DNA of 64,000 bases from NCBI RefSeq assembly GCF_001625215.2, contig NC_030387.2, positions 744,001 through 808,000 of the forward strand, written 5' to 3'. Both the position numbers and the translations under genes were made by a program. Of this stretch, positions 1-64,000 are shown one piece after another; within the stretch, counting starts at the first letter, position 1, and the number at the start of each line of letters is the position of its first letter. The notes beneath the pieces are model-generated. The model had not been told where the DNA came from. It made no database searches and was given only the letters and a program-made list of their open reading frames with translations. Origin of the DNA: Daucus carota subsp. sativus (lineage: Eukaryota > Streptophyta > Magnoliopsida > Apiales > Apiaceae).

Positions 1-199
1 TAAAAATTGAGAATCGAAATTAATCGATTAATTTACTGATTATTTACTAAATTTTTTTTTTGATAAATGAGAAATTTTAGTGAAATCAGAGTATAATCAA
101 CAACTTGATAAAATATTTTTTAAATTAAATGTGAATTTTAAATAAAACGAGAAATTTTGGCAAAAGCTGTGGAATAGTATCTTTTAAGTTTAACTAGTA

Positions 200-459
200 T
201 TCCCTCCCTCCGTTACAAAATACATGTCCATTTTAAAAAAAAGAATATGTTTCAAAATATTTGTCTACTTCAACTTTCAATATAAATTTATATTTCCAAA
301 ATCAACTCTTCTTCAGATATTTCAAATTTATATTTCCAAGTTCAACCATACACCACATATTATGTTCAATTAATGACTTAATACACAATTTTTTCTCTCA
401 AAATCTACTTTTTTTAAATTATGTAATTTTTCGGAAGTGGAATTTGAAACGGAGGGAGC
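200..459. mobile_element. Stowaway-like MITE (degenerate)
   Basis: The terminal inverted repeats carry the CTCCCTCCGT motif typical of Stowaway (Tc1/mariner) MITEs: the left end reads TCCCTCCCTCCGTTACA and the right end GAAACGGAGGGAG. The inner 240 bases are AT-rich and noncoding. A TA lies at the left border, but the right TA is degenerate, so the exact ends are approximate. Confidence 0.6.
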
Positions 460-554
460 ATGATTTTTAGAAACTCGAAGATAATATTAAAAATTACAAG
501 CAGGTAAAAGTCATAGAGCTTCATTATAGTTGAAGTAGATACTTTGAATCTTAC

Positions 555-649
555 CATACTCATAAAGAGGACTTCTCGGCATGTTAATATGTTGTACTGA
601 CAACACTTTTGGATATGCCCATGATTTGGCCACGATCTCTTTCACCTTC
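555..649 (-). CDS. Candidate single internal exon, unknown protein
   Basis: On the minus strand a pyrimidine-rich acceptor ending TTACAG precedes 95 bases open in one frame, followed by the donor GTAAG. The frame reads VKEIVAKSWAYPKVLSVQHI and then a Pro/Arg/Tyr-rich tail ending in YEYG. The codon-like composition and good splice signals stand out in a 5-kb stretch with no other coding signal. I do not recognise the family. Flanking exons were not found. Downstream exons would lie left of the window, and upstream exons would be at higher coordinates in the noncoding stretch that follows. It could also be a stranded exon of a dead gene. Confidence 0.35.
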
Positions 650-659
650 CTGTAACAGA

Positions 660-3600
660 AGCATAAATATATTTCAATGATTCTTACTTTCTTATTTTGA
701 CCTAGGGTTCTGTCAAATATTTCAAAGCAAGCTGACTAATATTCACAAAATTCTCTTCCAAAAATCTCAGACTACCTTATCTACTCCGAGCTAAATATAT
801 AACCGCAGATCACTTAACAAATAGAATATTTAAATTTTTTAAATCAAAAAATATTATAATCAAATCTCGAACAATCCAACCAATGAACATAATAGCATTA
901 CAATCCACCTCTCGTATTCATCTACTTCTAAAATTAAGGGTTAAGGGTGAAGTTAGCGGAACCTCAAGTTTATCTACTACGGTTAAAATAGCTCCACTTC
1001 GGAGCGTATATGTTAGTAGTAACAAAAACATCATGTAATACTTTTTCATAACAAAGGAATTGGAAGAACACTAGGTGTTGGAATCCAATAATTGGTAGGT
1101 TTTTGGGACCCTCAAGTCCTCTTTGTTTTCTTTCATTTCATGCCATGATCATTGAGGGGCTAAAAAGCTATGCAGAAGAGATGCATGTGCTTCTTTATCT
1201 ACTTTCTTTCTATCTTATGTTTTATAGGCGTTTTGGAATTTTATGCTACCGTGTAAGCTGACCACATAACTACATAACCTCCTAACTTCTAGTAACATGC
1301 CAAACAGAACCTAGTTTTTCCTCTTGATCATAGACAAGTTGGTAACAACCTCAATACTTCGCAAAGATCTTAAATTCCACAAGATAAATGAAAAGAAATG
1401 TTTCTTTGCATGATTTCAAATGCAAGAATTCTGCAGATAATTGCATATTCTTGTCGAAATTTCAGTGGTGGGTATATAAGTGACCGATTCTCCCAAAATA
1501 AGGTGTTGAGAGGAGAGCTTAACAGAATCATATTATATTATAACACTAACGAGAAGAACAAAGGAATTGCAAGAATACTAGATAACGAGGGATAAGAGAT
1601 CTTAGTGGTGTCGACGCCATGTCCAAGTTCACTGCACAATATACACTCACATAATTGAGCTAGATACTGCAGTTGATATCAACCCTTAATATATGTAAAA
1701 TGCTATAAGAAGGTCTCCTACATGAAATTAACAGCTCAAATCCCACTCTGTAAGTTGAGTGTTTTCTAATAGGTGATATCTAGCTAACACAAAGTGCTAT
1801 TTATGTGCACATTTTAATCAATAAGGATTAACTTTCCAGCCAATAGTCTATATTTGGATGCTTCCTGGAATAAGAGAATGATATAACAAGGTAAATGACA
1901 ACCTGACAGACATGCATATGACAAAAACAATGCTTAAATGATTGTGTTGCGATTATTTCATATTATATGTTAGGTAATCATGAACCTAATCCACATTCTC
2001 ATCGAAATCATGTTTCCATGTGTATTTCTTCAGCACCTTACACAAATGGCCCAAAGAAACTTCAAGAGAATCAGAAAACACTAACAGAGCATTATCTTGT
2101 GCCAGAGTGATTGCCTCCCAACAATGAGACACCATCTAACAGTTATCACCTTCTATTAAACAACACCAGAACTCCAGAAGACTTGGTCATTTTATCTCAT
2201 ATTCATATATATTCATATGTCAAAACTTTACTGTTCACACTAGCTAAGCTTAAGATAAACTAATAGAGGATGAGCATGTTCCTACAGCTGCGTATTCAGC
2301 ACCACTATTAAATCAATAAAACACTGCAATTATTAGTAAAACGTGTTTTACTATTACAATAATGCAAAATGACATATTTTTGAATTCTGTTTAATTTTTG
2401 ACCAGCATCCAAGAAGTTAATAGGGGTGGCAAGTACATTCTATCTAACCTTTATAGGTCTTTTGAATTATTAAAGTTTTCCTGATTAGCAATTTGCTCTA
2501 GTGATAATTGTCTGAAAAGATCAGCTCAACAACCTTAGTTCCAAATGGCTCACAAAACCACAAACTTTCCTGAACAGACTTCTGTTAACAGCAAGAAGGA
2601 TCTCAATCTTAAAAAGAAAGTTTTAGAGCTAACCTCATTTTTACTCATAATAAATCATAGATTAGTCTATAAGCGAACACCTTTAATCTATAACTGCAAT
2701 TACAACTACTAAGGCATACACTAGTATAAGCTTTCAGTGGAAGGTAGATTAAAGTCAATATCCAGCAAGAACTCAGTAAACATAGTGACATTAAAGAGAT
2801 AAGCTGACTAGCAAACAAACATATCGGAGGATTTCATTAAGACTTATTAAAAAAGTTTCACCCTTAAACTTTGTCTATGCATAATTAAGCACTCAAATTA
2901 CAGCAAGATGGATTATGCATTAGCTTAACATTTATGAAAAGGAAAGGGAACTTCCAAAACAAGACTATTCATCAAACTTTTGTGATAATTAATGAACATA
3001 TAGTGTGTAATATTTTAGTTGGACCAACTCAACTTCTAGCTAATGTCTTAAGAATCAACAGTAAGATCCCATATATGTACATACGAATCAGATATCATCA
3101 ATCTATACTTGCTTCAGTGCTTCCTAATAACATATTCAAAAGTGGCAGTTACATGACTTTGTCTAAACACAATTATCCATCAGATATTATATCCTAATTC
3201 ATTTTATGTAATCATTCAACCCTGTGAGACACTACAAAAACTTGTTTCTTGTACTGCTGCAATAATGGTGTTTAGTAAGTTAATATGATAAAAGATTAGA
3301 CAACTGTATTCTTCTAACAACTATGATTATTAAAAACGAAAGGTGCTCTATGAGTTTGCACCATTGCTTCCTAGCATGATAACAGAATTAACACGTATAT
3401 TTCTTAAACAAAGATGTAGGCTCTAGCCTAGGTGTGTCTCTTTTCACATTGAAAACATGTAAACTAAATTTTTGACAATTTATCTTGAGTGGTTTACCTT
3501 CATTATGTATTCATGTTATGTTTAATGATAGTTACGTAGCCCGTCTGATGACTCAAGACTTCTTATTAGGCTACTCAAAACAGCACACACCAAATCACTT

Positions 3601-5100
3601 ATGAGCCCCCAACAATTTGTTGTATACAGTTTACTCCATACATGTTTGGTCGCAGTACTCAGCCTTCATGCTTAGGGACAGAGAGTACATAAATTGACAT
3701 AAGCAATTAAAAAACAAGCAGCACAAAGTTTACATGAATGAACCGCTAAAGTTTAATTGAAGAAAATAGTGATTGTAATCATCACAGGTGATTGTTAGTC
3801 AAATATGTTAACATAAAAAACCATATATCTATAGTTAGGTGTTGAATGAATCCTATTACACTCTGTTTATTACTGATGAAGAGTCGTTGTCTAGAGATTC
3901 TCGAAGCAATTAATGGTTATCCAAAATGAGGTTCCTAAGCGTATGCAGAGGGCTAAATTTTCTCATCTACGTATTAAATTATGACAAGGACCTTACCCTA
4001 ATGTGGCGCAAGCTACAAAATCATTCAGTGAACTTCAAGTAATCCAGGAAACAGATAGTTCTATATTTCATAGACAAAGTATGGTTTCTCTATTTTCCAG
4101 GAGTACATTAAACATTTTGTATCATACAACAGAGCTTTATATTATGGTTATGGTTTTTACATGCAATCATTATATTTAAGAGGTAGCTCAGTAACTGAAG
4201 AAGAAAAATGACCCATCTATTTTACTATCATTCCAATCCATCATCAAATGTTTCCTTCAATTTTGATAGATAATAACAAGGCCACAAAAAGATCAGAACT
4301 GCACATGCTCTTGTGTTTGGATATTCATAAAAGCTAATCTTCGAGTTGAGGAGTGTAACAATATAAACAAAAGCAATTTGGTTTGGATAGCATAATCTGA
4401 AAGAGAATCCCCAAATCTTCTTACCACTACTTCCATAAAAACTCGGGAGTAAAATGCTATGTCATCTCTTTAAGTTGATTCAATTAACAAGATATTCTTC
4501 TAATTTACTGATACTCCCTTTGTACGACTATAGTGCTACACAACTACACCCCAGCAAATTTTTTCCTGAGCATCACAATAACCTATCAACTTATCTTATT
4601 GATTAATGCTACGGCAATATCACTTTTGAAAAACTGTGCATGATTTAAATGCACAAACAGTATTGGACGAAGCTGCATAGACCTTTCAGTCTAAGTCTGA
4701 ATATAGACAAAAGACACTTGTGACTAGAGATTATATCCTACAGATACCGCTAAATGACTTGTAAGCATGGCTAAGATGATTCTCGACTAATTCATGTAGC
4801 TTAGTATGTAGTGAGGTATAGGTGAAATTGACTCTATAATGCAGGGCTGGTCAGCTCAAAGCAGATCAAGAATTACTTTTTGTATAAATGCGTCCAAGCA
4901 AAGAGTTCTGTGATTTTTTACATCCAACCTAATCAATGATAGCACTGAAACTGTAGAATATGATCATCACTGCTAGACAGTAAGTTGCAGTTAAGTAGTT
5001 TGAGTAAACTATAATAGATGGAAACAATATAAACACTCCTGTATTTCTTTCCAAAAGTAGATACAAGAAAGAATAACTGTAAAAACTTACCACATGAGGA
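660..5100. other. Long noncoding stretch, no gene seen
   Basis: This AT-rich sequence has no coding-like open frame, no tRNA and no clear transposon ends. It may hold introns of the gene that owns the possible exon at 555-649, and it includes the 3' flank of the gene at 5124-6998. Confidence 0.5.
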
Positions 5101-5123
5101 TGAATGAATTTGCAATGGAAGTA

Positions 5124-6998
5124 TCATGTTGGCACAAGACCATGGTAAGAGCCTCCATCTCCTGCACTGAAGACGAAAGCTCCCACAACAATGATCACCA
5201 GCATCAAAGTCAGAATGGCGGAGAAAACCTTCTTTAGGACAATGTAGACTTTGTTCTCAACTGTTGCAGTGAACCTATCATTCTTCTCAGGCAGATTATT
5301 CAGATCCTCAATCACAGCCCTCAACAGTACCTCCATCACATTGTCAGATAAAAGTATCATATCATTTGGCTTAAAGCTTTGAGTCCCCGCCTGTCTAAAT
5401 TTCCTTGCAAATATATCTGCCTTCAGTGACTCTCTCGTCATGGTATGACCTGAATCTGCAGTATTATGGTTGAGTTTGACATTATTAGCTTGAACCATGT
5501 TATAAGTAATTGCGGAGGGCAAGGGGGAGAAGTCAGAGGCGATTGATGAGGCATCGGAACAGATTGTGGAGTTCAATCCAGAGAGATCAGAAGGTGTTGA
5601 TGCAACTGATGGTGAAACAACTGCAGCTGCACTTGATGAATTCATAGAACTCTGCACAAAATCGAAAGTCATTCTACAAGAAACAGCACAAATTTATATT
5701 AATCTAAAGTTTCAGCAGTAAAATTGAAATAATTATTTCAGAGACTGAAGCTACTGAACACATAAAACTCAATTAGTTGGCACCAAACTAGGTTAAACTC
5801 AATCAGTTATATATGTGACGATCTCTAGAAGACTCATATACAGGGCATTTTGTCTCAGTATTGTATCCAACGAAAACATAAGCTTTAATAAACTTTCATC
5901 TACTTGTTCTTCATTGAACTTCATCAGTTGAAGTTCTCAATTTACATCAAACAAGTTTAAATCAATAAAAGAAAGTGAGTGAGTTTGTGCTTTCCAGTTC
6001 CATGATCAAATTAATCATTTCCTAGCTTTGTATAATTTTGTTATCTCTGAATTGGCTTTAAGAATCACCAATTAACAAAAAGGGTCTTCAAACATGTCAA
6101 TCTCAAATGTCACTAATCCCTATATTCTTATCGACTACATTCAAAGTCCGTTAGTATCAGATCTGTGTGTTTGTTATGATAGACTTTAGTTTTGTATATA
6201 TAGTAAACGAGTGTGCATTGTGTATTGTAGTTATTCAGTGGTATATCTTTTCTTATTGTGCAAGACATGTAGTTCTGTTATCTTCTTCTTGTCATTGCAA
6301 ATACACAGAGCTTAAGATGTTATCAATGGTGAACTTAGAGTTTTACAACAATATTCGATCCTCAATTCACTTTAGTGACAGATCAGACACACAATTATAA
6401 ACATGTCAATCTCAAAACTCACTATATTCTTAACAACTCCATTCAAAATCCATTAGTATCAGGTCACACACACAATTATAAACATTTCAATCTCAAAATT
6501 CACTATATTCTTATCGACCCCATTCAAAATCCGTCAGTATTAGATCACACACACAACTATCACCAAAAGGCATCACAACGACAATCAACAATAAAAACAA
6601 TATTCGATGCTATATAGTTAGTTAAATTAACGCAAAATAATTTCAAATTACAATATTAAGCTAAAATTACCTCCGGTGATTCATTCAGCTGAATCTCATC
6701 CAATACTTCACAACTTGAACTCGTACCAATCAAATCCTTGGCTGATTCGATCGGAACGTCCTCCGACACAGTCGTCAACACCGAATCCAAAATTTTTCTG
6801 GCGATCTGCAATAGAACATTCAAACAACACATTCGAAACTGATCAAACACGCATAGAAAATGAAAGAGCAATTAAAAGAGATGATATGAAATTTAATCGT
6901 ACTTTTTTCGGTGTTCTAGAATGTTCGCTGCTCCATTTCAACTTGCGATTGACGTTCTCGTGATCTTTGTGCGCCGGGAGATGGTGATGACCTTTCAT
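5124..6998 (-). CDS. Unknown single-pass membrane protein, 3 exons
   Basis: Three coding exons (6903-6998, 6671-6805, 5124-5651), all joined in phase 0 with GT-AG introns, give a 252-residue protein. The N-terminus is His/Lys-rich (starts MKGHHHLPAHK). The middle, about residues 78-125, is rich in Ser and Ala. A helical-looking basic/acidic segment follows. One hydrophobic segment at about residues 218-240 contains LTLMLVIIVVGAFVF, leaving only about 12 residues after it, so the protein looks tail-anchored. No N-terminal signal peptide is visible. I do not recognise the family and assign no function. Exon 3 has an alternative acceptor 21 bases upstream that is out of frame, so the downstream CAG acceptor was preferred. 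Intron 2 holds a tandem repeat (6085-6551). Confidence 0.65.
6085..6551. repeat. About 85-bp tandem and dispersed repeat in an intron
   Basis: Three related units of about 85 bases share the core TCAATCTCAAA, then a TATATTCTTA segment and an ATTCAAA-rich end. One lies at 6085-6169 and two lie head to tail at 6387-6551, joined by short ACACAC runs. The 220 bases between the first unit and the tandem pair are unrelated. All lie inside intron 2 of the gene at 5124-6998. Confidence 0.7.
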
Positions 6999-7077
6999 TT
7001 CTGTGTTGTTCTGTGTGAATTGTTGGCGGGAGAGTTAAAAGTTTTAAAACGCTTTTTGGTTTTGGGGTTATATTATA

Positions 7078-7379
7078 CTCCCTCCGTCCCATTTTAATTG
7101 ACACTTATTCCTTTTTGGGACGTCCCAAAAAGAATGAACCTATTAAACTTACTATTTTTGAACACTACTTTTCACTATTACACCCACTACTTTCTTCCAC
7201 TATCTCTATTCTATAATAATATAAACACTATTACACCCACTACTTTCCTCCACTATCTCAAATCTATTATTAAAATTTTGATGGGTCCCACCACTTTACC
7301 AACTTTTCAACCTTTTTACTACCTTTTTCTTAATCTCCGTGAAAGTCAAAGCAGTTCAATCTTTTCGGGACGGAGGGAG
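7078..7379. mobile_element. Stowaway MITE
   Basis: The left end TA-CTCCCTCCGTCCCATTTT and the right end CGGGACGGAGGGAG form the classic Stowaway inverted repeats. The interior is AT-rich and noncoding. The right TA is lost, where the target of the adjacent hAT element begins. It lies just upstream of the 5' end of the membrane-protein gene, so it may sit in that gene's promoter. Confidence 0.8.
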
Positions 7380-7387
7380 GGGTACGG

Positions 7388-8326
7388 TACGGCTGAGCAA
7401 AAAACCGAAACAAACCCAAAACCGAACCGAAACCGGTAAAAACCGGTGAAAACCGAGCCGAGAAAAATCGATCCGAAACCGAAATCGAAAAATAAAAAAC
7501 CGAACCGATGTTAGGGGTTCGGTTTCGGTTATTGGTTAAAGCCGAACCTGAAAAAACTGAACCGAACCGATTATTTAAATAAACAAATATAATATATATA
7601 ATATATTATATGAATTTAAAAATAATTTCGAAAAAATAAATATATTACATTTTATAAGTTTGGGCTACTTATGTGTTGGAATGAAGTAGTTGATATTTTC
7701 TAGTGAAAAGCCGAAAAGAGTAGCCTTGGTATTTATCAAGAGTTAGCCTCCGAGTTGGCCTTGCATCTTGCCAGAATGCCTGGAATGTAGCCTGTGCCTT
7801 CTCTATGCTTTGCTTGCAGCTTAATAAGTGTAGTTCTATAACAGCACTAATGTGTGTACTGAAAACTATTTTTACAATAAGTTCATGTCGATGAAAAATG
7901 GTGCAAAAAATCTATTCTGTTGAATGAGTCTTGATGTGTCCACTTTGTTTAATTTGGCTGGCTGGTTTGCATCAAGCAGCAGAAGCATCATCGATGTTCT
8001 AATTATGCTCTGGATATCATACACAACTTGTTTAGACTTGTTGCTTGAGCCCCTGGCATCTGCAGATCAATTATGTTCAGATTTGAATTATATTAATTAT
8101 CTAGAGTACGCGCATCAATTTTTCTCGTTCGTATATTATTTTTCATTCTTATATATATTGGTTTAATAACCGAAACCGAGCCCATTACAACCGAACTGAG
8201 GTTTTTAAACCGAAACCGAAATCGAATCCGAACCGGTGGTTGCGGTTTTCGATTTTAAGAACCGAAGATATATGGTTGCGGTTCCGGTTTTACCCACCAA
8301 GCCGAACCGGCCCACGCTCTCCCCTA
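7388..8326. mobile_element. Non-autonomous hAT element with 8-bp TSD
   Basis: The element is flanked by the 8-bp direct repeat GGGTACGG (7380-7387 and 8327-8334). Its ends, TACGGCTGAGC and the inverted TAGGGGAGAGC, match each other and the common plant hAT end TAGGGGTGAGC. The subterminal 200 bases on each side are packed with AACCGAAACCG-type motifs, a hAT hallmark. No transposase frame is present in the 939 bases, so it must have been moved by a partner element. Confidence 0.85.
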
Positions 8327-8340
8327 GGGTACGGGGAGGA

Positions 8341-8528
8341 TGACTTGGTTCGGCTCGGTTTCCGCATGTAACCGGAACCGCACCCATATATTCTCGGTTT
8401 TTAAAATTGAAAATCACAACCGTCGATTTGGATTTGGTTTTCGGTTAAAAAATCTGGTTCGATTCTAATCGGCTCAGTTTCGATTACAAAACAGACAAAT
8501 ACAAAATTGAAAAACAATATGAAGACAA
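8341..8528. mobile_element. Fragment of an older hAT-like end
   Basis: This short stretch has repeated GGTTCGG, CGGTTTT and AACCG motifs like hAT subterminal sequence, but no second terminus. It is interrupted at 8529 by the CACTA element. The hAT copy at 7388-8326 inserted at its left edge. Confidence 0.4.
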
Positions 8529-9235
8529 CACTACTAGAATTACTGTCTACGACATCGGTGCTTAGACATCGGTTGATCAGATGACCGATGTTGAAGTCCT
8601 TTAAGACGTCACTTATTTTTAAAACGATGTCATTGTGATTTTTAGACACCAGTTGCGAAAAAAACTGTTGTCAATACTTTTTTTTAAAAATGAGAATCAT
8701 GAATTTGACATCAGTTGAGATCATGAATTTATAACCGATGTTAATATTAATTTTTAAAAAAACAACTTGTCTTACTTTGCCCCGTTTATATCCCGCACTT
8801 AACCAAAAAATAATTCCCACACTTGAACAAAATCATTTCCCCGCTGTTCTCTCCCTCACTCTCCCTACCTCCCAATACATCTCACCTCTCACTTTGTCAC
8901 TCTCGATATCTCCGCCGCCTCACCGTTGCCGCCGCATCTCTACATCGGTTCGGTGTCTCTCTCTCACTTCTCTTACATCTCTGTTTGTCCAATTCAATTA
9001 GGGTTCCAATTTAACCCCTAAATTTGATTAATTTTCAATTAGCACCATGATGCTTCGAGAATCCTTAATTTCTCAACCTGCAAACTTTGTTTATTTCGAC
9101 TAGGTTTTGTTTTGTATGACTAGGGTTCATTTTTTATTTGGGTTTTTTATTTTTGAACAGATCTGGAGGTTTGGAGGCTTGAAGAGGTTTTACTGAGCTT
9201 GAAGAGTTTGATTTCTATGAGAGAGAGAGAGACCG

Positions 9236-9352
9236 GGGGGGGGGGGGGGACCAGTTTCGGACATGAACTTCGAGCTTGTCTCCGTTGCAAGCATGTCAAA
9301 ACTACGACCAGGTCTCTCCACATTCTTTTTTTCAGGGTTCTTTTTTATTTCA

Positions 9353-9401
<49 letters not shown>
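9236..9401. repeat. Poly-G run and (TA)n microsatellite inside the CACTA element
   Basis: A run of about 14 G residues lies at 9236-9249 directly before the captured SPT4 exon. A TA repeat of about 20 units lies at 9358-9401, inside what would have been the SPT4 intron. Both are simple repeats and are expected to vary in length. Confidence 0.9.
9250..9311 (+). pseudogene. SPT4: Captured SPT4 first-exon fragment
   Basis: The frame encodes TSFGHELRACLRCKHVKT. SFGHELRACLRC is identical to the N-terminal zinc-ribbon part of plant SPT4, the small DSIF subunit that helps RNA polymerase II elongate. In plant SPT4 the continuation is RLVKTYDQ, with an intron after DQ. Here one base is missing in the KTYDQ part, which shifts the frame, but the exon-end CAG followed by GT is preserved at 9311/9312. 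The true start codon region is replaced by the poly-G run. Only this exon and perhaps the 5' leader were taken; zinc-ribbon and NGN-binding parts beyond it are absent. It is a transposon-borne fragment and not a working gene. Confidence 0.85.
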
Positions 9402-9404
<3 letters not shown>

Positions 9405-10240
9405 AAAAAAATGGCTAATTATGGTTTTGTTAAAATCTGATTAATTGCAGTTTAGAGAATTTGGGTGTGGCATCTTGTGATTGTGCTTGTATGTGATTGG
9501 TTTTGTTTATGGGGTTGTTTATATGTTTTAGGGTGATCTCGGTTATTAATCCACCTAGAAGCTAGGCTGCTAGGTGGCTGTGTATTGGTATTTGGTCTAA
9601 TTTGTGAAGAATTCAGCTTTGTGTTTGGTTGAAATTATGATATTTGTTTTGTTGATCTTGTAGACTGACTTCATTTAGAAATGAGAGTAATAATTCTCTC
9701 ATCCAATTGCTTAATTAGGCAGAATGAGCAAGACTGGCCTATAACATAACTGGCTAACTGCAGACATTAGTATAAGACTCTGTTATTGCGGCCATAAACA
9801 GTAATCCTGCCATAGTTCTTGAGCTTGTATGTTTCTTGATTTTAGAAACGCAAACGGGAAGCACACAAAGACAATCTGTTCTAATTATTTTTCAAGCTGT
9901 AAATGTAGTAGTTGAGATTGTAAAATTAAGAGATTGTAGTAGTTGAGTTTGTTGATACACCTGCTAAACTAGCCAGAAGGGTAAATATATATATCTTACA
10001 TGTACTTTCTTTGCATTAGAAAAAAGAAGAAAAGAACCATCTGATGGTAGCTTCTATGTCATGTCTAGTTTTTGATTTCTTTATCTTTTATTTTATCTAC
10101 ATGGATGTGTCTGGCCTTTTGGACTCAAGTAAACAAGTTATTTTAGGCCACATATATGCATCAGGTAAGTACTGGAATGTGACAAATTCTTCCACTACTG
10201 GAAGTTAATTTTTAGCTGTAATAAGGTAGGTTCAAGGTAG

Positions 10241-10591
<351 letters not shown>

Positions 10592-11149
10592 CTAGGTACC
10601 TAGTTTTTTGGATTTGCAATCGGAGAAGTGGATATATATATGGTTGTTTTTTTGATCTGTTGGTTGTATGGACATGACTTAATTGCATTTTTATTTGGTA
10701 CATTTTGGTTTCAAGCAAAGACATGGTGGTCATTTAAATTCAGTTCAAAACGGACATCACTTGTATATAAAAATTGATGTTAAACCCTTGATTTCACAAC
10801 ATTTTAGTGGAACATAACTGATGTCTAAAAACTCTATAAACATCAGGTAAACATCATAGCTAAAAGTCTAAAAAAACTGATTTTAAATATAAGTATAGAC
10901 ATCAGGTACATCCAGAAGCGCTGTGTAAGCCTAGTTTAGACATCGGGTTTTAGCCGATGTCTTTGCACTGGTACCTTTAACATCACATGCGAAGACATCG
11001 GTCGAATTTTAGATAGACATCGGGTTTTAGCCGATGTCTAAAGCCTTTTTTCTAGTAGTGCAAATTGAATCGTGCAATCCGGAAACAATAATTAATAAAC
11101 AGTGGATTTCAAGTTTCAATGATTAAGGTAGTGCTCCTAACTTATAGTG

Positions 11150-11586
11150 GGTGTTTGGCTGATAAAGTTAAGTGCTTCTTTTTCATATAAGTTGGCTCCT
11201 ACTTTTTGTTGTCTGTTTGGATGTGGAAGCTCACAACACTTTTTTAGCAATTTAAGTTGAGAATTTGGAAGCTAGCAAGTCTAGCTTTTCAGCCAACTTT
11301 TTTCTTTAAAGTCTATATTGTCTTGTAATTCAACTTGTATCATGTATTAAATTTATATTTAAATAAATTCGTGTGATTTAAATTTTATATATTAAGTTTA
11401 TACTTGTATAAATTAAATTTTATTTAAAAATGTCATTTTATAATTTAAATTATTAAACACTCTACTAACTCATAGGTCAAATTATCCAAACACTTTAAAA
11501 ATTTATAAATCATCGCCACTTATCACTTATAATACACTTCTCAATTTTAAACAATGAGTAACTTCTTTTAAATTCAGCCAAACATC
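11150..11586. mobile_element. MITE with GTGTTTGGCTGA ends
   Basis: The inverted ends GGTGTTTGGCTGA and TCAGCCAAACATC bound about 440 bases of AT-rich sequence that contains AAGTT and AACTT motifs in opposite orientations. This GTGTTTGG type of end is widespread in plant MITEs. No clear target duplication was found. Confidence 0.55.
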
Positions 11587-11884
11587 ATATAACAAATTCA
11601 CTTATCACTTACTATCAACTTCTTTAATTGGGTTCAGTTAGGATCTTTGAATGCTTGACTAACACAATTACGTTCAAGCACTGTTGCAGACTTGCGGTAG
11701 GATGTGTTGTGCTGTAGTTGACGAAAAGCTGTTGAAATATTTTGAATTTGACTTCCGAATTCGGGTGGATCTAGGCAGAAGAAGCATCTATTCCTAGCAT
11801 AAAGAACCAGAGCATCTATTCCGCCTGGCAAAAAAACAGAAATGGACTTCTTTTTAGACTCTAGCCCCTTTCTTCATACTACAA

Positions 11885-12283
11885 TCATACTAGCTGGAAT
11901 GTCCGTTTTCGATAATTGTAACCTAATAAATTTTGTCTACACAGTAAACTACATACATGATGATTAAACTCTCCAGATTGCATAGTTACCTGGCTATATC
12001 TCGCATAAACAGCGCATGAAGAAATTATGTCCGTTTTGAAATTAGCCAGAGAATGCAATATCTCAACTTGCACCTCCCTAGTCAATATCGATGAACCCTA
12101 GCGGGGAAACATTCTCGAAGTGCAATCGATTTTAATCAAATAATTGATCAACAACCAGCATTGTTGATAAATATCTTCATTAATCATTATTCTAATATGA
12201 AATCAGTGAATACTAATAGCATTCATAATATAAAACTAGAAATATAAAATGTCGAATCAATTCAGATTGCACTGTATATATTA
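11885..12283. repeat. Copy 1 of the peptide-locus upstream block
   Basis: The sequence from ATAATTGTAACCTAATAAATTT through CCGTTTTGAAATTAGCC and TGATGAACCCTA to CACTGTATATATT is closely related to 15000-15300 and 29845-30088, the regions upstream of the two paired peptide genes. Here the block is followed by a foldback element and no peptide frame, so this is an orphan upstream copy. Confidence 0.75.
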
Positions 12284-12710
12284 GGGTTAATTATCAAGTT
12301 GGTCACTGAAGTGGATTTAATGTATCAAGTTGGTCACTGAACTCAAAACGGTATCAAGATGGTCACTGAAGTGGCCATAAATATCAAACAAGTACCTTGA
12401 AATATGAGTTCAAACAATAAAAATATTATTTATAAAATTTTACAGATTATTTTTAAATTTTACCACAACCAACTAAAAGGTTATGACTTCTAGTATTTAA
12501 AATAATATATATATATATATATATTTTATCAAGTTTATTTATTATTTATATTTTATTATATAGTTATTTTCTTTGTTTTAATTAAAAATAAATAATAAAT
12601 AAACTTGATAAAATCTAAATATATTATCATAAATATTAGAAGTCATAACCTTTTACTTGGTTTTAGTAACATTCAAAATAAAATGTCACTTCGGTTGACA
12701 TTTTATTTTG
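12284..12710. mobile_element. Foldback-type element or MITE
   Basis: It starts with GGGTTAATTATCAAGTTGGTCACTG, shown here in part only, a start common to plant Mutator-like MITEs. It contains an imperfect inverted repeat of about 80 bases with arms near 12450-12540 and 12590-12665, sharing AAGGTTATGACTTCTA and TCAAGTTTATTTATTATT and their complements. A similar GGTCACTGA phrase recurs three times at the left. The right terminus is degenerate. Confidence 0.5.
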
Positions 12711-12993
12711 AACAGAATTGTATTATACCTAATTTTTTGCATGCACTATTTCTTAAGAACTAATTAATTAGTACAGTACACAGGTTTTGGATTTTATTTT
12801 CTGAAAAATTACTCAAATCTATATTTTTTATTAATAAGCGAAACTCTTACGGTAGAACATCATACACGTCAAATATCAAAGTGTCCAAATTTCTCCGATC
12901 CGCTTATTTCCGATCACCTGTGTAGTCGCTTTTAAATTTGTCCACGTGTATGACAAATCACAAGTGGGGCCAAGTTTTAGGGAAATGGCAATA

Positions 12994-13187
12994 CACTACC
13001 GACTAACCTTGACGGTTATTCATCAGTTGGTTATAAGTTTCATTTCCGACCAATTTGTTATTTACGATCAGGTTTTAAAAGATGAAACTTAATGATCGGT
13101 CAGTAGTCGGTTATAACTTTAAAATCGACAAAATTGTTTATTTTTGACCAATCTCGACGGGCAGAAAAGCCAGCTTTTGGTGCAGTG
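12994..13187. mobile_element. Short CACTA-like remnant
   Basis: The left CACTACCGACTAAC and the right inverted CACTGCACCAAAAGC are CACTA-type ends. Inside lie repeated CGGTTATAA and GACCAA motifs. The near-matching triplets ATA and ATG flank it. The ends differ from each other, so the call is tentative. Confidence 0.4.
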
Positions 13188-13432
13188 ATGTGTATGAGTT
13201 ATTGACAGTGTTTGTAATTAAGTTTTAATAATTAGCTCCAACGCAAAATTAACCCAACAGAATAGATCAATTTTTTAATATTTAAGTTTATATGCACTGC
13301 AACGTCAAACTGGTTTATTGTGGTTGGATAAATCTATTAACTACAAATTGGAAAAAGTTTACGCCAAAAGAGCAGTCTGGATTAATATTTCTCTAGCTTT
13401 TCTTAAAATGTTAACAAATTTTCATTAATGTG

Positions 13433-13870
13433 TTGCACCAGCTGCAGGAGTGTCGCCCAGAGAAGAACCCTACCATGCATGATACGAACAAACAAATCCA
13501 GTTTTTTTTTTACTAAAAGTTACAATTAGTTAGCCACAATACGAAAGTGCTTGTCAATTTAATTTACTGTGATAATCATTTACATAATGGCTAAAAGCAT
13601 TTCCCCGATCAACAAAATGGCATATATATGCTTAAAATACAACGATATATATGTGTGTTTCTGAGTCTCTGAATGCGCTGCTACGTGTTGATGACATGAG
13701 AATTGCCGGGGGGTGGGGATCGTCTCTTCATTAATGTTTTGACTGTGAAAATTCTTTTTGATAGTTGATTCTCCATGAAAATAATCATGTATCACGTACA
13801 TTATAAGCACAAACGCATTGTTGGTGATGCTGCCGGGTCGAGTTGCAGAAAGCCCTGGTGACAAGTCCCT
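13433..13870. repeat. Copy 2 (left half) of the peptide-locus block
   Basis: The sequence from CACCAGCTGCAG through GTGCTTGTCAATTT and ACATAATGGCTAA to GGTCGAGTTGCAGAAAGC matches 29376-29790 in order, with many small gaps. The block is interrupted at its right by two transposons and resumes at about 15000. Confidence 0.75.
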
Positions 13871-13876
13871 GTATAA

Positions 13877-14410
13877 CAAGGGTTGTTCGCAAACAGAGCT
13901 GTTCGCGAATAAGCTCGAGCTCGACTCGATAAAAGCTCGGTTCGTTAAGAACTCGAGCTCGAACACATAAATGTGTTTGTTAAGAAAACGAGCTCGAGCC
14001 GAGCTTTTAGCGTGTTCGGCTCGAGCTCGGCTCGTTAAAACTCGAAAATTGCAATTTCATGATAATTTCGTAATATATACATGTTATTGAACGCCGAATT
14101 CAACATATAATATATCAAATCGATCAGGAGAATATTAACTATAATATAGTACCATCAAAACACACTAAATTTTTTTTAAGCTTTTGCTATTTAAAGAGTC
14201 AAGTAGCGGTTTGACCTTATTTTATTCTGGCTCGGCTCGTATTTGTTCGTGAACAAGCTCGTGTTCGGCTCGTTAGTTAACGAGCTCGAGATCGAACACA
14301 AGTTTTGTTCGATAAGAAAGTTCGGCTCGGCTCGGTTCGATAGAAAAAAAATTAAAAGCTCAGCTCGGTTCGATCAAAACTCGGCTCGGCTCTGTTCGTG
14401 AACAGCCTTG
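13877..14410. mobile_element. hAT-like MITE, GCTCGAGCTCG-rich
   Basis: Imperfect inverted ends CAAGGGTTGTTCGC and CAAGGCTGTTCACG are followed on both sides by dense GAGCTCGAGC and GGCTCGGCTCG motifs. The interior is AT-rich. No clean target duplication is visible. It splits the duplicated peptide-locus block. Confidence 0.65.
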
Positions 14411-14454
14411 CAGTACATATTACAATACGATTAAAGACTACAAGATAGGGTGAT

Positions 14455-14981
14455 TAGTACAACAATTCTGGCTATTTACGATAGATATCTTATGACGGAA
14501 AAGGTGGAGAGCTAAACTTACGAAGGTAAATATATGATGCACAATTTATGACAACAATTCCGTAGTAACCTTGTTTACAGTACGACGGATATTTTCGTCA
14601 CATGTGGTTGATAAGTTGGTCAGCGGGGTTCACGTGGAAAACATACGAAGGATATTTTAATCAAAAATTACTGTTAAAAATTGGATCTTCGGTCCACGTG
14701 GCTAAACTAACGACGGTATTCTCGTCATAAATATATTTGGCCCACACTGAAAATACGCCGGATATTTTTTTGTTATATATTGCTATTTGATAAATTGAGC
14801 AGTGGGGTCCACGTAGCTAAATTTACGATGGTTGGAAAAACTTGCGACACAAAAGTAAATTACCGACCATTAGAACTTAAGACGCCAGCAAAAACAAAAG
14901 AAAATTTCCGTCGTAAATGCTACTAATTACGACGAAATAGGCGGAAAATTTCTGTCGTAAATAGTCAAAATTGTTGTAGTG
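14455..14981. mobile_element. CACTA-type MITE, CACTACAACAA ends
   Basis: The right end is the inverted CACTACAACAATTTTGACT and the left end the degenerate TAGTACAACAATTCTGGCT; both continue into CTATTTACGA. The inside has many TTACGACGG, TCGTAA and GTCCACGTGG motifs in both orientations. There is no coding frame and no 3-bp duplication is left. Confidence 0.65.
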
Positions 14982-14999
14982 GCGCAGATACAATTAACT

Positions 15000-15300
15000 T
15001 GCTGTGTTTTGCATATATAATAGCGCTTTCACATATCTTAGTTTTGAAATTAGCCAGAGAAATGCAATATCTCAATTCTCAACTTGCACCACTAGCAATC
15101 CTGATGAACCCTAACTGGGAAACATTCTCCAAGTGCAATCCATTCAAATCAAATAATGGATCAATTAACATCCTGCATTGTTGAATATGATCATAATCCA
15201 TCATTACAAATATGAAACCAGTGATTCATAATCACCACACACACATATAGATGGAATTAATGAACTTATACAGCACTGTATATATATTATCAACATTACA
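15000..15300. repeat. Copy 2 (right half) of the peptide-locus block
   Basis: GAAATTAGCCAGAGAAATGC through TGATGAACCCTAACTGGGAA and on to the CTGTATATATATTATCAAC stretch matches 12035-12283 and 29957-30088. It ends just before a TATA-like sequence at about 15310 and the peptide gene at 15516. Confidence 0.8.
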
Positions 15301-15515
15301 ACCTCTACTATATAAGTAGCTAGCTAGCACACTTCCTTAATAATATAAATACAAATATAAAAAGAACATCAGGTACACCCCTATAACTTGATTGTAATTA
15401 TTTATATTTTTATTAAGCAGATTGTACCTATATTGCAATGTATACTTGAAATAATTGTTTCAAGATATATTAAGGGATCTGACATTGTTTTGTTTAGGTA
15501 TTTTAAAGAGGATTG

Positions 15516-15809
15516 ATGATGTATTACATGATGATGAAGATAGGTTTTCTCATCCTCATGGTATGGTTGGTGCTGACTTCAGTAACCAGTGATCGAGTCG
15601 ACTCCGGGACACCGGATATCATGCATGTTGATGCAAAACTGAGCAGAAAGGTAAACTCTGGTGTAAATAATGATCAGAAAACTATCAAAAATGGTGTGGC
15701 AGCTGGGAATTTCAAGGACATCAATGATGCTGAGGGGTACTACCCCCGTGATTCGAGCACTGGATCACACCACAGATATTACGATCCCCCGATAGATGGC
15801 CACTACTGA
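15516..15809 (+). CDS. Small secreted-peptide precursor, copy A
   Basis: This is a 97-residue single-exon frame. The first in-frame ATG is at 15516; several Met codons follow closely. Residues 1-26 form a signal peptide (hydrophobic core GFLILMVWLVLTSVTS). The rest is hydrophilic, without cysteine, and contains KLSRKVNSGVNNDQK, AAGNFKDIND and, near the C-terminus, EGYYPRDSSTGSHHRYY. The layout of a signal peptide, a variable linker and a conserved C-terminal motif with Tyr, Pro, Ser and His is that of plant peptide-hormone precursors. It does not match the CLE, CEP, RGF, PSY, PSK, IDA or CIF motifs that I know. It is closely related to the frame at 31033-31290, with matching leader and 3' UTR, so the two are duplicates. 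Receptor and function are unknown. Confidence 0.75.
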   Translation: MMYYMMMKIGFLILMVWLVLTSVTSDRVDSGTPDIMHVDAKLSRKVNSGVNNDQKTIKNGVAAGNFKDINDAEGYYPRDSSTGSHHRYYDPPIDGHY

Positions 15810-15956
15810 AGATGTAAGCGACGTGAACAGGCTACCTGGAATTATATATGAACCTCCTCAATCATGCAACGGCTCCATGTTCGGTGAATTACTACTTTTG
15901 TATGTTTCTGTTTGATGCTGTGATAAATTAAGATGCGAGAGCACAACTTATTGTGT

Positions 15957-16057
15957 GTTTTTGTTAACGTGAATTGTGATGTTTTATGTATGTAAAATTA
16001 ATAAAATGTTTTTGTTAACGTGAATTGTGATGTTTTATGTATGTAAAATTAATAAAA
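15957..16057 (+). repeat. Tandem duplication in the 3' UTR of peptide gene A
   Basis: A unit of about 50 bases beginning TTTTTGTTAACGTGAATTG and ending with AATAAAAT occurs twice in a row. It duplicates the polyadenylation-signal region of the peptide gene ending at 15809. Confidence 0.9.
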
Positions 16058-16442
16058 TAATTTCAACACTACTATTTAAATTGCAATGTAATCGTATCTA
16101 ATCCTTTTAACATTTAGTTTGCGGACACTTATGACTAATTACATTCTTGTGTTTGTTTCTATCTTAGGGAGGCCTCTTTCAACCTCAGAGACAAGAAGAA
16201 AAAACATAAAATGGCATGAAAAATGCAAATCTGATTGGGTAGACACAAGATCTCCCGGAACATATACAACCAAATTAATGAACTTATCATAATAATGCAT
16301 CATGTCATCTTATTAACAACTATCTGCATTGGCCAGTACTACATGATATGGTAGCTTCGACTTTCAAGCCATTTTCAATTTTAAGTCCAGATTTTATTTC
16401 TTATATCGAAGATGCTGAAGGCACTAAACGCCCTTCATTCAT

Positions 16443-16553
16443 GTAAAATTTACTACTTTTGTATGTTTCTGTTTGATGCTGTGATAAATTAAGATGCGAG
16501 AGCACAACTTATTGTGTGTTTTTGTTAACGTGAATTGTGATGTTTTATGTATG
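16443..16553 (+). repeat. Dispersed third copy of the peptide 3' UTR
   Basis: The stretch from TTTACTACTTTTGTATGTTT to GATGTTTTATGTATG repeats 15887-15990 almost perfectly, but no coding sequence precedes it. It looks like the remnant of another peptide-gene copy or a local duplication. Confidence 0.85.
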
Positions 16554-17218
16554 CTCGTCATTCGTCCATTATTAGTTAGTAGCTAGTAATATATATATGG
16601 TGCATTTGGCTCAGCTTAAGAAAATTAATTATCCCTTATAAGACAGAATTACTTTAAAAATAATTTTTAATATATGTGTTTGGTTAAATTTTTCACACAT
16701 AAAAATAAGTTATCAGAATTTTTTAACTTATCGGCTTATTATAAGTTAGAAGTTGATTAATATAAGTTAGAAGTTTACTTGTAACTTCTTTATGTTAGCA
16801 TATTACAATATCAGAGAATACTTTTATATATGAATTCTCTTCTGTCGGCGTTGTTGTAAGAAATAGAATACTGGAGTTAAAATCTTGATAGCAAATAGTA
16901 ATAAATGTCACGAATATGTACAAGAAACACGTTAAAATCTTGATAGCAAGTGGTAAATAGATGACACGATGGGGTACAAGAAACACATAGAAGTAATTTC
17001 TATCTATTATCAAAAACTCAATTATATATATAATTAAGTAGGTAATTGTTTTGTAACTTCGTTGATGCAATTTGAGAACCCTAGAGGCAGAGACACAGTG
17101 ATCTTTTTATTTGCTAGAAAGCATAAATCTAGCTACTTACATATATGGGTGACATAATTAGTTACTTCTCACTCTTCATCAAAGCAATCCATCCAACCAT
17201 TTTACAAAGTCGAGTGAC

Positions 17219-17482
17219 TCAGTTGCACGAAATAGTTGCACAGTTGAAGGTACGGTGGCTTTCTGCAGAAGATCCGGCCTTATCATGCCCAAAATTACCA
17301 TAACTCTCATTCTCCTCATCCTCATTCGTCTCAGCAACCTTGATGTTAACCTTGGGACTGATATCAGATTCAACTAAACTCCGAGGAACTTCTCCGAACG
17401 GATCAAGGCGTTTGGCATCGGTCAGTGCAGCTCCAAACACGATTAACGCCATGGTTACGGTGACTAGAAACAGAAACTTCAT
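17219..17482 (-). CDS. Small secreted-peptide precursor, divergent
   Basis: This 87-residue frame runs from ATG at 17482 to TGA at 17219. Residues 1-23 are a signal peptide (FLFLVTVTMALIVFGAALT, cleavage likely after TDA). An acidic linker NEDEENES leads to a C-terminal segment SYGNFGHDKAGSSAESHRTF and then NCATISCN with two cysteines. The overall plan resembles the two peptide precursors on the opposite strand nearby (Tyr followed by Ser-rich residues, then SHR plus an aromatic), but direct similarity is weak. It could be a distant member or an unrelated secreted peptide. Expression and processing are not visible from sequence. Confidence 0.6.
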   Translation of the reverse strand: MKFLFLVTVTMALIVFGAALTDAKRLDPFGEVPRSLVESDISPKVNIKVAETNEDEENESYGNFGHDKAGSSAESHRTFNCATISCN

Positions 17483-19053
17483 TTCAGTCTTCCTTCAAAT
17501 TTGACCTGAAAAACACAAGCTAGAAGTTTTAGAGTAGATATGAATGAGGTCAAGATAAATTAAGCTAGCGATATTAATTTGATTTTAGGAGGTTTAGGTA
17601 CTTAAAGCTTTGTAAACATATACAGTACAATCAAAGTAAATTAGCTATATGTTTAAGTATACTGGTTTGAGCAGTTATCCAAGCTTTGAGATATTTGATT
17701 GAAGAGATGCTTATACATAAGCTAGCTAGCTAGGTTGCATTATATACTAGTGAATAATTAGTAGTACTACTGTTATCAAAGAAGTTAATTTTGCTCAAAC
17801 AGTTCAAACAGACCGTATACATCGGTGAGAAACATAGGAAACTCGTTCTCTCAAAAAATAATAGTATTCTTTGATCGATTTTCTAGGAATGTTTATCGTA
17901 AAACCTACCACGCAAATTAAGCTAATGTACTCCAACAATTAATTTACATTTTCTAACAAAATTAACATACTCAGCGATCAGTTAGTTACATATTTAGGGC
18001 TTAATCCAACGAGAAAAGGCCTCAGATGCCATAAAACTTATAGCTAATGTCCAAAATATATAGCAGAACTGAGACAAAATCGCCCCAAATATCTTTTAGT
18101 AACATTTGATAATCCAGTTTTTCGATTTTAAGAAGAAAACGCTAGATCGTGTTGCGTTTAGGTGAAAATCACTGCAAAATGTTAAACGATCCGACGATTT
18201 TAGGAATAAAACGTTACAAAAATTAGCGTCCACGGCTTTTAACACTAACATTTAATTAGGATCTCTAAACACTTAATCGTGTAACGTTAAATTAAAAAAA
18301 TACACTAGTCGATGTTTCGGGTCATATTCTTTCAAATTGTGTCACTCAGGACCAACACGTACCCTAATTCAACCTTCAATAATATCGAAAAAACGTATAA
18401 CATTTCTATATGCAGTATTAATTTAAAATGTCTATTTCAAATGTTTTCCACTTAATATTATTAAAACTAATAAAAGTTCGGTGGGAGTTTCACAAATAGA
18501 AACAAGTGGTTAATTATTGATTTATTTTAATGATTTATATACCCACTCAGGCTTAATAATGATTAAAAATGATTATTAGCGTACTTTTGACAAATATTCA
18601 ACTTACAGCTTAATTATGTTCCCCCTTTGGATTGATATATATCGCGTCGTGATACCACCTTTCGTGTGATTAACCAGAAGATTAAGATAGTTTCATTCAT
18701 TTCTTTCAAGCAAGTAGTGTTACAGTTGGCACTATGTTTTCCTATCTTCAAGGTGTTATTTAATAACTATATTGTCAAACCAATAATATAATTATAATCA
18801 AAATTGAAATATTATACGCAAATAAGCTCATACTTAAAAATGCTATTATCTTCTGGCAAAAAAAAAACAAATGCTATTATCTTAAATCACAAAAGTATTA
18901 AACATCAAGCTGGAGAAAACTATGCAAAAGATAATGAGATCGGATCAACGAGCTCGCTTATATATGTTACGGATGCATCCAGCGCTGGTATATGTTGGAA
19001 AATGTGAGTTTTAGTCTCATATATATTTTCAAATTATTTTGAGTCAAAAATTT
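17483..19053. other. Noncoding AT-rich stretch
   Basis: This is the upstream region of the minus-strand peptide gene and the flank of the LTR element. No gene, RNA or clear transposon end was seen. Confidence 0.5.
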
Positions 19054-19058
19054 GGTAG

Positions 19059-19209
19059 TGTTGGGGATTATAGTGTTTCCCTCATTTATCTGTTCTTTCA
19101 CTCTCAAATATTCCAACCCTTTACAAGATCTTTCTTTCCTCTATTTATAGACCCCTGATTGGATTATGGGCCTTGGGCCTTTCTATTCTTAGTGGGCTGG
19201 GGCCCAACA
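19059..19209 (-). repeat. LTR (3' LTR of the element)
   Basis: It begins TGTTGGGGATTATAG and ends GGGGCCCAACA, with TG...CA borders. It is 151 bases and appears identical to 28292-28442. It contains a TATTTATAGACC TATA-like stretch. Confidence 0.95.
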
Positions 19210-19489
19210 TTTTGTCCCCCCCACAGTTAAGCACATCTTTAGATGGGCTTTTAATATCTAAAAGAAAAAAAGGAAAAAATTTCCCTCAGCCTTTGTAGAT
19301 GGGCTCGGCCTCGAAGCTGAAGACGCTTCGAACTCCTCGGGAAGTCGCGCCTTCTGTACTTATGCCTGTCTTTAAATCTTTTTAACTTCTCAGCACACTA
19401 TCTTTCAACTTGGATTTGACCGCTTTCGCTCTCTTCAGGTATTTTCTTGTTTTCTCTCTTGAGTCTTGTGTCTTCTTTCTTCCCCCTTC

Positions 19490-21561
19490 ATGGATCACTC
19501 TTCGACTTCCCCTCTTGTCGTCGATGCCACCGGCGACGCCGTTTTCGGCGAACTCACCCCCTTGTCCTCTGCCCAAGTTCCGCACTCTTCTTCTCATAAT
19601 ATTGCTTCCTTGGAGGGCGATTATGATGTTCTTGAGTCAGTTGATCCCGAGATTCTTGAGATGTCTCGGCGCCCTCCTGCCAAGACGGGGTCTTTGGCCC
19701 CCACTGCAGGTATGTCGAAGGACTTGATAAAGTTGTTTCGAACGAAGCCTGCCTTTAATTACCGGAGTATCATTGAGGAGGATTCTGTTGAATTGTTGGA
19801 AAAGCTTGAGAATGGCTGCGACCTGGCAAGTGGATATGAGTACCACTTGCCTAGGGGCCGAGACCGCTTGTGGCATATGCCGAAAGGCGGATGGCAGGGT
19901 GTTCCTCTGATCTTTTTTGATATGGGTTTTCGACTTCCTATGCACCCCCTATTTGCTGCTGTGTATCGAGTTTTGGGTTGTGGCCTTGCCCAGCTCGCCC
20001 CTAACGCCATAGCGCAAATATCTGGTGTTATAGCACGCTGTCATGAACTGAAAAAGATCCCCACCGTAGATTTGTTATTGTCTATTTTCCGATTTAAGAA
20101 CACTGGGGGGCAACTCTATCTGGACAAGAAACCTAAGCGTGTTCGCTTAGTGAATGTGAGGCCATCTCACTCGGGCTGGCAAGAGAGATGGGCCTATTTG
20201 GTTGGAGGCGATCTTGACTCTGTTGGTCCCTGGGATGACGTTTCTCAGTCGTGGCTTCGCATTATAAATAGTATGCCCAGTCCTTTTACCGATGAGTATT
20301 TGAAGTCCTTCCATGGGACCACAGAGCAGTTCTCCTCTGATCAACTTTCTAAAGAAGAGTTTTTAGAAACCCATTGTCGTAAGGACTTTGTATCTTTACT
20401 TGTATTGTAACTGTTATGTTTGGTTTTTTGATTGCTTTGTTTGTTGTGCAGTTTCCGGAGAAGCTCTACGAGCGTTGAGGCGGTCTCCTCGCAAGATGAT
20501 CAGTGATGCTTTGATGTCCAAACTTGCTCAGAGAGGTGCATCCTCTATGATGGGGAAAGGAATGGAGGTGACTGGTGACAAAGACTTTGAAGAGACCTCC
20601 AAACCCCGAACTGTTGCACCTAGTCACTCGGTAGAACTCATAGAGGAATCCTCTGGAAAAATTGAGCCTGAAGTACCCGTTCGTGTAACTCGTCGGCGTT
20701 CCGGGAAGGAAACAGTAGATGACACTCCTGTTGTGCATAAGAAGATAAGATTGGTTAAGAAGTCGAGTGGTGGAGAAGTGTTGAAGCCTCATCAAGGCTT
20801 GGTGGAACCCGAGAAGTCAGCTGAGGATGAAGTGTATTCTATTGCTAAGACGGCTTCCATTGCTAAGGATCGCCTTGATCAGGTCTGTTATCTTTGTTTA
20901 AACTATATATGTGCATACATACATTTTCTTGCCGGCGTGTCCCTTTGAAGATGAGACATACTTGTTGATTGTTTAACTGAATTTTTCCTCTTTTGCTCCC
21001 TGTTTTTCCGCAGTTTATACTGGAGTTTGATCGGCTAGTTGCCCTGAGTGCTAGAGGGTGTGCGGAGGCTGAGCTTGCTCGCCTTCGTCTCGATGTTGCC
21101 GATGCTGCGCGGCTTAAGGGAGAAGCTGAGAGGCGATTGGCCAGTCTTGCCAAAAAGCATGATGATTCAGCCAAGCTAGTGTCTAGGTTGCAGGAGCAGG
21201 TTGAGGAGCTGTCCACTGACAAGGAGTCTTTGAATTCTCTGGTAGCTTCCTTCCATTCCATGGAAGCTGATCATAGAGCTGCTGTGGCCAAGATTAACTT
21301 GGAGCACACTGCTGTTCTTGAAGAGTTGAAGCAGGAGAAGCGAGTGCTTGAGAAGGAATTGGCCGAAGTGAGGGATGCTTTGGAGAAGAGTTCAACTGAA
21401 GCCTTCAAGGCCTTAGAGAGTGGGTATAACCTTTGTTGGAATCGAGTTTCCGAAGCTGGGCTGGATGTGAGCGCTCACACCTTTGATCACCACTGCGCAG
21501 ACGTTGCCCGGAGTCGTGGAGGAGATGCCTGTTCCGCTAAGGGTGCTGGCTCGGCCTCTTG
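19490..21561 (+). other. Antisense reading-frame region of the LTR element
   Basis: Between the pol frame and the 3' LTR, on the strand opposite gag-pol, lie three long open blocks (about 19490-20400, 20450-20880 and 21010-21560). The first encodes a globular domain like the 'putative gypsy type transposon' domain seen with such elements (segment LLLSIFRFKNTGGQLYL). The second is charged and low-complexity. The third is a coiled coil rich in Glu, Leu, Ala and Lys. Antisense extra frames are known in Tat-lineage elements. Their role is unknown. Confidence 0.7.
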
Positions 21562-22429
21562 ACTTATCTCTGTTTTCTGTTTATCATGCCTGGGGAATGC
21601 CCTATAGGCTTTATGTATTTAACTTTATCGTACCTTATTACTTGCTTGGATGTTGCTGGTTTGGATGTTTGTTGCCGTTATATCGGCTGAATCTGTTTGG
21701 AACCTTTGCTGCCTGTCGGCATAAGTTATGTGTATTTTGGGTCCTCGTACAAGATTTGAAGTAACGAAATATTTTTCGTATCTGTTATGCCTTCTCTAAA
21801 AAGAATTTGCATTGTCTGATATCTGTGTGTTTGAATTGTTGTGTGCGAAAGATGATGTAACTGAAGTAAGGCACTTTTGTGCTAGTAATGGCGTAGCATT
21901 TTGTTATCTTTTGGCGTAAGTCATGCAAATGCTGAAGTATGCTTTATTTTGTAAAAAGTCTGCCTCGCTTGACGCGCTTTGTTTTAAATATTTGAATTGT
22001 GTAATGTTGTGTGCTTGGGTTTGGAAAATATAATGTGATGTGTTTAGGATATGCGTAGTGTGTGTGAAGTGTTGTTTGTTTGAAATATAATGTGATGTAC
22101 CTTGATGTCAATGAACGTGGCTCGTTGTTTGCTGTGTTCATGTGTTGAATGTGTCCCTTGTGAAGTTGTGTATTAAAAGTGATATGCGCTGTGTAGTATG
22201 CGTTAAAAAAAAGTGGATAGATAATGTCGTACTCAACCAAAGACAAATGATTTCTTGATATTAGAATATGCTTGATAGTGTTGAGTTTAAACAAAAGTAA
22301 TACATATCTTTCTTTGGCAAGTATTGTTGCCGGGTTTGGAGTAGGTAGTCAAAAGTGCCTTAGTGGCTTAGGTAGTCTTTGCTAGTTGCCATGTTGAAAA
22401 TACGTAGATAGATAGATTTGGTGGGCTCA

Positions 22430-25400
22430 TCACTGGTAGAACTTCTTTAGGTGAATTGCATTCCAGGTGTTTGGTATTGGAGAACCGTCTAGTTGGGCAA
22501 GGCGGTAAGTTCCTGGCCTGACCACTTTGATTATCTTGTAAGGGCCCTCCCAAGGAGCTGAGAGCTTGCTCATCTTGAGTGGCATTGAGGCTGCTGCTTC
22601 CCTGAGAACCAAATCGTTTTCCTGGAATTGGCGAGGCTTGATTTTGGCATTGTAGTACTGGGCCACCTTTTGTTGGTATTGAGCAACCTTGAGCTGAGCC
22701 CTGTCCCTCACTTCTTCTACGAGGTCGATGTTGAGTCTGAGCCCTTCTTCATTCCCTTGCTGATTGAAATTTTCGATCCTGAGAGACCCCATGCTGATTT
22801 CTAGTGGTAACACTGCCTCTGTCCCGTATGCTAGGCGAAAGGGTGTCTCGCCTGTTGCGGTTCTTGGGGTAGTGCGGTATCCCCACAGGACATTTGGTAA
22901 CTCGTCAACCCAGTTAGATGGTGCGTCTAGAAGCCTCTTCTTGATTCCCTGTAGTATCGCCTTGTTGGTAATCTCAACTTGACCATTAGCCTGCGGATAT
23001 GCTACTGAAGACTTGATGTGTGTTATCTTTAGCTGGCCTAAGGCCTCTTCAAAATCCTTGCCTGTGAACTGCGATCCGTTATCTGTCACTATGACTCTGG
23101 GTACCCCGAAGCGAAACACTATGTTTTCCATGAAGAACTGGACTACTTCTGTTTCTCTGATCCTTGCTAGGGGCTTAGCCTCTGGCCACTTGGTGTAGTA
23201 ATCGATGGCCACGATCAAAAACTGTTTCTGGCCAGTGCACTTAGGCAAAGGGCCGACTAGATCAATACCCCACATGGCAAAGGGGCATGGAGACTGAGAT
23301 GCGCTGAACGTTGCTGTGGGTTTGTGACTTACCGTTCCGTAGAGTTGACATGCCTTACATTTTTTCGAATATTCCTCACAATCTTGTTTCATGGTTGGCC
23401 AATACACCCCGTGTCTCATTATTTTTAAGGCCATGTTTCTACCAGAGATGTGATTTCCACAAATTCCCGAGTGTATTTCTTGCATAGCTGTTTGAACCTC
23501 CTGCTGACCGATGCACTTGAGAAGTGGTTCCACTAGTGCTCGTCGGTAAAGTTGGTCACTAATCAGACAGTAGTTGCGCGCTTTGAATGCAATTTTCCTT
23601 TGTTCAGCTTTATCCTCTAAGTTTAAAGTCCCTTTGATATGTTGAATGATTGGAGTCCTCCAATCATCTTGACTTGTGATGCAGTTGACCGTTTCTTGAA
23701 CCAGAGACGGGCACGTCAGTTCCTTTACGTAAATAGGTTCCGAGTTCTTTGCCGCCGTGGATGTAGCTAGTTTTGACAAGGCATCAGCCCAGTGATTGGC
23801 TGACCTAGCTATGTTTTTGATGCTCCACGAGGTAAATGTACCTAGAAGGGTGATTGCGACTTTCAAGTACGCTATCATCCTTTCATTGGTAGCCTTGAAT
23901 TCACCAGACACTTGCTTTACCACCAACTGTGAATCTGAAAAAATGTCCACTATTTTAGCGTCTAAGTGGCTTGCCAGCTTTATCCCTGCGATTAAAGCCT
24001 CATATTCTGCTTCATTGTTCGTGGCTGGAAATCCGAAGCGTATGGCTTGTTGAACTTTGAATCCCTCAGGACTGACCAGAAGTACCCCGGCACCACCTAC
24101 TTCAGATGTTGATGATCCATCGGTATACAATGTCCATGCCTTGTCGGTTAGTGATTGGGCGGGGCCTTGTTGTGGGCTTTCGGAGAAGTTGCATTCTGCC
24201 ACGAAGTCTGACAGCGCCTGAGACTTCATTGAGTTTCGTGGTTCAAATTCTAAGTTGAACTGACTTAGCTCGATGGTCCAGGCTGCTAGCCTGCCAGAGA
24301 TGTCTGGCCGATGAAGTACTCGGCGGAGGGGCTGAGAAGTCATGACAGTGATGCTTCTACCTTGGAAATACTGTCTCAGTTTCCTGCTTGCCGTTACTAA
24401 GGCTAAGACCAATTTTTCAATTTTGCTGTATCGTGTCTCGGTATCTTTAAGCATATGGCTGGCATAATATACTGGTCTTTGCTCAGTCCCTTCTTCTTTT
24501 ATCAATACCGCCGCTGTTGTTGAATCAGAAGCTGAGAGATACAGCTTGAGAGGCTCGCCTGGTATGGCCCTTGCCAATATTGGCGGATTGGCTAAGAATT
24601 CTTTGATGTCGTCTAGGCTGCTCTGACATTCCTGAGTCCATTCGAAGTGTCTTGCCTTGGATGCTTGCTTGATGGCCTCGTACATGGGAAGACTCCGCTT
24701 GGACGACTGGGGAATGAATCGCCTCAAAGCTGCGATGCAACCAGTAAGGATTTGTAGGTCTTTGACTGTCTTAGGGGGTTGCATGTCCCTTACTGCTGCG
24801 ATCTGGGAAGGGTCTGCCTCTATGCCCCTCTGAGTGAGTAGGTACCCCAGGAATTTGCCGCCCCCTAGACCAAATGAACATTTGGCGGGATTCAGTCTGA
24901 TTTGATTTTTCCTTATGCAGTCAAATGTTTCTCGCAGATCCTTTGCATGGGATGGAGCCTTTACTGATTTTACAATCATGTCATCGACATATATCTCCAT
25001 GTTTCTTCCTATCTGGTCCGCGAAAACGGTATCCATGGTTCTTTGAAACGTGGCGCCTGCATTGAGAAGCCCAAAGGGTAGTACCGTGTAGGCGAATACC
25101 CCCTTATGGGTGATGAAAGCTGTGCTATCCTGATCTTCCTTGGCCAGCTTAATTTGGTTATAGCCCGAAAACGCATCCATAAAGGAGATTAATTCATGAC
25201 CTGCTGTAGCGTCTATGAGTTGATCAATATTCGGCAAAGGGTAAAAATCCTTGGGACAGGCCCTGTTGAGATCAGAGTAATCCACACACATTCGCCATTT
25301 GCCGTTGCTTTTCTTTACCAGCACTGTGTTGGCGATCCAAGTCGGATATTGAACTTCTTTTATGAACCCTGCTTCTGAGAGGCGTTTGAGTTCGGCCTCT

Positions 25401-28234
25401 ATGGCCTCTTGCTTCTCAGGTGAGAAGGTTCTTTTCTTCTGTTTGACGCACCTGAATTCGGGCTTTATGTTTAGGCGATGGAGTGCTATATCTTCTGGAA
25501 TCCCCGGCATATCGCTGGGTGACCAAGCGAATATGTCAGAGAACTCTTGCAGCAGGGAAATTAAGCTTTGACGCACTTGCGGGGAAAGGTTTGTCCCTAT
25601 GCCCACTGTTCTTTCTGAATTATTTGGGTCAATGCTTATTTGCTCTAGCGTCTCATTTGGCACACAGGCAGGGGGTTTTACCATCTCCTGATCAACCTGC
25701 GGGTCAATGTCACTTGGCTCAGAGGCAGGGGGTTTTACCACTCCCTGATCAACCTGTGGGTCAATATCCATGAGCTCATAGGCCGGTGACTCTAGCATTT
25801 CATTGTTTGCCTGTAGTTCATTGCTTCCCAGTGTTTCCTTAGTTGATTGATCCAAATGAGGAGGCTCGATGGAGACCTGGTTCACCGAAGGGGCTGAGGA
25901 CCTATGAGGCTTTCTTTTCGGTTTCACATTGGAAATATAACACTGTCTGGACATTCGTTGATCGCCCTTAACTTCCCCGATTCCGAATTCAGTTGGAAAT
26001 TTCATTTTTAAGTGCGTGATGGATGTTATTGCCTTAAGGGCGGACTGGGTGGTTCGCCCTATAATGGCATTGTAACTACATTCTGCATTTATCACATGGA
26101 ACTTGAGTACCCTCCAAAGCTGGCAGGGTGGTGATCCAAACAAAACCGGTAAATCAATGGTTCCTACGACTCGAACTTCATTTCCGGTGAACCCGTATAA
26201 AGGGGATCCCCTAGCATCTTCAAGTTTCCTATCCCCTAAATCCATCCTTAGGAAAGCTCCGTGATAAAGAATGTCCACCGAACTACCATTGTCAATGAGA
26301 ATCTTCTTGACCAGGTTGGTCCCAATCTTGGTTGTTATGACCAGAGCGTCTTGGTGTGTTTCTAATAGATTCTCTGAGTAATCTGCATCAGAGAACGAAA
26401 TTACCGGGGAGGGGTTACGCTTTGGTCGCTTAGAGTCAATCCTGAATACTTCCCTGGCATATGATTTTTTAGAGTTGTTTGAAGCGCCCCCTGCAGCTAT
26501 ACCCCCAGAAATGACGTCAATGATTCTGTCAGCATCTGGTTGCTTGGCTTGGTTCGGGTCATCTTTCAGAACCCAATGTGAAAATTCTCCGCTTTGTATC
26601 TTTCTTTCAATGAGATTCCTTAGTTGATAGCACCTGTCTGTTGTATGCCCGGTATCCTCATGGTAATCACAGTACCTGTCACTAGCCGGTCTATCAGGAT
26701 TCATCGGCCTTGGAGGTCGATAATTAAGATCAGCTTTTATGACAGCCAGGATTTCGTTGAGTCCCACATTAAGCTTAGTGTATTCCTTTTGCTCCCTTGG
26801 GGGCCGAGGGGGCCAAGAGCCTCTGGGCTGCTGAGGCGCAGAGGCTGCTTGGCTTTGCTGTGTGACCAAATTGGCTCGCTGGTTCTCAGCTCCTTCGCTT
26901 CCTTGAGAAGTGCGATTGTCTGGTCTCCTTGCTTCCCACTTGCTTGACGAACCAGAATTTCTATCCCAGCGTCTGGCCTGAGGTGAGTGCATCTGAATAC
27001 TGCCAACAGCCTCCTGAATTGTGAGTCTATGCTCAAAGATCTCCATAGCTGCCTGTAGGGTTCGGGGGTTCTTCTCAAAGAACTCCTCTAGAATAAGTCC
27101 ATGCCGAGACTTGTCTACCCCTGCGGCCAAGTAGTTGATAGCCAGCTCGTCGATGAGATTAGGTATGAGAGCCACCTCATTTCTGAAGCGCGCCAAAAAG
27201 TCTCTAAGAGATTCTGAGGACCTTTGGCGCACTGTCATTAAAGAGGCTGTAATTTTGCCACCTTTCTTGTTACTTGAGAACCTTGTTCGAAACTTATTCT
27301 TCAGTGTACTCCAGGAGTCTATAGAGCGCGGAGGCAGATTGTCAAACCATTCTAATGCTGTGCCACTAAGACAAGTGCAGAAGAAGCGGCATCGAGATAT
27401 CTGTGAGTGCCCATAGTAACTCATTCTTCCGTCAAATTGATTAATAAAGTCAGACGGGGCCGTCGTCCCGTCAAACTGACCTATATTGGGGATTTTGAGA
27501 TTCTTGTCCAGCATGTAGCTCTCAATTTCCTCAGAGAGGGGGCTCTCAGATGGAACATCGAGACCACTCGAGCCTGTCTTGACTTGTTCTCTTAACTGAG
27601 CGACCTCTCTCCTGAGCTTGGTGAGTTCAACATTCATCTTAGGGTTAGGTCCTGTTTCTGCTTCTTCCTCTTCATCAAGTGTCCTCTTCTTCTTACGGTG
27701 ACGAGAGCTGTATGATCCAGCCGAGTCAGCTCTTGTCGAGTACTCACTGTTGTTTGATGGTCTCCATGAGATCTCATCATCATCTCTTGTTTGATACTCC
27801 TGGGAGGCAGTCCCCATCTCCGCCTCCAGGCGTGCAATCTCCCTCTGTTGACGCACTCGAGAAGCGAGCATGCGTCTCCTAGTGTCAAGAGCTAGAAGCT
27901 CATCTTCGAGATTAGCCACCTCGTAAGCTTTTCCAGCTTGAGCTCGCAATCGCCGAGCCTTAAGCTTTTCCAGATGAAGACGTGCATCACTAGTTAATAC
28001 GTGCTTTCCTTGTGGTGTTACCACGGTCCTCTTGGGGCCGCGCCTTCTTCCACCACCCGTAGGGTCTGAAAATGCCGGAGCAGCAACAGATCCTTGCGGC
28101 GTGGCTTCGACAAACAGCTTTTTAGGCTTTAAGGTGCTAGGTAGCTCGACTTCCGGCGAACTAATAGCTTTTATTGATTTTGTTTTTGGAGCAGATCTGG
28201 AGCTCTTCCTTCGTTCTTCCTCTCCTCTAGCCAT
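22430..28234 (-). CDS. Gag-pol polyprotein of the Tat-type LTR element
   Basis: One 1934-residue frame, with ATG at 28234. In order: a basic N-terminal region; a retrotransposon gag domain near residues 250-340 (FDGTTAPSDFINQF); a zinc-knuckle-like CDYHEDTGHTTDRC near 523; an aspartic protease near 648 (LIDNGSSVDILY); reverse transcriptase with YVDDMIV near 1083; RNase H near 1236; a second archaeal-type RNase H near 1370 (LYTDGSS); an integrase zinc finger, then the integrase core with WGIDLVGPLPK near 1656 and VTDNGSQFTG near 1718. It provides the capsid and enzymes for copying and inserting the element. The frame looks whole. Confidence 0.9.
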   Translation of the reverse strand: MARGEEERRKSSRSAPKTKSIKAISSPEVELPSTLKPKKLFVEATPQGSVAAPAFSDPTGGGRRRGPKRTVVTPQGKHVLTSDARLHLEKLKARRLRAQAGKAYEVANLEDELLALDTRRRMLASRVRQQREIARLEAEMGTASQEYQTRDDDEISWRPSNNSEYSTRADSAGSYSSRHRKKKRTLDEEEEAETGPNPKMNVELTKLRREVAQLREQVKTGSSGLDVPSESPLSEEIESYMLDKNLKIPNIGQFDGTTAPSDFINQFDGRMSYYGHSQISRCRFFCTCLSGTALEWFDNLPPRSIDSWSTLKNKFRTRFSSNKKGGKITASLMTVRQRSSESLRDFLARFRNEVALIPNLIDELAINYLAAGVDKSRHGLILEEFFEKNPRTLQAAMEIFEHRLTIQEAVGSIQMHSPQARRWDRNSGSSSKWEARRPDNRTSQGSEGAENQRANLVTQQSQAASAPQQPRGSWPPRPPREQKEYTKLNVGLNEILAVIKADLNYRPPRPMNPDRPASDRYCDYHEDTGHTTDRCYQLRNLIERKIQSGEFSHWVLKDDPNQAKQPDADRIIDVISGGIAAGGASNNSKKSYAREVFRIDSKRPKRNPSPVISFSDADYSENLLETHQDALVITTKIGTNLVKKILIDNGSSVDILYHGAFLRMDLGDRKLEDARGSPLYGFTGNEVRVVGTIDLPVLFGSPPCQLWRVLKFHVINAECSYNAIIGRTTQSALKAITSITHLKMKFPTEFGIGEVKGDQRMSRQCYISNVKPKRKPHRSSAPSVNQVSIEPPHLDQSTKETLGSNELQANNEMLESPAYELMDIDPQVDQGVVKPPASEPSDIDPQVDQEMVKPPACVPNETLEQISIDPNNSERTVGIGTNLSPQVRQSLISLLQEFSDIFAWSPSDMPGIPEDIALHRLNIKPEFRCVKQKKRTFSPEKQEAIEAELKRLSEAGFIKEVQYPTWIANTVLVKKSNGKWRMCVDYSDLNRACPKDFYPLPNIDQLIDATAGHELISFMDAFSGYNQIKLAKEDQDSTAFITHKGVFAYTVLPFGLLNAGATFQRTMDTVFADQIGRNMEIYVDDMIVKSVKAPSHAKDLRETFDCIRKNQIRLNPAKCSFGLGGGKFLGYLLTQRGIEADPSQIAAVRDMQPPKTVKDLQILTGCIAALRRFIPQSSKRSLPMYEAIKQASKARHFEWTQECQSSLDDIKEFLANPPILARAIPGEPLKLYLSASDSTTAAVLIKEEGTEQRPVYYASHMLKDTETRYSKIEKLVLALVTASRKLRQYFQGRSITVMTSQPLRRVLHRPDISGRLAAWTIELSQFNLEFEPRNSMKSQALSDFVAECNFSESPQQGPAQSLTDKAWTLYTDGSSTSEVGGAGVLLVSPEGFKVQQAIRFGFPATNNEAEYEALIAGIKLASHLDAKIVDIFSDSQLVVKQVSGEFKATNERMIAYLKVAITLLGTFTSWSIKNIARSANHWADALSKLATSTAAKNSEPIYVKELTCPSLVQETVNCITSQDDWRTPIIQHIKGTLNLEDKAEQRKIAFKARNYCLISDQLYRRALVEPLLKCIGQQEVQTAMQEIHSGICGNHISGRNMALKIMRHGVYWPTMKQDCEEYSKKCKACQLYGTVSHKPTATFSASQSPCPFAMWGIDLVGPLPKCTGQKQFLIVAIDYYTKWPEAKPLARIRETEVVQFFMENIVFRFGVPRVIVTDNGSQFTGKDFEEALGQLKITHIKSSVAYPQANGQVEITNKAILQGIKKRLLDAPSNWVDELPNVLWGYRTTPRTATGETPFRLAYGTEAVLPLEISMGSLRIENFNQQGNEEGLRLNIDLVEEVRDRAQLKVAQYQQKVAQYYNAKIKPRQFQENDLVLREAAASMPLKMSKLSAPWEGPYKIIKVVRPGTYRLAQLDGSPIPNTWNAIHLKKFYQ

Positions 28235-28291
28235 ATTTCGACTGCAATTTCTCGTTGGAATACTCTAGAGTCCCCTCCTTCTAGCGCCAAA

Positions 28292-28442
28292 TGTTGGGGA
28301 TTATAGTGTTTCCCTCATTTATCTGTTCTTTCACTCTCAAATATTCCAACCCTTTACAAGATCTTTCTTTCCTCTATTTATAGACCCCTGATTGGATTAT
28401 GGGCCTTGGGCCTTTCTATTCTTAGTGGGCTGGGGCCCAACA
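28292..28442 (-). repeat. LTR (5' LTR of the element)
   Basis: It is 151 bases and appears identical to the LTR at 19059-19209. It lies upstream of gag in the element's orientation and would hold its promoter. It is followed outside by the GGTAG target duplication. Confidence 0.95.
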
Positions 28443-28447
28443 GGTAG

Positions 28448-29369
28448 TAGAAGTTGCATGTGAGGAACAAGTGATGTTTGAAATATATTCGTGTCCATAG
28501 ACATGTTGAACTATTCAAGTAGTTAAGTGATGAATGAGATATGATCATTTAAAATTGGTCCCGCGTTGATTTGGAAAAAGAGTTTACATTGCTCTATGTA
28601 GCACAACATTTTAGTAGTGTTCAAATGTATTAGTAATATATTTTTCCATCTTCTACGTGCGCACAAATATTGATAGGATTTCGAGGTAAATCCGAAACTT
28701 ATGAAGGCCGAGCGAACTCGTGAAGGCCGCGCGACTGCTGACACGAATTGGGTCATCAAATTACGGACTAGTTTTTCTATTTAATTTTTAATGGGCCAGT
28801 GCTCTTAAATAATTAATTTGTTTATAATATAAATAATTATAATTGATTTGATGAAATATTAATTCGAGTAAATTATGAATTAATATTTAACAAAATTAAT
28901 TAATTAACCATTTTAATTAATTAATTGAGTAGCCCACGTGCTTTGCTATCTTTATACATTCATCGTAATTTGTAGGGTTTTATTGATTCGAAACGCTAGC
29001 CACTCTCACTTATTCGTCTTCTTTGGTGATATTCTCTTACTCATCTCAAACTCGTTGGAAGTGAATTTTGCTTCATTTGTAGTCTATTTTATCGTAGGAG
29101 GTGATTCGTTCACACATACGATGAGTGCTAATACATTTCAAGGAGACAATCACGCACTGTACTTGAATTTTGTTATATTTCTTCTTGTCTCCTCGTTATT
29201 TGAATTTTGTATTGGTCTGTTATTTACACACATGCACACGATAATTCTTGTTGTTTGGTTTTAACACAGTTTGTACAACAATATACATGAGTTCTCCTTC
29301 CCCTGCAGCTAGCCTAAATTAAAAGTATACAAGTTATTTAAAAATGCTTACGAATTTTCAATCGGATCG
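28448..29369. other. Noncoding stretch between LTR element and duplicated block
   Basis: This AT-rich sequence contains one long hydrophobic open frame (28938-29264) that lacks gene-like composition. The part from 28690 to 29270 has a promoter-like and leader-like look (TTAATGGGCC, CCCACGTG) that could be an old solo LTR, but no ends were found. Confidence 0.4.
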
Positions 29370-30088
29370 GAATATGTTGCATCAGCTGCAGTAATGTCAC
29401 CGAGCAATGAACCCTACTCTGTCCCTGCATAATGAATAAACAACTCCAGATTTTTTTCATTTAGCTAGCCGGAACCAGAGAGTGCTTGTCAATTTCATTT
29501 ACTGTTGTCATCATTAACATAATGGCTAACAACATTCAATCGATCAATAGATGTGCGACTCTGACTGTGTGACTATGAACTGAAACATACATTTGTATAT
29601 GCGTATCCTGGTATACGTAGTGATGACACAAGTACTTCCGGGTTGGATCTAGGTCTTTTCTCCATTATTGACAGCCTGATCGACTCAGCCCGGTCCAGAC
29701 ATTTGTATATTCGTGACCAACTACATAAAGAAGGAGCCAAAGAACATGCAGATGACGCTGACTGGTCGAGTTAAAGAAAGCTCTAGCCACTGGTGTCATA
29801 TATATTGGATGCTACGAGATCCAGAACATTTATAAGTAAAACTCATGATAATTGTAACCTAATAAATTTTCTTAGTACTACCTAGCGTATTAACTGCATA
29901 ATACATGGTAATTAAGTGACTATATCTCCTACAGTACTGATTAACAAATTATGTCCGTTTTGAAATTAGCTGGAGAATGCAATATCTCATCAACTTGCAC
30001 CTCTAGTCAATCTTGATGAACCCTAACCGGGGAACATTCTCGAAGTGCAATCGATTTTAATCAAATAATTGATCAACAGCCTGCACTG
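29370..30088. repeat. Copy 3 of the peptide-locus upstream block
   Basis: It contains both halves of the block in one piece: CATCAGCTGCAG to GGTCGAGTTAAAGAAAGC (matching 13433-13870), then ATAATTGTAACCTAATAAATTT to AATTGATCAACAGCCTGCA (matching 11885-12165 and 15044-15184). It is interrupted at 30091 by a retroposon and continues to peptide gene B. Confidence 0.8.
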
Positions 30089-30090
30089 TT

Positions 30091-30659
30091 TTTTTCTAAG
30101 ATGGAATTAATTCAATGAAAAACAATACGGCGTCTAAAAAGCAATCAAGTTAAACAAATATAAAACGCATCATATCGCTGATTAATTTAGTCTTTGTGAA
30201 TACACAATCAAGCTATTTGTTGAAGTTGATATATGTACATATATCGGCTTCATCATTACCGGTTTAAGCTATCGACCGTAACTGCAATTCCATATAAATC
30301 TTTACCACTGAATCAAACCCTTAAAAATCCGGCAGATCTAATGTCCTGAACATTGAATTACACCAAAACACACAAAAAACACACCAAGCTCTCACAAAAG
30401 AGAAAATAAACAAAATCTAAATAAATTGGGAACAAAACTCACCCTGAAAAGATTTTATCAAACAATACAATCTTGGAAGATATAAATCCTAATTACCTAG
30501 AGAGGAGTATTATTGAAATAAAAAAGAACAACGCAAAGAAAATATCTGGTTTGGGGTTTTCCATCGATGAAAAATCAAAAGCCCGAAAAGAAGAAAGAAA
30601 CTGAGAGGTTTTTTTTTTAGGATTTTGAGGAGAGAGTTAAGCTAAAAATAAACCTAACG
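30091..30659 (-). mobile_element. Non-LTR retroposon (SINE-like), copy 1
   Basis: About 570 bases are inserted into the duplicated block, as shown by comparison with 12150-12180 and 15165-15190, where it is absent. A T-run at the left (TTTTTTTC) is the tail on the minus strand. Imperfect target repeats GCCTGCACTGTT and GCCTGCAGTACTGTT flank it. Internal sequence (AAACACACAAAAA, CTCTCACAA, AATTGGGAAC) is shared with 52331-52859. Confidence 0.7.
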
Positions 30660-31032
30660 GCCTGCAGTACTGTTGAAAACTAACTTAATTAATCATTATT
30701 ATGTGTAATCAGTGATATAGGAAGATATGGAATCCATTTACTTATATAGCAGTAGTACAGTATATTATCAACATTATATATAATTAGCTAGCTAGCTAGA
30801 CACCCTTCATTGATTGCATAAATAAAACAAAAGGAATATCAAGGTTAGCCACTTTTCATTCTCCTTTACATAAATAATTCGATTCTACCTAGCTATAAGT
30901 AGCTTGATAGTTGTAAGTTGGAACTATATATATATTAGAATGAATGTGTATTTGAAAGATCTTTTTAAATCAAGGGAACTGACGTTGGTTGTTTAATTTG
31001 TTTAGGTATCTTAAAGAGGATTAATATATCTG

Positions 31033-31290
31033 ATGATTATGAAGATAGCTCTTCTCGTACTCATGGTGACGTTGGTGCTGACATCAGCAACTACGGAGGG
31101 AGTGGATGCAAAACTGAGCAGAAAGGTAAGCGCTGGTGTAAACAATAATCAGAAAGTTACTAACAAGAATGTGGCTGCTGGAAATTTCGAGGTGATTAAT
31201 GATGCTGATGGGTTCTACCCACGTGATTCGAGCCCTGGATCACACCGTAGATATGATACTAAGGATGCTCCGGGACAAGGCAGACACTGA
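31033..31290 (+). CDS. Small secreted-peptide precursor, copy B
   Basis: This is an 85-residue single-exon frame with ATG at 31033. The signal peptide, residues 1-22, is IALLVLMVTLVLTSATT-like. It is followed by KLSRKVSAGVNNNQK, AAGNFEVINDADGFY and the C-terminal motif FYPRDSSPGSHRRY, then a short Asp/Gly/His tail. It is clearly paralogous to copy A at 15516-15809: the leader, the region of the start, SRKV.GVNN.QK, AAGNF, IND and YPRDSS.GSH.RY are all kept, while the spacer and tail vary. That pattern suggests selection on the YPRDSS...SH.RY segment as the active peptide. The Asp/Glu residues before the Tyr would suit tyrosine sulfation, but this is inference. The 3' UTR (GGCTCCATGTTCGGTGAATTA) is also shared with copy A. 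Confidence 0.75.
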   Translation: MIMKIALLVLMVTLVLTSATTEGVDAKLSRKVSAGVNNNQKVTNKNVAAGNFEVINDADGFYPRDSSPGSHRRYDTKDAPGQGRH

Positions 31291-31509
31291 AGATCATATG
31301 CGATGTAATATCAACGTCCTCATGCATGCAATGGCTCCATGTTCGGTGAATTAGTTTTCTGTATGTTTCTGTTTGATGTTGTAATGAAGATCACCAGAGC
31401 ACAGCGTGATCGTATGTTAGGTGGTTATGAGTTAAGTGCATGCATGCTCTGTGTGTTTGTTTACGTGAATTTGTGTGATTATTATGTGTATGTAATAAAA
31501 TGATCATGG

Positions 31510-32095
31510 CCAGCATGAGGTGCTTTTCTTAATGATTTTCCTCCCCAATTTCTAAGACCTAAGTTGATCGACTATCCATATGAAGTATGAACACAATGGT
31601 TCTTCCAAGCTCGCATGTTAGATAAGCTACGTTGCATTAAAAAAATTACATGATCTCTCATTCCTCAAGAACTCTTGGTTCAACACAACACGAAGCTAGG
31701 TTTATTTTTGAAAAAATCATTAGAAAACATATATATGGAGCTAGTTTATCTCAGTTCTCAACTTTTATGTTTTATTTCGTTAGTCTGAGTCTAGTGAAAT
31801 ATTAAAGTTTGACAAGACAACAAAGATCATACTTCAATGAAAAAAATTGTCAAAAAAAAAATTTAAAAACTAGGTTGTTTACCTTGCCATCAGGAACTTG
31901 GCACGTAATTTAAAATATTTATAAAATTAAATTTTATAAATTATTATAAAAAAATTTGAAAAAAAATTAATATTTAAATATTTATATGAATGAGTAAAAT
32001 ACAATAAGAAACACTCTAAAAAATAAGAGCGCCCGTGGATTGTACTGCAGGTTAGTCATTGGCAGGCGCTGGTCCACGCTAGAAATGGACTACCC
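31510..32095. other. Noncoding stretch
   Basis: This is the AT-rich flank between peptide gene B and the snoRNA-locus promoter. No feature was recognised. Confidence 0.5.
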
Positions 32096-32126
32096 AACAA
32101 CACGTTCCTAAGATCATCAAAACCAT

Positions 32127-32190
32127 AGGCCCAACTCGAGAAGGCCCATCTAGATTCCAAACCCTAATTCCACAGCCTCGCGTATTTAAA
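32127..32190 (+). promoter_or_regulatory. Promoter with two site II boxes, telo-box and TATA
   Basis: AGGCCCAA at 32127-32134 and AGGCCCA at 32142-32148 are site II elements (TGGGCC/GGCCCA). AAACCCTAA at 32159-32167 is a telo-box. TATTTAAA at 32183-32190 is a TATA-like box. In plants this combination marks promoters of ribosomal-protein and snoRNA genes. It lies about 320 bases upstream of the box C/D snoRNA. Confidence 0.75.
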
Positions 32191-32503
32191 TCCAACGAGT
32201 CCAGAAAACACACACTCTCAAACCATCGTTTCTCTTCCATATCTCGTATCGTGTTCATCCTAATATAACTTTTGTTATTCTGATTTGTAATGCCTCGACA
32301 TGGGAATCCTTGAACACGGGTAAGGATGGGAGTTTCTATGTATCAAACACGGTTTTGAGAGGCGAATATTAATATATAATTTATTTATATCGGCATGGGC
32401 GTTGAGTCGCTTCGCCTTTGTGTATCATTTTATGCTCAGGCGCAGTGAATAAGTTCCGGCTACATATTATCATTATTATTATATGATTTATGTTTTATTG
32501 GTT

Positions 32504-32586
32504 GGGAGATCCGGTGATGGCATGAAATAATCTTTGAGACCTGATTCTTATTGATGACAACCTTAAGCATGTTGCTGAGGATTCCC
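32504..32586 (+). ncRNA. Box C/D snoRNA, guide to 18S rRNA (snoR66-like)
   Basis: A closed structure of 83 bases: terminal stem GGGAGATCC (32504-32512) with GGATTCCC (32579-32586), box C GTGATGG (32514-32520, one mismatch to RTGATGA), box D' CTGA (32541-32544), box C' TGATGA (32552-32557) and box D CTGA (32575-32578). The 12-13 bases before D', ending AATCTTTGAGAC at 32540, are complementary to GTCTCAAAGATT near the 5' end of plant 18S rRNA. By the D'+5 rule the target is the C at about position 38 of 18S, a known plant 2'-O-methyl site attributed, from memory, to snoR66. The guide before box D was not matched. The RNA would act in the nucleolus with fibrillarin. Confidence 0.8.
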
Positions 32587-32631
32587 ATCTTAGTTTTAAG
32601 ATTCTTGTTTTGGTTTTTTTAATTGGTTGAA

Positions 32632-32713
32632 TTTGAAGTGATGAATTTTGCACTGGGCTCTGATGATTGTTGATGCATAACTATGCAGCCTAGAAAGCTA
32701 TTTCTGATCTATA
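32632..32713 (+). ncRNA. Candidate second box C/D snoRNA
   Basis: A perfect box C GTGATGA lies at 32638-32644, with CTGA at 32660-32663, C'-like TGATGC near 32671 and CTGA at 32704-32707. It lies 50 bases after the first snoRNA, as in plant polycistronic snoRNA genes. The terminal stem is weak, and neither guide (ending TGCACTGGGCT or AAAGCTATTT) was matched to rRNA or U6 from memory. Confidence 0.4.
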
Positions 32714-32719
32714 TTTTCC

Positions 32720-34005
32720 TTTATTTTATTTGTTTACTAGTTTTGATTTCGAGTCATCTTTTTTATTTTTGGTTAAATCGAATAATCATTCGATGAACCG
32801 TTCGCTTTGGAATTAGAAAGATTTTGGCATTTATTTGTCGATATATCAAGTATTTATCGGAGATTATCGTGGTTGAGGAAAATTGATTAGATTTCAAAAA
32901 TAAGATTGGGTACATTACTATTAAAATGGTAATTATTGGCATGTCTTAACCCAACAAAGTGCCACTAAATCATTTTATTAACAAAAAGCTTACTTTAAAC
33001 AAATCTCTCCCCCCTTCCCTCATTCAAATATATTACTATTGTTTGTCAAAAAAAATATATATATATATTACTATTGTAATAATAAAATACAACTATAAAT
33101 AAGTTGTTAGAAATATAAAAATAATATTTAAAGAACTAAATACTATTTTTTAATTATATTTATAAAAAACTTTGTAAGACATTGTTATTTTACCTTCTGG
33201 TTTTTTAAATAAAAACCTGTTCTTTAACAACCCATTTTCAATTCAATTGTTTGTTTCTCACTTGATTATCCTGTCATCTAGGTAGCAGTGTCGTAAAAGA
33301 TTACGGGAATCATAGTTAATCCGTAAAAATACGGTAGCAATGTTGTTAAAGACGTCATCGATCGAAGATTAATTGGATTGATCATCGATTAATCAGAGAT
33401 TTAATCATTTTCATAAGCCATGGAATAAGGATCCGATTAATCGGTGATCACATACTTTTAGAACAGAATTGGGAGTATTAAAAATATTTTTTAAATTGAA
33501 CGATTCGCACCATCTATATAAGCTTTGAGGTTTCCCAATGACAGTCCATTAGAGAAATATATTATCCCAAAAATGGTTGTCATAAAAAGAAAATTCCCAG
33601 AATTTCATTAAGGAATTAAATTATTTGACAAATAAACAGAGTGCAGGATGAATAGTCAAGTTATGCAAGCTCCACCTCTTGAATCAATAGTACTAGTAGT
33701 ACATTATACTTAACACTCTTGACAGGTGATCAAAGAATTTGGCCAAGAAGATATAAATTTAAAATTATAAGCAGCTTTCCATAACTACAGTAGATGAAAA
33801 CAACACACTTCCGAACAGTTTGGCTAGCAAAGAGCCAAAGACCAAAAATATCTTCTCTACATTTCTTGAACTAATGATATAAAAGCTTTCTATCAGTATC
33901 AAAGAGCAACATTGGTTTCTAAATGCTGCTTGCTAGCCTTACAGGCGTGCTTATGTTGTATCTCCATGAAACCAGATCCAATAAATTATGGTCAGAACCG
34001 AAAAA
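32720..34005. other. Noncoding stretch, including the 3' flank of the PP2C gene
   Basis: This AT-rich sequence has no gene seen. The last few hundred bases before 34010 are likely the 3' UTR of the minus-strand phosphatase gene. Confidence 0.5.
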
Positions 34006-34009
34006 TCAA

Positions 34010-37000
34010 TCAGTGCTCTAGAGCGCTTCTAAGTGAGAGTCGATTATCGAGCCCCATGCCTTTAGATATCAGGTCATGGTTCAAGAACAAAACAAAGACA
34101 GTTATATCATCATGGAAATGACGCCGGACCTTCTTCTCAATCCTTCTAAGATCTGAATATCGCATTTCTCGTTTTCTAGCTGCTTCCTGCAGAGCAGCCT
34201 TGACAAGCCTCTTGGCACTACCCTGTATCAGAAGAGAAGACGTTACAAGCAAACAAGGGAGACAAGAAGCATGGCAGATATATTAAAATCAACGATAAAA
34301 TAATAGAAACTTTATAACTACGAAGCAACCACCACAGGGCACAGTTATACCTTCAAGTTTTAATATTTAAAACTTTGAAGGCATTGTATACTTTCATACT
34401 CCGGGACAATTATAACTGGCCATTCCCAGAATTAGGTTCGTAGACTAAGAGAAGGAAAAAGTGGTAACCCGGATAGCCCAGCAATGATTAGGTAATTAGG
34501 AAAAGAATCCACAAGCTGCATTGCAGAGGGCTTGACAGCGTATTTCCCACAATGGGAAGCATTTCTGAGCCACCAATGTCTCCCCTCGGATTAGATTTAG
34601 GGTAAGTACTTATGTAGAAAGGTAATTCGACGTCATGCAGCATAATCAGGGGTATGAAAACGGAATCCCTGGAAGTCAATGAGTAAATATAGTCGTGTAG
34701 CATAATTAGTGGCCTTGACCATTACATAGACTTCTGGGGCTTTCAGATTAAGATACCTTCATATGGGACTATTTTTTACTGCAATACATCGTTGGAATGT
34801 TTGTAAAGGGATGTTTGTGAAGGGTCAAGTTCTAAGAACGTTTAGAAGTTTATTCTTGAGAATTATGATCATGACTACAAAATACAGTTAAGATATCGAG
34901 GATATGATCTTACTGCACGAGGATTGTTGTGGACAATCTCCACAGCCTTTTCATTACTCAGGTGCTCCCATAAACCATCAGAAGCAAATATAAGGAAAGA
35001 GTCACCAGCTTGAAGAGGATGAGAAAGTATAGATGGAGTTGCACTCATGATGGGCATGTTCATTGGTTCAGGAAGCCGAAATTTTCCATTAATTGGCTCC
35101 CTGTTAAAGCGTGCATGCTTCATATACACATCCCCTATAGATTTAGAAACCTGCATAAACAATTTTTTGTGATTAGATAAATCAAGAACACTTTTTGTAA
35201 ACAAAGGACAAGATACTAATATCGTCTTTTATACTTCAAAATGCAGAATTAATTTTTTTTCCAGATATGCAGTAAAAACTAAATTTCTTACAGAACTTTG
35301 ATTATTGTTCATAACATGCCTAAACTCTACAGCCAAGTTAAAGAGATCAGTGAGATCATGCTTAAATTGAACAAAACAGAAAGAAAAAAGACCAGTCCGT
35401 AACCTATAAGGGATGACAGCTAAGTGAAAATCTTGCCTCGCACATCTACTTCGAAATCCAATCCACGAAATTTACTAATATATCATGATTTTTCTTCGCA
35501 AATGTGACCAATACATCATTGTCAAGCACTGCCAACTACACAACTATTTCAATTTGAACTCATTATTTGTCATCATGGGATCAATATATAGAGACGAACA
35601 GCCAACACATCTCTAATCCACGCAATTTAAATGTGAACTTCAATGAATTATAAGCCATAGGCCGAAGCACAGTAGTTAGTGCTTATGGCATATATTCACA
35701 TAACTGCAACACGCATACATGTAGTTCAGTAGTTCAATATGCTCTCCTAAAAAAAATGATGAAGGGGGGTAATATATGAATTATAATTTCTCAACAAACG
35801 ATCATTATTCCAGAGAAAATTATATGCACTTATACCCATATTTTTTTTAAGAAATTCAGTATTGACTCGTTGAATTGGAGATGAACATGATTTATTTCAA
35901 GACTTCCAGATGTGAAGTCCGAATTAACTTGGTTAATGACAATTTAACACAATGAATTACGAGTAAGATGCCCTTTACATACCGGAATTTTTCAGAACAA
36001 TTGCAATACTACGGTTCCTAACCACTTACTATACTGAATCTTCATTAATGTTACACTTGTGTGGTTCAGCTAAAAACCCTCAAACTCAGTTAGCAAATAT
36101 TAGTTGGTGTTAGCCTGTTAGGGATGAATATCTAAAAAATCATATTTATTTCCTCTTATTCTATCCATCCTCTTCCTGCTGTGTTTATACAAGTATGCAT
36201 ATGCACATACATTTGTATGAAATCTTCATATAATTTTAATCCTTATACCCAAATTTTAGCAAACCATTACAAATTTAACTCTCTTAGCGATCTATGCATG
36301 TCCTTGATCTATCTCAAGACATATAGTTCTCTTTTATACACACACACACATATTTACACGAATATAATTAACAAATTACTTCTGATATGTGGAATATTAC
36401 TAAAATCAAAAACCAAGTTCTTATATCTTTAATTCATCTAAATTTGCACTTCAGATTATAGAGCCTTTTTTATAAAAAAAATAAAATCACATATCCTTTG
36501 AGTATATTGTTCTGGTTTAAATTAATGTGGAGACCAAAGGGTTGTGTTTGTTTTTATATATGTATTGTGTTGTAATTAAGCTGAAGGTGTTGGACTGTTG
36601 GTAGTTATTAAAGTGGTCATTAATAGGGAATGCAAGTCTACATTCATCATTGTCTATGTTAATTCTCATTTAGGGATATTCTGATTTATGGGCTTTGCTT
36701 TCGTGAATTATGGTTTACAAGAGTTTGAAGAATGAAACAGGGGCAACTTCTTAGTATATAATTCTGAAGAAGCTGTTGAAGTAATGTAATCCAAACAATA
36801 CCCTCATGGCGTTAGACTAATTTGACGGAAACACACAGAGTGTCAAAAATAAAAGTTTCAGTGTTACAAGCGGTATATATTTTTGAAATGGAGTATTGCA
36901 AGTGATTTGACACTCTAAGGGTATACAAAGTGCACAGCAGTTATTAAAAATAGGAAGCAGTAGTATTTAACAAATGAGTTTAGGTATTAAACTGAGCTTG

Positions 37001-38601
37001 AACAGTACAAACTGGATAATCTACCACAGATATGGTATATCATTACAGAACAGTGTAGTCTGATTACCTGAATGATGCCTTTTACTCTCCAGACTCCATG
37101 TTTGAGGACAACGATCTGAGGATCACCAGGATGTAATTCTTTAAGCTCCCGTCTTGTTTCCTCGATGTTGGCATTGTGCTCTGCTGACAACTGTATAGCA
37201 GCCATAACTCCAGTGTTTCCAATTTTCTTCCCCAAAACAACACGGGAATCTCCAAGATTCGCCACAAATAGAGTTTGCTGATATATCACTCCAACTAAAC
37301 AGCATGCTCCCACAGTTGCAAAATTGGGTCGCGCAGGCCACATTTCTTCCACACGAGCAGTAAAACCTTTCTCTGTCTCCAGGAAAGCTCTTCTGATTGT
37401 ATCTGGTGTCACCACACCATTGTCATCAGCTGACTTTGCTGCATAAACACCAAACCTAATAAAACACCAAGATGAGAAAATTTCCTCAAACTTAAACCCA
37501 GATGGTAATGTCTACCCACACATCAGGTTTTAATAGAAGAGAGGAAGGGATCAGTATAATGGATAAAAAGAGCAGAGTTTAACATGACGAGTATGACAGA
37601 GATTTACAATTTGTCATATTTTTACAGCAAAACAGCACAGAATTCAAGTTTAAGATTCCATGCTGGGAGCCCAAAGGTCAGGCATTCTATCTTCCCGACA
37701 GAGATAGGATAAAATATTCCTCACCATACATTCATTCCTAGTGACTTTTTGAAGTCCAAATCATAATTCATAAGCAACCCTGTTATGCTTAATTTGGCTT
37801 AGGAGCTTAGTCAGTAAAGGTCCAGCCTTGCAACAAATTGTTGCTATTATGGGCTAAATGTCCGATTGTCCTGACTAATTGAGCAGTACGCAATCACAAA
37901 TACAAAGCAACTCAAAATGTAAGACTGCGACCCCGGGTCACTATTATGCAGTCAAAACAATGGCACAATCTGCAATCACATTCCACTAATCTAATCAGCT
38001 AAACCACGAATTAAAAGCCAAAACAATGAACCGAACATCTAAGACTAATCAACCTCAAGTCCTCAACTTACCACCTACAGTCCAATCAACAGGGCACAAT
38101 GATAACACACCATTTCACTAAGCTAAACCAAAACACAATGATCAAAACATCCAAACTTACTCACCAACCTACTAACCAAAACATCATTTTCAATAACCCC
38201 CAATTCACAAAAACACAATCCACAATTAAAATCAAAACTTTAGACCACAAAACCAAAACATCCAAAAAGCACATACCTTGAAAATGCCTAAACAAATGAT
38301 CACACACATATCGAGCCGCCTCCGGACCACCATGACCATCATAAACACCTACAAATGTTCCAAAAGGCCCAGATTCAATCTGGCTCTGATCTTCAAGAAC
38401 CATATTAGCCTGAATCACAGCCATTGAAAAATCCCCACTAGCACACTTCCCTGAATCCCTAAACCAAAGCAACCCATCTTTCCCAAAATCACCATCACCT
38501 CCATTACTATGATTACTCTTAACACCCCTACCACCAGAATTATCAGTGCCACTAAATGGCTTCCAGCAAAGAGACAAGAGATCCATTAAACCTTGAAGCA
38601 T
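34010..38601 (-). CDS. Protein phosphatase 2C, clade D, 4 exons
   Basis: Exons 38277-38601, 37068-37438, 34914-35150 and 34010-34222 join with GT-AG introns in consistent phase to give 381 residues, the usual size of plant PP2C clade D proteins. The start [12 protein letters not shown] matches the clade's N-terminus; an upstream in-frame GTG is not used. Metal and catalytic motifs are all present: LEDQ (70-71), DGHGG (88-92), GDSR (171-174), SDGLWE (289-294) and HDDIT (348-352). The family are Mn/Mg-dependent Ser/Thr phosphatases. Clade D members dephosphorylate plasma-membrane proton pumps and are inhibited by SAUR proteins during auxin-driven growth; that is family knowledge, not seen here. 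Intron 2 is long (1.9 kb). Nothing suggests loss of function. Confidence 0.93.
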
Positions 38602-38619
38602 CCCACATCTCTTGCTCAC

Positions 38620-41230
38620 ACAAACCCCCCAAACCCAAACTAATAAAGATCACTTTTTTAGCAACAATTTAACAATTTGAGAAAATGGGTATTCAAGAAC
38701 TGAGGATTGTAGTGTAAAAAGATTGTCTTTCTTCACAAAAACTGAAGATAAAAAATATGTGTGTTTTGTGTGTGCTTAGATGCAGAGATGCAGAAGTGCA
38801 TATAAGTAAGAGATAGTGAAGGAAGCAGAATGTGTTTGGAGGAAGGTGGTGTAGGGAAGCAATTCGTTGGGTGTTGCTTTCAATGTCTGCTCTGTCACTT
38901 TCTTCTCTCTGTATGTCAAGGCTTTTATATTTAGGTATACTTATCTGTATCTAAGCATCCACTTATCTCGTTTACGAATAAGCTCATCACTTTATACAAA
39001 TAAGCACTTGCTAGTGCAACCCAATTTTATATGAAACAAAAGTTTAATATATATATTCTAAATATATAATCAATTCAAATTTATTTAATTTATTATAAGA
39101 CTTTTAGGTAAATGAATTGTATAAAAATAAGATACCTAAGTGGAAGAGTTTCTTTCCTATAAAAAAGTCTTTTACCTAATTCAGAGAGCATTGTTCACAA
39201 AATTTTGATATAAAATTCTTAAATATTTAGAAAAGAACATTAAAAAAATGTGAAATTGAAAAGAAAATGTCTCTGAAGCAAAACTCTTGAAATGATCTCG
39301 GAAATTTAGTTGGTAAAATTATGATAGTATCGATTATACTGATGATCTCCTAAAGCAAGTCTTATTGAATATTTGAATTGCACTACACTTTCGAGAAATA
39401 CCAAAGGACATGTAAAGAAACAATAAAATAGCTAGATTTCCATGAATGATGAATGAAAAACAGTTTATAAAGAAATAGGTTTTGAGATTTTAGAAGGTAC
39501 CGAGAAATCCAGTCTAGCACATGCAAATATGCTAGCATCTCAATACTTTACAACAATTTCAAAACAAATATTGTTGATATTATAGTCTATGTATATAACA
39601 TCCGAGCCCTTGCCGGACCCAACCATCCATAATAGATTAGTCGGAAAATACTAGCAAATTGGTATATAGTAGTTCTTTGCTCGTGTTTACAAAGTCCTGG
39701 TCAATGAGGCTATTACAATGTTAGTATCATAATAACATATTTGGATGTTAAATAAAATATGTTTAATCTTGTTGATTTGGTTGTGACTGGAACAAGAACA
39801 TCAAACATTGATCAAAACACTAAACAGTCCTGGGATCCCTCTAATCCATTCTGTGAAAAAAAAACAGAAGAATTACTATACCTGATGCTGATAAGGGCGC
39901 GACAAGGGCACACAAATGTTGTCATCTCTGCCCCTTGTTAACGCTATATGGTGTTGATGGTATAGTCACGACGAAACTTTGATGCAGGTATGGCCAATAA
40001 CCAGTCCCCAGCACTTCCCATCCTGGTGTAGGAATCTCTTGAAGCAGATGTCGTCGAGGCCCCTCAGGTACAGCAGTTTTAAAAACATGTCTCAGTTAAC
40101 ACATTCAAAGAATGATGCTATTTTCTGCAGGTCCTACTACTAAGCAAGTTGGTATAACAAAATGTGTCTGGAAAAACGACTGCTCATACGTATCGTGACA
40201 GACATTTTGGACTCTATTGGGATGGCTTTGAGCTGAAGAAATTAATCCTGAGGGTGGTTAATGTGTCTTATCTCGAGGAAAAATAATGTTTGGACAAGAA
40301 AACTGATGCTCCTGTGGAACTGGTGGCGCCTTCATTAGGACTAAGAGCAGCTCTTGATTGATTCTGGTGGTATTGGTTCTTGTTAATGCTTTTATTTTAA
40401 TCTACAAAAATTCAAAATATATTTTCCAGAGTTAGATGACCGACGCTCACAACTCTTGAGGTGACGTGAAAAATCACTTAATGGATCGTATAAATTTAAC
40501 ACTCTCCTTTCAAACAAATCAAACACCTAAAAACCTCGTGGATTTGATCATCGCTCCTGCTAGTAAAATTATTCGGTTTCATGAATTATGGAATGTAGGG
40601 AGTACAGAGGAGACCGAGATGGTCATGCCTGGGGTAAAGAACTAATGATCAACGACCTAATAGTGGAGCTGTGGGGTTTAGGTTCTTGCCTCCCTGTTGC
40701 AGCCACAGTCTCTGATGGTCCATTCTACTGAAGCTCTTTCTTGTTTTCTAGTAAGAAGACAACATGGGTCATGGGCCTTAATCTCTTCTACCAATATTGA
40801 GGAAAAAAATAAAGTGGACAGGAGAATCAAACAGACATATGTCTTCACTCCAAATGCTTCATCTCTATACAGAATGTGATGTTAGACTATTCCTATCTTT
40901 GCAATCTCAATCCCAGATAATAGTTCTTCCAACATGTTAGATTGTTACTATTCATCGAGCATTCATTTTTTTCCCAAATATTTAGAAGGAAAAGTATTAT
41001 CAGTTCCTAACATGCTAAATTGTTGTAACAATTAGAAAATCAGGAGTTGAAAGAAAAGTACTTTTGATTAAATACATAGCTTAAAAGTTTAGCAACATAA
41101 CCTGTATTTTTATTTATCTCAAGGGAATAAGTATAAACATACTGTATCAAACACACTAACTAGGCTATATATACGAAACATAGTTCAAGTAATTTCTTTT
41201 AATGATCAACATGATAGAAAAAGTATCCTC
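38620..41230. other. Intergenic region with possible gene relics
   Basis: The right-hand neighbour of the phosphatase 5' end (38602-38900) looks like its leader and promoter. Around 40145-40290 a short open stretch reads TYRDRHFGLYWDGFELKK. Splice-like CAG/GT sites lie nearby, but no continuous gene was found. The rest is AT-rich and noncoding. Confidence 0.4.
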
Positions 41231-41234
41231 AGAG

Positions 41235-42756
41235 CTAGAGCTGAGCTAATTGTCTGAGATTAAATGGAGAAATGTCGTCAGTATTGCCATCCATTAAACG
41301 CTTGGCGAGGATGGAATTAGTAACATCACTTGGATGATATGCATCCCAAAATACATACTTAGACCTGTCTGGACAAACTGCAGATGGACCAGGACCACAA
41401 GGGATTATACCGCCACGACGCCCTGCAGAAAAGCAGCATGCTGAGTTTGCATTCTCAAAGCCTGTTGAAAAATAAGTGATTTATAATCAGATTTTCGCCT
41501 ATGTAGACATCATATCAGATGTTGAATTATAAATCACTTTTACCATATGATTTGTAGTTTTGAAGGATGTCAACAAAAATGTGGTTAACATTAGCATAAA
41601 GAAATGTTGATCCACTAAGCTTAGCTGTAAGCTCTGTAAGAAGACTCTTTAACTGGCGATTAAATGATTGCACGATCTGATTCGCCCTGGTAGCACAGTT
41701 GTCCCCTATTATTAGGTTTACATCCCTTTGATATGGTGTGCACCCTAGTGGCCCTACATTTGGGACAATAAACTTCCGGCCACCCAAATTATACAGTCTC
41801 TGCAAGAAGCCAAAAACAGTCTTGTTTTAAGTTATCAAGTTTGCTAAAATCTTGTTTTGTGTAGATAGACTAATAGACTTAATAAGTATATCATGCTTTG
41901 GATAGAAATTAAGTTACCGTGAGCTGAACTCTGTATCTTGAAATCAAGGTGTTAATGAAAACCTCTGGAGGGTCTATTCTCCGCCTGACTTCTGTAACCA
42001 CAGGCACCAAGTAATTGTTTAAGAAATCATTTGAACCAATTGTAATGGAGAAAAGAGCGGTTTCCAATAGCCGTGCTGCTGCAGGAGCGCCTATCTGGGA
42101 GATTATATCTTGTCTGGTATTAGCAAAGTAGTCAATCTGCGCATCAAAGTTGATTCTACCAACCTATAAATCACACAAAATTTAAGCACATTATATGTCA
42201 ACTCTCCCTATATACGAAACTAATCAAGATGTTGCGTGGGCTAAAAACACTATAACATACAAAAAGAGCTCCTGTCTCATTAACAATTCCTCCACCACCA
42301 GATGCATAATTGACACCCTTCAGAATCACAGCTCCCCTAGTGGTCGGAGCCAAGTAAGGAGGAGTAAAATCTTTAAACCCCACCTGCTGTCCTGGTGTAA
42401 CAAACAAGAACTTGTAAATGCAACCTAAATATATGGTCATAAGACACGAAAAATTCATGATATTGTTCTGTCATATGCAAACAAAACACATAAGAACTAC
42501 CTATAATATCTACTATAGTTCTATTATTTGTGTATCGCCCTGTTGGCTTTCCAAAATCAATTCCATTCGGAGGGTAATTGGCTTTAGAAAGTGACTGAAT
42601 GTAGTTATTGTTACCAGCTTCCACTAGAGAATCTCCAAATACAAAACTAGCAGAAAATCTTTCTGCAGCAAGACAAATCCCCAGCTGAACAAAAAGCAAT
42701 ATCAAAATCTGAAATGCATCCCCAGTAACAACCATTCTGTGCAGTAGTTTAGCCAT
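41235..42756 (-). CDS. GDSL esterase/lipase, 5 exons
   Basis: Exons 42501-42756, 42261-42391, 41918-42163, 41544-41799 and 41235-41461 join in phase to 371 residues, typical of plant GDSL (SGNH) hydrolases, which also commonly have five exons. A signal peptide covers about residues 1-31. Block I is FVFGDSLVEAGNNNY with the nucleophile Ser43. Block II is NYASGGGG. Block III is GSNDF with Asn174. Block V is WDAYHPSD with Asp336 and His339. The catalytic set is complete. The family is secreted and cleaves acyl esters of lipids or cell-wall compounds; the natural substrate is not predictable here. All five splice junctions are consistent. Confidence 0.93.
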
Positions 42757-42789
42757 TTCGTATCCAAAAAATCCACATAAATAAAAAAA

Positions 42790-43880
42790 AAAAGAAATTT
42801 TTTTTTGACAAATTTATAGCGAATGCATTAAATGGTGATCAACTTTCCATGAACAGAGAAGCATAGCATAAAAGGTTAGGACAGACCCTTATATAGCACA
42901 TTCTGAGAAAACAGTTGAATCAATGTTCCATGGACGCGTGAGGCGATAGAGAACATTGATTTGACCTGCAAATTTAGCATCACCCCGTGAGGAAAAAAAA
43001 GAGAGTGTGTGTAAAGAGGAGCCAACTATAATTAGAAAAACTAAAATGTGGACAGCTGAAGACCAAAGAAATGACATTGTTGAAGTCTGTTCAATGTGCT
43101 CAGTGCTTTTATGTGAAATCTGGTGGGAAGCTAGATGAATGTACTTTAAAGAAACAATTAAGATAGATCATAGCAGGCTCCAACAAACTCTCAGCATCAT
43201 CCGTGAAATGTCAGTTGAGGAGATATTGTTTGCCGGCATTTATTATGTTGCAATGCAGTGATATTGTAGAGAGCATTCCTTTTTGGAGTCTGAATAATAA
43301 TTTCTCCAGTTTGGTATTTTTTTTTGCTATTTGAGTTATAATATAAAATAATAATGTTTTAATGAGATTTTATAGTGACATTCATGACAGTTTCTCGTAA
43401 AAACTGAAAATCAATTTATTTTTTTCTCAAAAACATGAGAAGAGCTGTTTTTCCGCAACTTTTGAGTTAAAAGCTGTTATTTGAAAAGTTATGTTTAGAA
43501 TTATCAAAGAGATTTCATTTGGTGTACTCGCTTTCTACGATAACAATTAATTTTAAACAGTGTCTTAGTCTGAGTAATAATTTCTCCTCTTGCAAATCAC
43601 TTATAATTTTCAACAAATTTTCAAGAATTTAATTATGTAATTAAAATTAGTATTTTTGATAAATATATACTTTTTATTCAAAATTAAAAGAATTTGAGAA
43701 TGGGTTACTATTATTTTCTCAACATAGAAATAAAATATAGAACATGTCTAAAAAACAAATTTTAAATCACTGTTATATAACAGTGTGAGCAAGTAGGAGC
43801 AATTTTTTAGAAATTTTAAATAAATAAAACTAGCATCTGCTGCGACACAAATGTTAAATATAAATGTGCATACAGCACAG
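42790..43880. other. Upstream region of the GDSL gene, noncoding
   Basis: This holds the likely promoter, a poly-T run, and AT-rich sequence. No further feature was recognised. Confidence 0.5.
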
Positions 43881-43886
43881 GACTAA

Positions 43887-44280
43887 GAGCATCTCCAACC
43901 ATGAAGACCCCCTAGCTAAAAGGTGAGTTGTCATGCCAAAAATAAAAAATTTGGCCAACCATTTCAAAAATTCACACTCCAACCATAGTGACCTGTTGTC
44001 TATAAATTTGGCCAACCTCCTATGGATGGCTAAATTTGTCGAACCTCTACAGGTCTGTAAGAAATATATAGGAAGATTGCACATTATTTATTACCATATT
44101 GAACTGATATATTCTATTTTAACAATTTAAAATATTAATAACATACTATTTTTAAATTATAGCCAACCAATATAGCCAATACCATTGAAGCGAAATGTCT
44201 TACAAGTTCAGCAAATTTTACATAACGTCTTACAGGTCCAATTTAGCCAACGATTATAGCCAACACCGTTGGAGATGCTC
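43887..44280. mobile_element. PIF/Harbinger MITE (Tourist-like)
   Basis: The ends GAGCATCTCCAAC and GTTGGAGATGCTC are perfect inverted repeats flanked by the 3-bp duplication TAA (43884-43886 and 44281-44283). The interior repeats TTTGGCCAACC and TATAGCCAAC motifs. Length is 394 bases with no coding capacity. Confidence 0.88.
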
Positions 44281-44427
44281 TAACAGCAGATATGAAGTTG
44301 CCATATTCAATGAAAATCTTTGATAACAAAAGTTCACTGCACAAAAGTTATCTATTTGGAAACTCCAGAGAAGAGTAATAGTTCTAAATAGCAAATTCTA
44401 GAGCGTACTTTATTACTTTGGATTCAG

Positions 44428-44770
44428 GTCCCTAGCATATGTATGTTGGGGACATGTTAAAAATTATACAGGTTCCTGGCCGTCCCTAGCATATGTATGT
44501 TGGGGACATGTTAAAAATTATACAGGTTCCTGGCCGTTGGATGCATATCCAGCGGTCAGGATTAAAACAAAGTTTTAACATGTCGACGGGGGAAACCCTG
44601 TTCAGCGCTAAAAAAGCGTTATACACGGGAAAATTGGATTTTTCTCGTCCAGCACTAAAAAAGCGCTGGACATACTAAAATTTTGTTTTAATCCTGACGG
44701 CCGGATATGCATCCAACGGTCAGGAACCTTTATGATTTTTAACAGGTCCCGGCATACATATGCCAGGGAC
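44428..44770. mobile_element. Long-inverted-repeat MITE with a tandemly doubled end
   Basis: The left arm GTCCCTAGCATATGTATG and the right arm CATACATATGCCAGGGAC pair over about 100 bases, including GGTTCCTGGCCGTTGGATG-like sequence. A 54-base unit of the left end is repeated exactly (44428-44481 and 44482-44535). The central part has the inverted phrases TTTTTAGCGC and GCACTAAAAAAGCG. No clear target duplication was seen. Confidence 0.6.
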
Positions 44771-45265
44771 GTGGACCCTATTACTTTATTTATACTTCAC
44801 TGCAGTCTCTACAAGATGATCAGGTTCTTTTGGATAGGAGTATCCCTTTACAGCTAGAATCATTAATATTTCCCTGCTACTTCACATGTTTATTATAAAA
44901 AACTGTACTTGGGATTCAGACTACCAGTAACCGCATTATTCTCCCACTCAGATTTATAAGATTTCGGGTCCATGATACCGAAGAAATAATCATATTTGAG
45001 GGATTTATTTGTTCATATCGATCGTTACGTGAAACCGAGACTTTTAATCACTATAAAGAGTTTATCACTTTGTACTGTGAATATACTCGAAAGCTAGCAA
45101 ACTTAATGCAAGTTTTACATTTCTTCGCAACACGCATAGAAAGAACTCATTTTACCAGTGAAAGAGTAACTTAAGACAAACCATTGGATGTTATGCAGTT
45201 TTTTGCCAAAAAAACTCAGGTGTCTGTAACATCTTTTAATGTTGTGCATTCATGCCAAAATGAAC

Positions 45266-46010
45266 ACAACTACAGTTGTAAAAGAGTGAATAACTGTATG
45301 CAAACCAGTGACTTGACAATTTTAGCAGATGACACACTTTTGTGCAATGCAAGAGATGAAATACCAAAATAAGTTCAACAAGTCTCAAAATGGCTGCGGT
45401 TTCTAGATTCACTTTAGGAGATCGCCAGGCCCTTGAACGTAAGAGCAGTCTTCACATCTGACAAAGCCTGCCAGTAACAAAAAAGGTTGTAACTATTGCT
45501 TGTACAAAGTTGAGGTGACATTTGGATAAAAAAGATTGCAAAAGATGAATTAATCACTATACAAGTATCATTCTGAGTGGCCACTTTACAATTTTACAAT
45601 GATCTTTCAAATGGTTCTGGTTCTAGTAGTGCGCAACGTCCAATGAAAGCAATATACACAAGCTATTGCTGATTGAATAATACAACCCTGATGTTCAAGG
45701 TTCAAGAAATATCAATTCTTCTGATTTAATGATTCAAAGGATGCCCAGATAAGCAATGACTTCAGACCTCAATAGTAAACAAAAATTCTGTTCTCGCCAT
45801 GCAATTCAATTTGTAATACTGATGCCGCAGGCAATTGGGTGCAGCAGGTACACACCTTTGAAAAAGATGTCAACACACCAACAATCAAGGACTATTAACA
45901 TTACACCCATCTTTCTCTTTAGGAACCATCTCCTGCATTTGAGCGGGCTGCTTGAGATTGAGCAACATGCTGCCTCAGCAGATCTTTAAGCTTTTCTAGC
46001 AATTCTTGGA
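45266..46010 (-). pseudogene. Detached duplicate of the kinase 3' end
   Basis: About 745 bases match 55988-56733 with only scattered differences. The match covers the last part of the final exon of the PAS-Raf kinase (protein [20 protein letters not shown], then the same C-terminus and stop), its 3' UTR and the flank beyond. The copy has the same orientation as the kinase and begins inside the exon, so it lacks the acceptor site and all catalytic parts. It cannot make a kinase. Confidence 0.85.
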
Positions 46011-46173
46011 AACTCAGGCCAGGGGGAGTTTTCTTAACTCTAATGTCTTCTAATCCAAAAAGAAATAATAACAAGAAAGAAAAATATGAAAATATAATAC
46101 ATATTTAGTTAAAAAAAACTAAAACTACCATCAATAACATATATTAATATTAAAATATACATATAGATAGATG

Positions 46174-46175
46174 AT

Positions 46176-46212
<37 letters not shown>

Positions 46213-46280
46213 TACTACCCATTTACAATATTCTACTACCCATTTAACCCTATATTCTACTACCCATTTACAATATATAT
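46174..46280. repeat. (TA)n microsatellite and triplicated TTCTACTACCCATTTA
   Basis: A run of about 18 TA units is followed by three copies of the phrase TATTCTACTACCCATTTA, separated by short AT-rich spacers. Confidence 0.85.
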
Positions 46281-46433
46281 AAAAATATTATAAAAGCTAA
46301 ATCTCTAAAAGAAACCATAAAAATAACGGCCTTGAATTATAAACAAGAAATTATTAACTATATTCTCACTAATGATCTGGACCATAGGCTTCTCAATGGG
46401 GTGGGTTCAGGGCAGGGATCATGATTCCCATAC

Positions 46434-47317
46434 AGGTTAAATGGCAGTTAGGTCACTCAACTGGCCTATAACTTTCACTTGGGTCATCGCACTCAAAAAG
46501 CTGTCACTCAGGTCACTTAACTAGTAAAAGTGTGCAAGTGAATCATCGAACACGATAAAAATTTCACAGCCGTTAAATCTCGTTGACTATAGACGGTCCT
46601 CCGTTAAATCTTTACAGAACTGAAAATCCGGCCGAATAGCCATTCCTTCCGGCGAAAAGCTCAAGAAATCCGGCGAATATCGATTTCCTTCGTTTCTTAA
46701 CCAAAATTTACGATTCATACACCAAAATAAAGCTTATAACATCTACAAACTCATAACCATATCAAGACATACTAACAATCAATGAATAAAGCAGAAAATT
46801 GAAATTAAAAACTAAGAAAAACTAAGAACTCGACTAACCCATTTAGCAACACAACAAATACAAAAATTCATATAAATAGACTCGATTAAGCATGGAAAAG
46901 CTATTGGTAGCATCAAGAACATCCAAAACAGCCCAGAAATGAAGAACCCAATTCGTATATATTTTTTTTTTTAAAAACGAAATAAAGCAATGATCAACCT
47001 TATACAATGGTGTTGGTATCAATAGAAAGAACTCGAAACAAGCTTCAATTTGGTATATAGAACATCAAAAACGGTGATATGTAGCTCCTGGAATCGTGAG
47101 ATGAAGGTCAAGAACAAATTTCTCGAATTTTCAAATTTTCATCCATTATTTGACTCCGCTGCTGAGTCAAATTTTCATCCATTATTTAACGTTAGTAACG
47201 GTCAATGACCTATCTGAAAATTTTAAAGACAGTAGTGAGTTGACTGACAGTTTTTTGAGTTGGATGACCCAAATGAAAGTTACTAGCCAGTTGAGTGACC
47301 TAACTGCCATTTAACCC
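46434..47317. mobile_element. Mutator-like MITE with 10-bp TSD
   Basis: It is flanked by the direct repeat ATTCCCATAC (46424-46433 and 47318-47327), of a size fitting Mutator-like elements. The ends GGTTAAATGGCAGTTAGG and its complement are long inverted repeats continuing through TCACTCAACTGGC. The interior has no transposase frame. Confidence 0.9.
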
Positions 47318-47532
47318 ATTCCCATACCCATCCGTGTAAATTTATTTGCCCCATCCCTGTGCCATTCCTCGAGGGTAGTTATTTATACTCCCCATCCCTG
47401 CCCCATCGAGATATTTTGTTTCCCCACCCCGTTATTATATATACTAAATCATTTTACGGATTTTCTATTGTGTGCCCATGGGCACTAACAACCACTTTTT
47501 AATTAGATGTTGGATTTTTATTGGCTCCCATC

Positions 47533-48214
47533 CAGGGCCATTCCTGAGGATTATAGGGCCCGGTGCGAAAAATAATTTTGGGCCCTTTTTAAAAATAGAT
47601 TAATCATATTTGAACTTATTTAAAAGTATTATTCACATTTAAATTCAAATTAATATATAATTCATATCAAATAAATATGAATTAGCAAAATTATTATGAA
47701 ACTCAAAAAATTGGTAAAGAATGATTAAATGATAATGCTAAAGTTTGGATAAAAAAAATAATGAACTGCATAAAAGTCTTACTTTAGGAAACGAAAAAAA
47801 TGAAAAATAGAACAAGAAATAAAAGGAAATCAAATGATACAATGACAAACCTTAAAATTCTTTTATAATAATTAAAACTTTAATTTTTCTAAAATGTGTT
47901 AATTGAGGACATTATTGATAAGCATTCGCTACAAAATTAATAATTATGCAGAATAAGCACGTAAGTTTTAATTGAATTTACATGTCCAAACTAATTAAAA
48001 TGAATAAAAAATATAAAATAAATTTTAAATTAAGTAGGACTGATTACTAGCAACAGAAAGTCTGTAACGTAGGTGATAAAAAACGGAAATACATATAAAA
48101 CTCTGCATGGGTTGGCGGCATCAGGCCATCTTAACTGTAAACTTTATTTTGGGCACTCGGCTCCAGTGGGCCCAGTGCGGGAGCACTGGCTGCACTGTGC
48201 CAGGACCGCCCCTG
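47533..48214. mobile_element. Non-autonomous hAT element with 8-bp TSD
   Basis: It is flanked by CTCCCATC (47525-47532 and 48215-48222). The ends CAGGGCCATTCCTG and the inverted CAGGGGCGGTCCTGG are hAT-type. GGGCCC-rich subterminal parts enclose an AT-rich core without a transposase. Confidence 0.88.
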
Positions 48215-48779
48215 CTCCCATCCCATTAATAATGATCATGCACAAAAATTCCCACCAATCAAAATCTCCCACCTAGCTAAAAAGTAGTTGTTAAATATCT
48301 ATTATTTTATATGAAAAGTATTTAATATTTTAATTTTAACTTTTTCCTAGGTTTATATAAACTATAAAGAACACAAAATATATAAAAGTTAAGATGATGT
48401 TATCTACTAAATTTTTGTTTTAAGTTATTAATTTTAAAACATACAATTATTGCATTCATATTGTTAATATTTAGAATCAAATAAAAAGATTTTAAAATTA
48501 AAATTTACTTTGGAAGTGAATAACAAGTATGAGTGCATGCAATGCATAAAAAGAACTTTATAAATAACATTAGTTAAACATATATATATTACATTAATAT
48601 TTCATAAAATATTTAAATAGATACAATATATATATTATTCAGAGCGGGGCGGGGAATATATTTATACCATACTCCTATATTCCCGTCGATACCTCTCATT
48701 CCCCGTATTAGCGGGGCAGGGTGCCCCATTCAGGGCGAATCAGGGCAAGTTACCTATTTACCCCGCCCCACGGAAAAGC

Positions 48780-49650
48780 CCAATGGGTTTAGAGCTAGTA
48801 ATAACAATAATTGAACGTGCATATGAATGTGACTATGTATAACTCTCAAGGGGCCGATATGAGTGATCAGAATCATAGAATTGAACAGAAAAGTTGAACG
48901 GACAATAAGATATATAAAAGTACCCTCAGTGATGTATTTTAGTACAATTTTTCATTTGTTCAAATATCATTAGCCTAATAAATATTTTTCCGATTGAGTT
49001 TCATAACATATAATGCGGATATATAATTAATCTAATAAATCTTAATCCAAACATAGGTCTATAAGCTATCAAAGATTGGGTATAAAGAAAACTATGTAAA
49101 CCTATGTGACTAAAAACGTGACGGCTTCCAAAGAAAATAGAAGCAAGAAGTGTATGCACACACAAGTCAACACATGATGCAGAACTTTTTAGTTTGCAAC
49201 CGGATAAGAATTATTACCTATCTCTAGGACTGAGTGTAGTGTAAGATACAACTATCGCATCATTCTGCCCTCTCTTCTACTTCCACAGTCCCGCTCCCAC
49301 TTCTCTGTATATGTAATCACACACCAGCAGTATTGCAATTAGCAGACTCTGATAAAAGTGCACGTACAATTAGTAAGGACTTGCAGATAGCATTGAAGAG
49401 CAGAAGAGTCAGGGAAGAGAAGTGGTTACAGAAATAATTATTTTTCACAATATATGCAGATGGGGGTATAAAAGTACCACACGGGTATTTCATTAAAGAA
49501 TAGAAAAAAGATAACAACAGTTGTAAAACTAACTGTGGTGCTAACAGAATAGATATTTATATTCACCACAACATGAATTAGGAGAGATGGATGACAAGTC
49601 TCACCGAGATCAAAATACTCAGTATGGACCACAGTAGACTAGCTAGATAA
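48780..49650. other. Noncoding stretch, 3' flank of the PPR gene
   Basis: No gene or element ends were recognised. The part nearest 49658 is the likely 3' UTR of the minus-strand PPR gene. Confidence 0.5.
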
Positions 49651-49657
49651 GAGGATA

Positions 49658-52132
49658 TCACCAGTAATCACCACAAGAGCAGAACCCATCCTCAAAGTGA
49701 TGAAATCGATTTATATCTCTAATAATAATTTCCCTCTGCACAACCTTCGATATGAACTTCACCAAGGCATGGCAGTCTGTACATATTCGAAGGTTTTTCA
49801 TGATACGGATAGGACTCCCAGATGGTATTTTTATAAGACCATATGCAAGGGCTAGTCTCTCACTGTGTACCCATAAGAGCCCTGCTTTTTCATCATCATC
49901 CACATTAAGTAATACAACACTGCAATCAGGTATATAACCTGCTTTCTTGCACCTATGATTCAACCACTCCAGCATCCCATTGATTAATTTAATATCAGGA
50001 TGTGAAGAATCACCTACACAAAAATGATGAACCGTACCCTGGTGTTCAATCCAACTTACTCCAGGTTCTTTCTTTACACCCTTCCTCTTCATCTTTTTCC
50101 TAACATGAGCAACATTATCCCACCTTCTAGAGGAAGCATATATATTTGACAGTAACACGTAAGAGGCCTCATCTTCAGGTTCTATTTCGAGTACACGTTC
50201 AGCACATAGTCTTCCAAGGTCAAGATCATTATGGACAACACAAGCCCCAAGCAAAGCACGCCAGACCATGACACTAGGCGTAAATGGGATATCTTCAATT
50301 AACTTTAGTGCCTTGTCGAGATGACCTAATTTTCCGAAGAGTGACACCATGCAAGTGTAGTGCTCTATGCAGGGTTCAATACCGAAATCTCTGACCATGG
50401 TATCAAAATAATGTTGACCATGATCTAACGATCCAGTGTTGCTACAAGCTGAAAGAACGCCAACGAGAGTCAATTGGTTTGGTTTTATGTCTGTAATCTG
50501 CATGCTCTCGAAGATTGTCAGGGCATCTTTGCCCAGACCATGCATCGAATATGCGGACACCATGGAATTCCATGACACCACATCTCGCTTATTCATCCTG
50601 TCAAATGCCAAACGAGCACCCTTAATGCTCCCACACTTGGCATACATGTCGATCAAAGCATTGCCAACTGACACATCTTCACTATAAGGATTTTTTATAA
50701 TTGATGAATGTAATTGTATACCTGCTTCCAGGGCTGCCAACCTCGCACAAGCATGAAGAACACTAGAATATGTTACCTCAGTTACCTGTACTTGGTCATG
50801 GAGCATTTTACGAAATAGATTTAAAGCCTCCTCTCCATCTCCTGATTGTGCATAAGCAACAATGAGTATATTCCATGTCACTTCATTCCTATTCTTTGAC
50901 TCCAAAAAAATATCTAATGAATTTTCAATGCATCCACACTTAGCATAGAAATCCATAACAGCATTTGAGACGAATATATCTTTATCAAGGCCAGCCTTTA
51001 AGACATGTGAATGTATTTGCTTTCCAAAGTCAAAATTCTTCACTGCAGCACATGCTTGCAGAATACTTGAGAAAGTGAACTGATTAGGGACAACTAATTG
51101 TTGCCTCATCCTTAAAAAAAGATCTATAGCCTCTTTGCACCTGTTGCTCTGGGAATATCTTGCGATCAAGAAACTCCAAGGAATCACATCCATCTCGGGG
51201 ATTTCCTCAAATACTTGTCGAGCATCGTCAATATGATCCGATACGGTGTACAAGTGAATAAGAGAAATACGTACGTATCGATCAGTCTCATAATGAGTTT
51301 TCAAAGCAAAGCTATGAATACTTCTCCCTATGTCAATGGCATAAAGACCAGCACAGGCTTTAAGCACACTGGAAAGCACAAAATTATTTGGCTTAAATCC
51401 AGCAAGTTGCATTTGAGAAAAAAGCTGAAATGCTCCGTGAAAATGATGATTGTCCGCATAGCATCCAATAATCCCACTCCACGAAATCATATCCTTACAC
51501 CCGATTCCATAAAACACTTCCGTGGCAACATTAACCAAGCCACACAGAGAGTATGCATCAAGAAGCGCAGTCGCAACAAACGCATTAGAGTCATGACCGA
51601 GTTTACAAATGGATGCGTGAATGCTGCTACAACAAAGACAAGGCCCGTCGTCATCGTCTTGTTCCATACTAACAATCAACTTAAGAATAGTAGTAAACAC
51701 AAAGGCATTAAGCTCATGTCCCTCGCAATGCAATCTAACATACAATTCAATAGCGTCTGAATAGAAAAGCTCTTGAGAATACCCCTGAATGAGAGTAACA
51801 TACGAGACGACATTTGTGTGAGGCATTTTATCAAACAGGAGACGAGCATCACCCAGTGCATGAGTTTTAACATACAGATTGAGTAGAATATTGGATGCGA
51901 ATAAATCGAGACAACGGATGCCTCCTCTCTTGATAATATCACAATGCAACGCCTTTCCGGCGGTGAGATTCTCATTAACAACGCAATTCCGAAGGAAATT
52001 TGAATACGCGTAGGAATCGAAAGTCGAGGAGGGCGAGAAGGTGGTTGAAATGTCGAATCTGCGAGCATGTTGCGAATGGCGAGTAGCAGCAGTATGAATC
52101 GGTGCCCAAACACTTCTCTTATATCTAATCAT
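49658..52132 (-). CDS. DYW-class pentatricopeptide repeat protein
   Basis: An intronless gene of 824 residues, starting at the first ATG in the frame (52132); 39 further codons upstream lack an ATG. The Arg/Ser-rich N-terminus (MIRYKRSVWAPIHTAATRHS) suits an organelle targeting peptide. PLS-type PPR repeats fill residues 50-640, with typical phrases such as NALIDMYAKCGS and VSWNSMVSAYSMHG. E and E+ motifs follow, then a DYW domain ending DGFCSCGDYW at the stop. The cytidine-deaminase-like residues are present: HSE at 756-758 and CTDCH starting near 784. The family edits specific cytidines in mitochondrial or plastid RNA. The target site and organelle cannot be read directly, though the repeat code could be used. 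The gene is complete. Confidence 0.95.
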   Translation of the reverse strand: MIRYKRSVWAPIHTAATRHSQHARRFDISTTFSPSSTFDSYAYSNFLRNCVVNENLTAGKALHCDIIKRGGIRCLDLFASNILLNLYVKTHALGDARLLFDKMPHTNVVSYVTLIQGYSQELFYSDAIELYVRLHCEGHELNAFVFTTILKLIVSMEQDDDDGPCLCCSSIHASICKLGHDSNAFVATALLDAYSLCGLVNVATEVFYGIGCKDMISWSGIIGCYADNHHFHGAFQLFSQMQLAGFKPNNFVLSSVLKACAGLYAIDIGRSIHSFALKTHYETDRYVRISLIHLYTVSDHIDDARQVFEEIPEMDVIPWSFLIARYSQSNRCKEAIDLFLRMRQQLVVPNQFTFSSILQACAAVKNFDFGKQIHSHVLKAGLDKDIFVSNAVMDFYAKCGCIENSLDIFLESKNRNEVTWNILIVAYAQSGDGEEALNLFRKMLHDQVQVTEVTYSSVLHACARLAALEAGIQLHSSIIKNPYSEDVSVGNALIDMYAKCGSIKGARLAFDRMNKRDVVSWNSMVSAYSMHGLGKDALTIFESMQITDIKPNQLTLVGVLSACSNTGSLDHGQHYFDTMVRDFGIEPCIEHYTCMVSLFGKLGHLDKALKLIEDIPFTPSVMVWRALLGACVVHNDLDLGRLCAERVLEIEPEDEASYVLLSNIYASSRRWDNVAHVRKKMKRKGVKKEPGVSWIEHQGTVHHFCVGDSSHPDIKLINGMLEWLNHRCKKAGYIPDCSVVLLNVDDDEKAGLLWVHSERLALAYGLIKIPSGSPIRIMKNLRICTDCHALVKFISKVVQREIIIRDINRFHHFEDGFCSCGDYW

Positions 52133-52330
52133 GCGCTCCCTCGCCGCCTTCAGCTTTCCCCGTTCATAATTTAAATGGCTGTTCTGCGAGTAAAAAGTGA
52201 GGCAGGAGCGCGAAATGCACAAAATTAAATGACGTGGAAAATTGAGCAACGGGTTATTTTCGTAAATATTTTAATTAAAATTTAATATATATTATTTTAT
52301 GAAAAAGTTTGTATTAAGCTGGGTTTTCTT

Positions 52331-52859
52331 TTTTTCTTTTTTTTGACAAAAAGGAATCAATTCATTAATCAAAAGTCATACGGCATCTACGGACAGACGC
52401 TGATCGCGGTTAAATCCTTCCTTCTTGAAGAGGCAACTAAGCGATTTGAAGATGATTTGAATATATGTACTCATTTTCACCTAATTGGTTTTCACCCGAT
52501 TGGCTTTTACTCGATTGACTTTCACCTGACTCTTCTGAACAATCGACCATAGATGTGATTCCATAATAACCTTCAAATCTGAATCAAACCCATGAAAATC
52601 ATGCCAATCTATAACCTCGGTCATGGAGAACATCAAAACACACAAAAACAAAAACCAACTCTCACAAGAAGGAGAGACTAACAAAACCCAAATGAATTGG
52701 GAACTTATTGAAAGGAAAACAAGATTTCAAACAAACGGAAAAAGAAATCTGGGCTTTCCACCGGTGAAAACCGCTGAAAGCCCCTCAAATGAGGCTAGGT
52801 TTTGAGAGAGATGTATAGTATTCTTAATTTTTAGGAGTTAAAAGAGTTACAAGAAAAAC
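52331..52859 (-). mobile_element. Non-LTR retroposon (SINE-like), copy 2
   Basis: It is flanked by a perfect 15-bp target duplication AAGCTGGGTTTTCTT (52316-52330 and 52860-52874). The T-rich left end is the poly(A) tail of a minus-strand insertion. The right part has GGGCTTTCCACCGGTGAAAA and its local mirror, typical of plant LINE leaders. It shares several blocks with 30091-30659. It lies in the 5' flank of the PPR gene. Confidence 0.8.
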
Positions 52860-53335
52860 AAGCTGGGTTTTCTTAGGATTTATATATATAGTTATAGTTA
52901 TTTTAACTCAAGAAATAAAAAAAAATATTATAATTAGGAAAAAACCACAGTGAAAGCAGTTGACTATGGACTATATATACATCAACTCCATCACAAATCA
53001 CAATTCGGCGACTAGCACTAAGTATGTGTATACACACATATGTAAACATCATACATACGATTTTGAGCGGTAAATTATATCGAAACAAATAGTAAAAAGA
53101 ACTCAACGAAGACATAAACACAAAGAGAAAAGATAAAAGAGTAAGAAAGAGGTTGTTATTGTTGCCGCCGCCGTCAAAGATGAGGAAAAGTCTAATCAAA
53201 GTGAATATGACTTGTTTATGTTGTGAAACGGTAAAAAATTACAAAAAATATGAATATTAAATTTTATTTTGTGTGCTATCATTTTGGTATTGAAAAAATT
53301 ACTAATATAAAAATGATTTGAGAGTTGATTTTGGA

Positions 53336-54110
53336 TCCGGCACTACAATGATGAATGTAAATATTTGCTTTTTCAAGATTTTGGGTTGAAGGTATTGTCA
53401 GATCTAGGTGGTTTGTTGGTTTTGCTAAGACGAGTGATGTGGGTGTTAGATCTATTATGGAAGTGACCAGTTTTTTGGATAAAAAAGATTCACTATATCA
53501 GAAGTGTCGTAGAATTTTCTTGAAAATGGGTCTCGAGTTGTCCACGCGGGAAGTAGGCGGTGAATGTTTTTATCGATTCTTGAAGATTCTTGATAAAATT
53601 CATATGGGATTGTGTAGTTTTGGGGAGGCACATTCTTATTGGCAAGATACCTCCTCCTTGGTCATTTATATTTTGTACCGAAGAAACATAATGAGGTTGG
53701 AGATTATCGATATGTTTATGAACAGTGTTGTGAACTTCTTAAAGTTTTAAATGAACTTCTCAGTGATAGATTCTCCAAGTTTGACGCAAGTATGTGCGTT
53801 GACATTATGATATTAGTCACACGTTTGGCAAAATTATGTGTTGCTATAGATGACTTGCATATGATGGTAAATAACAAAATTGGTGAGATATTAAATTTAG
53901 CTGCGCTAATGATGAAAACTAGTGATTTTCCGAGAGTTCAGTTGTGGCTAGAAGATAAGTTCCGGAATTCTTTCAGGTTTTGCTCAGGGAGTTGGATTGT
54001 CTATTTGCACTTGTTGGTGAGCACAAACTCACCAAAATAACCCTTTTGGACTATGGTGAAACTTTATGTATTGCCAAAATTCTCTCTGTGGATGTTTTTC
54101 AAGAAATCAG
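53336..54110 (+). pseudogene. Unknown protein pseudogene or gene fragment
   Basis: Two adjoining frames have protein-like composition. The first reads RSRWFVGFAKTSDVGVRSIM and on to FLKMGLELSTREVGGECFYR. At about 53660-53700 the coding signal moves to a second frame with KKHNEVGDYRYVYEQCCELL and LLSDRFSKFDASMCVDIMIL. The switch implies a frameshift. No start, end or splice structure is clear, and the sequence stops at a small transposon at 54134. The helical, Leu- and Cys-containing composition suggests a repeat-like scaffold, but I do not recognise the family. Confidence 0.5.
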
Positions 54111-54133
54111 ATATTTTTTGAAGGATAAAGAAT

Positions 54134-54266
54134 AGGGATGGCAACGGGTCGGATCGGATCGGGTTTCTTAAGATCCATACCCGATCCAATATATTTCAGG
54201 TCGGTTCGGGTCCGCGTCCGGGTATCTAAAATGAAGATCTGAATCCGATCCGTCGGGTTTTTTCAA
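54134..54266. mobile_element. Short hAT-like element
   Basis: AGGGATGGCAACGGGTCGG at the left and the inverted CAGGGACTTGAAAAAACCCG at the right enclose GGATCGG and GATCCG motifs. It is about 130 bases. It sits between the pseudogene at 53336-54110 and the cut-off F-box pseudogene. Confidence 0.55.
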
Positions 54267-54969
54267 GTCCCTGTTTTAGATGAGTGAATGTAGAATTGTC
54301 TCTGGACAGGGAATGTCATTCCTATAAAGTAAAACCGAATCAGATGAGGGGATGGTGATGTTGGTGTTGCACAGATAAAAACTTTGTAGTTAGGTAATCT
54401 GGATGGATCAAAAGCTAGCGATGCAACATAATGGCGATCAAAAAGATTGCTTTTACGAAGGGTAAGTAATTGATTTGTAGTTGGATTGTGTATATAATAT
54501 CTGCATTTGGGTTCGGGTACAGCAAAATGACAAGAAGAACATAGTAAGAGGCCGGCACACGAATTAAGGATACGTATCTTTGAAACATAAGGATCACTAG
54601 CAAAAATAAAAGGGTCAACTCTGATAGGAGAAGTTGTGTGATTGACATTGTCCAGGGGTGCAAAAGAGATAGAATTAGGCACCCTGGACTTGCAAAAAAT
54701 GATTTGGAAGAAGAGGCCAGATGGGCGGAGAGGGAGGCTGGCATAACTAGTACACGGAGCGAGGAGAAGCGGGGAGAGGTGATGACAGAATACCAAAATT
54801 TCGATACAGAGATAAAGCAGATGAGTTTTCTAGTAGGAATATCCAGAAGGATTAAAGTTAAGAGGTCTTCATCTGAGAAGACTCTTTGACAAGATAATTC
54901 TTCAACCTCCTCTGTACTATCAGATGATAATGATTCAGAATAAAGAGAAAGTATAGTGAAAGAGTCCAT
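54267..54969 (-). pseudogene. F-box protein pseudogene, truncated
   Basis: ATG at 54969 opens a frame with an F-box at about residues 30-65 (VFSDEDLLTLILLDIPTRKL then VSKFWYSVITSPRF). Near 54750 the protein continues in a second frame with TSYASLPLRPSGLFFQ, then an F-box-associated domain (RILNSCAGLLLCSS, YYIHNPTTNQLLTL). This implies a frameshift. The family is usually 350-420 residues; here it ends after about 230, at HSSKT, exactly where the small hAT element begins. Intact members bind SKP1 and choose targets for ubiquitination. Both the shift and the truncation argue against function. Confidence 0.75.
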
Positions 54970-55392
54970 CTTTGCTCTGGCTACAATCAGAGAATGCGAA
55001 ATACTTTTATCACAATAATATTAGCAGCGTGAAAGAGAACAAGATTGCTGATGAGATTAGTATCACTTGCTAAACAGATGACAATTACAAAACTATTTAT
55101 GTAACCATCACAAAAATCTCAAATTTAATACCTAATCAGATTAGAATTACAGTTAATTAGTGATAGAAGTAGACTGTTTATGTAACCATCACAAAAATCT
55201 CAAATTTAATACCTAATCTAATTAGAATTACAGGACATTGGTGATGGAAGAGGAATTTAAGTAACTGCGACTCTGCCATTCATCCGCACACACATCGCCA
55301 GATGAAGAATTACAGTAAAGTTTTAATCTTTAGTTAAACCCTAATCAAAATTCAAATTCTCTTTGGAGGTTCTGGGTGCCAGTTATAAGTAG

Positions 55393-55530
55393 GGGTGAGC
55401 AAAAATCCGGATAAATCCGAAACTGAAATCGAAACCGTCAAAAACCGTTAAAATCGAATCATATAAAACCGAACCGAAACTGAAACCGAAAATTTTAAAA
55501 CCGAGCCCGAAACCGAATATGCGGTTCCGG
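55393..55530. mobile_element. Single hAT-like end
   Basis: TAGGGGTGAGCAAAAATCCGG followed by many AACCGAAAC motifs is the same kind of end as the element at 7388-8326 (first 20 bases or fewer compared). No partner end was found, so this is a broken copy. Confidence 0.55.
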
Positions 55531-55636
55531 TAGAATTACATAAATCTGTATTTATATTATATTATATATAGTAGGATTTTATGTAGAATTACATAAATCT
55601 GTATTTATATTATATTATATATAGTACAAAATTTTG
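55531..55636. repeat. Direct repeat, two units of about 53 bases
   Basis: AGAATTACATAAATCTGTAT and the following TTATATTATATTATATATAGTA occur twice in a row. Confidence 0.85.
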
Positions 55637-55799
55637 GTTTGGTCCTATCCTCTTATAACTAGAAGTCTGCAACACGTAGAGCTTTCATTAGTTTTATAAC
55701 TAGAAGTTTAGAACATATAAAGTTCTCTTATTTTTACATTGTTAAACAATTTTATATAAATTAAAGGGTTAATGCTCTATTTCATCATATTAATATTTT

Positions 55800-55985
55800 A
55801 TAAAAATATTTAAATAAATATATACTATTCGGGATGGATAATCCCGACGGAAAATATATTTATACCATATTCATCCCATATTATTATGGGAAAAATAATT
55901 AATCCCGGTCAATACCGCATGACCCATATTAGCGTCCTGCCCCATCGGGACTGATCAGAGAGACTAGTTACCTGTTTGCCAGCCA
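55800..55985. mobile_element. Relic related to the GC-rich element at 48590-48770
   Basis: The order AATATATTTATACCATA, CCCATATTA, CGGTCAATACC and GTTACCTGTTTGCC parallels 48650-48765. It abuts the start of the region shared between the kinase 3' flank and 45266-46010. Confidence 0.45.
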
Positions 55986-56633
55986 CAACTCCAGTTGCAA
56001 AAGAGTGAATAACTGTATGCAAATCAGTCACTTGACAATTTTGGCAGATGACACACTTTTGTGCAATGCAAGAGATGAAATACCAAAATAACTTCAACAA
56101 ATCTCAAAATGGTTGCGGTTTCCAGATTCACATCAGGAGATCGCCAGAGCCTTGAACGTAAGAACAGTCTTTCCATCTGACGAAGCCTACCAGTAACCAA
56201 AACGTTTGTAACCATTGCTTGTACCGAGTCGAGGTGACGTTTGGATAAAAAAGATTGCAAAAGATCAATTACATCACTATTCAGGTATCATTCTGAGCGG
56301 CCACTGTACAATTCTACAATGATCTTTCAAATGGTTCTAGTTCTAGTAGTGCACAACGTCCGATGAATGCAATATACACAAGCTATTGCTAATTGAATAA
56401 TACATCCCTGACGTTTCAGGTTCAAGAAATATCAATTCTTCTGATTTAATGATTCAAAGGATGCAATGACTTGAGACCTCAATAGTAAACAAAAATTCTG
56501 TGCTCACCATGCAATTCAATTTGTAATACCGATGCTGCAGGCAATTGGCTGCAGCAGGTACACACCTTTGAAAAAGATGTCAACACACCAACAAATCAAT
56601 CAACGACTATTTACATCACGTCCATCGTTCTCT

Positions 56634-59600
56634 TTAGGAACCGTCTCCTGCATTTGAGCGGGCTGCTTGAGATTGAGCAACATGCTGTCTCAGCAGATCT
56701 TTAAGCTTTTCTAGCAATTCTTGGAAACTCGGGCGGCTTCTTGGCTCACTGGTTCAACAAAATTGTCAAATAAGCTCTTATTACACTAAAGGAAGTCTTC
56801 AGAGTGAAGTTTAGGAAAAAATTGGCAGCAAAAACTGAGTCTAAGCTCTTTTTTACAATACTGTTTTATGGATGTGCACAGCATGTGCTAAAAATCTTAA
56901 CTCTGTTTATATCCTAAAAGATAAATTATTGCAAAATATTAGGTTCTCCTATGACAATATAGCAAGCATTTAACTAGGGAACAGTATTCCATAAGTGCTT
57001 ACATTGTTGAAATGTAATTTGAAAACAGTATCTAAAACATGTAACAAACGAAATGTGTATTAACCTGTGCCAACAGCTCTCAATTATGGAAGCAAACTGT
57101 GGATCCACCTCTTTAGGGATCTCTAGCCGGTGGTTCATGAACCCGACAGCTCCAATCACCTGAAAGTCCTTGACGAGTTAGTTCTGCTTCGACAATTGCA
57201 CATAATCAGAACATCAGGACAAGTCGGGAGTTTTGGGTAAACCAGTTCAGCTAGAGCCAGATCTAAGCAATACCTGCATTGAGTTAAGATTGTCCCAAGG
57301 AATCTTCTCAGTAGCTATTTCCCACAATATCACCCCATAGCTGTACACGTCAGACCTAAAAATTTCCAACCGAAAGAAGTATGGTTAATTCAAAAGGTTT
57401 ATCTTTTGCACATCTAAAAAGAGAAGTGAATTAAAGCATACTTTTCATCTGAAGGTTCATTCCGTAGAACTTCTGGGGCCATCCATTGGGGCTACAAAAA
57501 ATAGAAAGAGAATCTATTTTAAGTCAAGTCATTCAGTAGTATCCTATATAGAAGATTTGAGAATGCGTGTCACATACCGTTCCTTTTCCTGTTTTTGTTG
57601 TCAGAAAAGTTTCATGCTTGAGACGTGACAAACCAAAGTCTCCAACCTATTTGATGTAAATAATGAAAAACCTCATATACATATACATAATAATTACTAA
57701 ACTGATATTAGAGTGAAACAAAGAAGTTAGGTCAGAAAGAAAATGAATTGACAAACGTTGGGAAGTGGAATGCAAAAAAATCAAGGCAGACCTTTACGGT
57801 CCAGTTCTTGTCTACAAGAAGGTTTGAAGACTTCAAATCACGATGAACTATCGGCGGGCTGCAATGATGAAGATAATTCACGCCTCTTGCCTGCATATTG
57901 GGGAACCAGGAGAGTTTTGTATAGTAAGTGACGCATGACTTGTATATCAACTGAAGTTTGTGCACTTGTTTGTATATAGGAATTGATTATGAATACACAG
58001 ACAAAGTCACAAAGAACAGATCCACAGGTGTAAACCCGTGCTCCTTAATGCTTTGGTTAGTATGTAAACATTCATATCTAATTCATGATTTCACTTGCAC
58101 GTATGTTATTTTTTGTGTAACTCACAATATCCAGTGCCATGTGTATACGTCTTCTCCAGTCTATTCGAGTGGTACTCCTCTGTAGCAACCGGAACAAACT
58201 TCCACTGTGATACCAGGGGTCAAAATTATTACAGAAATAAGCAAGTATAAATAACAAAAAGATATGGAATAAGTCTATTAATCTATGTTGCTCCCACGTT
58301 CAATAATCCAATAATCTTGTGCCTCAACTGTTTGTTGCACTTAGTATTGTAAATTATTTTTGAGTAAACTTCAAAGTTGTGGCCAAAGTTTACACCGATT
58401 TTCAAAACGTTGGCCAGAGTTTCAAATTCTCATAAAGATGGCCAAACTTTGGCTCCGCTTTTTAAAAGTGTGGCTCCGTTAAATGTCACTAACGGAAGTA
58501 ACGGACAAAAGGGTAAAAATGAGTTCCAAATTCTCATAAAGGTGGCCAAACTTTGCTACGCTTTTTAAAAGTGTGGCTCCTGTTAAGTGATATTTAACGG
58601 AAGCCACACTTTTAAAAAGCGGAGCCAAAGTTTAGTCACCTTTCTGAGAATTTGGAACTCTGGCCAACATTTTGAAAATCGGTGTAAATTTTGGCCACAA
58701 CTCTGAAGTTTACTCATTATTTTTTTAACAGGGGGAATAGCTAAATAGCAGTATACAAATTAGAGTGTGTTGGACAGCTTGCGAAATTGAAAAACTTATA
58801 GAGTGATGAAGAGTAAAACCGGGGAAGAAACTCCGTGACAATGCCAAGACGCTCTGGTGAAGTTACCGCGCCCATAAAAAGCAGAATGTTCGGATGCCGT
58901 AGCCTTTTCATCAGGGACACCTTGAAGTACAGAATACATAAATCTCTTTCATCATTAATTTGGCAACAGATCTCACAGAATAATCAAAGGAAATATTATC
59001 ACAACAGCTTTTGCAATAAAAAGGATTAATAGTTTGCAACATACTCCCTCCGTCCCCCTGAGTTGTATACATTGGGGGACGGGGACGCGGCACGGACTTT
59101 AATGCTCCTGTAAAATGTAGTTGTGTAATTTATTTTTGAAATTTTCTTTTTCTGAATTAACGTTTGGATGTTATATTTTTATTCAGAAAAAGAAAATCTC
59201 AAAAATAAGTTACGGAACTATATTTTATAAGAGCATTGAAATGCGTGTCGAACAGTTGAAAAGAAACGTATACAATTAAATGGGACAGAGGGAGTATAGA
59301 TTTAGAGGATTTGTCAGCAAGTCTTATCTAAGAGAAGTGTAACTCACTATGTGTGTCAGGCCTTATTTAAAATGTTTAATTTCTCTCTTATCAGCTTCGT
59401 TGCCATCTAGTTTGTCTATTGATTCCATCCGTTTGTTTAATTATAATCTAATAAATCAGCCATAATACCAAATAATGAGACTAGTGAGTACTGAGTAGTG
59501 ATCATTACCTTGGCCCATCATACAGGAGATAAATTCTTAACTTTGCTTTTATTCCTAGTACCAAAAATCTAAATTATTTGTAAACAATGACTGTTTTAAC

Positions 59601-62600
59601 ATGAATCCCCTTTACTATCATTCACATACTGTATCCAATGATTCGTATCTCCGCCTGTGGGTATATAACCAAAAAATTGTGCAGTATACTTGTTATATAT
59701 TAAAAGATTGCCATAGCCAATATGAACTAAAAGCACACACTGATTATTGAAAGATATAGAACAAATTGCCTGTGCACTTATCATTCACAAATAAATAAAC
59801 AATAGAATTTGCATAATCATATACATTGCCAGTGAAAATTACTAACCTCTTGCTTGAAAGCATGTATGACCTCATCTGAATATTCCTGCCTGGAAAATAA
59901 CTTGACTGCAACATCCTGCACAAAAAGAGTTCATATAACTATTAATTTGCATGGCTTTATATGGATCTTCCCTACTTGAAGATGATAAGCTTTTCCAACT
60001 AAAATTGTGCAGATAAATGGGCATTAATTTAGGCAGTTCTGCCCTTCTGTTCTGTAACTTCACTATAAAATGTAACACCACATATTTGGGTAGATCTCTT
60101 AATGTTGAAAAAATGGCCCTTTCTAAGCATATGATGAGTTCAATAGTTTAAGCTTATAGTTTAGGATTTGGTTGAGTGCATTCAAGTTTGTGAGTTCTCA
60201 TATCTGAATTAACAATTAAAGTGTTTTCATGCATGAATTTGGCACCAGAACTCTTTAAAAGAAAGAGATGAAGAACATACTGATCCATACCACAGAGCAT
60301 GGAAGACAGTCCCACAAGAACCTGCACAAGAAGGTATAAATGTAACGCACAAAATAAATATACCAGAATATCCAATATCTAGGCTTACGGATAAAAAAAT
60401 TTCAAATAAAACACTACATTTGGGTCAGTTGGAATTTACAGATTTATTGTAGCTCTTTTTAATTTCTCGAAAATGGTGTCTCTCATATATAAAATTTACA
60501 AATTATTCACATTTTGTCAAATATGAAAAGGCAGTGGGGGATTTTTTAAGTCTGCAGCCACCAGGAATCCAGGATGGCCTTTGCAAAAGAACAATTCAGA
60601 TGAACTCGAAAATAACAAGATTATTTAAAAGAAGTGTGCAGGATCCACACGGATGATGTGCAATAAACATTGTAAGTAGTAGTCATTTTCGAATTTACTT
60701 CTAAGATCATAGGGACACTATATTTCAGTATCAGTATCTAATTATAATGGTAATGGCAGCAGATCACTGTAATGTAACGGCAGCGGATCACGAAAGGATG
60801 GAATATAGGTAACTGTGCTCTCAAGAATGCAACGCCGTATATTGAAATTTTCACTGGGATTAAGAGTAAAGAGAGGTAAAATGAAAATATGTACAATACC
60901 TTGCCCAATCTGCTCTCCAACTGTCAAGTCTTCCCACAATATTTCATAGTCCAAGGAATCGCTATCCATGTCCATTTTATTAACAGTGCTACTACTAGTA
61001 CTGCCACAACTACTTGCACTGCTAGTACTGTTGACATTAAATGAGGACGACCAGGAACCTGGAGCCTCACTGTGAGCAGTTCTATTTGTGTCAAATGCCT
61101 GACTTTCTGGTTTTGGAGCAGCTGCAGATGTCTTAACAGAGTCATTTTCTTGATCACTATGCAGCCAGGGCCAGCCAAAACGAGTAGCATTTGGTTCTGA
61201 CCCTTCCCGATCATTTCCTTTCCATGGCCATGATATACCTTTCTTACCCATCCATGCCTCTGCCTTGTTAGTAATAGTTTTGTGGATAGCAGGTTTTCCA
61301 TCATTTTCGTTACCAGGATCTGTGTTTGGCTTTCCAGCTGAAAACTTGTCATGGGCACCAGAAGAGAAGACTCCGAATGGAGAATGAGTATCTCCTCTGG
61401 GGGTGCTATGCCCACTTGAAAGTGCATCTTCCTTGTGGTCAGAGAGAGTCACATCTGGCACAACACGATCAGAATTGTGACTGTCTCCACTTCCACCCTC
61501 ATGAACAATGGTGTTATCTCCCATCTTCATTTTTGCTTTTACTTTATTGCTCACTTTGGAAGCCTGTTAATTGTTCCTAAAAAATTAGCATACACTAAAT
61601 TCATATTAACCAAAATATATGAGAACAATCACACTAACCATATCTGATATCTTTGAGGCGATTGCAAGTTGTAGTGGCTGCTGTGGATCTATCCCTAGTC
61701 TAGCCGAAGCAATTCTTCTAGGACGGCTAATACTAGAATTGGCTTCAGATTGCTGCGCAGCCTGCGCTGCAGACAGACTGGTCCTCAGTTCTTGAAATGG
61801 CCTCGAATCAGTTGACACACAGATAACACCAACCAACTTATGATTCTTATCATAAAAAGGCGTGTTAGTACTCACAACTATAAACTTCTCCCCATTCTTA
61901 GTCTTAATCGGGAACTGCCCCGTCCAGCTCTCCCCAGCTAATGTACGGCTCATTATATGATAACCTATCTCATGATCTTGATGTTCTGCTAAGAGTTCTA
62001 AAGGAGTCCTCCCATGAGCTTCCGCCGCAGTATAACCATATAGCCGCTCAGCCGTTTTGTTCCTAATGCCAGCATCAAAAACACCGAAACTCTAATTACA
62101 ATCACCTCAATATCACTCCTTCAACCATATCAAAACATCTACTAGTACAAATTCCAAAAGTCCAATCACTAAATTCACTACATAAACACATAAAACCTCG
62201 ATAAATTAATAAAACACGCAATTTTAATCCCGATAAACGAATAAAATTCTCCAACCATCCTAACAAGCTCACTACTAATAACACATAAAACCTCGATAAA
62301 TTAATCAAACACACAATTAATAAAATTCTCGGACCATCCTGACAAGCAAATTATCGAAATTTCCAAATTTCAAAAAACAAAAACAAAATCAACTCACCAG
62401 TAAAAAATATGAAAATTGGTATCAAAAATGTGAACAGACTGACCCATAGACTCCAAAATATTCAAATACTGACTATCAGTAAACTTCATCTTCATCTCCG
62501 GCACCACCCCACCACCACCACCACCACCTCTACTCTCCCTCTGCAACGGCGACGAATGTCTACCACCCATGTTCATCCCACCGTCACACCCACTTCCGGC

Positions 62601-62798
62601 GACTCTCCGGCGAGCAGGAGCCGTTGACCTTCTTTGCGGAGATATAGATTGTGATCTTTGCCGTTCACCTCTACTGTGATGATCACCTGATATTATAAGT
62701 CTTGTCATCTCTTGTTTGAGCTGTGCATGCCCTGCTTCGAGCTCTTGGATCTTCTTCAGCAGGAGCTCCTCGCCTGGGGGACCACTTGTGTTCTCCAT
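56634..62798 (-). CDS. PAS-domain Raf-like protein kinase (MAPKKK group B2), 13 exons
   Basis: Exons: 62398-62798, 61639-62062, 60900-61563, 60281-60321, 59847-59915, 58820-58920, 58126-58204, 57792-57890, 57578-57646, 57442-57491, 57274-57355, 57065-57159 and 56634-56748. All phases agree and yield 762 residues, close to Arabidopsis RAF10/RAF11. The N-terminus has a coiled-coil-like [19 protein letters not shown] and a Gly run. A PAS domain spans about 103-220 ([12 protein letters not shown]). A Ser-rich linker follows. The kinase domain begins near 487: [16 protein letters not shown], Lys515 in AVKLF, HRDLK with Asp611, DFG at 629-631 and APE at 654-656. All catalytic residues are present. 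Relatives phosphorylate SnRK2 kinases and affect ABA and dormancy responses (family knowledge). Introns 5 and 6 carry MITEs. Confidence 0.95.
58362..58715. mobile_element. Mutator-type MITE with 9-bp TSD, near-perfect hairpin
   Basis: It is flanked by ATTATTTTT (58353-58361 and 58716-58724). The ends GAGTAAACTTCAAAGTTGTGG and its complement continue as arms of about 150 bases, including TGGCCAAACTTTGGCTCCGC, so the transcript would fold into a long hairpin. It lies in intron 6 of the kinase gene. Confidence 0.9.
59044..59297. mobile_element. Stowaway MITE
   Basis: TA-CTCCCTCCGTCCCCCTGAG at the left and ATGGGACAGAGGGAG-TA at the right are Stowaway ends with the TA target. The central part is AT-rich with inverted AAAAGAAAAT segments. 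It sits in intron 5 of the kinase gene. Confidence 0.88.
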
Positions 62799-64000
62799 TC
62801 TTGAACAGTGCGTGTGTGTGTGTGAAGAAGAGAGGTTAGGTGTAGACAGTTATTGGATCTGTGTGATTCTCTTCTTTCCTACACTAAATTCTCATAGCGT
62901 GTCTGTGTAATCAAGGAAGATTATAAAGTTTGTGTGTTCTTGTTGGCTTTTGTTTTTGTTTATCCAATTATCCTCGTTTTTTATTTCTTTATGTTCCATT
63001 GTTATCGGTATTTTAATTAATATTTCGTTCTAAAAGTTGATGATTAAATCACCGGTTAATTTATATGAGTATTTCGTAATTTGTTAAACTGGTTAAATAT
63101 CTGACTATTTATATAAGAAAAATATCAGAAATACAAAAAACATTATTTTCAAATTTTTTCCCCAAATACAAGTGAAAATGTATGATTGAATCCTCACACA
63201 CTAATAATAATGGGACCACCTGTATACACATCAACGAGCCGATTAAAATAGTTATATGTCTGTCACGTCATTCGATAAAATATTTTGAAAATAAATTTTG
63301 GATAAGTAGAATTACTTATTAATTTAACATCCGATAAATATAATTAATCTCTGATTAGTCATTGTTGCATGACTTCACCGATTATTGTTATATATATTCT
63401 ATATGTTGAGTTAAGGATTCCGCATTTTTTGAAATAGGAGTGTGGTGTTACGGTGATGCTCCGCAATATTTTTACTGTTTGAACTAATATTCTATTTGTT
63501 CATCCAATTTTTAAATTTAACCAAAGCATGGAATTTAAGGAAGCTATAAAATGATGCAAGAAAACCAAGAAATACAAATAAAATGATAGATTATTGCTAT
63601 TTAATTGATAAAATATCAAAAGTTAATGAACCTAGTTCGGAGAAAGTATTACCTTGTTTTTTAAAAATTTTAAAATTTTGTATAAAATGTCCAGAATATT
63701 TTTTTTTTTATGTTTTCCTAGAAAACACGCACATAAATTCTTAATTCTTTTTAGATATTCTTCCTGATAAGACATGAATCTATGTTATAATTGTGTCAAA
63801 AATCTTTGAACAACCGCATGCTAAGTAAGCTTCATCTGATTTAGAGGAGCGTGTTAATCACGCCTTATTTCATTGCCAATGAATGTTTAAAAGAAAGATG
63901 GTTTTGTTAACAATCGCGTAGAAGATACACTTTTTCAACCTGCTTATCAAACCGTCCACTCCTCAATTTATTCTTTAAATAATTGTTTTACATACTTTTA
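62799..64000. other. Promoter and intergenic region upstream of the kinase
   Basis: The first 100 bases, with GT/CA repeats and CT-rich sequence on the coding strand, are the likely 5' UTR. Beyond about 62950 the sequence is AT-rich; no gene or element ends were recognised. Confidence 0.5.

Follow-up and report, generated by a model that had tools for sequence, protein, structure and literature searches.

Two homologous genes lying in tandem in the window (the whole stretch of DNA analysed, 64,000 nucleotides) have intact reading frames, hydrophobic N-termini, no cysteine and a common gene layout. Judged by sequence, their products look like precursors of a signalling peptide, judged from two copies only, that matches none of the peptide families compared. 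The explanation we favour, to which we give slightly less than an even chance, is that tandem-duplicated plant nuclear genes encode secreted, Cys-free pre-propeptides, from which a subtilase cut and trimming of the tail would yield an apoplastic peptide of about ten residues.

Features of the two precursors

15516..15809, + strand: precursor copy 1, 97 aa; putative signal peptide (about residues 1-25), pro-region, motif YYPRDSSTGSHHRY, tail YDPPIDGHY
15738..15779, + strand: motif YYPRDSSTGSHHRY of copy 1; candidate processing site after Arg of YPR
31033..31290, + strand: precursor copy 2, 85 aa; putative signal peptide (about residues 1-21), pro-region, motif FYPRDSSPGSHRRY, tail DTKDAPGQGRH
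31213..31254, + strand: motif FYPRDSSPGSHRRY of copy 2; candidate processing site after Arg of YPR

The preliminary description named two paralogous precursors, and both were recovered as intact ORFs with exactly these boundaries on the + strand. The copies were homologous (tblastn E 4.5e-29), with 54 of 83 aligned residues identical. The absence of cysteine (0 Cys in either protein) and an acidic stretch with Tyr (DINDAEGYYPRD and VINDADGFYPRD), both claimed earlier, were also found in the two proteins. The claimed signal peptide was supported by hydropathy, the sole basis of the assignment: the N-terminal 12-mers IGFLILMVWLVL of copy 1 and IALLVLMVTLVL of copy 2 had mean values of 3.0 and 3.26, and the best stretches beginning past residue 25 reached 0.05 and 0.56, respectively. 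The cleavage place in both copies was set by the -3,-1 rule, a guide to signal-peptide cleavage, rather than by a prediction tool.

The motif [FY]YPRDSSxGSHxRY was found in both precursors, and its core YPRDSSxGSH, searched as a degenerate codon pattern, occurred exactly twice in the window and in none of 100 shuffles. A strongly kept motif had been set against a variable linker in the preliminary description. This contrast was not confirmed: of the 61 positions aligned past the signal peptide 40 were identical, the motif contributing 11 of its 14 and the remainder 29 of its 47 (hypergeometric P 0.20). The longest block common to both copies was VDAKLSRKV. The best-kept 14 columns (12 identical) fell in the pro-region, in VDAKLSRKV..GVNN, and an equally good block was frequent in permutations (P 0.65). 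The key inference of the preliminary description is therefore weaker than stated there. The tail, described as variable, was indeed the fastest-changing part of the precursor, with identity at 3 of 9 aligned positions and a dN/dS of 3.05 whose interval was very wide.

A pro-region block better kept than the motif would suit a small secreted protein acting as an intact polypeptide, perhaps in defence or metal binding, with a His/Tyr-containing end, rather than a processed hormone. We consider this unlikely. Past the signal peptide (72 residues in copy 1, 64 in copy 2), copy 1 holds 4 His and 5 Tyr, in keeping with such a protein, whereas copy 2 holds only 2 His and 2 Tyr. The net charge (K+R minus D+E) of -2 and +2 is unlike that of a typical cationic antimicrobial peptide, and cysteine is absent. 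Furthermore, the AlphaFold2 model had no folded domain (mean pLDDT 55, mostly below 50 in the C-terminal third), evidence that is weak because the input alignment consisted of two rows.

Gene units and divergence between the copies

The precursors sit in diverged tandem gene units. Blocks upstream of the genes and in the 3'-UTR are common to both units, their candidate 5'-UTR introns are matched, and the pair is interrupted by a young Ty3/gypsy element.

11911..12217, + strand: third, truncated copy of the upstream block
13405..13612, strand not given: copy 1 unit, upstream block whose homolog lies at 29341-29547
15041..15182, strand not given: copy 1 unit, upstream block with homologs at 29957-30090 and in part of 12033-12217
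15251..15372, + strand: promoter/first exon block of copy 1, homologous to 30727-30845
15373..15497, + strand: candidate 5'-UTR intron of copy 1, 125 bases, CAG|GTACAC ... TTGTTTAG|GTAT
15810..15959, + strand: 3'-UTR of copy 1, matching copy 2 at 97 of 126 aligned bases (over 15810-15960)
29341..29547, strand not given: copy 2 unit, upstream block whose homolog lies at 13405-13612
29957..30090, strand not given: copy 2 unit, upstream block whose homolog lies at 15041-15182
30727..30845, + strand: promoter/first exon block of copy 2, homologous to the copy 1 block
30844..31005, + strand: candidate 5'-UTR intron of copy 2, 162 bases, AAG|GTTAGC ... TTGTTTAG|GTAT
31291..31418, + strand: 3'-UTR of copy 2, homologous to the copy 1 3'-UTR

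The intron acceptor and next exon of copy 1 were closely matched in copy 2. TATA-like sites listed upstream numbered five for copy 1, among them TATATAAG at 15309, and six for copy 2, among them TATATAAT at 30777. No precursor-like ORF was found downstream of the third upstream block. A coding reading of the common upstream blocks was rejected, as stops were present in all six frames of the six stretches translated. A scan for bacterial promoters and terminators at the 3' end of copy 1, unsuited to a plant gene, gave no sites.

Between the copies dS was 0.32 and whole-protein dN/dS was 0.74 (0.38-1.47), an interval that includes 1. The dN/dS across the motif, a check named in the preliminary description, was 0.53 (bootstrap 0.04-1.88); this interval includes 1 as well, so that the check came out neither for nor against selection. 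Identity was 0.76-0.79 in the coding part, 0.79 in the first exon/promoter and 0.77 early in the 3'-UTR; the coding part is thus no more alike than its surroundings, and shared descent alone could explain the likeness. These values, together with a third unit already truncated, are consistent with relaxed or dying duplicates, in which the ORFs would be under little constraint and the common motif would reflect undiverged ancestry only. We hold this to be quite improbable. Both frames are intact and the gaps in the CDS are in frame (30 and 6 bases, and a single base that completes three with two gap columns just 5' of the start codon); gaps outside the CDS were five in the intron (21, 5, 10, 6 and 8) and seven, irregular, in the 3'-UTR. 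Substitutions favoured third codon positions, where 24 of the 54 fell; 209 of 5000 neutral simulations gave as many. The 54 identical residues of 83 exceeded the neutral mean of 47.9, and 111 of the 5000 simulations came up to that number.

Comparison with known peptide families

Small post-translationally modified peptides are described as arising from propeptides of 70-120 residues with few or no Cys, the mature peptide being shorter than 20 residues (PMC4082320). With 97 and 85 residues and 0 Cys, both proteins lie within this size and Cys range, and they share with the class a hydrophobic N-terminus, a short C-terminal common stretch and paralogs; however, the motif lies outside every family compared. 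Of the peptide-hormone architecture claimed earlier, the secreted Cys-free precursor, here of 85-97 residues, fits; the motif was not significantly better kept than the pro-region.

Eleven profiles from ten families (IDA twice) were run against both proteins, making 22 tests; eight of the eleven were built on one or two peptides. RGF4, GLV8, GLV9, CIF4 and TWS1 were dropped for unequal length and PSY peptides were cut to 13 residues, while PSK and cysteine-rich peptides were checked by pattern, outside the profile set. Scores were at shuffle level in 21 of the 22 tests, and the sole P below 0.05 (0.038) came from the Pep1 profile, placed on the copy 2 pro-region. Among 64 gapped tests with 32 single peptides, three gave P <0.05, all in copy 2: PSY3 aligned on the tail (P 0.01), and RGF1 and RGF5 on the motif (P 0.045 and 0.0425), uncorrected for the 64 tests. 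Both counts (1/22 and 3/64) equal chance expectation. SCOOP peptides follow an S-x-S rule; S.S was absent from both proteins, and the SCOOP12 profile gave P 0.54 and 0.75. The CLE profile (two peptides only) gave P 0.075 and 0.295, with its best places in the pro-region, outside the motif. PSK (YIYTQ) had no counterpart, YI[YF]T being absent from both proteins, and 0 Cys in both sets them apart from cysteine-rich peptides (RALF, EPF, defensin). The earlier statement that the motif fits no known class held for the ten profiled families, and simple pattern checks extended it to PSK and cysteine-rich peptides.

The three weak alignments, none of which recurred in copy 1, would suit a Tyr-sulfated peptide of the PSY, RGF or CIF kind, with a product starting upstream at DA[DE]G[FY]Y or with sulfate on the Tyr that ends the motif region. 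There is a Tyr in acidic surroundings, the Tyr-Pro with His nine residues after Tyr (Y-P-x7-H) has the spacing of PSY6-PSY9 (PMC11534595), and in both copies the motif region closes with a Tyr that has Asp at +1 (RYYD, RYD), an acidic neighbour at -1 or +1 being said to matter for Tyr sulfation (PMC7913133). Yet Asp-Tyr, published as the minimum for Tyr sulfation in plants (PMC4082320), is absent from both proteins; the sulfation suggested earlier thus lacks this minimum, although the closing Tyr-Asp is there. PSY peptides have the motif DYXXXX[AP]NXXHXP, with an Asp-Tyr start (PMC7913133); a pattern search found neither DY nor N..H.P in either protein, and the PSY profile scored -4.5 and -4.9, far under all nine members (at least 30 when left out one at a time). 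For RGF/GLV/CLEL (sequences from PMC11534595), the DY start and PP.HN were absent and scores were -2.5 and -7.6, members reaching 18.1 or more. The CIF/TWS1 family has a DY start, again absent, and a motif of 21-23 residues; its three-CIF profile, excluding CIF4 and TWS1, gave -7.9 and -10.0 against at least 20.2. We regard a sulfated peptide of this kind as very doubtful.

A strongly diverged member of the IDA, PIP or CEP families, proline/serine peptides read by receptor kinases, is rather improbable too. As in IDA/IDL, an aromatic-x-Pro-basic site ([FY]xP[KR]) stands directly ahead of the presumed product, a Ser-containing stretch is next and the C-terminal tail is variable. The precursor layout is alike and Cys-free, as in CEP and PIP/PIPL; by eye, SSPGS of copy 2 recalls SGPS and FYPRDSSPGS is faintly like FRPTxPGxS. 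In contrast, neither protein has the SP[GS].GH or G.GH expected from the C-terminal SPG(I/V)GH of CEP, and the IDA, PIP and CEP profiles, of one or two peptides each, scored as shuffled sequence (P 0.19-0.96). IDA/IDL have an SGPS core followed by (R/K)(R/K)HN, and PIP/PIPL have SGPS and a terminal GxGH (PMC4526919); S[GAV]PS, SGPS, GxGH and an (R/K)(R/K)HN end were all absent from both proteins.

Relatives were sought more widely. Copy 1 had no match in Pfam, and the only one of copy 2, to DUF6567, stayed below threshold (E 0.14; 12.5 bits, cut-off 27). In NCBIfam, which is prokaryote-oriented, copy 2 had no match and copy 1 a single sub-threshold one (E 0.074; 13.1 bits, cut-off 125). Copy 2, the one compared with PDB sequences, had no match there. 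Viral contigs and prokaryote genomes held 147 and 71 pattern matches, respectively, with no relative by tblastn; these collections are not meant for plants and say little. In the main texts of open papers, the scope of this search rather than sequence databases, we found neither YPRDSS and related motif or pro-region strings, nor PRDSS with 'secreted peptide' and 'plant', nor six spellings of NHHxIPR, a plant small-protein motif taken as a lead. A motif-variant string match in a kidney prorenin receptor paper was judged unrelated from its listing.

Predicted processing and significance

In the processed-peptide explanation that we favour, the signal peptide would be removed and a subtilase would then cut after Arg in [FY]YPR|DSS, as SBT4.13 cuts IDA after YLPK. 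Pro at P2 and an aromatic P4 match the two residues that count most in the IDA site (PMC13082318); unlike in IDA, P4 of copy 2 is Phe, not Tyr, and P1' is Asp, not Gly, in both copies. Because [FY]YPR|DSS resembles the IDA subtilase site, a ten-residue DSS[TP]GSH[HR]RY is predicted, which would be left after C-terminal trimming of the variable tail and might be perceived by a receptor kinase in the apoplast. The conserved pro-region VDAKLSRKV...GVNN.QK may serve trafficking or processing. In-frame CDS gaps, the third-position excess, identity above neutral, the fast tail and the lack of a predicted fold argue for this explanation; the motif that is not significantly better kept, dN/dS intervals including 1 for protein and motif, a coding identity that does not exceed that of the first exon/promoter or early 3'-UTR, and the departures from IDA at P4 and P1' argue against it.

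Tentatively, the two genes may represent an unnamed, perhaps lineage-restricted hormone family, encoded in a tandem array, with a short peptide of the DSS[TP]GSH[HR]RY type, IDA-like release at [FY]YPR and no canonical Asp-Tyr sulfation. If they do not encode a hormone, they show how easily a moderately diverged tandem pair suggests a conserved motif beyond the present numbers. If they do form a true hormone family, it would provide a ligand whose motif differs from the classes compared, an obvious peptide for synthesis and a possible partner for an orphan receptor kinase.

Two paralogous precursor genes in duplicated units

The two precursor ORFs lie on the forward strand exactly where the preliminary description had placed them. 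When the 64-kb window was searched by tblastn with copy 1, copy 2 was identified as its paralogue (E 4.5e-29), and beyond it no match at E < 0.2 was found anywhere in the 64 kb. Both precursors carry a strongly hydrophobic N-terminal stretch, contain no cysteine, as had been claimed, and towards their ends share the motif [FY]YPRDSSxGSHxRY. Written as degenerate codons, the motif core occurred twice in the window and in none of 100 shuffles, a count that restates the homology because the two sites are the homologous pair. DNA likeness between the copy 1 and copy 2 units extended far outside the ORFs.

Features of the two units
15516-15809, + strand, copy 1 precursor ORF, 97 codons
31033-31290, + strand, copy 2 precursor ORF, 85 codons
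15489-15959 and 30997-31418, ORF-spanning homologous block (70.8%, E 8e-66)
15251-15374 and 30727-30845, first exon/promoter homologous block (DNA comparison)
15041-15182 and 29957-30090, upstream block pair (DNA comparison)
13405-13612 and 29341-29547, upstream block pair (DNA comparison)
11911-12217, third, truncated copy of the upstream block
15373-15497, candidate 5'-UTR intron, copy 1
30844-31005, candidate 5'-UTR intron, copy 2

No precursor was found after the third upstream-block copy. TATA-like sites and an AG/GT donor were present in both genes, and the acceptor TTGTTTAG/GTAT, identical in both, lies shortly 5' of the start codon; read by eye, an in-frame TAA separates it from the ATG in each gene. 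Over 15371-15497, covering the candidate intron, 82 of 121 aligned positions were identical and there were 50 gap columns; identity was higher in the first exon/promoter (85/107) and in the coding part (56/74 and 147/186). The longest identical DNA run between the copies, 25 bases, falls in the pro-region. The next two, of 21 and 19 bases, are shared by the 3'-UTRs (15871-15917 in copy 1 and its counterpart in copy 2) and are possibly a regulatory element. The copy 1 3'-UTR also contains an exact 51-base tandem duplication (15956-16058), and 104 bases of it (15889-15992) are repeated exactly about 560 bases downstream (16450-16553).

Neighbouring features
19059-28442, Ty3/gypsy LTR element between the two precursor genes
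32510-32710, + strand, C/D-box snoRNAs snoR66 and snoR118, about 50 bases apart, about 1.2 kb 3' of the copy 2 ORF
36987-37511, - strand, PP2C match
49658-52270, - strand, DYW-type PPR gene, one long open frame
54415-55020, - strand, weak F-box match, below cut-off
61606-62091, - strand, PAS-domain match

The Ty3/gypsy element has 151-base LTRs, TG...CA ends, a 5-base target duplication (GGTAG), one gag-pol frame of 1944 codons on the - strand and, on the + strand, an additional ORF matching Pfam Transposase_28. Since its LTRs are identical, the insertion appears younger than the precursor gene duplication (dS 0.32). The presence of the DYW-type PPR gene suggests that the window is plant nuclear DNA.

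Conservation between the copies

Between the copies, dN was 0.24 and dN/dS 0.74 (bootstrap 0.38-1.47). By segment, dN/dS was 0.58 for the signal (0.18-2.48), 0.56 for the linker (0.19-1.91) and 0.53 for the motif, taken as 15 codons with the preceding Gly (0.04-1.88; 893 of 1000 resamplings usable). The interval for the motif, where a dN/dS near 1 had been named as refuting, includes 1, as does that for the whole protein. The tail following the motif, described earlier as variable, was the most changed part (3.05, bootstrap 0.65-15.2; 860 resamplings usable). Third positions accounted for 24 of the 54 differences, and 54 of 83 residues were identical; among 5000 neutral simulations, 209 reached the first value and 111 the second. 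These counts are modest evidence for constraint on the coding sequence. The proposed contrast of a variable linker with a strongly kept motif is not established by two copies, because identity in the motif (11/14) did not significantly exceed that in the rest of the secreted part (29/47, P 0.20) and the best-kept block of motif length covers VDAKLSRKV..GVNN in the pro-region.

Comparison with known peptide families

The length of both precursors, their hydrophobic N-termini and the absence of cysteine agree with the small post-translationally modified peptide precursors as a class, whose propeptides have 70-120 aa and few or no cysteines (PMC4082320). An AlphaFold2 model showed no fold (mean pLDDT 55); its single helix, spanning residues 2-49, was for the most part of low confidence, and most of the C-terminal third lay below pLDDT 50; this is weak evidence because the input was an alignment of two sequences.

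Profiles representing 10 known peptide families, 11 in all, were made from peptide sequences given in PMC11534595, PMC10741408, PMC12349381 and PMC4197245 and scored against both proteins; 21 of the 22 tests were at shuffle level. True members, each left out in turn, scored at least 30.0 (PSY), 18.1 (RGF) and 20.2 (CIF) bits, whereas both precursors reached only -2.5 to -10.0 bits with these profiles. Neither protein contained the defining strings DY, SGPS, GxGH, PPxHN, N..H.P, YI[YF]T and SxS or an S1P-type site (RxxL/RxLx). Single-peptide alignments gave P < 0.05 in 3 of 64 cases, the number expected by chance. All three involved copy 2, PSY3 aligning to its tail and both RGF1 and RGF5 to its motif. 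Exact motif strings were not found in open papers; a genome-wide survey of plant secreted peptides has been published (PMC4526923).

Possible tyrosine sulfation and predicted processing

Sulfation of the peptide had also been proposed. In PMC4082320, Asp-Tyr is given as the minimum requirement in plants, and this canonical signal is absent from both precursors: in copy 1 the tyrosines at the motif start come after Gly and Tyr, in copy 2 the Tyr comes after Phe, and Pro directly follows the shared Tyr. PMC7913133 attaches importance to an acidic residue next to the Tyr, at -1 or +1, and in both copies a Tyr at the motif end is directly followed by Asp (RYYD and RYD), which could allow sulfation under a looser rule. 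Overall, a Tyr-sulfated product is rated improbable.

As for processing, SBT4.13 recognises IDA chiefly through P2 Pro and P4 Tyr at YLPK/GVPIPP (PMC13082318). Because [FY]YPR/DSS resembles this site, with P2 Pro, P4 Tyr or Phe and a basic P1, cleavage after the Arg is predicted; the variable tail would be trimmed off and DSS[TP]GSH[HR]RY released as the mature product, which would have a receptor and an activity. The exact cut at [FY]YPR/DSS is the less secure part and falls short of an even chance, while we give roughly even odds that the precursors yield a processed signalling peptide.
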